DNA from: Ilex aquifolium
Lineage: Eukaryota; Streptophyta; Magnoliopsida; Aquifoliales; Aquifoliaceae
Assembly: GCA_951799425.1 (NCBI GenBank)
Contig: OX637395.1
Coordinates: forward strand, 10,064,951 to 10,128,950
DNA length: 64,000 nt
Reading direction: 5' to 3'
In this document: positions 1-64,000 of the stretch, one piece after another
Layout: each line of letters opens with the position of its first letter
How positions within the stretch are numbered: the first letter of the stretch is position 1
Position numbers and translations under genes: made by a program
The notes under the pieces: model-generated
Told to the model about the DNA's origin: nothing
Databases searched by the model: none
The model's input: the letters and a program-made list of their open reading frames with translations, nothing else

Positions 1-1170
1 AGTTAATTAATAAGGCTTAATGGGTAATGAGGACCCCCTAATTCTCATAGGAAGCGACCCCACTCCCACACTAATATAGGTGAAATCTGTCAAGGGTACT
101 CCTGTAATTCTGATACCCCACTCATAAGAGCTACAAATTTTCATTAAGAGTTTTTTAACAACTCAACCTGCATACATTAAAGGATAAATGCACTCATGCC
201 ATAGAGATAGATTCTTCAATCAATAAATGATCTAAAAGATAGTACGTATCTTACAACTACCATATGGTTCGTTTTTCCCATTGAACTCAGTTCTTAAGAT
301 CTCTGGTCCCTAGGTTGGGTATTCTCATACGTGGTTCTTGACTGTATGGGCTTCAACCCTACCCTCGTGATGTGATCCAGACCCTTGCTCTTCCCCAAGG
401 CCTTGGTTAATGGATCTTCAAGATTATCAGAAGATTTAACATACTCCATATTAATGATTTCACTACTCAAATATGATCTCACATTACTGTGTTTCCTCCT
501 GATAGGTCTGGATTTACCATTATAATAACAGTTTCTTACTCTACCAATTGCGGCAGTGCTATCACAATGAATCAAGATAGGTGAAACTGGTTTTTCCCAA
601 CAAGGGATTTCAAATAATAAATCCCTCAACCAATTTGCTTCTTCACTAGTTGAAGCTAAAGCAATAAGCTCAGCTTCCATGGTAGAATTAGCAAAAATGA
701 TTCATTTTTTTTAGATTTCCAACACATATAACACCACCACCCAATCTAAATATATAACCAGTGGTAGAGAGAGAATCACCTGACAAAGTATTCCAATCGA
801 CATTATAATAACCTTCAAGAACAGTAGGGTACATTTTGAAAAACAAGCTATTATTTTTGTTATTAACTAAATATTTCATTATTCTTTCCATGGCATGTCA
901 CTAATCTCTGTCAGGCTTGCTAGTAAATATGTTAAGTACTTCTATTGCATATCCAATGCCAAGTCTAGTACAATTAGTTACATAACGCAAGCTACCAATC
1001 ATTCTAGTATATTCCTTTTGATTAACAATATCAACATCACTTTTGACAGGATATAAGTGAACGCTTGAATCAAAATGAGTAGTTACATGCTTGCAATCAA
1101 TAAAGTTAAACTTTTTCAATCGTTTCTTAACACTGTGCGACTTATCCAGAAAAATACCATCACATGTTTT
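1..1170 (-). mobile_element. Ty1/copia pol remnant (RT end and RNase H)
   Basis: Reading leftwards, the translation gives the end of a copia reverse transcriptase and then copia RNase H. Family marks are the RMIGSLRYVTNCTRLGIGYA-type segment, AELIALASTSEEANWLRDLL, and HCDSTAAIGRV. The last 290 bases hold no coding match and are probably its 3' untranslated part. It is a fossil, broken several times, and is cut off on the right where a gypsy LTR begins at 1171. The left end lies outside the window, so LTR and age cannot be judged. Confidence 0.75.
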
Positions 1171-3485
1171 TGCGACGCCCTAATTCCCAGGCCCCACTGA
1201 TTAACACGAATTAAATTGCGGATTCCCCTTGATACTGTTGTCATACTTCGATACCACGTTGTGATACCCCTAAATCCAGGGTTCCTTTTCTCAACAAAAT
1301 TTTTTCAGAGTCTCCTTTGTACGGGAAACTCCACTTAACACACAACCTGTGCATATAATACTACTATGACCTTACCAAGGTCCCACATCAATATCCAAAC
1401 ATTATATACCTTTAATATTAACCCATTACTATCATCATACAACATACATTCATTCCCAAAAGAATATATGTCTATAAAGTCCCAATTACATATCATTTAA
1501 ATGAAATAATATACAAGGTTTGTTTAACAAAATATGCAAGGCAAAAGTAAATGAAACGAGACTAAACAACGCAAATGAAAGCCACATTCCAACTTCGTCC
1601 TCAAAGTGGGCCCAAGTGAGGGCCGTCAGTGGAAGCACGTTCTGTACGTGAAATATATCCCTATAAAGGGTGAATCAACGCTCAATAGGTATCTCCTATG
1701 GAGATCACCTTCCAACCCATATGCATATGAAGTACCATGCAATCTTAAACCTTTCCAAGCATTCAATTCACCTATATAAACATGAACAATGCTACTAATC
1801 CATGCCATGCTATGAAATGTAAACTCATGCATGCAATGCCAACACCGAGCCTCATCCCGAGCTCTCACAACACGTGCAATACCATGTGTATGAATCTAGG
1901 CTTTTCAAACCCCTACCATTGATGTTAAACATCCAATGAACATTTAATTAATTTCGTATCTTTTTGGGGCGGTGATTTATGGTCTTTCACCAACAGGACA
2001 CCAAACCGTCAACGGATCTTCAAGACATCCCACCCGCGACTCCGTTTTCGCTGTCACACTTTTATATGCTCATTACACCAACATAAAGTGCATAACTGAC
2101 ATTGTCGGGTCTTGCATCCGAGGGAGAATCTAACCCTTCTTACTATACCCCGACACGTTCATTTATGCAATTTCGGTGCGACTCAGCTTGACCTAAGTCT
2201 AACCTTCCCGAGCCCACCCGTCAACTCACCTAGGTGGTGATTGACCCAAACCCAAACCCATACACACACACTCACACTCATGTCAATGCCCACAAATGTA
2301 GTGCAATTCGTGCATATGCCCTGTAATGTACAATTTCAAGTCCATTTCATCGTAATGTTAATTATATCATGAAAGTATATAATAACATTTCATAAACATC
2401 ACCATGCATGCTATATATAATCATTATCCAAATAACATTATTGCATTTACCTAAGCATTTATCAAAAAACTTAATGGGCATAAAACGTAAACACATAGCA
2501 TACCCAAATAAGTTATTTCATCAAAACAAACATCTTACTCTCCGTAGGTCGTACCTCTCCTACCGGTAAGTTCACATTTTCACGACCAAACCCAATTCAA
2601 GCAAGACAAGGGTTCAATGAGTTCTCATATTCAACCTTAACCCTCTAATTACACTAGTCAAGAGATAAAATATGTGATACACACACCCATAGCCCTACCC
2701 ATTTCATATAGCAACCTTAGGGTGAAAGTAAACCTAGATAAGAGGGAACACTACCTCTTGTAGCGTGAATAAGGAACATAAATCCTTAGGAATGCTCAAA
2801 ACAAGTCTCTACAAGCCCTCCTTAAGCTCTAGCCCAAAACCTTGATTTCTGAAATTTGGGAAAAAGGGAAAAATTGGCATTGCCGCATAGCCCCTGTCGA
2901 GTAGATTGATTTCTGTTCTTGGTGTTTGATGATCCGACGGTTAGATATTGGCAAGATTTGAAGAAGAAGAAGGAGAAAAGTTGAAGAATGGTGAGCCCCC
3001 TTCTCTCTCTCTCTCTCTCTTCCAAAAATATCAAGAGAATGTGTGGTGGAAGACTTTGTCTACCACCTTTCAGCCCCTTTTATACTTGGCCTTTAAGGCG
3101 CCACGTGTCACTTTTTCATTGGTCTAATTTTGTCACCACCAATCACATCTTGCCACATGTCATGTTTGATATATTTATATCAAATTTAATTTAAATTATA
3201 TTATGGGTTTCGTAATTAAATCTAATTGCAGAATTTTTGCAATTAAAATCTAATTGCAGAATTTTAATCGCGCAATACCCGATCGCATCATAACACGTAA
3301 AAATTTGAATATCTCAGAATTCAATGAAAATTGATTGGCCAACTTGATTTCGCAAGATGAATCCAATGATGAAATCTATTTTATCATCCAAGTTATATAA
3401 AAATTTGAGTTTTTAACCCGTGGTTAAATAGACTAATTACCGTTTTATCCCTTTATTTAAGATTTTATTTTTTCTGGGTTTTATA
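1171..3485 (-). repeat. 3' LTR of the old gypsy element
   Basis: Begins tgcgacgccc and ends gggttttata on the + strand, directly beside a polypurine tract whose complement reads ccttaaggggga. It aligns by eye over most of its length with the solo LTR at 56788-59346. Shared blocks include the ataaagggtgaatcaacgct-type segment near 1665 and the gggtct...gaggga block near 2110. A TATA-like block (ctttatac complement, gtataaaagg) lies at 3077-3084 in - orientation. It lacks the TTCCGGAA array of its relative. Confidence 0.7.
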
Positions 3486-4097
3486 TTCTCCCCCTTAAGG
3501 GAATTTCGTCCCCAAAATTACACAACACATACACAACACGCTATAAATTTTAAATTTTACCTCCATCCTCAAACAAGAGTTTGATGCACTAGAATCAAAT
3601 AATACTCTAGTCCATAATTTGGAGAGAAGAAATGTATCATGAATCACTGACTGATCTACCGGTAAAATCTGTGGTGTGATGGCGAAGACTCGTTCCTGAG
3701 TCCCTGGCCTCGGCCTGCTCCCTGACTCGTCTGACCCTGCTAGGGTTTCCCCACACGTGAAGCTGTGGAGTTCTACCATGTAGTCTGATACTGGTACTGG
3801 TTTCCTTGACCCATGGTGGAAAAAGGAGGAACATAGAAGGTCTGGAGTGGTCTCACTAATGACTGGGACTGAGATGTCCATAGCTCTGTGCTCTTTGTCT
3901 TTGCAGACACTTTCTCTTCAAGTGGCCTGACTGATGACAATAGAAACATGTCTGTGGGCCTCCCTGTGATGTGCCCCTAGAATTTTTCCCGCCTTGGGAA
4001 GATTGGCCTTGGCCCTGATTGTCTCGGCCCTGTCCCTGTGACCCCTGTGGGGTCAAAGTCCTATATTTCTTCCCCGAGCTAGTAGTGGAGGACTGCC

Positions 4098-6445
4098 TGT
4101 AATGCCCAATACATGTATGTGTTTAAACCTATCTAATAAATAAATAGATAAATAAAAAGAAAGCAAATTATTTAGAAATTTAGAATTAGTTGTATGTTGA
4201 TGTCTTATGGTTAAACTATATATATATATATTTAGTGTATTGGGTACCAAGGGTAACTATAAAATAAGAATAATAATAATAAAAAAAGGGATAAAAGTGT
4301 GATTAAAATAAGTCCCCTTGCTGCCCTAGACGTCCACTGATATATGGATATATATATTCTCTTTCCATAATAATACCTACACACATGTTGGAATAAGAGA
4401 AAGGAAGGAGAGGCTAGGGCTTCAAGTAAAGAAAAAGGAAAAGAAAGAAGGAAGGGATTTAGAGAAGAAGGAAAAAAATTAGAAGATTTGATCGTCAAGG
4501 TTAGTCTTCATATTGAAATTTAAACTATGTATTTAATCATTATATGTACATATATTCAAGTTTGTAGCCTATTATATCTTGTTAGTAATCCATATTTGTA
4601 GGTTTATAGGGTTGAAATATGTGAATGCAAATATAATAGAGTGGGTATTTGTGTTAAGAAGATATTGAGAAAAAGGGGAAGAAAGAAAAAAAAGATGCAG
4701 ACCAAGCTTCTGGAATTCGTAAGGTTGAAGAAGATGAAAGTTTTGAAATTATGGAAACATCCCCTTTAGTTTTAAGTAGTTTTATTTTGATCTCTATACT
4801 TTTATAAACTCAATTTTTGACTACCATGGAACTTGGTAATTTATAGAACTGACCCAATATGTTTGAAACAAATATGGTCATTTCAAAACAGCCCCTGAGT
4901 CTTGAAAAATTTCTGAAATTTTGAAACGACCCCTAAAAGTTTCGATTAAGTGTTTAAAAATCAATGGTTACTCTAATAAATCAAATTGAGGTTGTATTCT
5001 TGAAAAATGGGTCTCTAGAACCTTAAATACTATTCTGAAAAATTTATGGCAGCCCCGAAAACAGAAAATTCGTTTTTAAGGAAATTACACTTTGCCCCAA
5101 AAGTTTCAAAAAAATTATGATTTGACCCCAAAACTTTAGAAACTTGTTCTAAACAGCCCAGAATACTTCCATACCCTATTACCTTGTATTAGAAAGGATA
5201 TTTACATATATAAAATATATTAAGTATATATCAATAGGTAGGAAGTATACAAATTAAATATAGAATCGCGAAACGATGAAGTTAGGAATATGGATTGATT
5301 GTTATATGTTATTTTGGATTAGGTGGTGATTGCATTGAGGTTGGGAAAGAGTGCTTTAAATTGGATTTTGGAAATCAAGGTGAGTAGTTTACTACTTCTT
5401 TTTGAGAGGATTTTCTATATTAAATGTGTGGGTGCGTGCGTGTGAATTTTTCATATATATGATATATGTGTTGATGTTTGGGGTTGCAATTAAATGTTTT
5501 GAAGTTGTGAACTGTTTTACATGTGAATGTTGGAGAACTTGTGGAATGATTTTATATCATTGCTTTGGTGATGAAAGGGAAATTTTGTGTGCGTTGGAAT
5601 TAAAACTACAGTTTTGGTGTGTGTGTAAATCATGTTTATGAGACGGGGACTGGGGTTACCAGGTCTAAGTGGTAACAAGCGACTGGGCCAGTCATCAGGC
5701 TAGTGATGACAAGAGACTGGGCTAGTTACCAGGCTAGTGGTAACAAGAGACGGGGCCAGTCATCAGGCTAGTGATGACAAGCGACTAGGCCAGTTACCAG
5801 GCTAGTGGTAACAAACATGATTTGACAAATGTATTTGGAACTGAATGTGTTTGTGAGTGTTTTGGGTTATAAATGTCTTTTCATTTATAAATTTATTTAT
5901 GAGCATGGAATCATTTTGTTTAAATGATTATGTGGGAGGGGTTAGGGTACAGTTTGTTGTACGTATGTGTGTATCAAAGTTTATTTTCATATATAACTGT
6001 GGGATTTATTTTCACACCTCATTAGAGGTGGTTGTTATTCATAGGTCATTGTGCTCACCCAAACATATAACATTTTTCAAGAGATGATCAGGGTGAGGAG
6101 TAAGTCTGCTGATATACAAGAGATTAGAGGACTTGAAGATTTATTTTAGGTCTTCAGGAATAAATGTATTTTATAGTTTGAGACAAATATTCAATTGTTT
6201 TGGGAATAATGTTGCTTATGCTTAGAGTAGTAAACCTTATGGTTTAATTATTATTTATATGAGTTTAATAATGATGTTGATGATATTTAGTTTATTCCTC
6301 TGGTATTCATTAGGTCAATGAATTGGATCACTTTATTATTTGTCTTCCGCTATATTTTGCATTTATTATGCACAGGGTTGGTTGGTTAAGGCCTTGGTGG
6401 CCGGTCCGCCGCCCACCCTATGTGATCCGGGGTGGGGGTGTGACA
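4098..6445 (+). repeat. 5' LTR of the chromovirus
   Basis: Starts tgtaatgccc and ends ggggtgtgaca, immediately before the PBS. At 2348 bp it is long for an LTR. It carries the five-hairpin array at 5655-5812. It pairs with the LTR at 11252-13605, with scattered substitutions and small indels. Confidence 0.92.
5655..5812 (+). repeat. Array of five short hairpins in the 5' LTR
   Basis: Five inverted repeats lie at 5655-5676, 5691-5710, 5725-5744, 5759-5778 and 5793-5812, the last four at an exact 34-bp period. Units alternate between gttaccaggctagtggtaac and gtcatcaggctagtgatgac: 7-bp stems around a ggctag loop (8 bases in the first unit). The two stem types differ at two positions, and both arms change together. 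Spacers are of the type aagagactgggcca. Confidence 0.85.
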
Positions 6446-6622
6446 AGTTTGGTATCAGAGCCTAGGTTTATGGATTACCAGAGGATTAGGCTGAATCTTA
6501 AGAATTATTTACGGTTTAATTGATTTGGTTTGAGAGATGTGGAATGATGATACTAGTGCATAATATTATTGCTTTGGTGACTAAGACAAGTTAGTTTGTT
6601 TTATATTTTGTAGAAAGTATAG

Positions 6623-9600
6623 ATGGCTGCAAGAAAGAAAGGTAAGGGTGCTGCAAATGATAGGGCTGACATTAACGACGTTCCAGGGCTTGTAAATGAT
6701 GAGCCACCACTAAATTTCTATAGGGATATTGTGAAGGCCTTGCAGGGAATCACAAAGATCCTTGAAGGGCCGAAGGGTCAGAAGGAACTCGGCATTGAGG
6801 AGTTTAGGAGGATGGCACCTGCTTTCACAGGGACTACTACCCCTACGGAGGCAGAGAGTTGGATTATGGATATTGAGAAAATTCTGGAGGTCTCAAGGTG
6901 TGATGATGGTAAGAAAGTGGCTTATGCAGCTTTTATGCTTAAAGAGGAAGCTGGACATTGGTGGAGGATGGAGAAGGAAGTGAAGAGATATCTGACTACT
7001 CCAATGACTTGGGAGCAGTTCAAGATTGGATTCTTGGAGAGATATTTTCCACAGGTAGAGAAGGATCATTTGACACAAGAGTTCATGAATTTGGCTCAAG
7101 GGGGCATGACAGTTGGTGAGTACGAAGAAAAATTCACAAAATTAGCAAGACATGCCATGCACATGGTAGCAGATAAGAGACATAAAGCAAGGAAGTTTGA
7201 AAGAGGTCTAAAGTGGAGCATTAAGGAGAAATTGATTGCCTTGGAACTACCAACATATCAAGAGGTTTTCCGCAAGGCTCGAGTTTTGGAGGGCAGTGAA
7301 AAGGAAAAGGACAGGGAGAGGGAAGAAAAGAAGCGAACAGGCTCATGAGGTGACTTTAGGGGTGGTTCCCACAATTTCAAGAAGAGTAGATAGGGTACTT
7401 CATCATCTGGGTCCTTTGCACCAAGGTTTATAGGGCAACAGGGCACTGAACAGCTAGAAAAGTGTCATAAGTATGGGAGATTCCATGGGGACAAGCCGTG
7501 TTATGGAACCAATTGGGAACAACTTCTCTGCTTCAATTGTGGCAAGACAAGACACTCATCAAAGAATTGTTGGAGTGCTCAAGGAAACAAACAAGTTAGT
7601 GAACAGACGGAGGTGACATGTTTCAAGTGCAACCAACGAGGACACATTTCAAGGTTTTGTCCCTAGCTAGTGCAGGAATCAGTAGGCAAGCCTCCAGCTA
7701 AGACAGATGGTGCATCAAAACAGGGTCAACAGAAGGAACAGAGGTTTGGGAGGGTCTATGCAATGACACCAAAGAGCCCACAAATTCTAATTCCTTAGTA
7801 TCAGGTACTTTACTTATTTGTGAGCATGTATTTAAAGTACTTATTGATCCGGGGTCTACACATTCTTTTGTATCTCCTCGAGTAGCAATGAGATTAGGTG
7901 TTGAACCCAAAGCACTTGAGTTTGATTTGATTGTGACTATTCCTATGGGTTCTAAGTTAGGAGATGTCGTGTACCCAGGGTGTAGGGTCCACATTGAGGA
8001 GAATCAATTACTAGTTGATTTAATACTCTTAGACCTTAAGGGTTTTGACGTGATCTTGGGTATGAACTAGTTAGCTGCGCACCGTGCGACAGTTGATTGT
8101 TTTGAAAAGAGAGTTGTGTTTCATCCTCCTAATCACAAAAAATTTAGTTTCCAGGGAACATGGATTATTTCTTTCCCCAGCCTTGTCTCTGTAGTACAAG
8201 CTCGAAGATTGTTGAGGAAAGGTTGTCAAGGATACATTGCTAACATTATAGATATGAGAAATGAGGGGTTATCTCTAGAGGAGATACCAATAGTAAGGGA
8301 ATTTTCAGAAGTATTCTCGGATGTCCTGCCTGGGTTGCCACCTGATAGAGAGATTGAGTTTGCTATTGACCTGGTACCGATACTACCTCTAAGGCTCCTT
8401 ATCGTATGGCACCAGTGGAGCTTAGAGAGCTAAAGGTGCAACTTCAAGAGTTGTTAGATTTGGGGTTTATTCGGCCTAGTGTGTCACCATGGGGCGCACC
8501 AGTACTATTCGTGAAAAAGAAAGACGGAAGCATGAGACTTTGCATTGACTATAGGGAGTTGAACAAAGTAACCATCAAGAATAAGTATCCTCTTCCCCGC
8601 ATTGATGATTTGTTTGACTAACTACGAGGTGCTAAAGTATTCTCGAAGATTGACCTTCGAACGGGTTACCACCAGTTGAAGATAAAGGTGGAGGATGTGC
8701 CTAAGACTGCTTTCCGTACTCGTTATGAACACTATGAGTTTCTTGTGATGCCATTTGGGCTAACCAATGCACCAGCAGCCTTTATGGATCTCATGAATCG
8801 AGTGTTTAAGCAGTACTTGGATCAATTTGTGGTGGTATTTATTGATGATATTTTGGTGTACTCGAAGAGTCCTGAGGAACATGAACAACATTTAAGAATT
8901 GTTCTACAGACTCTTCGAGATTGAAAGCTTTATGCCAAGCTCAAGAAATTTGAGTTCTGGCTGACTAGTGTATCATTTTTAGGACATGTGATTTCTGATG
9001 AAGGGGTGTCAGTGGATCTTCAGAAGGTGGCAGCAGTTAAAGATTGGCCTCGACCGACGAATGCTACTGAGGTACGTAGTTTCTTGAGTTTGGCAGGGTA
9101 TTACAGGAAATTTGTCGAGGGTTTCTCCAAAATTGTCATTCCATTGACTCGGTTGACCAAGAAGAAGGTAGTTTTTCAGTGGACGGATGAATGTGAAAAC
9201 AGTTTCAATAACTTAAAAGAAAGGTTGGTGTCTGCTCCAGTTCTTACCATACCTGCAAATAATGGTGGGTATGATATCTACTGTGATGCTTCAGGGAAAG
9301 GGTTGGGTTGGGTTGTGTATTGATGCAACACGGGAAGGTTGTGTATTGATGCAACACGGGAAGGTTGTGGCTTATGCTTCTAGGCAGTTGAAACCTTATG
9401 AGCAGAATTACCCAACACATGATTTAGAACTGGCAGTTGTGGTGTTTGCACTAAAGATATGGAGACATTATTTGTATGGGGAGACATGTGAGATATATAT
9501 AGATCATAAGAGTCTTAAGTATTTGTTTACATAGAAAGAGATGAACATGAGACAGAGAAGATGGCTAGAGCTAATCAAAGACTATGATGTGAATTTGCAC

Positions 9601-11240
9601 TATCATCCAGGGAAAGCAAATGTGGTGGCAGATGCACTAAGTAGAAAGTTTATAGGAAGCATGGCCTCTTTGCTTACTCAACAAAAACAACTTGTGAGGG
9701 ATCTTGAAGAGGCAAAGGTTGAGGTGGGGATACCTGAGACTAATGCTTTTGTAGCAAGCTTGCAAGTTCGGCCTACCTTGCTAGATCGAATAAAGGAGGC
9801 ACAACTGAATGACTCGAATTTGGTGAAGATTTTAGAAGAAACATAGCGAGGTGAGAAGACTGATTTTCGTGTGGCAGATGGAGTGTTGAGATTTGGGGAT
9901 AGAGTATGCATACCTAATGACCCAGAGATCAAGAAACAAGTGATGGAGGAGGCCCATTACTCTCATTTCACAGTTTATCCGGGAAGTACAAAGATGTATC
10001 AGGACTTGAAAGGATTATTTTGGTGGAATAATATGAAGAGGGAAGTGGCTGCCTATGTTTCTAGGTGTTTGACATGTCAAAAAGTGAAAGCAGAACACCA
10101 AAGGCCAGGAGGATTATTGCAACCACTTCCTATCCCTGAGTGGAAGTGGGAGCACATTACCATGAATTTCGTGAGTGGGCTACCCAAGACCCCGAGTGGA
10201 CTTGATTCTATTCGAGTTGTGGTGGACAGATTGACAAAGTCCACACACTTCTTGCCTGTGAGGACTACTTATCCCTTGGAGAAATTTGCTAAGCTTTATG
10301 TTAAGGAGATTGTGAAATTACATGGGGCCCCAGTGTCGATCGTTTCAGATAGAGATCCTCGATTTGTCTCAATGTTTTGGGGTAGTTTACAAAAGGCTAT
10401 AGACACCGAGTTGAGATTTAGTACAGCTTACCACCCTCAGATAGATGGACAGTCGGAGAGAGTTATTTAGATATTAGAAGACATGCTTCGTGCTTGTGTG
10501 CTTGACTTAAAAGGTTCTTGGGAAGAGCATTTACCACTAGTTGAGTTTGCTTATAATAACAACTTTCAAGCTAGCATTGGCATGGCACCGTATGAGGCTT
10601 TATATGGGCGAAAATGTAGATCTCCAATTTGTTGGGCTGAAGTCGGGGAAAGAAAGATATATGGGCCAGAGATAGTACAAGAGCCCATGGATAAAGTACA
10701 GTTGATTTAGGAAAGACTTCGGGTTGCTCAGAGTAGACAGAAAAGTTACGCGGACAATCGGAGGAGAGACTTAGAATTTCAAGAGATCGATCATGTATTC
10801 CTAAAGGTGTCACCTTGGAAAAGGATTATGAGATTTGGTAAAAAGGGGAAGTTGAGTCCAAGGTATATTGGACCCTTCGAGATTCTAGGAAGAGTTGGTG
10901 AAGTGGCTTATAGGCTAGCCTTACCACCAGAGTTGGCTAATATCCACAATGTGTTTCATGTATCAATGCTTAGGAAGTACATGCCAGATCCATCACATGT
11001 AATTGAGGTTGAGCCGCTACAAATGTGAATGGATTTGTCTTATGAGAAGCTACCAGTGAAGATCTTGGATCGAGAAGAACGAGTATTGAGGAACAAAGTC
11101 TTTCCATTCGTTAAAGTTTTGTGGAAGAACCACTCGAAGAGGGAAGCTACTTGGGAGAGCGAACAAGAGATGAAGAAAAAGTACCCACAGTTGTTCCAAC
11201 CGTGGGATGCACCAAGTTTGGAGGACCAAACTTCTTGAAG
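6623..11240 (+). pseudogene. gag-pol remnants of the chromovirus
   Basis: Approximate parts: gag capsid region 6623-7350, with the retrotransposon gag signature around GHWWRME; two CCHC zinc knuckles near 7530-7660 (CFNCGKTRHSSKNC, CFKCNQRGHISRFC); protease 7820-8070 (LIDPGSTHSFV); RT 8400-8990 (FIDDILVYS); RNase H 9250-9540; integrase 9870-10710 (HHCC-like finger, then DRLTKSTHF and SDRDPRFVS); chromodomain-like tail 10960-11240. It is a fossil with about ten interruptions and cannot encode a working polyprotein as it stands. Confidence 0.9.
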
Positions 11241-11251
11241 GGGGGGAGAGT

Positions 11252-13605
11252 TGTAATGCCCAATACAGGTATGTGTTTGGACCTATCTAATAAATAAATA
11301 GATAAATAAAAAGAAAGCAAATTATTTAGAAATTTAGAATTAGTTGTATGTTGATGTCTTATGGTTAAACTATATATATATATTTAGTGTATTGGGTACC
11401 AAGGGTAACTATAAAATAAGAATAATAATAATAAAAAAAGGGATAAAAGTGTGATTAAAATAAGTCCCCTTGCTGTCCTAGACGTCCACTGATATATGGA
11501 TATATATATTCTCTTTCCATAGTAATACCTACACACACGTTGTAATAAGAGAAAGGATGGAGAGGCTAGGGCTTCAAGTAAAGAAAAAGGAAGAGAAAGA
11601 AGGAAGGGATTTAGAGGAGAAGGAAAAAAATTAGAAGATTTGATCGTCAAGGTTAGTCTTCATATTGAAATTTAAATTATGTATTTAATCATTATATGTA
11701 CATATATATAAGTTTGTAGCCTATTATATCTTACAAGTAATCCATATTGGTAAGTATATAGGGTTGAAATATGTGAATGTAAATATAATAGGGTGGGTAT
11801 TTGTATTAAGAAGATATTGGGAAAAAGGGGAAGAAAGAAAAAAAAGATGCAGACCAAGCTTCTGGAATTCGTAAGGTTGAAGAAGATGAATGTTTTGAAA
11901 TTATGGAAACATCCCCCTTAGTTTTAAGTAGTTTTATTTTGATCCCTATACTTTTATAAACTCAATTTTTGACTACCATGGAACTTGGTAATTTATAGAA
12001 CTGACCCAATATGTTTGAAACAAATATGGTCATTTCAAAACAACCCCCGAGTCTTGAAAAATTTCTGAAATTTTGAAACGACCCCTAAAAATTTCGATTA
12101 AGTGTTTAAAAATCAATGGTTACTATAATAAATCAAATTGAGGTTGTATTCTCAAAAAATGGGTCCCTAGAACCTTAAATACTATTCTGGAAAATTTATG
12201 GCAGCCCCAAAAACAGAAAATTCGTTTTTAAGGAAATTACACTTTGACCCCATAAGTTTCAAAAAAATTATGATTTGACCCCAAAACTTTAGAAACTTGT
12301 TCTAAACAGCCCAAAATACTTCCATACCCTATTACCTCGTATTAGAAATGATATTTATATATAAAATATATATTAAGTATATATCAATAGGTAGGAAGTA
12401 TAAAAATTAAATATAGAATTACGAAACGACGAAGTTAGGAATATGAATTGATTATTATATGTTATTTTAGATTAGGTGGTGATTGCATTGAGGTTGGGAA
12501 ATAGTGCTTTGAATTGGATTTTGGAAATCAAGGTGAGTAGTTTACTACTTCTTTTGGGAGGATTTTCTATATTAAATGTGTGTGTGCGTGCGTGTGGATT
12601 TTTCATGTATATGATATATGTGTTGATGTTTGAGGTTGCAATTAAATGTTTTAAAGTTGTGAACTGTTTTACATGTGAATTTTGGAGAACTTGTGGAATG
12701 ATTTTATATCATTGCTTTGGTGATGAAAGAGAAATTTTGTGTGCGTTTGGGACTAAAACTACAGTTTTGGTGTGCGTGTGGAAATCATGTTTATGAGACG
12801 GGGACTGGGGTTACTAGGTCTAAGTGGTAACAAGCGACTGAGTCAGTCATCAGGCTAGTGATGACAAGAGATTGGGCCAGTTACCAGGCTAGTGGTAACA
12901 AGAGATGGGGCCAGTCATCAGGCTAATGATGACAAGCGACTAGACCAGTTACCAGGCTAGTGGTAACAAACATGATTTGACAAATGTATTTGGAACTGAA
13001 TGTGTGTGTGAGTGTTTTGAGTTATAAATGTCTTTTCATTTATAAAGTTATTTGTGAGCATGAAATCATTTTATTTAAATGATTATGCGGGAGGGGTTAG
13101 GGTACAGTTTGTTGTATGTATGTGTGTATCTAAGTTTATTTTCATATATAACTGTGGGATTTATTTTCACACCTCATTAGAGGTGGTTGCTATTCACGAG
13201 TCATTGTGCTCACCCAAACATATAACATTTTTCAGGAGAGGATCAGGGTGAGGAGTAAGTCTGCTGATATACAAGAGATTAGAGGACTTGAAAATTTATT
13301 TTATTGTAGGTCTTCAGGAATAAATGTCTTTTATAGTTTGAGACCAATATTCAATTGTTTTGGAAATAATGTTGCTTATGCTTAGAGTAGTAAACCTTAT
13401 GGTTTAATTATTGTTTACATGAGTTTAATAATGATGTTGGTGATGTTTAGTTTATTCCTTTGGTATTCATTAGGTCAATGAATTGGATCACTTTATTATT
13501 TATCTTCAGCTGTATTTTGCATTTATTATGCACAGGGTTGGTTGGTTAAGGCCTTGGTGGCCGGTCCGCCGCCCACCCTATGTGATCCAGGGTGGGGGTG
13601 TGACA
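11252..13605 (+). repeat. 3' LTR of the chromovirus
   Basis: Starts tgtaatgccc after the polypurine run aagggggggagag and ends ggggtgtgaca, directly before the second CTGCC. It is 2354 bp, against 2348 bp for the 5' LTR. Confidence 0.92.
12810..12967 (+). repeat. Array of five short hairpins in the 3' LTR
   Basis: Same five-unit array as at 5655-5812. Both alternating stem types are kept. The substitutions in this copy fall mostly in the spacers. Of those inside units, one turns a stem pair into a G-T wobble (gttacta...tggtaac) and one lies in the loop of a gtcatca unit (ggctaa for ggctag). Confidence 0.85.
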
Positions 13606-14632
13606 CTGCCCCTCCTTCTTCTTGTCTTTTGATCCAGCCTCTCGAATACTCTTGGCATCTTCAACCTCTCTCTCGATGGCCATGACTATCTCATCAAGGT
13701 CATGCAACCTGTGGCCAACAATCTTTCCACAGATGGATAGCTTTAGGACATCCTCAAACCTCTGCACCTTGACCAAATCTGTGGCCACGTAGTCATCAAC
13801 AAAACGTGTCAACTCTATGAACTTGGCCATGTACTACATGACCGTCATCGTTTTTTACTTCAAGTTTGGAAACTCTTGGGCTTTGACTTGTCAAAGAGCT
13901 GAAGGGAAGTACTTGTTCATGAAGAGCTCTTGGAACTCTTCTCATGTTATTGTCTCGATGTCTCTCGGGGTCTTTGCGCATGTCCACCATTGATGGGCCT
14001 CTCCCTCAAGCTGGAAAGTAGTCAACAATATCTTGGTGGCATCGGATGTAATCTCCATTGCTTCTAAAATCTTGTCCATCTATTGGAACCAATGGTCGGC
14101 CACCATCAGATCCCCTCCTCCCACAAAAGTTGGTGGCTTGTGGGACTTAAACTTCTAGAGGTTGCTCGAGCCTCCTTGTCCCATGTTGGCGCTTGCCTGA
14201 ACTAGGTTTGTAACCACAGTACCCATAACCTCTATGAAGGCTTGTTGATCAAAAACCGGTAGTGGTGGTTGGTTGTTCCATCCACCCCGATGTCTCCTTC
14301 CTCTAGTTGCCATCTACACACACATAACATAGCAATATACTAATAACTTAGTATCCCAAAGTTAGGGATCAAAAGTTAAAACCGTAGAAAAATTTTGAAA
14401 AATTTCTTCTTGTCTTACTGGTAGGAGATACACTACCTATCGGTAGGTGTCCAAACAATAGACTTTACTACCTTTTCTTTTCCCGATTCTAAGGTTATGT
14501 TTTTTTTTTAATCTCATAACACATAGCACGTAACATTTAACATGCAATGCACAATGGATGCAATGGCCTAAACTCATGCCCCACAAGCTCTAGGTTCTGA
14601 TACCAAGTTATGACGCCCCAAATTGATTCTAA

Positions 14633-14910
14633 AAAATGTTCACTAAAACTAGTATAGACACAAGGCCGTAATGTGTTGGCTATTAAAGCTCATGTCAACA
14701 CCAGGATTGTTACGTGTGAGCAGTAATTCTTTATTTCTCCTAAGCAGTCAAAGTTCAAGTCTAAGACCATTCTGGCTCGGGAGTAGAGGTTACTGTTTCA
14801 TTAGGTGAAGATTTAATGCAGAGCACACCTTCATTATGCATAATGATCCCTCTTTGGCTGATAAACTCTCTTGTATCATTGCATTTTTAATATTACAATG
14901 AGTGGGGGAA
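14633..14910 (+). mobile_element. 3' internal end of a copia element
   Basis: Short non-coding stretch that ends in the polypurine tract agtggggga at 14901-14909, directly before an LTR beginning tgttgataca. No reading frame of note. This is the layout of the 3' end of a Ty1/copia element. The rest of its internal region is not present here. Confidence 0.5.
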
Positions 14911-15595
14911 TGTTGATACATTTTAATATTATATATCATTTAATGTATAATGTACATACATGAATCTTAATATACAATGTATAATATAGATACATGTGTA
15001 ATACTTACTCCTATGCATGAATCGTATTTATGAGATGAATGTATAATGTGTATACATGAAGTTGATGCATACATGTATCTCTTATTAATTTCTATACATT
15101 AACCATATTTATTCGATGCATGTATAAACTATGTTCATGAACTTTACCCATGCACATCATATATGACTTATATGCATAAATTAATTATTAGGGTTAATTG
15201 CACTAGAGGTCCCCACAGTTTGGGTTTGGCTCATTTTGGTTCCCAATATTTTAATTGTATCATTTTAGCCCCTGAAGTATTGAATATGTTTCTATGTAGT
15301 CCCTCAAGTAGACAACATTCAGATTGCTAACGGTTTTTTATCATAAACTTATCACGTGATACCTGAATATGGGCAAAAAATAATTTGGGTGGCTTTTGAT
15401 AAAAAATGTGTAATATAGGTAGCCCTTGATCAAAATTTAGATAGCTTATGATCAAAACTATATAATTTGGATAGCTCTTTGACAAAAATTAGGATAGAAA
15501 TTTGATCAAAAGTTATCCAAATTATTTTTTTGCCCATATTTAGGTATTATATGACAAGTTTATAATCAAAAATTGTTAACAATCTGGACGTTATC

Positions 15596-18394
15596 TATGA
15601 GACCCGAGAATGCACGATAGACATTTTAATATTATGAATTTGAATGTTACATAATCTAGTCACAGTCAAACTTTAGTCCGTAAATTAAAAAGGGAGATAT
15701 CGGGAATACAATGAATAGTGTGTTGATCTCGATAAAAATATTTATTGTAAGCATATTCACATGTGATATGCATGCGCATGGTTGGTAATCATTATTTAAT
15801 TAGGAATGGTGATATGAGACTTGAACCTGAAGGATGAATATTTTAAAAGATAGAGATAATTTTATAAATAATGATTATAGGGGAAATTGTTTTATTAAAA
15901 GTGTGAAAAGCTAAATACGAATGTTGAGATAGTATATGACTTTATTATTTTATGTACGTTGACGCCTGTGGAATTAATTGGGTGACAAGCATGTGACATT
16001 AATTTATTGCTATAAAAATAAAATGTGTTAGTATGTGCAAGGAGTGGTTAAGGGTCCAAAATACGAATTTAATGGTTTATCAATATTTTTGGATATATGT
16101 ATATACATCTCTATGTGTAATATGAATACAAGAAAAAAAAAGGGTATATACATATAAGTGTACAAATATAAGAAATATATGTATAAGGAATATATATATA
16201 ATATGCAAACAATGATGGAATAGTCCACTTTGGAAGACATGCAAGACATGATATGCAAGCAATGATGGAATAGTCCACTTTGGAAGACATGCAAGACATG
16301 TCTTGCATGCAAATAAAATAAAAATAATAAAACCAAGGGTGGGGAATGCAAGTGACGGTTAGAAAGAAAAACAACAAGTAAGGTCACATGCAAGGCGAAG
16401 GGAAAGGAGAGAGAAAAAAAAAAAAAAGAAAAGGGGTCTTGCACTTGGGGATTTCGGCTAGAGTAAGAACTAAGAGGGAAAGAAGAAGAAAACCAAGGGA
16501 AGAAAGAAGGAAAGAAAGAAAAAAAAAAAACTCTCCACTTGAGAATTTCGGCCAAGACTAGAAGGGGGAAATGTTGGAGCTTGGTGGTGGGCTTAATGGT
16601 GGAAGACATGATGGTGCTTGGTGGTGAAGGAAGTGGATACAAGAGGTAAGCTTAGTCATGTAATCTACTTTCTCTCCTCTTGAATGTATGGATACATTTC
16701 TAGTGTATGTATTTGGGTATTGCATGTGGGTTAAATGGGATGCTTGTGGTAATTGTGTTGTAACATGGGTGTTGCATGGAAAATTAACATAATGCTTGTG
16801 TGGGTGTGTGAGCATAATTAATGTTGTTGCATGAAAAATAAAAAGAATGGAATTGTTATATGTGGGTTGAATTTTAGTCAAGAAAGATAGTAGTTTGGTG
16901 GGTAACTTAGAAATCTTGTGAATTGTTCTTTAACTTTCATAAATTCATGGATATAATTTAATTTCAAGAAAGCATGCAATTTTATGGTTTTATAGAAAAT
17001 GGAGTAAATTCAAGTATACTTTTGTATTTGCAATTAAATGGGAAATGTTTAATTTAGTGTAATTGGTTCAAATAAATATTATTTTAACAGATTTGAGAAG
17101 ACTAGCTCAATCGATTCGAGTAGATAATTTTACTCGATATGAATGGATTATTTAATTTGACTCGAATTGATTATTAAGCTACTAGCTTAATCGATTCGAG
17201 TAGATAATTTTACTCGATGCGAATAGATTATTTAATTCGACTCGAATTGATAATTGAACTCGGTTCGATTAAACTATTTCAAACTTGAGCATTATTACGT
17301 ATTAATGTTTGAGTGGAATTGCAAATATTGGGTGTGCTAGGCCTGGAGGCGAACACCTCAAAGTACGCCTCACTCAAAGTTCTGGCAGAGGGGTCATCTA
17401 CAAGGTAGAATTCCACGCAAGGTAGGTGCACTACCCTACAACTTTTTGTGATAATTTATTAGACTTTTAAACATATGTTTTTACTATGGTTATTGTTGGG
17501 AATAATTAATTGATCGGGGACACACGGTACATTACGAGAGTCGTTTAAATGACGAGAGAGGATTATGTGATTTCAGTGGTCTAAGTAACATGAAGTATTT
17601 ATATAGCTTGAGTTGTTTATGTGACGGGATTTGATTATGTGGTGGAGTCGTCTAAGTAACGTGATCAAAAACTCTCTGTGATGTGGGTCATCTGAAGGAA
17701 AACCATTAATGTGGTTTGGGTTGTCCCACTGATGAATGATATCTATGAGGTGTTACAAGCTTGCGATACATGTGGCCTATGTGGCGCAAGAACTTGCACA
17801 ACTAAATATAGTCTGTGTGGCGGTTGTTGTTTACAAGGCAATTAGTTTGTGTGCGTGTAGGGTATTCTTTGTGAGGAATAATTTAATTATGTGGAAGTAA
17901 ATATATGTGTTGTATATTTTGTCGATGTGATATATACAGGTTATGCCTATGCAATGTAAACAAATGTGTATGAGGTGAAGTGTAATTTGAAAGTAAGTAT
18001 TTAATTCGTGGTTAAGGTTGTTCCTAAATAAATAAAGTTTCATTTATCACTTATTGTGCTCTTAAATATTAATTGCATCTTTGCTTTTACTAATGGTCTT
18101 AATGACTTTTCAGGAAAAACCATAAAGACGTGAGGAGTCCACTGCCGAGTCTAGAGGGTCGATTGAGATGTCATCATGGGGTTTATTTTAATATGACCTT
18201 TAAATTTAAATTGTATTATTCTATGTCATATTCTTGAGATCAATATTATGGTTTGTAAATAAGCAAGGCTCATGGCAAGCCGTACCACTAAGGGATTATA
18301 TGATTTTTTTTTATGCTTATTTTTACATAAAGAAAGGTGTATGACAATAATAAGCAGGGATTACAGATATTGTACCCCGGGTTGGGGTGTTACA
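15596..18394 (+). repeat. 5' LTR of the LARD-like element
   Basis: 2799 bp, from tatgagacccgag to ggggtgttaca. It could equally start at the TG at 15598; the first two bases TA are shared by both copies and lie between the TG and the duplication TTATC. Inside are a 55-bp tandem duplication (around 16203-16312) and an 80-bp tandem duplication (17102-17265). Open frames within it are low-complexity and not credible genes. Confidence 0.92.
17102..17265 (+). repeat. 80-bp tandem duplication with TCGAGTA dyads
   Basis: Two copies start at 17102 and 17182 (ctagctcaatcg and ctagcttaatcg). Each holds a short dyad, tcgagta...tactcga, around gataatttt, followed by a gactcgaattga block. The same pair is present in the 3' LTR, 7096 bp downstream (24198-24361). 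Confidence 0.75.
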
Positions 18395-19799
18395 ATTTTT
18401 GGTATCAGAGCATAGGTTTATAGGTTCTGTAGACAAGTGTGTTTAGGTCGGCAGTGGACAGTTTAGGGTGTCTATTTATTGTAGAGTTAAACATTTAGAT
18501 GCTAATGTTATGTACGTGTATATCTAATAATGTTAATTTAGAATTTTATGGGTGAGGAACGTGGCAGACAACGTCAACAGGGGGTGGTGGTTATAGAATG
18601 TGTATAATGTATTTCAGAGTATATCTGAAATTACGGTGTGGAAGAAAACACGGTAGATTAGATTTATTGAATTACGAATGAAAATACAGGTAACTACCTA
18701 AGTAGAGAATGTGTGTGGTAAGTTAAGTGGTTTGTTTGTGAGTAGTTTATTACATTGTGGTTGCACATCTTAGTATGAAAAAAAAAAAAAAAAAAAAAAC
18801 TTGGAAATTAATGATGGATTACATAATAATTCTTGACAACTTCAATTTCTGATAATTGAACTTTTGGTGACCGTACATATTAGTTGCAATCAATTTGTGA
18901 AAGTGTCAAAAGTGAAAAAGTAGTAATAATAACATTATTTGAATAATATTGTTATGAGTATTCCCAAGATCCTATGTTTTTAAACTCAAAGGAAAATATC
19001 TGCGATTGAGGATAAGGAAGTAATTTATTATGGGATTTTGTTTGCTGATTTTGGAGTAGAGTTTTCGGTTTTCATCCGTCTATTTTCCTAAAGTTCTTTA
19101 TGGTATTCAAATTTCAATTCAACTTCATTTTCTTAAAAACATAGTTTGGTTACGATGACATAATTAGCAGGTGAGGCTTGAGTGGATCAGTAATATCGCT
19201 TTGGAAATGGATTATAAATGGGTTGATCTAATAATCATATATGCATATCTAGTGCATAACGCATATATGGAGAATATTTATATGAAATTTGTGATGATAA
19301 GTGACAGGTAGAGATAACGATAGTGATGTCGATGTTAACTAGTATTTTGAAAGCGGAATAATTTTAAAAATTAAAAGAAAAATGCTATATTGTGATGTCT
19401 ATTCGAGTTGACATTTGATTGTCTAATTATATGATTTTCTTTTCACTTGTGTGTAAGATTATAGTTTGTGAGATATTCTGGTATGACGGAAGCGTGGTGT
19501 TATAGACTGTTGTTATTTAAGTGGTGGATTTAACTTTTATGTGGTTAACGTGGTGTTATATGTGAGTTGTTTTTCTATATAATTGATCATAGTAAGAATA
19601 TGCTTACGTGGTATTAATATATATGTGAGTTGAATATGAACTTAAAGATGAAAATGTGAATATGTTGTGTAGCGTTGAGAATAAGTTAGTCTTTATGACT
19701 AATGTTGCTTGTTAATAAAAAGTGAGTGTGTGGACTATTGACAGTCAAAGATAATATGATTGTTGAATTACCTCAAATGGTAAGTGAATAGTATATTTG

Positions 19800-20660
19800 C
19801 TAGTGCAACCCTAAAGGGGTGGTTGTTTGGCCTTAGTGGCGATTGTGTGGCCTTAGTGGCAATTGGTGCCTTAGTGGCTGGCCTTAGTGGCGATTGTGTG
19901 GCCTTAGTGGCAATTGGTGCCTTAGTGGCGGATGCCTTATTGACATATAGCCTTAATGGCTAGGTTGTTGTCTTAGTGACGGATATATGACCTTAGTGAC
20001 GAATTATGTCTTATTGGCGAATTATGCCTTGATGGCAGATATTGTCTTAAAGGCAAGTGTTTAGCCTTAGTGGCGAGAACGGCCTTAGTGGCGGATGTAT
20101 ATACGTGGATGCCATATATGATGGCTTATGGATGAATTTATATCTGGATGTCATATATAATGATTTATGGATGTGTTAATGTGAATGCCATATAGAATGG
20201 TTAATGAATGTGTAGATATGAAAGCTATCTATGACGGCTAATGTAATTGTCTTAGTGGAGAGATGACATTGTCTTAACGGCAGATGTATCTATATAGGTA
20301 ATTGTGTGATCTTAGTTGTGTTATTTGTCATAATGACAGATGTAGCCTTTGTGGTAGGTTATGCTAAAAAGCAGATATAGCCTTAATGGCTAAGCTACGA
20401 CCTTAGTGGTGAAATTGTGTGATTGTCATACATAAGGACTTATGTATGTGTATATATAATTGATATACACGTATGAATGCCATGTATAATAGCTCATGAA
20501 CGGATGTATGTATGTTAAGACCATCTATGATGACTTGTGAGTTTTTATCTATCAAATGTTTGATGAGATGATGTTATAATTGAGAAATATAGCCTTGATG
20601 GCTAATATATATTGCCTTAGTGGCAAGGTGATATCGATTTAATGGCAGATGCGAATTTAT
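19800..20660 (+). repeat. Degenerate array of CCTTAGTGGC units
   Basis: About thirty diverging copies of a word close to ccttagtggc, spaced roughly 15-30 bp, with variants such as ccttaatggc and tcttagtgac. Some are interleaved with atgccatatatgatggc-like units. The first part is nearly regular (gccttagtggcgattgtgtg repeated). It lies inside the non-coding interior of the LARD-like element and holds no open frame. Confidence 0.8.
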
Positions 20661-22691
20661 AAGATTGATATGGATGAATCATGATACCATGACATCCAAC
20701 CAAAGATTGATATGTTTATCCATGAATGAACATCTAATTTTCTTGATCATGAATTTGTTCCTGTGTATGGTAATTTGTAAGGTAAAACACTTTAGTTTGA
20801 AGGAAGGAAATGAAAGATAAAAGCGGTGATGTTGTGATAAAACATGATTATGGAAGAATAACTTATGGTGTAATTATATTATGTTATAGAGTATGTATTA
20901 AGTGGATGATTGAAATCAGTATGGTGGTTGATTATAATCATTATCATAACCACTAATGTGGTGATTATGATATAATAAATTTAATAGTGCAGATGAATGA
21001 GAATGAATGAATTAGGAATTACGACACTTACTGCTGGAATTGATTTAGTAGTATAAATATCTATAATTATGGAAACTCGTGAATAGGTTTTACTAGAACA
21101 AAATTTTTATGAAATTGAATTTATGAAGTTCTAATACAAGTATATACTTGAGAAATGGAGATAACTGAAATAAGAATTACATGAGAAGGCAAATGAAATG
21201 TTCTGAAGAATAGTTAAATGATTGGTGTCGTATATATAGGTAGACATACCTATGTCTTTTGAATTTCATGGTTATGTGCATTGATGCGTGTTGGATTTCT
21301 AGATAATCTTAAAATGGATATCTAACTTAAGTAGAAATCGATAATGGGGAAAAATAAAACCAAGTAGACAATTGAAAGATGAATGTGAGGTTGGTATATA
21401 TATGGATAAAATGTGTTGAAAGTTTGATTTGCTAGTATGGAAGTACATAATGGGTATATAAGAAAAGTATATTTGTCAGATCAAATGGAAAGATATTAAT
21501 ACTGGTAATACCAGTTCTATGATTATTTTATTTATTTTATTTTATTTGGAGTATAAAACTCCGCTGCATTTGTGAAATTTAATTCCACCAAGTTTATCTT
21601 GTTATGTTTATGACCTTTCAAAAAAAAAAAAAAAAATGTTGTAGAAACATGTTAATGTGGGGGTTGGTTATGCTAAAAAATAAGGATTTTATTTTTGTTT
21701 GTAGGTACCCCTGGTATCGAAAATTTTACTATGGAATAACATATCGGGTGTGATGAATATGTAGTTGAGGATTGTTGTACACATAACTAATACACGAAAG
21801 TTATGGCTAAAGGTAGTGGAGAAGATAGTTATGTGAACCTAACTTAAGAATGTTGAAAATAGAATTTCCCAAACTAGGAGTATTAAGGGTGGACAATGAG
21901 GTCTATCAGTTTATTTTCAATTGATTACAATGTTATATGAGGACTTGTTGTATACAATATCAATTCTTATATGATGTGAATATTAATCTAAATAAAATGT
22001 GACTTTGGATGAGAAAAGGAAGATTATAAACATATCATAGTGTAAAAATGTAGCTATGATTCCGAGGCAAGTTACCAGCAATTAATATGTAATTGTGAAC
22101 ACGAGAAATGATAACATCATCCAACTATATTTTTTAGAGGTAAATGATTCAAATGCTTTACTTGAATCTCTCTTGATAATGATAGAATAATATTGTACGA
22201 ACAAATTATGAGAATATGTAGTAAGAGAATGACTGGTGGATATATATGAGTTTGTAAAAGGTTTATAAGATTCTCTAAAATTGAGTATATGTATGTGTAT
22301 ATGTTAATCTGGTTTTGTTGGACATGTTAAGAAAGGTAATATGTTACATTAAATAATTACTTAAAGTGTAGATTAATTTGCTAACATAACGTTGTTGAGA
22401 GGTTATGTGAAAATTATGACCAACGAGCCAGGAAAGATAGTATGGTTAACTCAAAAGAACTTATACATGGAAGTAAACAGGAATAATATTGGTTATAATT
22501 TCTAGTGCTTAAATGACACTGAATATTTGGTATTAGATAGTTTACTAAATTAGTTGGTTAATTGCCTTGTGATAATTTGTTGATGTGGTTTTCTTTGAAT
22601 TCAATGAAACTGATTATATCAACAATTTACTCATCTAAATTAGTGCAATAAGTGAATTTCGAGGACGAAATTCTTTTAAGAGGGGAAAAGT

Positions 22692-25490
22692 TATGAGACC
22701 CGAGAATGCACGATAGACATTTTAATATTATGAATTTGAATGTTACATAATCTAGTCACAGTCAAACTTTAGTCCGTAAATTAAAAAGGGAGATATCGGG
22801 AATACAATGAATAGTGTGTTGATCTCGATAAAAATATTTATTGTAAGCATATTCACATGTGATATGCATGCGCATGGTTGGTAATCATTATTTAATTAGG
22901 AATGGTGATATGAGACTTGAACCTGAAGGATGAATATTTTAAAAGATAGAGATAATTTTATAAATAATGATTATAGGGGAAATTGTTTTATTAAAAGTGT
23001 GAAAAGCTAAATACGAATGTTGAGATAGTATATGACTTTATTATTTTATGTACGTTGACGCCTGTGGAATTAATTGGGTGACAAGCATGTGACATTAATT
23101 TATTGCTATAAAAATAAAATGTGTTAGTATGTGCAAGGAGTGGTTAAGGGTCCAAAATACGAATTTAATGGTTTATCAATATTTTTGGATATATGTATAT
23201 ACATCTCTATGTGTAATATGAATACAAGAAAAAAAAAGGGTATATACATATAAGTGTACAAATATAAGAAATATATGTATAAGGAATATATATATAATAT
23301 GCAAACAATGATGGAATAGTCCACTTTGGAAGACATGCAAGACATGATATGCAAGCAATGATGGAATAGTCCACTTTGGAAGACATGCAAGACATGTCTT
23401 GCATGCAAATAAAATAAAAATAATAAAACCAAGGGTGGGGAATGCAAGTGACGGTTAGAAAGAAAAACAACAAGTAAGGTCACATGCAAGGCGAAGGGAA
23501 AGGAGAGAGAAAAAAAAAAAAAAGAAAAGGGGTCTTGCACTTGGGGATTTCGGCTAGAGTAAGAACTAAGAGGGAAAGAAGAAGAAAACCAAGGGAAGAA
23601 AGAAGGAAAGAAAGAAAAAAAAAAAACTCTCCACTTGAGAATTTCGGCCAAGACTAGAAGGGGGAAATGTTGGAGCTTGGTGGTGGGCTTAATGGTGGAA
23701 GACATGATGGTGCTTGGTGGTGAAGGAAGTGGATACAAGAGGTAAGCTTAGTCATGTAATCTACTTTCTCTCCTCTTGAATGTATGGATACATTTCTAGT
23801 GTATGTATTTGGGTATTGCATGTGGGTTAAATGGGATGCTTGTGGTAATTGTGTTGTAACATGGGTGTTGCATGGAAAATTAACATAATGCTTGTGTGGG
23901 TGTGTGAGCATAATTAATGTTGTTGCATGAAAAATAAAAAGAATGGAATTGTTATATGTGGGTTGAATTTTAGTCAAGAAAGATAGTAGTTTGGTGGGTA
24001 ACTTAGAAATCTTGTGAATTGTTCTTTAACTTTCATAAATTCATGGATATAATTTAATTTCAAGAAAGCATGCAATTTTATGGTTTTATAGAAAATGGAG
24101 TAAATTCAAGTATACTTTTGTATTTGCAATTAAATGGGAAATGTTTAATTTAGTGTAATTGGTTCAAATAAATATTATTTTAACAGATTTGAGAAGACTA
24201 GCTCAATCGATTCGAGTAGATAATTTTACTCGATATGAATGGATTATTTAATTTGACTCGAATTGATTATTAAGCTACTAGCTTAATCGATTCGAGTAGA
24301 TAATTTTACTCGATGCGAATAGATTATTTAATTCGACTCGAATTGATAATTGAACTCGGTTCGATTAAACTATTTCAAACTTGAGCATTATTACGTATTA
24401 ATGTTTGAGTGGAATTGCAAATATTGGGTGTGCTAGGCCTGGAGGCGAACACCTCAAAGTACGCCTCACTCAAAGTTCTGGCAGAGGGGTCATCTACAAG
24501 GTAGAATTCCACGCAAGGTAGGTGCACTACCCTACAACTTTTTGTGATAATTTATTAGACTTTTAAACATATGTTTTTACTATGGTTATTGTTGGGAATA
24601 ATTAATTGATCGGGGACACACGGTACATTACGAGAGTCGTTTAAATGACGAGAGAGGATTATGTGATTTCAGTGGTCTAAGTAACATGAAGTATTTATAT
24701 AGCTTGAGTTGTTTATGTGACGGGATTTGATTATGTGGTGGAGTCGTCTAAGTAACGTGATCAAAAACTCTCTGTGATGTGGGTCATCTGAAGGAAAACC
24801 ATTAATGTGGTTTGGGTTGTCCCACTGATGAATGATATCTATGAGGTGTTACAAGCTTGCGATACATGTGGCCTATGTGGCGCAAGAACTTGCACAACTA
24901 AATATAGTCTGTGTGGCGGTTGTTGTTTACAAGGCAATTAGTTTGTGTGCGTGTAGGGTATTCTTTGTGAGGAATAATTTAATTATGTGGAAGTAAATAT
25001 ATGTGTTGTATATTTTGTCGATGTGATATATACAGGTTATGCCTATGCAATGTAAACAAATGTGTATGAGGTGAAGTGTAATTTGAAAGTAAGTATTTAA
25101 TTCGTGGTTAAGGTTGTTCCTAAATAAATAAAGTTTCATTTATCACTTATTGTGCTCTTAAATATTAATTGCATCTTTGCTTTTACTAATGGTCTTAATG
25201 ACTTTTCAGGAAAAACCATAAAGACGTGAGGAGTCCACTGCCGAGTCTAGAGGGTCGATTGAGATGTCATCATGGGGTTTATTTTAATATGACCTTTAAA
25301 TTTAAATTGTATTATTCTATGTCATATTCTTGAGATCAATATTATGGTTTGTAAATAAGCAAGGCTCATGGCAAGCCGTACCACTAAGGGATTATATGAT
25401 TTTTTTTTATGCTTATTTTTACATAAAGAAAGGTGTATGACAATAATAAGCAGGGATTACAGATATTGTACCCCGGGTTGGGGTGTTACA
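22692..25490 (+). repeat. 3' LTR of the LARD-like element
   Basis: 2799 bp, a copy of 15596-18394 at an offset of exactly 7096 bp with no indel and no substitution that I noticed. It is followed directly by the second TTATC. Confidence 0.92.
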
Positions 25491-25750
25491 TTATCTGCTT
25501 GAGAGACGACATAGAAACATATTCAATACTTCAAGGACCAAAATGATGCAATTAAAATATTAGGGACCAAAATGAGACAAACTCTATACTTTGAAGACCT
25601 CTAGTGCAATTAACCATAATTATTAATATATACATGTATAGTTATATATATATGTGCTTTGTGAATACGTGTATGCCTCGGATACATGAACTCTCGAAGG
25701 TTCTTAAAGCCTATAAATAAGACTTTTAAGTTGGGCATTTGAACACTTAT

Positions 25751-28274
25751 TGTAAAACCCTCATCTATTTTCGTAATATTTTAGAGCGCTAATAAACTTC
25801 ACAATCACTAAATGATACAATATCCAAATAATAAATAAACTCTGATACCAATTTCATATACATTTCAAACATGTACTTCTAGATTATTATAACTTACACA
25901 TCTCAGATATAATACTCTTTCAACTCAACCCTTATAATATAATACATTTTCAAATCTTCACTAAAGAAAACAAAGAACACATCGACAGATTGAACATTCG
26001 CGGACTTCCTCGCCACCTACTAATCTGAAAAAAGGGAAATAATGAAGAGTGAGCATCACAGCTCAGTATAGTAACTCAAATTCCAAATAAACGAGTTTGA
26101 AAATAACATAATTTAACATGATTGAGCAATATCAAAACAGTTCATTCCATACATAAGTAATATAGCATAAAACATTGAACGAAAACATTTAAGTTGAAAA
26201 CAACAATACGATCACAGCATCAATAAAGTGCTGTACCGATGGGTGGTTATCCTAATAGACCATTCAGGGTCTATAAAAATACATGATCCAACCTTTTGGG
26301 GGACTTTCACCCCGAGGAAGATACGCTATCTAGTACAATTCAGTACCCAAGTCCGAAGACCAATTGGGTCACCCAGGCATTTACGAACTCAATGAGAAAC
26401 CCTCTACAGCCTCAAACTGGAACATAAACCCTCCGCCACTCGACTGTTGCGCACTTACATTTAATTCCAAAAGGATCCCAGAGTTTCATTCAATATAAAC
26501 AATACGATCATTACGACCATTTGTGTGAACCACATTCAAAAAGCTTGATCTAGGTTCGGATCCAAGTCAATATTCAAAACACCCAATCATATATTTCAAA
26601 ACATGCTCAAGAATCATAAATAATATATGAAATAATTTAGAAACAAGGTGAAAAAAAATCGCATGTTCTGGAATTGAGAAACCCTACCCGCTCGGTATTT
26701 TGATCTGAAATAGCCAAAAATTAAACAACGTTATTTTTTGATGAAATTTAATACACATTCTAAATTAACCTACCTAAAAATGAATATAAAATTTATTTTC
26801 TCAAAATCACCCAAAAAATCATTCAAATTGGCCCTGGAGGTCAAAATAATTATTTTACTCCTCATTTTGATCCGGCCATCGGATCGATTTGAAATTTTAG
26901 TGGGATCTCCGCACGGATGTTATGGAACTTTTGACACTAACCAGAGGTCAATCGGACGTTAGACGAGCCCACAATTTCCATCAGAGTCCACTGGTGTCCC
27001 CCTCCCCATTTCATCTTCAACCTTTAATCACTTTGACTTTTATCCCAAGTGCAGAATTTTCTGCTCAACCACCCCACTTTGACCCCATAGTTTTCACACT
27101 ACAGGACACCATTTCCTTTGATTTCAACACTCACATACTTTTTGGACAACCTAGTTTCAATCCCTCCTAGAGTCAACCGTCCAATTTAACTCTAACCTCA
27201 TCAAATTATTGGTCAAAATTGGCCAAAAATCATTTTTTAAACACAAGGACAGACATACAACTGCCCGTTTCACTCCCAAAATGACCTCTAAATCCAATTC
27301 CAAGGCCGGAAATGGATTCCTTGATTCCAAATTAGCTAAACCCAACCCCCTTTCGAAGCTTAAATAAGTTTTTATCAAAATCAAATTTTCACTTCTTCAA
27401 ACCCTCACGCCACGGTTACACAACCATACACCACGGCAAACCTTCTTATCACCACCAATCACTCCCAAATCCACCCGAGAATACAACCATCATAATCAAT
27501 TAACTCAGAACATGCAGAAAAGCAAAACCCATTTCACCAAACCCTTAAACCAGAAATTTTAAACATCAAATTCATGCATCTACGGCTAACCAAATTAAAA
27601 ACTAATAACATAAACGAATTCCTAGCATCCTAATTAAACAAGAAGTATACCTCAAATCATTTGAACACCCCTATGTAGAAAACCCGAAATTCAAGTTTAA
27701 TATTTTTTCTCTCTAAACTTCTTTCTTCATTTTCTCTCCCCTCCAATGAATTTTCTTCGCTTCTATACCTCCTAAAAACTGAGTCAACACCCCCCAAGCA
27801 GCTGGCTGTTGCTCATGCAGCAGAGAAACCTCCACGGCTGCCAGCAAGTACCATGGGAGGTGTTTGTCACCACCAATGGCAATATTGTAATTTCTTTATT
27901 TTTACCAATTTTGAAAATTAATTAAAAATAATATTTTTTTTCAAAATTACATATATATTAAATCAAGCATTAGAAACTTCTCCGTTAAATTTTTGGACAT
28001 CAAATTGATCTCCAATTTGATCCATTAATGCAACTCCTGCATTCTTTACTCACCAATACGCATTACTCTTACTTCGCCCATTTGAACTTCCCGGCTCATT
28101 TCCTCTTCACTAACCATATTCCTACACCTAGTTGACTTTCTAACCATCTCCAAAACATCAGCGTACCACTCTAGAATCATTAGTTCATAGTCCAGCTATC
28201 GGTACTTCGAACCCCTAACCGCGCACACTTAAATTCTGATCTGATTTCTAATTTTCGAATACCAGGTCGTTACA
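25751..28274 (-). repeat. Solo gypsy LTR
   Basis: 2524 bp, flanked by CTTAT at 25746-25750 and 28275-28279. On the - strand it begins tgtaacgacctgg and ends gggttttaca, ends typical of plant Ty3/gypsy LTRs. No internal element sequence or second LTR follows, so it is probably the product of LTR-LTR recombination. A tctgatacca string (PBS-like) at 25842-25851 lies about 95 bp inside the end and may be chance. It sits in the copia LTR of 14911-28609. Confidence 0.75.
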
Positions 28275-28609
28275 CTTATGTAATATCATACAACACATTA
28301 TAACACTTTGCCACTTACACCATATATTTGAGAGTTCAGCCCAAAGATGGGTGTTTCTATGCGGTGCTTTGGACTTAACTACTTGTGCAGAGTTGGTTAA
28401 AGTCATACGACAGAGCTGTCAGACTCTTGTATCCTCGAGGGGACAAGTCATATGAGAATGTCTACTGCATTGGATTAGGGCTTTGCCATCCGTAGAGGAT
28501 TTAAATCTCCATAAAGAGAGCGAGATACCTGCGCCTCAGCCTAACTTGTTTCGTATCAAGTTTTATTATTTTTATACTTTGCTTCTCAATTTATGCAATT
28601 ACACCAACA

Positions 28610-29359
28610 ATTTAACCATTCATATTTATGCGGTAAAAAAATAATGCTAAAATGAAAAAAATTAAGACATAATAATGTTGCGTTAATATAGAGCTTGTTT
28701 TAAAATAATACATAAATAAAATTCTAAAGTCTATGTTAAAGTTCAGTTTGACTATCATTTTTAATTTTGATTTAAAAAATTTGTTTAATCAATATGCATG
28801 CTCGATCAAAGTCATTTTTTTTCCTTTGATCTCAAAGCTGCTCATGACGATTAGGGCTCTTTGCCGGTAGATTTAAGTGGAGGTGTCTTGTTTAGTTTGT
28901 TTGGCCTGCTTTATTGTACCGGTAAGTCCTGCCTATCAATGCAATAGCTTCGGAGCAAGCTATGTGTTCCCGGAATAAAGTGGCGACTGCTGTAGTATCG
29001 GAGTCTTTCGCCTACCTCCCGAATATTCCGACTTGCAACCGACTTGCAACCATCAATGTCCGCCTTCTTGTACTCTCTGGGTTTCTCAGCCAAGCTAATA
29101 AGCAATTCCGCTCCTTGAGATGGTTTTACCACTTATAGGAATGTTCTTCAATAGCGCATCAAATGCGTGCAATAAAGCAGAGCTAGAAGGAATGAATTCT
29201 TGTTAACACCACATCATGTGGTCTTTTAGTTGATTTCACTTATTGTTCATTCTAAATAAAATATGAGAAAACTGTCAAAAAAATACAGGTAGAGGTTCTT
29301 TTAAGTCAATAGATCCAAACATATTTGTTTTTAAGACCTAAAGGCCACACTATAGTAAA
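28610..29359. other. Intergenic DNA with a GC-richer patch
   Basis: 28610-28860 is AT-rich without recognised features. About 28880-29130 is clearly richer in GC than its surroundings. On the - strand it reads open for 73 codons from 29132 to 28911, with a segment GAELLISLAEKPREYKKAD that looks protein-like. I do not recognise the family. A 12-base tandem duplication (ccgacttgcaac) is inside. It could be an exon fragment of a host gene or an organelle-derived insertion. No start context or splice signals support an active gene. Confidence 0.35.
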
Positions 29360-29523
29360 GAGCAATACTACTGGGATATAATTTAAGGACATAATTTGGA
29401 GACTTAATGATTGTGGTCATTAGATTGTAGGTCCCAACGTTAAATTATCACTGGGTCCTAACACTACCAATCTAATGATCATAATGCATTATGTCCCTAA
29501 ATTATGTCCCAATAGCATTAGTG
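29360..29523. mobile_element. 164-bp MITE with 10-bp direct flanks
   Basis: ctatagtaaa flanks it at 29350-29359 and 29524-29533. The ends are inverted: gagcaatactactgggatat on the left and cactaatgctattgggacat as the complement of the right. Pairing continues inward through a tcattagatt block, so the whole unit can fold on itself. The class (hAT or MULE) cannot be decided from the flank length alone. Confidence 0.65.
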
Positions 29524-29884
29524 CTATAGTAAATATTGATTATCTAGTTCAAACTAACAACAACTATTGCTTTTTAATGCCAAAATACCCTTGAAGAAAT
29601 ATTCACGTTTAACCATTGCTTGGAGCAGATGACTTCTTCTTTCCTCTATTCTTATCTTTTTGTCTCACTTCTCTTTTCTCTATGTTTCCCACGAAGATCT
29701 TTACCTATGACTATGGATAGCTTTGACTCGTACTAAAACTTGTCGAAAAAATTGTTTTCAGAGGACATCTCTTTTTCCCTCTTTATCTATCTTTCACTCT
29801 CTATGTCGTCCTTTTTTTTTTTTTTTGTTCATTCATGCTGGGCTTCGTCATGCAATGACTCTCTTATTGACTTGTATAATTTTA

Positions 29885-29985
29885 CATTTTTCAGGTAATC
29901 ATTACCTGAGGATAGCAGTTGGTCTAAAAGTCATATAGCCCGCTGTTGGACCGTTAGATCGAGGGTTCAAACCTCACCAACCCCT
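29885..29985 (+). repeat. tRNA-derived SINE-like unit
   Basis: A box A-like gatagcagttggtctaaaag (29911-29930) and a box B ggttcaaacc (29964-29973) inside a small T-arm (gagg gttcaaa cctc) resemble the internal Pol III promoter of a Ser/Leu-type tRNA. No cloverleaf forms, so it is not a working tRNA gene. A T-run follows at about 29984. Extent is uncertain. Confidence 0.45.
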
Positions 29986-30219
29986 TTTTCTGTAATAGTT
30001 TCAAATAAGGGTACACAATACGAAAATACGACTCGAAATCAACCCGTGTATGACACGATTGTTAACATGAATAATAAATGGGTTGAGTTTGTGTCAAATA
30101 CGACAACACAAAATTGACACGATTAATACGTTTAAGTAGTATCATAAGAATAAAATATCAAATTTTTATTATATTTTATCAAGTAGTGACCTAATTCGTT
30201 TACAAAGCAAAGATACTTT

Positions 30220-30509
30220 TGTTGCAAATATTACATTATATATATTCTATATACATAATTGTATATATTATATATATTGTATATAAATGTGGATGATCTC
30301 TAACCTACCAATTAAATAGGTATTAGTATGTGCCTCTATAACCTCCACCCAAAGTTAATATTGTATTTGATGACCATTATGATTTGAAGCCTATAAAATG
30401 AGGTCTTCACCACATTGAGAAATATATAAGTTGAGAAGTTATTTCTCTAGCATATATATATTCTCTATATTCTCTTTTTAGTCTATATAAGTCTCTTACT
30501 TTTACAATA
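30220..30509 (+). repeat. 5' LTR of the copia element
   Basis: 290 bp, tgttgcaaatattacatt to cttttacaata. A TATA-like cctataaaatgagg block is near 30390. It matches the outer parts of 35117-35695. Confidence 0.8.
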
Positions 30510-33500
30510 CGTTATCAGCACGAATAACTCAAGTATTGTTCAAGCGAATTTGAGGAAAGTGCCACATTTCTATTCTCTTCAGGCTTAAGAATTTCAAGTA
30601 AATTTTTTTAAGAGAATCAAAATTTTCTTTTCTATAACTCTCCATGCACAAAATAAAAGAAGTTTGATTACAAGTTTTGACCCTCTTGAAGAGTATTTGG
30701 TCTCCATATTATTGCCTCCAGAAGAGGGAGTGATAAATTATTATATATTATTCTCTTAGCTAGTCACCCATGATATTATGAGTCAAAACCACTTATATGA
30801 GATCCTTGAAGATATCCACTTTGATCCTATGAATTTTAGAAATTATATATATTGACAAAAACATAATGAATTGGTTGCCAGAAGCAACAATTATTCATTG
30901 TCAGAAGCAGAATGAATCCATTGCCATAAGTTATGCTAAATTCACTGTCCGAAACAAAATGAATCATGTATTGAAAAGTATGAATTCGTGACAGTTTGAT
31001 ACTATAGATCTTGAAGATACAATTGAAGAAGGAAATTAAGCATCCCTAAAGGATCACATAAATACAATCATTATCTTTCACCACCATATTCTTGAAGAAT
31101 AAATTTGATATTTTTTTGGTAAAATACGCACGTATCAATTAGAAGAGATATGAGTTCCTGAAGATCCTAATTCTCCCAAACGCTTGATGCACCTGAGATT
31201 GTAAGATCCGAACATACTTGCAATTATGTGAGAAAAAAAATTCCTGAAGATATATGTTCGAAAAATAATAAATCAAATTTTATGAATCGAATGTGCTCCT
31301 ATAGTAGCACATCAAGAGGGTAGATCCACAATGGATTGATATCATGTGGTTGGAAATAAAATAATAATTTTATGCTTTTGAGAAAATTGTCAATCTCATC
31401 TAACCAAACGTACATCATTCACTAAAGAGAACGTGTTTAAACAGTTACGAAGAAAAAAATAGATTGATCTTGAAGAACTAATTCCTATACATTATGTTGT
31501 CTCTTGTACTTGCTATATTTTCTTGGATTTATATTTTCTTACATCATAGTGTCTTGTACTTTATACATTTATGTGAATATGGACATAACCTCAGTGGCTT
31601 GGTAGAAATAGTTACCTAAAAACTTATGGTCATAATACTTAAAATAGTAATACTAGAATGAAAGTTCCGAAAGAACCAATATTATGTTGCTAAGAAAGAA
31701 CTCTATCTTGATGATGTTTTGTAGGACAAGAAGAAATCTATTATCAAATTTTAAAAGCATACATCATAATTGATATCACATTATACTTTTTATTATTTCA
31801 AGTTAGAAACTTATGTTAGAGAAACTTTTTGGTTTTTATATGGAGTTATATTATATGCTTGTAAGAATAATTGAACTACATATTGTGATGCACCTGAAGT
31901 ACTAATACCCAAAAAAATTTAAGTTTTGGCAAACTTATCTTAGACATCCAAGATCAACTTTAAATCATTGTGCATACACGAGACCATTAACTAGAATATT
32001 ATTTTGGCAAATGATTATTCATCCCTTGATATATGGTGAAATTATTTACATGTTCAATGTTGACATTTGTCGATTACTATTGTTAATGAGTGTGTGTGTC
32101 TGTGTATATATATATATATGCAATGACCATGAGTCTTAGTATGCATAAATCACCAATATATGTAGATTTGCTAACGAATGCATTATAACTCATGTTGAAA
32201 TATGTTTCCATGTGTTGAATATATATGTGCTTTTATTAAAGTAAATCAAGTTCATTAACTCATTTATTGTTATGTGCTATTTCAATTGAGTTTTGCAAAC
32301 TCTAAAAATATCTTAGTTTATTTAGTCAAGTTAAATCTTGTTTCAAGTCTTAGTCACTTAAGTTAATACTATTAGAAAAGAACAGTTACAAGAGGTAACT
32401 TGTTTTTGAAACTCTATTTGAAAGAATACTCTAAGTATCAATTGTGTGAAATTTATTATAGTGTTACATTTCATGTGTATTTTTAATTTGACAATTTTTA
32501 GCCTTCAATGCTTAATAGAGTATTTGCAATACATTATATCTTAGTAAAAGGGAAGATTATTATTCTATTATAGCATATGAATATATGAGATAAATATCTT
32601 TTTTCGTGTATAAAATATTGTCAAATGAATTTATCTAGATTACGCAAGAGGAAGAAATAATGAAAAATACTTCGAAAGTTGGTACTCTTAAAAAGATCAA
32701 AGAAAAATATACAATGAAAGTTGTATAAAGAATGACACTCCCGAAGAGGCCACATCCACAAAACAAATAAAATAATCAATCTAAGTTTTTTTTGTATAAA
32801 CACCCCCAGAAGAGAAGTCTCTTGAAGAGAAATCTTATGCAGAGACAAAGGTACCTAAAAATAATGAGATATCAAGAAGTTATGTACGTACACAAGAAAA
32901 ATGAGACACTCTTCCCGCCCTTAGGGGGAGGAAAACTATCGCCTGAAGAACAGCGTGAACTTTCTTACACGCTTGAAGCGTGGTCATTTCATAGGTTCAA
33001 AAGATTTAGCTTCTGAAGGGCAACTGCATACAACTCAAGAAAAAGTTGCTAAAATAGAAAATGAAAATGCACCCACATCATCTCAAATAATAACCCCTGA
33101 AGAGAAAAAGTACCTAAAGAGATACAAACTCCTGTAGGGATACATATCTTTACAAAATGAAGAAATTTCTATTAAGTATACATACATAGATAAGGTGTGG
33201 GATCGCACAAAAATGATCATCAATGATATAGTAGCTACTGAAATGTAAAATAGTGATGATCTTGAACCATGCACAATATATGACATAGAAATGATTGGTT
33301 AAAGTGGAAGAAAGAAATTCACTTGAGCCTATTAACAAAATACAAAAATATTGGACCCGCAGTCCAATATACCTGAAAATGTAAATGTAGACCAATAGTT
33401 CTAAAACATCGAAAGTTGATAAATTGGACCCGTAATCCAACAGTTTAAGATGTAAATCCTATTGTATATAAGTGTATATTAGTAAAAAGTAAATATGCGA

Positions 33501-35116
33501 CACATAGTACATTTAGTAACTCAAGGGTTCCTATAGAGAATCGGGATTGATTACGAAAAAATATACTCACTAATAATGGATGCAATTACATTTTGGTATC
33601 TTATTAGTCTAGCAGTCTTAGAATGGTTCGACATGCGTCTTATGGACGTTGTTACTTCATATTTATACGGAAAGTTAAATACTGATATTTATATGAAAAT
33701 CGCTAAAAGATTACAATTACCTAAAGCAAACACGTTAAAATCACAAAACATGTACTCAATTAAGCTGAGACGATCCTTATATGGATTGAAATAATATGGA
33801 AGAATGTGGTATAACTGTCTCAATATTTATTAAAAAAAAATCAGAATATGGATTTGACATCATTGTAATATATGTTGATGATGTTAACCTGATTGGAACT
33901 CCTGAAGAATTGATAAAAGCTGTTGGACATTTGAAAAAGAAATTTTTTTTCATATCTAGGAAAAACAATATACTATCTCGACCTGCAGATCGAGCATACG
34001 TTAAACGGAATTTTTGTCCATCAAATAACCTACCTGAAGCGATTTAATATGGATAAAATATATCCGTTAAGTATTCCAATGGTCGTCTGATCTCTTGATG
34101 TTAATAAGAAGATCTTTCGTCCTAAAGAGAAAAATAAAATGCTTGTTGGTCTTGAAGTATCATACCTAAGTGCAATTGGTGCTTTGTTATTCTTAGCACA
34201 ATGTACTAGGTCTGATATAACATTTGCAATCAATTTGTTGGCAAGATTTAGTTTTGCACCAACTCGACGACATTGAAATAGTGTAAAACATGTCCTACGT
34301 TACCTTCGTGGAACAGATTTGGGCTTGTTATACTCAAAGTAATCAGCCAATGGGCCACAGTTAGTCGGATATGCAGATTATGGATACTTATCAGATCCCC
34401 ACAAGGCTTGTTCACAAACTAGGTATTTTTTCACATGTACTGACACAACGATCTCATGACGATCTACTAAGCAAACTTTGATTGTTACATCTTCCAATCA
34501 TTTTGAGATATTTGCACTCCATGAAGCGAGTCGTGAATATGTGTGGCTAAGGTCCATAGTTCATCACATCCGAGATATTTGCAAGCTTCCTTTGATTAGA
34601 AATTCACCAACAACCTTATATGAAGATAATGTTGCTTGCATTACACAAATTAAAGGAGGGTTTATCAAAGGTGATGGAACCAAGAATATTTCGCCAAAGT
34701 CTTCTACACTCATGAACTCCAGCAAATTCATGAAATTAAAGTAAAACAGATATGATATAGTGACAATCTTGCAAATTTATTCACCAAAGCGTTACCATCA
34801 TCAACATTCAAAAAATTGATATGGCATTGGAATGCGTCGAGTTTATGGCCAATCCAATTGATTTCTTATCAGGGGGAGTATCCACATCAAAATATAGGAC
34901 ATATGCACATTGTACTCTCTTTCCTTCGTCTAGGTTTTGTCCTATTGGGTTTTCCTAACAAGGTTTTAATGAGGCAATATTAGTGCGTCCAATGCTATTC
35001 TAAGATTCATTTGGATATGTACTTTTTTTCCTTCGCTGGGTTTTTTCCCACAGGGTTTTCCTAGCAAGGTTTAAACGAGACATATTATTTTAGCATAGTA
35101 GTCATCCAAGGGAGAG

Positions 35117-35405
35117 TGTTGTAAATATTACATTATATATATTCTATATACATCTATATAGTAAATCAGATAGGTGTTTGAACTTATGGGGGGTATATTT
35201 TTCCCCCCAAATTTCACACATCCAATACACACTTTCCCCCCCAAATTTCAGAAACCCAACACACGCACTCTAGAACACACAACTGCATATAAATACATAC
35301 ACTCCAACACACACATTCCAATGCATGCACAATTTAATAATTCAGTGTACAGTGACTTTAGTCACGGGGTGTCGCTAGTTATTGTATATATTACATATAT
35401 AATGC

Positions 35406-35486
<81 letters not shown>

Positions 35487-35695
35487 GATGACTTCTAACC
35501 TACCAATTAAATATGTATTGGTATGTGACTCTATAACCTCCACCCAGAATTAATTTTGTATTCGATGACCATTATGATTTCAAGCCTATAAAAGGAGGTC
35601 TTCACCACATTGAGAAATGTACAAGTTGAGAAGTTATTTCTCTAACATATATATACTCTCTTTGCAGTTTATATAATTCTCTTATTTTTACAACA
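35117..35695 (+). repeat. 3' LTR of the copia element, enlarged
   Basis: Starts tgttgtaaatattacatt and ends ttttacaaca. It is about twice as long as its partner because of unrelated sequence at about 35160-35400 (with a gtgactttagtcac palindrome) followed by a long TA tract. The last 210 bp align well with the 5' LTR. Confidence 0.8.
35408..35482. repeat. (TA)n microsatellite
   Basis: About 37 uninterrupted TA units inside the copia 3' LTR. Confidence 0.95.
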
Positions 35696-35974
35696 ACTTT
35701 TACTCATTTTTATTATTATATTTATTAAGTTAATTTATAGTTTATAAAAAAAGTATGAGCATAGGTTCGATTAAGTTATAATGAAATTTTAGACATAAAA
35801 TTGAGTGTTAAATTTTTTATTCACAGATTATACAAGTCAACACGAAAACAACCCAAAAATAAATAGATCGACATAACACGATATACAATTAGTTAAACAG
35901 GTTGGATTAAGATTGACTAATTTTCAACACGAACACAACACAATACAACATAATTGCACCCCTAATTTCAAATA

Positions 35975-37304
35975 GTGACAAAAAAAAAAAAAAAGAAGGA
36001 GGTAATCACTACTTTCCTATTCATGATTTCACGTAGAAAACTAGTTTGGTGAACTTTTCCATTAAAGGGTCTGGAAGGTCATCTTTTATTTATTGAGGAT
36101 TCATCTATTTGGATGGGTAAAACTGTTTTTTTTTTTTCGTTCTAGCTATTCTACAACAGATTTAGCTGATGGTTGGTTAAATTGTCACATTTGTCTTTTG
36201 CCATACAAGGGAAGTGAAAAATATATATGTATTTTCATGATGTTTTGTGTGTAATTTTACTCAGTGATGGTTTACACAGATGAACAAGTTTCATTGTTCT
36301 TAATTTTGTGATGATAATTTGCAGTTGAAAATATTTATTTGATTCTCCTAAACAATAAAATTAGAGAGTGAAATACATAACGTACTGTAAAATGAAGTCA
36401 TACAATGAAAAATATAGGTTCACTTGGGGTAACCCGTGCCTGAAAACACGGTGCAATGTGAATGATTTTGAGAGGGATGTTGGTAGCCGTTAGATGAGTC
36501 TATTTGAAACCGTCGGATGGACTTAATGAAGTCTGACCTGTTTTATATTATAGATTGAAAGGATATAAAAAATTATAGGTAAACAGTGAAATTGGACAGT
36601 GCTTTGACAATAAAATTCTTATTGGCTTGATGGTTGGGTTATTTCATTGTCCAATTTTAGATATTGAAATTGGATAGTAAAATTCATACTCTAAAACTAT
36701 CTTATTTTTGTCCACTTTCTACAAATTTTTCAATGAGTGAATTATCCAAAACGACCCTATTTCTTCTCACTCTCAATCTCTCTACAAATTTCTTATTATA
36801 GTGAATTTTTACTCATAGACCAATTTTAATTTTCAATTTTAGTGAAATTTTCTTTTCACTATCACAATTCAAACAGTGAAATATTGGAAATGAAAAATAA
36901 CCAATTTCACTATTTGGGAAAAAAAAATTAGGTGTATTTCACGGTCAAATTTGCAAAAATTGATATGTAATCTAATTAAACTCCCATAATTAAGCATAAT
37001 TGCTTCTCAATTCAAGTTAACTTTCTTAATTAAGTTACTAAAATCTAATCAACTCTATTAATGATGCATAATTTATTCTTAAATTTAATTAAATATTAAT
37101 TAATTTGTTTTTTCATAAATCAAGACAAAATCTCATTAATCCCATTAATTAGGTCAATTATGTCTCACTAAAAAGGAAGCAACGAGATTTTGATTTGGTT
37201 ATCCCCCCCCCCCCCCCCCCCCCCCCAACATGGAAAGAAATGATCTTGCATCCTTCGAAAATTCCGGGCTAAGAGCCTCAATTGATCTATATGACAAATT
37301 CTCC
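35975..37304. other. Intergenic DNA, no gene seen
   Basis: AT-rich sequence with no credible reading frame. About 36570-36900 has several cagtgaaatt/ccaattttag words in both orientations and may be a worn MITE, but no clean ends were found. A run of 24 C lies at 37203-37226. Confidence 0.5.
37203..37226. repeat. Poly-C run (24)
   Basis: Uninterrupted C run; its length in the assembly may be imprecise. Confidence 0.9.
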
Positions 37305-37565
37305 TCAAAAGAATCGTAGGTCAACTCCGTCAAAAGACGACTCAATCTCCTCACCATAGTCTAAGCCAGGATCGTCAAAAGCTTCAACTAACTCATTTAA
37401 TTCAATTCCATTTGTCCAAGTCAATGAAAATTTTTCTTCCCGACTAACTAGTTCACAACACAAGGGCAATTCGCGACTAACTAGTTCACAACACAAGGGC
37501 AAATCGCGGCTCAAATTGTGTTTGTCACCACAAAGAAAAAAATTTAAACCATAAAAGATTACCAT
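37305..37565 (-). pseudogene. Possible gene fragment, unknown
   Basis: An 86-codon open frame ending in an acidic stretch (DDPGLDYGEEIESSFDG). It contains a 36-bp in-frame tandem duplication giving two copies of a LPLCCELVSRE segment. I recognise no family, and no promoter, splice site or conserved motif supports it. It may be a piece of a host gene or chance. Confidence 0.2.
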
Positions 37566-37680
37566 TATTAATTCAAAAATTGACCAAGTCTCCTAACTTT
37601 TTTGTCAAAATTTTCATTCAAAAAACTGTTGTTAATGACAAACATATCAGTCGGTTGCCATAACAAATCCCTTGAAGGCA

Positions 37681-38846
37681 TGGCCAGGGTGGGCACGTGC
37701 CCCCCTCAAATTTTTTTTTTTATTAGTTATGTATATATATTATATATTTGTATAATATATTATTTGTGCCCACCCAAAACAAAAAATAAAAATGTTCAGC
37801 CCACATTATCTTCCCAAAAAAATTAAAAAATTAAGCTCATTTAAAACAAAAAAATTTGAGCTCATCACTATCTACCCAAACTTATTAAAAAATCAAATCT
37901 ATGACCTATCACAATCCACCCAAATATATTAAAAAATAAAATTTTTGGCCCACCATTAAAAAACAAATTTTTGGCCACTTGACAGACATCACCTAACCCT
38001 TATAAGAAACACATGGGGATCAGGGTGGGCACTTGCCCCCCTCACTTTTGGACCACCTTAGATGAGGACTCATAAAATTATTTTATACATTATATTTGCC
38101 CTCCTAAATTTTTGAAATTTTCAATGGTTCTAGTTTTTTTTTTTTTAATAAATTAGTGGACCACTAACCCTCTAAAATAAATATGTTAGTTTTGGATTGA
38201 GTCAATGATCTATTTGTATATTAACGAATATATAATATTTCTATTTATCTAACACAATGTTCGTTATTTTTTAAGAATAATTTTTAATTCTCATGTACCA
38301 TTTTTTAAGTAATAGTAACCTATAACCTAATAAAATACGATTATATACAAAAGACAAAAAGTTGTAACCCAAAAATATTTCAAACTATTTTGAATAGGGA
38401 ATTTCTCTATAAGATGACAATAACCTCAACCAAAATTTGCAACTAAATAAAGAATAATTTTACTACAAGACTTGTGATTGTGCACATTAATAGAAATTTA
38501 ATGAAAAATTAATTTATATTTAATTCATATACAAAATTTTAGAGGTTTTAAAAATTTATATATTATATTGAAATATATAATTACGTTAAAAATGTACTAA
38601 ATTTTTTTTGTCTTTTTGTTTGGATTTTGTTTCGGCTAAATAAAAATTGAATTTACTATTTCACAATAATTTTGTTTTGATTCTTACTTTTTTGTCATTC
38701 TTGAACCAAAATTTTTTATATCAATTTCAGCTAAATATAATATAATAAATATAAATATATTATATAGTGTGATTGGTTATTAGAAAAAAAATTAGAGTGC
38801 GTAATTAAAGTGTCCACCCTGACCAAAATTTCTGGCTCCGCCCCTA
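37681..38846. mobile_element. hAT-like element, GGGCGGAGCC family, with a nested relative
   Basis: Flanked by cttgaaggca at 37671-37680 and 38847-38856. The right end (complement taggggcggagccagaaatt) is the standard terminus of this family. The left starts inside it, at ccagggtgggcacgtgcccc, so the first bases of that inverted repeat are missing. A second start-like block, cagggtgggcacttgccccc, at about 38020 suggests a relative nested inside. Relative: 52326-53123. Non-coding. Confidence 0.7.
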
Positions 38847-38913
38847 CTTGAAGGCACTAGCTTGTAATTTGCTGCGTAAATCTCATTAGATAAAGAAAAT
38901 TTGACAAAAAAAA

Positions 38914-39177
38914 GGGAAATTCTACAGTACTGAAAAAAAAATTCGGTATTAGTATTATCGGTTATTATTTTGTATACTAAAGTTACAATTTTGAAAGGAG
39001 AAGTTACAACTACTCAAGGGAAGTCATGATCGATCATGAAAAATGCGGTATCAATCCCAACATTCCATGATCAATCACGCCCTTTGAAATTATAATTTAT
39101 ACAAAAAAGTTGTAATTTAACCTTAAAAAATTATAATTTTTGGTACCAGTATTATCGTCGGTACAGTAGAACTTCCC
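38914..39177. mobile_element. 264-bp MITE with 20-bp inverted ends
   Basis: Left end gggaaattctacagtactga, right end complement gggaagttctactgtaccga. It sits in A runs (aaaaaaaa on both sides), so the duplication cannot be measured exactly. A ttataattt-type block near each end adds to the symmetry. Non-coding; probably MULE- or hAT-type. Confidence 0.65.
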
Positions 39178-39402
39178 AAAAAAAAAAAGAGTTATCTAAA
39201 GTATCAAAAAAAAAAAAAAAAGTACCGTGCCGATATTTATTATATTTGTGGGTGTTTTTTTTATCACTGTTGTGATATTGAAAAAAAAAAGTGATAAAAA
39301 TAATTATCACAATAATAGTAAAAACACCTATAAATATGATAGATCATCCACAAAATTGATAATTTTTTTATACTGAAAAAATGTGATAAAAACACTTATA
39401 AC

Positions 39403-40037
39403 TAAGTCAGTCAAAATCCGACACGAATCGACATGAATTGACATGAATTAAGCGGGTTTGGGTGAGATCTTAACGGGTTTGGGTGGTAAATGAGTTGACC
39501 CGCCATATACGTTTAATAAATGGGTCGTGTTCGAGTGAGACCTGTCAAACCGTTTATCAAACGTTTACCCGTTTAAATATAATTAATATAATAATAAATT
39601 AATAATTATTTTAAAAAATTAGCCAAAAAAAAGAAGTAAATAAATCAATACAAAAAAAAAAAAAGTAAAACAGTAGTTCAAATACAAAGAACGAGAGATG
39701 GTGAGCACTTCAAAGACAAAGGCAAACCAATGCCTTTTGTTTTTGTCCCATATCAACAAATGAGAGGAGGTGCGGAGGACTGACTTGCCTATAAAAGGCA
39801 GTGGCCTCTTGCCTTTTTTTTAGCCTTCAAGTTTGATTTTTATGTGAGATTTAGTTAGAAATTCCTCTTTTTTGAGGTAAGTACATCTGACAGTAAAAAA
39901 AATAGAGTATTAAAATTTGTTGATATAATTTTTTTCATCCGTTTATTAAACGTGTCGTGTACGAGTTTACATGTTTTTCACTTGTCTTCCATTTAACCCG
40001 ACACGTAACTGCTTAACCAGACACGGTTGATACCCCT
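39403..40037. mobile_element. Probable MITE with an inserted promoter-like segment
   Basis: acttataac at 39394-39402 and actcataac at 40038-40046 differ by one base and flank two arms rich in cgacacg, aacggg and cgtttatt/aataaacg words in inverted order. The centre (about 39630-39895) is unlike the arms and holds the USE/TATA pair described separately. The terminal repeats are weak, so the limits are approximate. Confidence 0.45.
39745..39796 (+). promoter_or_regulatory. USE/TATA pair of plant snRNA type
   Basis: gtcccatatca at 39745-39755 matches the plant snRNA upstream sequence element RTCCCACATCG at 9 of 11 positions. tataaaa at 39790-39796 follows after 34 bp, the spacing known for Pol II-type plant snRNA promoters. 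Downstream sequence (from about 39820) resembles no snRNA I know. It may be a repeat-borne promoter or chance. Confidence 0.4.
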
Positions 40038-40328
40038 ACTCATAACAGTGATAAAAATATTCATAAAAGTAAAAAATTACTTACAAAATAATAAATTTTT
40101 TAGTTATAAAATGACGTATAAAAATTATAAAAATACTCTTTAAAATAATAAAATTTGGAAGTACACTAGTGATATATATATTTTTTTTATACCGCAGTTA
40201 AGTCCAGAAAAAAGAAGTGATTTTGAAATTGTCCACATTCCACATGCATAGCAGCTGCTTTACTCTACTAGCAGCTACGCGCAGACGACTCTACGTGGAA
40301 TCAACGTGGGACCGTTCAAACTCGCCAC

Positions 40329-40336
40329 TATAAATA
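40329..40336 (+). promoter_or_regulatory. TATA box of the SINA-type gene
   Basis: tataaata, followed about 45 bp later by a tctgtctgtctctctct leader tract typical of plant 5' UTRs. ACGT-core motifs (ctacgtgg, aacgtggg) lie 20-40 bp upstream. A likely first exon runs from about 40360 to 40770, where ccag|gtactct gives a good donor site. Confidence 0.6.
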
Positions 40337-40367
40337 CCGTCGACAACATCTCCGGACTCTTGTCCAA

Positions 40368-40410
<43 letters not shown>

Positions 40411-40770
40411 CTCTTTCTCTCTCTTGCTTCTCTCTCCTCTGAAAGCTCTCATAAATTCAATTTCACTCTCGGCCCTACCTTTTTAACCTTTCCTTACTGT
40501 TCTCGAGGACCCTCTTGTCCTACCCGCACGCCTTGACGCTCCCCTCTCTGTCTCGCTCTCTTGACGGCTTTAATTTGAAGCGTTTTCCATACCCATTTCG
40601 TTTGTTCTGTCATTTTAAATGTTTTTTCGTACCGACTTCTGTTTGTGTTGTTGTTTACCTACATTGATAAATAAACATACACACACTGTTTATATATGTC
40701 TCGGAATCAATTGAGACGGCAAGAACGGTTTGTGTTTCTTGTTGGTCATTGATTGACTTGCCGTTTCCAG

Positions 40771-43670
40771 GTACTCTCTCTCTCTCTCTCCTTCGTTGTA
40801 CATATAGTTTGTTCCCTTTCTGTGGCGGTTTTGGGATATTGATCAGATTTTGTATGAATCGTTTGTGAATTTCAAATTTAAAATAGAGGTGTAGATCTGT
40901 TTTGGGTTTTGTCAGAGAGTGTCCATATATGTGTGTAGTAGTTCAGGGTTTATTCTTTCAATTGATATGTATCTTTTCATTTGCTTTTTTTGGTACTATA
41001 GATTGATTTCCAGTAGAGCCTTTTTTTTACTTTCTTTGATCTGTCTGAGCAATGTGGCGAATGACGTCTTTGATTGAAAGGGAAACAGTGAGCCCAAATA
41101 ATTGGTGCTACTTTTAAAAATAGTTGGGCAATTTGGGTTTGAGTTTTTAGGATCTTCATGTAGTCGTGGTGTCAATGCTATATCGAACAATTCAAAAAAA
41201 ATTGCTATAGCGAGGTATATGGTTGAATTTATTTCTCTTGCATATGTAAACTGCATGGAAATACTTTGAGAAGAGTCACGATTCCATATTAGGAATTAAG
41301 AGGGTCTTACTTCATCTTGCAGTTGGAAGTGTTAGGTGTTTATGGATTTTTGTGGATAAGGTTTTGTGAAGGATTTAACTGGAAATGATGGTTCTCAATG
41401 ATGGTTACTAGGAGGAGTCTCTTGCATGGATTTCTTAGTCGAGCTTCATGGTTTAACCTGACTTTTAAAGGGATCATCATAAGACTTTAGGTGCACCTGG
41501 GAAGGACTACCCTCAATATTATTCATTTTTAAAAAAATTTGGAAATAAAAATTTCTTGTCGTACCTGTAAAAAGTATTGGGCTATCAACTGTGAGTTGTG
41601 GACTCGCAAATGAGGGCAACCACTTTGTGTAAATAATGCAAAATATTGCACCCCTAAAACTTCTCTCGGCACCTCTGTTTGGTGGAGACTAAATTGGATA
41701 AGCATTGACTTGATTTTTGGCTACATGTAGATTCTTCAATTTTGAAGCATTTTGGCATCCTAGCATCTTGGTGAATGGTGACAGTTAAAGTTTTATGTTT
41801 AGCATGGACACATGTCGTACTTAGTGTGGAAACTTCACCAATCTTCCTCATGAAGGTGCCTTTATGTACACTATTTTTTTTGGTGATGTCGGGACACATA
41901 GGTGTGTGTGCTCGTCTTAAAGAGCCAACAAGTAATTATGTTTGTGTACTTGTCTTGAGGAGCCAGAAGTAGTGAAGTAGGGGTGCTGATGTATACGTGC
42001 ATACATTCACTCCAAAAAGGTATTGCCTAACACTCTTTTTCGATGCATTGATGCATGCAATGGAACAATGGAACTCTTAAAGTAAATAAAGATGCATATT
42101 TTTTATTCTTATTGACAAGTTTTGACTGATTACTCTTTTGTTGGGGAATTATTCTGCCATCAATTGGGTGTGTATGGTAACAAAGAAAAAAAGAAGAAGA
42201 TAAGACCATAAAGTCAAAGCCCAAAAAAGCAGGAGGAGGCAGTGGCAGATATCGTTAACTTGACGATTGTGCCTGTCATTGCCACACAATTCATGGGCGC
42301 ACAAAGTTTAATGCATTTTAATGGAAGCTCTAGACCCATTTGCTGCATACTCATTTGCTTGTCGACCAGTTTTGACAGATTACTTGCCTGTTGATGAATT
42401 ATTCTCGTAGCAATTTGGTGTTTACAATAACAAGAAAAATAAATAAACAAATAAAATAAAAAAATCAATGGCCAATAAAACAAGAAGAGGCAGTAGCAGA
42501 TACCATTGACTTGAAGATTGCACATGTCATTGGCACAATTCACGGGTGCAAAGAGTTGAGAGCATTTAATGGAAGCTCAATCAAGAGCCATTTGCTTGTC
42601 TGCCACCTGTTATTGCCAATGAATATTCAATTTAATTTTGTGGCTTCGTTGCATTGAAAAGCAAACATGCGGCTGTCAATTCCTTATATCAATTCATTTG
42701 GATTGAATGCCAATGTTTTATTGGAGGAGGAATTAATAGCTGCAGGTTTGCAATTAATGCAAGGGAGTCGTACAGTATAGCTGATTCTTCATTGGCAGTA
42801 AAAGGTGGTAAACACTTGAGCTTGAATTAAGTAGGTATCACTTTGGTTGTTTTGAGCATCCAAAGTTAGTTGCGGTTTCACCGCCTACAACTAAAAACCT
42901 TTTTATTGGATTTTGGCAGGGTAAGTTTAGGGGTGTGTACAGGGTTTAAGGGCTTAGGTTTGAGATTTGAACTTGAGTGGTTCATGCTCGTGTTCTCATT
43001 TCTCTTAATAATAAAGAAGGGACCAGAGCATGACTTGTGGTCGTAGGCAGGATTTTACCAAACTACGTAAACTTTGGTGTCGGTTTTTCTGTATGTGCTT
43101 TAAATTTTGTGTTTTCTATTTTGTTGTCATTCGTACTGACGACATTGCTGTTGGAATTCCCTGAAGTCGTTAATTAGGAAAGTGTTTTATGTATCACTGC
43201 TGTCACTACTTGGAACAACCATTATGGTCTTGTTTTCTCTGATGACTTAGATATTTGTGATGCATATGTGGATGGGTGGGGGCCTTATGTGCTTATAATG
43301 CTTCTAGTTTCTACTTTATAGTTTAAGTTGTATTATCATTGGTTATGAAGTCCTCCTTAGAATGTTTGAGGAGGAACCTGTTGCTAGATTCGATTTATAG
43401 CCTCCACAGAATTGAAGGTGACATATTCAGTTGAGGTTTCCATATCTATGGTCTGAGTACATATTTGAGTGCTGATGACATATTCAGTGGAAGAAGTGCC
43501 TCAGAGAAAATGATGAGATTAAATTGTGCTAGTGCTTCTGACTAGAGTCCAGTAATGGAGACTCTTTTCTTTTTTACTTTTATTGTTGGAGGGTATGAAT
43601 AGATCCTTCTACTTTAATTAATGAAGCTGAATGCTTACTGAATCCTTTGATTTAATTTGGTGAAGTGAGC
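40771..43670 (+). other. Probable leader intron of the SINA-type gene
   Basis: The donor after ccgtttccag at 40770 is convincing. The acceptor is less certain; ttaatttggtgaag just before 43667 is the best candidate. No coding frame is credible in between. The stretch includes a 250-bp tandem duplication at 42105-42600. A long first intron in the 5' UTR is common in plant regulatory genes. No cDNA is available here to prove it. Confidence 0.5.
42105..42600 (+). repeat. 250-bp tandem duplication, diverged
   Basis: Two units at a period of 250 bp: ttttgactgattac at 42120 against ttttgacagattac at 42370, then matched blocks aattattct, caattgggtgt/caatttggtgt, gaggcagtggcagat/gaggcagtagcagat and aatggaagctc. 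A third unit may begin near 42590. Similarity is moderate, so the duplication is old. Confidence 0.75.
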
Positions 43671-43687
43671 AATTGTTTATACTATCA

Positions 43688-44298
43688 ATGGCAACTACAA
43701 CTTCATACTTTGAGGATCTGCGAATTAAACCCGAGGTCATTGATCCTCCCCAAAACAAAGACATGATGGATGTTGGTGAACATGTGAATGATACTGCTCA
43801 AAGTACTCTAAAGCCTAACTTGACTGTGTCTAGCAGTGTTCGTGAACTATTGGAATGTCCAGTGTGCTTAAATGCAATGTACCCTCCTATACATCAGGTT
43901 TGATTACCTTTCACAAACTAGCTTGCCTCTTTTCCCTGATGCGGATGAAAGTTTTCCAAATTTCTTTGGTTGTAATATATTTTGTTGCTCTTCTATTATG
44001 TGTTTTGTTGTTTATCTTTTGGATATCTAAAAGGTTTAGTTTTAGATTCATACCATTAATTTTTAGTTTGGCACAAACTCTTGATTGCTATTATTCCAAG
44101 TTCGATTGGACATAATTTTCTTTCTATACTTTAATTATTGTGGTTGGTCATCATATACATCGGGAAAACAAGAAGAGTTTTCGAATAATCATTAATACTG
44201 GTCCATGATTTTTGTTCTTGTCTTCTTGTCTAATTATGTTTTTGAACTTGCATGCATCATCGTTATCTTTTAATTCTTGAAAACTAGTATGTACCATT

Positions 44299-44362
<64 letters not shown>

Positions 44363-47122
44363 TGTGTGTGTGTGTATTAGCCATTTTTATGGAGGGATCT
44401 TTTATCCTACCTATATTTCTTTCTAATGGATCTCTTGTTTCCTTTTTCCCTCCTTAAAAGGCTTTTTATTTTTAAAGAAACCTAAGTATGCTTAAGGCTT
44501 AAAACAATTATTCCAGATATAGTGGTGGACAATAGGTTAAAGAAAATATCAGGTCACAAGACAAACCAGAAAATGCCGAACCAAGTATATGTTAGGTGTG
44601 CATATCGTCTTTAATTATTTGAAAATGTCATCTAACGTGTACACCATTGTCAAGGAAAGAGGTGATATTGTGGAGATTCAATGTTGTTATTTGGATTTTC
44701 ATTTTCTTGGCTAATGTAGCTTTTGTGAATTTTGTAACATAAATCTCTGTAATTCTAGATTGGTAGTACTGTAGTGCTTTTCTGATTGAAGGTTGATGAT
44801 TAATCTGTTAAATGTATGCACAATGACACTTCAACTGCTCAATGTCAGTTGCTTCGTTCTTAATAAATGACGTTAATAAGTATTAGAAGGTTAATGCATA
44901 CCTTTGTATTTGTTGTTGGCTAGCTAAATTATGAAAAATTCAAACTTGAGGTAATTGGCTTTTGACTTATCAATCAGTAAATGTCTTACCGAATTCAGAA
45001 ATTTCATAGATGTGTGGATATTCATCAAAGGTGCAAATTTAGTCTTCCCAGTGCCCTTTGCTGCTACTAAACATAGCTTACACTATGTGGAATTTATGTG
45101 TATGTTTTGAATTAGTTCCTTTGGCTCCCCATTATTTGTATTTTGGTACAAGGTATCATTGTACCTGCTGTAAGCTATTACCATGCTGCATTGGAGTCTA
45201 TTGATAAGATTTCCAATGTAATAGAACCGACAATGGAAGACGTTGTAATCAGTGATGGTTGGTTTTCCAAAAGGTTATATATGTACACATACCCACACAC
45301 ACACACACAAACATTTTGCTAAAAGAAGAAGTGTATTATTAAGGTAGAGAGGAGATAAAGATTACAATATGGAGGATGAATTCAACTGGTGACTGATGAG
45401 TGTGGTTCACATTCTAGACTACCTAGAGTTGGCTATCGTAATGGAAAAAGAAGTGGTGGATTTTCTTTTTGGATGACGAGGCAATTTGTTCAACATGCGT
45501 TTTTTATTTGAAGAAAAAAAATTATTTGCCAAACGATGCTTTGAAGAAATTTTTTTTCCCTATGTAAATGTATTAAAATCCTCTGAAATGTTCTAAACGT
45601 ATACAATATAAAGTTATTGAATAATAGTTGAAGAGTGTTAAGTAGTCTTAGATAGTACATTATTACTATTCTTGTAATAATAATACTATTTGAGAGTATA
45701 CTAGTCTTTTCTGTTTATTGTGATGACTATATACTAGTGGAGAAGGACAGGTAGGATTAACAATTCTTTCCTCCTCTCCCACAATTCTTCATCTACCTGT
45801 TCTCCTAAACTTTGCAAAGAGTACTTCTCTGGCTTGTTTTTACTTGCACAGTTGTAACTCATTTGTGGGGAACAAGTTTTTTTTGTGTTCTGGAAATTAT
45901 TTTTTTTAAATTGCTGCTTCATGCTTTTATTGTTGCAGTGTTCCAATGGTCACACATTATGTTCTGGTTGCAAGCCTAGGGTGCACAACCGTTGCCCAAC
46001 TTGCAGGCATGAACTTGGCAATATCAGATGTCTTGCATTGGAGAAAGTGGCTGCATCCCTTGAACTTCCATGTAAATATAAGAGTTTTGGGTGCATGGGG
46101 ATCTACCCTTATTACAGCAAGGTAAAACATGAATCCCTATGCGTTTTCAGACCGTACAATTGCCCATATGCTGGATCAGAGTGCACGGTCATTGGTGATA
46201 TTCCATATCTTGTGGCTCATTTGAAAGATGATCACAAAGTTGATATGCACAGTGGCAGCACTTTCAACCATCGTTATGTCAAATCAAATCCACATGAGGT
46301 GGAAAATGCCACATGGATGCTTACGGTAATGTTTGTTTCAACCCTTTTAGTGGTAGTAAAGGATTTTGATGTCACCTCCATTCAGCCTATAAGGGCATCA
46401 TTCTATTCAATTAATATTGACACCAATCATGGCAAATTGAAAAGACTTGAAATTATTGATTTAGGCACCCTTTCTAATTTTTTTTTTTTTTTAAATCTCT
46501 TTTGCAAAAGAGAATACACGGAATTCTGGGTTGTCGGGTGGCATTAAGAGATGGTCCCGCGCAGGTTGGGGAGAAAGGGGGGGGGGGGGGGGGGGGGTGA
46601 TTGTTTAATCTGGATCAGACATCTTCCAGAATCTTCCCTTGTGTTTTTTTTCCCTGGAAAAATGGCAAAATATACTATTATGTGACTCCATGCTTGTCCG
46701 GAGGCTAGTAATATTGATTTTAATTCTTCTCAAGACCTGGATAACCTTTTGTCATGATTGAATGTGTTACACGCTAATTATGTTGTTTTTGTGATCTCTA
46801 GGTTTTCAGTTGCTATGGTCAGTATTTCTGTTTGCACTTCGAAGCATTCCAGCTTGGGATGGCTCCCGTCTACATAGCATTCTTGCGGTTTATGGGTGAT
46901 GATAACGAGGCAAAGAATTACAGCTACAGTCTTGAGGTTGGGGGAAACGGGAGGAAGCTGACTTGGCAAGGGGTGCCTAGAAGCGTAAGGGACAGCCATA
47001 GGAAGGTTCGTGACAGTTTTGATGGTCTCATCATCCAACGCAACATGGCGCTTTTTTTCTCCGGTGGAGACCGTAAGGAACTGAAGCTCAGGGTAACTGG
47101 TAGGATTTGGAAAGAACAGTGA
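43688..47122 (+). CDS. SINAT: SINA/SIAH-type RING E3 ubiquitin ligase
   Basis: Three coding exons, all joined in phase 0: 43688-43897, 45939-46325, 46802-47122, giving 305 aa. Splice sites are caucag|gt-type donor and ttgcag acceptor, acg|gtaatg and ctctag. Residues 57-92 form a C3HC4 RING (C57, C60, C71, H75, C78, C81, C89, C92). Residues 115-169 form the SIAH zinc finger (C115, C122, H134, C138, C145, C152, H164, H169). The rest (about 170-305) is the TRAF-like substrate-binding and dimerisation domain, ending GRIWKEQ. Plant SINAT proteins of about 305-325 aa pass ubiquitin from an E2 to target proteins in development and stress signalling. Length, domain order and exon layout fit, and no key residue is missing. 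Which SINAT paralogue it is cannot be told from this alone. Confidence 0.95.
44301..44375. repeat. (TC)n-(TG)n compound microsatellite in intron
   Basis: About 29 TC units followed by about 7 TG units, inside the first coding intron of the SINA-type gene. Confidence 0.95.
46577..46597. repeat. Poly-G run (21) in intron
   Basis: Lies in the second coding intron of the SINA-type gene, after gggttggggagaaa. Assembly length may be imprecise. Confidence 0.9.
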
Positions 47123-48851
47123 TGGGATTGTCAGATTGCAACCTAATCCTACTATTTTTGCCTAAGATTAGTGTCATTTAGCAGTATATGGAGAGTCTTC
47201 TGTTCATGTATTTTTTGGGGTTTTAAAGTGGCAAACTCTCTTTGCTTGTCTATGCATCAAATACACGAGTGGGAAGGCGTTATTAATGCAGTGATCATAT
47301 GCTTATTTATGGATAGATTCCGAATCTGTTTCTATTGTGACTTCCAATTGGACTTTTATTTGCCTTTGTGCATATAATCAACATGCCAATGATATAACCA
47401 CTTTGGGAGTGCATGATCTATTTAGATGCTGAAGTAATGGAAAATCTATAATAATAAAACTAAACGTTTTACCCAATTCTGTCTGTGTCAATAAACAATT
47501 TGAAATACCTCGACTTTTTTAGAACAGGTTTGAGTCAAATAGCATTATGCTCTTTAGACACTTGACTTAGAAAAACATAATAGTTTAAATCATTTAATTC
47601 TAACGGTTTGTTTTTCTACTTATATTTTAAATTTTTAATTACTTTCACTTATATTTTAAGCAAGATAAATATTTTAAGAACTCACTTGCATTTTAACCAC
47701 ACTTAAAAAAAATGCTTTGCAAGGTTCCCCAAGTCCTAGATATGGACTTTTTATGTTCAACAATGCTATACACACCACTTTTGTGAACCGTTAGATTAAT
47801 GAGTCCCGTTAAATTCATTGAATATTTAAAGGTTGAGATTATATCATATTAAATAATGTAGACAAAATGATGTACATATCATTTTTATTTTCTATTTTGA
47901 CAAATTCAACTATGTCGGTGCATACTAGATCTAGTGGGCCAGCAATCAAGTTGGTGGAACATCTGAGAAGGCCATTTGGCGGGTAATGTAGTTGGTGAAT
48001 ATTGTATCATTGTCACAACGATAGTCACGTGGACATCTTTTTAGAGAATTCCAAAGAGATTGTGATTTGAGGTTAACGATTGACTTATGAGCAATGCTAT
48101 TATGTTTCAATGCATAAAATTTTGATACGTTTTATCCTCGTCTTATTGTCCCTCTCGCCTATAATTGTGCATGAACCCAAAAAGAAAAGAGATTGTAATT
48201 TGGTGGGTCAAGAGGGACTTTTAACATTGGGAAGATGTTATGGTAACTACGATACTGTCAAGCACTTGACAAAGCCAACATAAAGGGTCCCATTTTATTC
48301 AAGTTCCCTATTTATTTTTCTTCGATTAAAGGTATGTCCTGATTCCTCAGCAGAGAAAGACAAAGAAGCAAGGAGGTATAAAAGGTAGTTTAGAGCACGA
48401 GACTCCCAATGTAACAAAGTCTAAAAAGATTCAACAGTGTGTATTAATATATTATGGAATAGACCTTTAACAACGACAACTGGTCGGTTTTTTTTTTTGA
48501 TCAATAACAACGGGTCGTTCACATGACAAGAATATAGAATGTAACAATGATACTACGCTAACACGTATTAATAACCAATAATAAAACACCATGTAAACAG
48601 AATACATATACATATTGTGAAAATAGAAGGATTTAATTACCAACCATTTGTTACAATCATGATTAATGATTCAGGGAAAAGGAAAAATATCAATAATATT
48701 AATGGATATATATAGTTCAACAATGTTTATTCTCATATGCCGTGACAAAAAACATTGCAACGCAGTTAATTTATCATAAAACCTCACCCAAAAATTCATC
48801 GGCTAAAACATGTGATTAGAAGCAGGCTGAGGTAGGGGAGTTGTCATAATA
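47123..48851. other. Intergenic space between convergent genes
   Basis: Holds the 3' UTRs of both genes. Aataaaa words near 47450 may end the + strand transcript. From about 47460 to 48600 the sequence is AT-rich with no credible gene and no clean repeat ends. Confidence 0.6.
48726..48731 (-). terminator. Possible polyadenylation signal of UMP synthase
   Basis: tttatt on the + strand (AATAAA on the - strand), 121 bp past the stop codon. Confidence 0.4.
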
Positions 48852-55957
<7,106 letters not shown>

Positions 55958-56029
55958 TCTCCGGAGGCCTGCGTCTCTGTGTGTGGGTTACAGGGTGTGC
56001 TGTCAGTTTTAAACTAGTGCTACTTTTGG

Positions 56030-56068
<39 letters not shown>

Positions 56069-56782
56069 GGGGCGAGGGGGCGCGAGGGTTTTGGCGAAAT
56101 TATAATAACACCTCGGAATTTATAGATTTGTTGCCTTAAAGCCCCTTAATAATTTTATAATTGACAGAGAAATCTTAATTTGACAATGTTCATGAGCAAC
56201 GCCTTAAAAAAAAAAAAAAAAGAAACTCACGAGCATTACATGGATTTCAAATTTGAGATTGTTAGATCATATTTGTAATTGACTAATTTTGTAGAGTCCA
56301 TTATAAAATCTCAATCTATTTCATGGTCATGATGCTATCAAATTTAATATTTAAAAGCGTCTTTGAAGGGAGAAGATCAATCGTTAAAGTTACATCATTT
56401 TACCTCTTATTCACCTTTATGATTAGTATAAATGTAATGACTTACACACCTAAGATGAACTTTTAATTATTTTAATTTAGGATGATTAGGATAAAAATAA
56501 AATTAGGAAGTGATTCGATTATGACTATGAGATTTTAAAAGAAAAATTTTCCTAAATTATTTTTGTATTTTGAAAATATAATTTGAGTCACAATTGGACG
56601 TCTCTTTGAGTAACACCCTTTAGTGCTCAAGAGGACAAATTTTTGCATTGTTTTAGCCTTAAAAACTTGTAGGGATCGATCTATGTTCTCTAACTTTCGC
56701 TAGAACGGTCTATTTGTGACTTAGAAAATGAAATGAGAAAATGTCACGGAAGGCAGCACAAGGCTCGCTCAATGCCTACCTT
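55958..56782. other. Region upstream of UMP synthase
   Basis: Contains the UMP synthase promoter side and leader. A (GT)n tract at 56031-56066 lies 75-110 bp before the start codon. No clear TATA box was found on the - strand. From about 56430 the sequence (tgtaatgacttacacacc...) may be worn LTR DNA, without enough marks to name it. Confidence 0.45.
56031..56066. repeat. (GT)n microsatellite
   Basis: About 18 GT units in the 5' flank of UMP synthase. Confidence 0.95.
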
Positions 56783-56787
56783 AATTG

Positions 56788-59346
56788 TGTGACACCCCAA
56801 TTTTCGGGGGTCCTTTATTAACCGTTGACCATCCGTCAACCCGCGGAAATACTCGTGATAGTCGTATAACCCGACACCACGTCATTCACATGCTTTTAAT
56901 CGGATTTACCATCCACAAGGTCAATTATACCTCCATTTATGTCCATTTATGTCATAGGAACCAAAGAAAACAAAGCCCAAAAGCATGGCTAAGCATTTTG
57001 AAAATTTCAAATTTTTGGAAAAACCTTCCGGAAGGTCGACATACACCTACCGGAAGGTCGCTGAAAGAACAGTTAAATGAAAAGAATCAATTTCAAGAAC
57101 TTCCGGAAGGTCTACATCAATAGCAAAAACCTTCCGGAAGGTCCATTCCAGTAGTCAAAACCTTCCGGAAGGTTCATTCCAGAAAACAAAACCTTCCGGA
57201 AGAATTTGGCAGTCAAAAAGAAACCCAAGGCAAAACCTTCCGGAAGGTCCATTCCAGTAGACAAGTCCTTCCGGTAGGTTTTACTCCAGTAGCTAAAATC
57301 TTCCGGAAGGTTCATTCCAGTGGGCAAAACCTTCCGGAAGGTATTAGCTGTGAACAAGGCAAGCTGGGGTTTTTAGCAAAACCTTCCGGAAGGCCGACAC
57401 ACACCTTCCGGTAGGTTTTCAGACTGTGAGCATAAAAATGGATTTCTTTCCCCTCCAAACCATCCCTAAAGCTACCCCATACACTCCAAACTCATTCAAT
57501 ACATGTTTAATGAGATTTTCCATATAAGACCCAACTCATACAATCTCTATTACAATTCATTCCATAATATATATACATCAAAATGGAATTTTGTTAAAGG
57601 TTTTACAAAACTTAAACTAAGGCCACAAGCCGGCCCCCTTCATGCTTGATGCTCTCCAAATGAGCCATCCGCCGGAGCAAAACCCACACCTGAAATGTTT
57701 TTCCCATAAAGGGTGAGCCACGCTCAATAGGGTATCTCCTAAAGAGGCTACTCCCCAACCTAAATGCATATGAAATGTCACATGCTATCAATCAACAATC
57801 CACAACAAGAATATATTCCATGTTGAAACATGTAATGCCATGCTATGAAATGAGGTGAGACTCACTCATGCACATCAACCGAGCCCTTCCCGGCTCCTCT
57901 ACACATGCAAGTGCCAATGTGTACCAATCCGTCATTTATGTTCCACATCAAATGAGATTTCATTCTAGGGTCTTTGTAGGGGTGGATGTTCATGGACTCA
58001 CACCAAAGGTCACCCAACCTACACGGAATTCATGGACTTCCACCAACGGTTCCGCGTACACCGACACACTTTATGGGCTCTTATACCAACGGAGTGCGTA
58101 TCCAATCACCGGGTCTCTCACCCGAGGGATTTTCTAGCCCTTCTTGCTACCCCAACCCTATCAACATATAAACCATTCGACTCGTCTAGGTCATCGACCC
58201 ATATTACCCGAGCTCACTCGTCATCCACCATGTGTGGTAAAGACAAACAACCATGCACACACACCTCCTAAAATGCGATGTTCCCGTGCATATGAAATGT
58301 GCTGCTCCATTGCAACACTAATACAATGTTCGATATGGTATGAGTGACATATGAACATTCTCAACACATTTCTCATATTCCATGGCAAAATCATATCAAA
58401 AACATATAATTCCCATAATACAAATTCCAAGCATGTTATCAACATACTAAAATTTCAAGGCATATATATAAACACATAACACGCCCACAATTTCATATAA
58501 CACATGAATTTACATTGGGTTCATTTCACATATCCAATTCATCCAATTTCACAACAATAGGCAAGAGATACATAGGTTATCATCCTACCCATTCCATAAA
58601 AAACATTATAGGCTTGGAATTAAACCTTAGTAGGAAGAAACCCTACCTCTTGAAGCGTGAGGAACGACCAAGGGAAGTTCCAAGACCCGATTCAAGCAAA
58701 AATCCTCACTTCTCGAAAATCCCGTACCTTGATCTTCGGTAAAACTTGCGCTTTTTGGTATAGCCGCGTAGCCCTCGATGAGTAGAGCGACTTTAATTCT
58801 TGGCTTGCGTGGATTCGAGGTCCGTAGCACCGTAGATCGTAGAGAGAAGGTGAGTTTTCTCTCTTTTCTCCCTCTTTCTCTCTATCGGCTGAAACCGGCT
58901 GAAAAGAAGAAGGGGAAGTCTGATTTTTCAGACTTTAGGCCCCTTTTTATATTTTAGAATACTTGGCCCACAATTCGCCACACGTCCTTTTTAATTTCGG
59001 GTCCGTTTTAATCCCGAAACGATTAAATTTCGCTCCGGTTCAAGTTCGAATTATTTTTATTTTAACTTGTGTCTAATATTTCCCCAAACTTGAAAACTTT
59101 ATAAAAATTTCGTGTACATGGTCACCCGGGGCCCGTTCGTCTCGTAAAACGCGAAAAATCCGACTATCTCGGAATTCAACGAAATTTGACGTAGTAACTA
59201 GATTTCGCGAGACGAATCCAACGGTGAGGTCCATTTCGTCATCCAAGTTCTAGAAAAATTCAGATTTACCACCTGTACCGTAGTGGTAATTTACCGTTTT
59301 GCCCTTTTTCACAAATGTTTAAATTTTTTTTTTCTCGGGTTTTACA
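56788..59346 (-). repeat. Solo gypsy LTR with palindrome array
   Basis: 2559 bp, from tgtgacacccc to gggttttaca on the + strand, flanked by AATTG at 56783-56787 and 59347-59351. It has no internal sequence, so it is a solo LTR. It aligns with the LTR at 1171-3485 in several blocks (ccataaagggtgagccacgc near 57705, the ggtctctcacccgaggga block near 58110). A TATA-like block (TATAAAAA on the - strand) lies at 58944-58951, implying a start near 58920. The array at 57024-57414 is thus downstream of the presumed start. Confidence 0.88.
57024..57414. repeat. Array of TTCCGGAA palindromes
   Basis: Nine exact copies of ttccggaa plus three one-base variants in about 390 bp, mostly as aaaaccttccggaaggt followed by (c/t)cattccag. 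Spacing is irregular, about 28-65 bp. The related LTR at 1171-3485 lacks it. Two copies continue as ttccggaaggttc. Confidence 0.9.
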
Positions 59347-59351
59347 AATTG

Positions 59352-61297
59352 TGTTTAAAACTTTGTTTTCAATCCAGTGACAATCGTCCTATGACCGCTC
59401 TTCCACCAATCGAACGGTCATTTACGAATATGAGTTTTTTTATTTACTAAGAATACTCTTATTCTGAACCTATAAATATGGAGAATCTTTCTCACATATA
59501 TATTAAGCCTCTAGAGCCTTTAGAAAGATTTCAAAAAAATAAATTCATTCCTATATCTTGAGAGCTTCCACCACAACCTAAATTCATTAGGTTCAAAAGC
59601 TACCACTAATAATTTTACCCAACCTCACAAATTGGTGTTGAAAAACTTTGTTGGTTGAAACATGGGCAAACTGGGAAACCAAATATACCTGTTCAACTTT
59701 CATGGGAAAAAAAATTATTTTCCTGCACAATCTACAAGAAACAAGAACTGTAACTTACTACAAATTTTTGTGGCCCCAGGAATTTAGTTTCTAGCATTTT
59801 TTAGTATTATCATGTTCAACAAACATCAAAAAACAAAATATATCTTTCATGTAATTTCCATTAATCTCTCGCTAACCAAAGTGAATCATGTACCATTAAT
59901 GTGGGATTGTTATCCAACAATAAATAAATTAAAAAAAATGTATTATTGGGAATCTCACTCCCTTTACTAATGTTTAATTCCCAATGGTTTCATTCTTCCT
60001 CATAGCAAAATAGCAATTTGATGACTCCATACTCTTATACTATCACTATATTGCTTTATATTAGGGAGCACATTGTTATCAAATAAAAATTAAAAGTTTG
60101 GAATTACACACTGAATTTTTTTTACATAATTGCATTATGACCCTTTTTTGTCCAAATTTGGGGCATGAATTTGTGATTAAAAAAAAGGAGTAAAAGGGAG
60201 CACATTGTTATCAAATAAAAAAAATTCAGGATGTAATGTGAAATATTTTATATTTAAAGAGACCAAATATAAATATTAAAATCTTTCACGACTAAAGTGT
60301 CATTCCCCCTAACTTTAATTATTTTGCTGTGGTGTCAATGGTCCATAGCATCTACTTTAACATCTACTTTAACTTTAATTATTTTGATGGGGAATCATTA
60401 GCATCTACTTTAACCATTGAAAACACATTTAGAGGAGGACAGTAAGTCGTCCACTAGCTTTACACTCAAACGTGTTGATTTTAAAAATTCACAATTCTTT
60501 TGTGTGAAATAGCTACTTGCACCATCTACAACAATCTGTTCACTCAATTCAAATGGAAACATCTCGACAACGCAATATTTTGATGTTAAAAGGACGGATT
60601 TTGACAACACTTGCCGATAGATTAGATTTTAATACGAATTTGATATGAATTAAAATTTGAATCTAATTCAAAACTGAATTTGCTTAGTTGAATGTGAATT
60701 ACTTTTTTGACTGATAATTCGGACCTGAATTCACATCCGTTGGATTGTATTTAAGGTATTTGAATTTAGATATGCATACATTCGCTCCGATTATAATCTG
60801 ATATGACATATTAATATATTTATATATAAATATTGAAATAATTAATTAATTATTTGAATAAATTTAGTTAAAAGTTAGATATAATTTGTTAAAATCTAGT
60901 TAAATTAAGTTATTCGAATAAGATCGAATTTGAGATTTTTAACGAATTTGGTTATGAATCACGAAAATACAATTCATCGAATATTTGAATCAGACTTTTA
61001 AAATCGAATTCAGATTCAGATCAGTCAAAATATGATTCAAACCCGATCCACTGACAAATTTAGTTTTGACCCATTTGATGTACATGATTGGAGTCAAATT
61101 AAACATATTCGAAATTTTTTTTTCCTGCTACAAGGTGTACAGGCTTGTATTGACTACTATTTCAAATTCAGATACTCACGATAACCTGAACGGATTTAAA
61201 ATATGTCCCTTGAGGAACAAGGTGTCTGACCCTTATGAGATTAGTGGAACATTTTTTGGCTAGTAGAAAAAGTCATTCAACAACTAAATGGGTTATT
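59352..61297. other. Intergenic AT-rich DNA, no gene seen
   Basis: About 59395-59640 has a cctataaatatgg promoter-like block followed by a CT/A-rich leader-like stretch and could be a worn LTR. About 60610-61050 is full of gaattcgaat/aatttgaat words and is probably an old repeat. No coding frame is credible. Confidence 0.4.
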
Positions 61298-61490
61298 TTA
61301 ATGGTAGCTCGATCACCTGATAAGCATTTTCTTAGGTGTAGGTAAGAGATTCGAATATCCAACGAGACGTTCACTCCCTTAGAGCCACCGCCTATAAATT
61401 TATCTCTTTGTGTGAAGAGACGACTTTCATAAGGTCTAACATTAATTTTGTGAGTGAATGGGATAAATTACTGTTGTGATTCACTGAGAC
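61298..61490 (+). repeat. tRNA-derived SINE-like unit
   Basis: atggtagctcgatcacctga (box A-like, 61301-61320) and gagattcgaatatcc (box B-like, 61346-61360) are spaced as in tRNA-headed SINEs. A tRNA-unrelated body follows to a T/A-rich end. Limits are uncertain and no flanking duplication was found. Confidence 0.4.
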
Positions 61491-61564
61491 AATTAGATTA
61501 ATAAAAAAACAAAAATGTCATCCAAAAAGTAAATGGAGTGTGCAGCAAATTATGCTTATTGACC

Positions 61565-62137
61565 TAGGGTGCAACTCGGGCGGGTTGGACAGTTAACCCT
61601 AGGTACATAATCTTCAACCCTAATCCTAACATTAACCTTACCTCGGGTTGAGGGACTCAACCCAAGCACTACTCGAGTTTAATTCGGGCGGGCTTGGGTT
61701 GAATTCGGGTTAATGATTTCGGGCTGATTTAGGGTTATTTTATGGGTTCAATTCGGGTTGAGTTCGAGTTGAGTCCAAAATAAGCTTGTTGTTCTAAACC
61801 TGATGCGTTGTCCCACAATCCAGCTGCATCATAGATGCTTGCTAGAACCATATAGTTTACTGACTTCTCAGGTTCTATATTAAATAGGTGTCTGACTGCA
61901 ATTTCTCCAATAGATATATTGGCATAGTTACTATATGCCCCAAGAATGGAACCCCAAAGTGAGACATTAATTGAGGTTGAACTCGATGGCTCAACCCAAG
62001 CTCAACCCAAATTGAATTTGGGTTGATGTTTTTTTACCCAAGCCCAACCCAAATATTAAAAACCCTAGCTCAAGCCCTAATTTTTTTGGGTTGGACTCGG
62101 GTTGAAATCGGGTTAGCCCGCCCAAGTTGCACCACTA
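61565..62137. mobile_element. 573-bp hAT-like MITE
   Basis: Ends tagggtgcaactcgggcggg and, as complement, tagtggtgcaacttgggcgg. Flanks tattgacc (61557-61564) and tattgagc (62138-62145) form an 8-bp duplication with one change. Subterminal parts repeat gggttgaattcgggtt-like words on both sides in inverted order. Non-coding. Confidence 0.75.
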
Positions 62138-62173
62138 TATTGAGCCACATAGTTCCATCATTATTAACAATTT

Positions 62174-63205
62174 GGGAGAATTACACTCAAACACTTTGAG
62201 ATTTGTTACTTAATCACTCAGAGACCTTAATATTTAAAATATTATACATAGACCACCTTAAGTTTGTACGTGTGTAACACTTAGACCCCTACCGTCAATG
62301 TCCGTTAGTATATTTGTTAATAAATTATAAACGTCTCCTGAAGTTTGTACGCATGTAATACTTAAACCTCTCAAGTTTAAAATATTATACTTATACCAAA
62401 AATACTCCAATCAAATATAGCATATCAAATATTTTAAATTTTATAACCAAAATTAATATTCTATTATGACATTTATTGAAATAAAATCAAAAATAAAAAT
62501 CTATTTTTTTTTTTCAAAAACTATAATTAGTATACAATTATACTATCTATTGGAATTTAATTTGGTCATTTAAACGATTAAATTAAACTACCAAATTACT
62601 TCAATTAAAGTTAGAAGATATTTTGTGTATTACAGTTTGACGACTTGTTTATTTTTTAGTCTTATTACAATAGATAGTATAATTGTATATTAATTATAAT
62701 TTTTTAAGAAAAAACATATTTTTATTTTTGATTTTATTTCAATAAATGACATAATAGAACATAAATTTTGGTTGTAAAATTCATGTTCTATTATGATTAA
62801 CTTAGGCCCCTTGTTTGATTTTTTAGCTTTATTCCAATAGATAGTATAATTGTATATTAATTACGATTTTTTAACAAAAATTTGAATTTTTATTTTTAAT
62901 TTTATTTCAATAAATGATACAATAGAACATGAATTTTGGTTGTAAAATTTAAAATATTTGATATTTTATTTTTAATTGGAGTATTTTTTGTCTAAATATA
63001 ATATTTTAAACTTAAAGGGTCTAAGTATTATACACCTATAAACTTCAGGAAGTCTGGGTATAATTTACTAACGGATATACTTACGGACATGAGTCTAAGT
63101 GTTATGGGCGTACAAATCTTAAGGGGTCTGTGTGTAATATTTCAAATATTATAGGATCTAAGTAATTAAATGACAAACTTCAAAAGATCTAAGTGTAATT
63201 CTCCC
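62174..63205. mobile_element. 1032-bp foldback MULE
   Basis: The 9-bp duplication taacaattt is at 62165-62173 and 63206-63214. Ends gggagaattacact are inverted, and the inverted arms run about 380 bp each (62174-62555 against about 62820-63205). The centre holds an extra direct copy of part of the right arm (about 62650-62790 repeats 62825-62960). No coding frame. Confidence 0.85.
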
Positions 63206-63214
63206 TAACAATTT

Positions 63215-63751
63215 TAGCCTCCCTAACTCTAAAGCACAAAATGGAATGAAATCTGAGTGTTCATTATGATACTATTCCATTTAATTATAACTTCACATTT
63301 GGTGAATTTTATTGGGTTATGACTAGACTGGACCATTTGCTTTTGGTGACCACTTTTGAATTTTAAATGGTTAATGCTGCGTTTTCCTCCCCACCAGGGA
63401 ATACAAAAACAATACCCATAACTGAGAGAGGATTAATTTTTCCACCCAGTGACTTATAAATTATTTATATAAATATTTATATATTCCTTTAATAATGGAG
63501 CCGTAAAACTAATATTTTACACTTAGTGCATACATATAGTATACTAGCAATGCCTCACGTGGGTTGCACATGAACAAATTTAGTTAATTTATTTTTACAC
63601 AATTTATAAAAAGAACTTAAAATTTGTGTATAATTATGTTAAATAACATCTCATGTTATTCGAATGTGTACTTTTACCATAAATATCATGTTATATAATT
63701 AAAAATGTTGCACACCATAATCTAGTAATAAGAAAAAAAAAATAATCCAAG

Positions 63752-63795
<44 letters not shown>

Positions 63796-64000
63796 TACTA
63801 TAAAATGTACATAAAAGTGAAAAACTTTTGATTGACCTAAATAACCTTAGTGAAAGAACTAATACCTCTTATATCCACCCTTTCATATTCTTTTATTTAA
63901 TTTTTCTCTAATATTAATTTCAAATTAAATTCATAAATTCATATATATCTATACTACTTTAAAAAGTGGGGATACTTGAAAAACATTTATATTCCACTTT
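63215..64000. other. Intergenic AT-rich DNA
   Basis: No gene seen. A (TA)n tract lies at 63753-63792. Confidence 0.6.

Follow-up and report, generated by a model that had tools for sequence, protein, structure and literature searches.

Anatomy and insertion site of the element

The window analysed here is a stretch of 64,000 nucleotides from the 800-Mb Ilex aquifolium assembly (C5:10064951-10128950). It contains an element with a total length of 9.9 kb (15596-25490), in which two LTRs enclose a non-coding interior, and a neighbouring coding gypsy element (element A, 4098-13605). The features of the locus are, in window coordinates:

15152..15595, no strand: fold-back target (long inverted repeat), left part, from inverted-repeat comparison
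15591..15595, no strand: left copy of the TSD, TTATC, from flank comparison
15596..18394, + strand: 5' LTR, TATGAGACCC...GTGTTACA, with the ends TA..CA, from LTR self-comparison
15596..16101, + strand: U3 block X, 506 bp, from comparison with relatives such as L030
18395..22691, + strand: whole non-coding interior, 4297 bp, 30.9% GC, from frames, Pfam and tblastn
18395..20264, + strand: non-coding leader module, common to subfamilies with different LTRs, from alignments
18400..18411, + strand: PBS TGGTATCAGAGC, after a 5-nt spacer behind the 5' LTR, from sequence
22640..22691, + strand: relic of a Tekay-type 3' end (from the pol end up to the PPT), with 81-84% similarity to relatives that retain pol
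22678..22690, + strand: PPT AAGAGGGGAAAAG, followed by one T before the 3' LTR, from sequence
22692..25490, + strand: 3' LTR, same sequence as the 5' LTR, from LTR self-comparison
25491..25495, no strand: right copy of the TSD, TTATC, from flank comparison
25496..25657, no strand: right part of the fold-back target, from inverted-repeat comparison

The first-pass annotation had described two 2799-bp LTRs without any visible difference at an offset of 7096 bp. A base-by-base comparison of 15596-18394 with 22692-25490 gave the same result (0/2799 differences), and the run of identity at this offset breaks off precisely at both LTR ends. The clean TTATC duplication is present on both flanks, and the tRNA-Met-type PBS and the polypurine tract were both located (18400-18411; 22678-22690). 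We take the PBS to be of the initiator tRNA-Met type. The U5 end TTGGGGTGTTACA fits type A of Tekay/Del (GGG at -8 to -10, ACA end). LARDs are LTR elements without recognisable genes and were first described in Triticeae. The two LTRs, TSD, PBS, PPT, size of more than 4 kb, non-coding interior and several dispersed copies all identify the element as a LARD, as had been proposed, and we regard its placement in the Tekay/Del lineage of Ty3/gypsy chromoviruses as very likely. The name Tekay is presumptive in that it is based on domain matches of half-pol relatives (those of rve and Chromo being below the cut-off) and on end motifs.

The interior had also been described as free of reading frames above 60 codons. 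This holds for frames starting with ATG, the longest of which has 49 codons, but not for stop-to-stop frames, which reach 73. In 200 base shuffles of the interior the longest frames had on average 68 (ATG) and 91 codons (stop-to-stop). Hence, the observed frames are no longer than in the shuffles, which counts against a small-protein gene. Pfam searches with 10 of the 131 interior pieces of at least 20 amino acids (the nine longest plus a 42-aa piece) revealed none above the curated cut-off and two matches below it (E 0.027 and 0.049). With 11 gag/pol pieces of gypsy relatives as tblastn queries against interior and LTR, a single match was obtained (E 0.72); in the control, 10 of the 11 queries matched control sequences (three only themselves) and one gag piece matched none. 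The short ATG frames and the lack of a qualifying match in these Pfam and tblastn searches thus bear out the non-coding nature of the interior. An antisense frame of 207 codons inside the LTR was rejected as a gene, since Pfam gave no match at E 0.01 and other LTRs of the superfamily (ten compared) also contain antisense frames, the longest having 80-146 codons.

The flanks at 15152-15315 and 25491-25657 form an inverted repeat (84%). Excision in silico of the element together with one TTATC joins them, and the product contains a palindromic segment of 606 bp (79% identity to its reverse complement). The insertion site thus lies within an arm of a long fold-back repeat. As excision restores this fold-back, the insertion is real and a misassembly is hard to reconcile with the locus. 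Long identical repeats are a classic assembly risk, and a misassembled or collapsed duplicate without any real insertion was therefore considered. It is very improbable, given that a single palindromic repeat results when the element and one TSD are taken out, and that other complete copies carry different TSDs.

With rates of 1.3e-8 and 7e-9 substitutions per site per year, the absence of differences between the LTRs corresponds to an age below approximately 0.04-0.08 My (approximate upper 95% limit). The LTRs of element A differ at 98/2345 positions (1.7-3.1 million years at the same rates); the divergence of old elements is thus not seen in the LARD.

Related copies in the genome

Genome searches returned at least 44 matches to the first 600 LTR bases (40 of 377 candidates scored), at least 40 to the LTR-end/PBS region, of which at least 22 were full-length (40 of 446 scored), and at least 54 to the PPT region, with at least 7 full-length copies including the one in the window (40 of 312 scored). 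All family copy counts are lower bounds, and 20 stretches were retrieved for comparison. Further copies with the full 4297-bp interior were found at other loci, namely L011, L012/L013 and L014, with interiors 98.5%, 97.9% and 97.8% identical to that in the window. Their LTR pairs differ at 4/2762, 0/2754 (in each of two pairs) and 0/2061 positions, respectively, L014 being devoid of LTR positions 1052-1743. L012/L013 is an array of the type LTR-interior-LTR-interior-LTR and L027/L028 is a second one; in both, a single pair of 5-bp duplications encloses the whole array. Three-LTR complexes with TSDs are known, and template switching was proposed for a few and recombination for most of them in PMC1950507.

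Thirteen elements had both ends in hand. The 5-bp flanks are equal in 12 of these, the exception being L011 with a common 4-bp CTAG, and 12 of the 13 dated elements have 0-6 LTR differences, L025 (33/2576) being the exception. Since dated elements were chosen as best database matches, this youth is partly an effect of choice. The partial copies L022, L024, L029 and L030, which are without a datable LTR pair, and the complex locus L019/L020, in which no match to the window LTR was found, are outside this set.

These copies bear on two other explanations of the identical LTRs and the missing genes. Gene conversion or recent homogenisation could in principle have preserved the LTR identity of an older insertion. 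LTR identity alone cannot separate this from youth, and further members, including three-LTR arrays, have identical LTRs as well. Nevertheless, we consider it distinctly improbable, as the offset identity ends exactly at the LTR boundaries and the dated elements with so few differences lie at dispersed sites; the divergence of element A next door, moreover, argues against regional homogenisation. Alternatively, a coding element could have been stripped of its genes after insertion, by decay or deletion, for which the pol-end relic adjoining the PPT might speak. Young copies elsewhere in the genome contain this 4.3-kb interior too, which indicates that it was copied in the gene-less state and leaves this explanation a negligible probability. 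Recent movement, as proposed in the first-pass annotation, is supported by the identical LTRs, the clean TSD, the restored target and the other young copies.

Other relatives retain parts of pol. In the half-pol elements L023, L025, L027/L028 and L019, the leader extends to approximately interior position 1870 and is directly followed by the 3' half of pol. Strong matches were obtained there to late RT/RNase H, an integrase zinc finger and a Tf2-type SH3 domain, and matches to rve and Chromo were below the curated cut-offs (best E for Chromo 8.7e-4). L026 shares interior positions 1-4044 at 96.2% and then contains the last ~165 pol codons, in two pieces. L015-L018 and L021 have interior positions 3-1905 and 2047-3547 in common with the window; all five retain the first 73 bp of a window-type LTR ahead of the PPT, and the four displayed also carry a pol-end stub there. 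Together, the relatives look like a reduction series from intact-frame over half-pol and pol-stub (one copy) to two non-coding types, with a presumptive order of the gene losses. LARDs often turn up without visible parents. One genome with intact-frame, half-pol, pol-stub and non-coding relatives may make stepwise gene loss despite continued movement readable. The Medicago LARD families Mtr77, Mtr83 and Mtr84, as described in PMC2533021, are alike in that they have no recognisable genes and are thought to move in trans. They differ, by that description, in the interior (~200 bp in Mtr77 versus 4.3 kb here) and in that pol-bearing relatives are visible in the Ilex genome.

Shared leader and LTR starts

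The first 1780 bases of the leader are 97.3-98.1% identical at aligned bases between the window and nine relatives (L015-L018, L021, L023, L025, L026 and L027), or 89.9-95.2% if gaps are counted; alignments to the more distant subfamilies contain 42-142 gap columns. For the LTRs of L015 and L016 (two LTRs compared), only the final 55 bp of the window LTR can be aligned, those of L023, L025 and L027 match it solely from position 1760 on (94%), and that of L026 matches in parts from position 766 on. In L030, the 506-bp block X is immediately followed by a canonical LTR start, and LTR positions 142-506, measured on the L030 copy of X, are ~75% alike to the LTR of a coding family (family 2, see below). 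An origin of block X as a duplicated canonical LTR start was rejected because the match is limited to approximately the first 19 nt.

A near-identical leader next to LTRs that are only partly alignable across subfamilies indicates that modules were swapped. Recombination between co-packaged RNAs is the likely cause of this exchange. The leader may even be a portable module for trans-mobilisation which, once joined to Tekay LTRs, is packaged or copied well by coding relatives. This is a tentative idea that we hold to be rather unlikely. At least three LTR types carry the leader at 97-98% (aligned bases), each with very young copies, but this leader and this LTR served to select the sample, and the coding family 2, which is without most of the leader, is also very young. 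The similarity of the leader across subfamilies (97-98% at aligned bases) could also reflect a function of the interior beyond cis retrotransposition signals, for instance a gene for a small protein or a separate non-coding RNA. We judge such a function improbable. The frames do not exceed those of shuffled sequence, the 10 of 131 pieces searched have no Pfam match above the cut-off, the leader shows many gaps when aligned to more distant subfamilies, and its identity is equally well explained by recent sharing through recombination.

Autonomous and non-autonomous elements in soybean reportedly form partnerships with LTR swapping. The situation in Ilex resembles these partnerships, and also ONSEN in Arabidopsis, for which PMC5668417 argues for recombination among copies, in that mosaics with exchanged LTRs and interiors occur. 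It differs in that a non-coding leader is the shared piece here, joined to several LTR types.

The LTRs in the window begin with TATGAGACCC, i.e. with TA rather than TG, which the first-pass annotation had not mentioned, and thus the strict U3 motif TG of Tekay/Del is absent from this copy; LTRs of the half-pol type, of L026 and of the L015 type begin with TGTGAGACCC. As relatives with otherwise similar ends begin with TG, the missing motif does not put a Tekay/Del origin in doubt. Among 21 sources of X-type LTR starts, 17 have TA and four TG (L039, L040, L042 and L044), a ratio in which TA matches were favoured because the query itself began with TA and in which L038 and L043 may be the two LTRs of one element. 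The 3' LTR of L011 begins with AA. A single origin of TA by one change was rejected, since an unrooted tree of 20 X blocks (without row L045 and the second or third LTRs of win3, L011, L014 and L012/L013) requires two label changes. In this tree TG copies are scattered among TA copies, with weak supports, and the starred branches force only one change. Clean TSDs and LTR pairs without differences are found in three TA elements (that in the window, L012/L013 and L014), which indicates that the change from TG to TA does not stop integration. TG/CA ends are called highly conserved in Del elements by PMC4029996, and the occurrence of TA on many copies represents a natural test of how strictly integrase requires them. 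The Medicago TRIM Mtr75 likewise starts with TA (PMC2533021). In tomato TARE1 both LTRs begin with TA as well, which is attributed to a single G-to-A substitution and subsequent amplification; TARE1 differs in belonging to the Ale lineage of Copia and in its LTR length of 194 bp (PMC3701649).

Candidate helpers and proposed mode of movement

To find coding relatives, the RT/RNase H piece of L025 was used as a protein query, and 150 of 19758 candidates were scored. The helper comparison covers the ends only, and in family 2 also the gag start, of three family 1 copies, one family 2 copy and one copy of a third family. Family 1 is ~88-92% alike to the query in amino acids (90-92% for the three copies examined), and these three copies have open frames of 1259-1551 aa. 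It has the PPT, LTR start and pol end in common with the half-pol type (92-97% over 146-198 bp), and its LTR is 75-78% alike to that of L015; U5 and PBS context differ. Family 2 is 75% alike to the query, with eight equal-scoring copies of which five have 1600-aa frames. Its last 13 U5 bases, spacer and PBS are identical to those of the LARD, the leader start is similar and the LTRs show stretches of more than 100 bp at 65-80%. In one copy, 677/677 compared bases agree between its own LTRs, and so at least one family 2 copy inserted recently.

A 105-nt 5' box of the LARD is 77% alike in family 2, 57% in two family 1 copies, 46% in the third family and 47% in element A. The 3' box, compared without the third family (C2:41491282), whose LTR start had been misplaced there, is 70-71% alike in family 1, 61% in family 2 and 51% in element A. 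The third intact-frame family was rejected as a helper on its 5' box, and element A on both of its ends and on its pol, which is 54-67% alike to the half-pol pieces at longer matches and 79% at one 48-aa match. The search for a coding gypsy element with similar ends was partly successful: two intact-frame families share parts of them, and the 150 of 19758 candidates scored did not include a coding family whose LTRs are nearly the same. Families 1 and 2 may be considered candidate helpers, and the remaining candidates may include one that is closer.

From these sequence comparisons we assign a high probability to mobilisation in trans by related coding elements. The suggestion that the LARD borrows its proteins is supported by gene-less young copies and by intact-frame Tekay-type families with partly matching ends. 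Against it stand the partial nature of these matches among the candidates scored and the 3' box, which is nearer to family 1 than to family 2. Under mobilisation in trans, LARD RNA would be made from the LTR and packaged in particles of a coding Tekay relative, tRNA-Met would prime at the PBS, and reverse transcriptase and integrase of the relative would copy and insert the LARD. The family may have originated when gag and the front of pol in coding elements were replaced by the non-coding leader, possibly followed by stepwise loss of the remaining pol and template switching between co-packaged RNAs. At LTR position 2, TG would have changed to TA with integration kept, a state now found on many members.

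The element is a new member of a kind that is already known; it stands out for the TA start of its LTRs, for the leader that it shares with other subfamilies and for the series of relatives visible in the genome. Compared with Tekay/Del elements as described in PMC4029996 and, for Mtr58, in PMC2533021, it is alike in type A U5, tRNA-Met-type PBS, LTR length and the pol-end relic; the LARD differs in being without gag or pol and in a U3 that begins with TA, not TG (PMC4029996). LTRs of this length had been called uncommon, which may hold for LTR elements at large but not for Tekay/Del, where it is typical. According to PMC4029996, LTRs are largest in the Del/Tekay lineage (1.1-4.4 kb), and the averages of the eudicot subgroups are 1.2-2.4 kb among the table rows listed. 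In the window, the LTRs of element A are 2.35 kb long.

Relatives and arrays elsewhere in the genome

Among the matches listed, C3:39493079-39494212, C20:21354732-21355668 and similar loci are 85-90% alike to the 3' end of the LARD interior and to LTR positions 142-600. These are older cousins of the LARD, and they may represent either older LARDs or a coding ancestor.

Tandem or three-LTR arrays were read in sequence at L012/L013, which are LARD copies, and at L027/L028, half-pol relatives that keep RNase H, integrase and a weak chromodomain; in both cases a single TSD pair encloses the entire array. Among the matches listed, further candidate arrays, apparent solely as match spacings, lie at C12:750680 and 757550 and at C4:26191833-26214666, where four matches of the coding family 1 follow one another at a regular spacing of ~7.43 kb. 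L019/L020 is a complex half-pol locus in which two repeat spacings, of 6306 and 8740 bp, overlap.

Other features of the window

The LARD shares the window with the following features:

4098-13605: element A, a coding but broken Tekay-type gypsy element with gag, protease, RNase H and integrase pieces
15152-15595 and 25496-25657: fold-back repeat of 606 bp into which the LARD inserted
45858-46544 and 55439-55987: fragments of host genes, encoding the zinc finger of a SINA-type E3 ligase and a phosphoribosyltransferase domain
57086-57342: 31-bp tandem repeats containing the palindrome ACCTTCCGGAAGGT
62171-63208: inverted repeat (62171-62556 versus 62831-63208, 80%)
62644-62949: 168-bp tandem repeat, overlapped by the inverted repeat

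The two LTRs of element A are 95.3% alike and its TSD is CTGCC. The phosphoribosyltransferase piece is presumably UMP-synthase-like. The palindrome-containing 31-bp repeats also occur in the second half of the stretch L047, and their motif was seen by eye again on C18, 3' of a family 1 LTR start.
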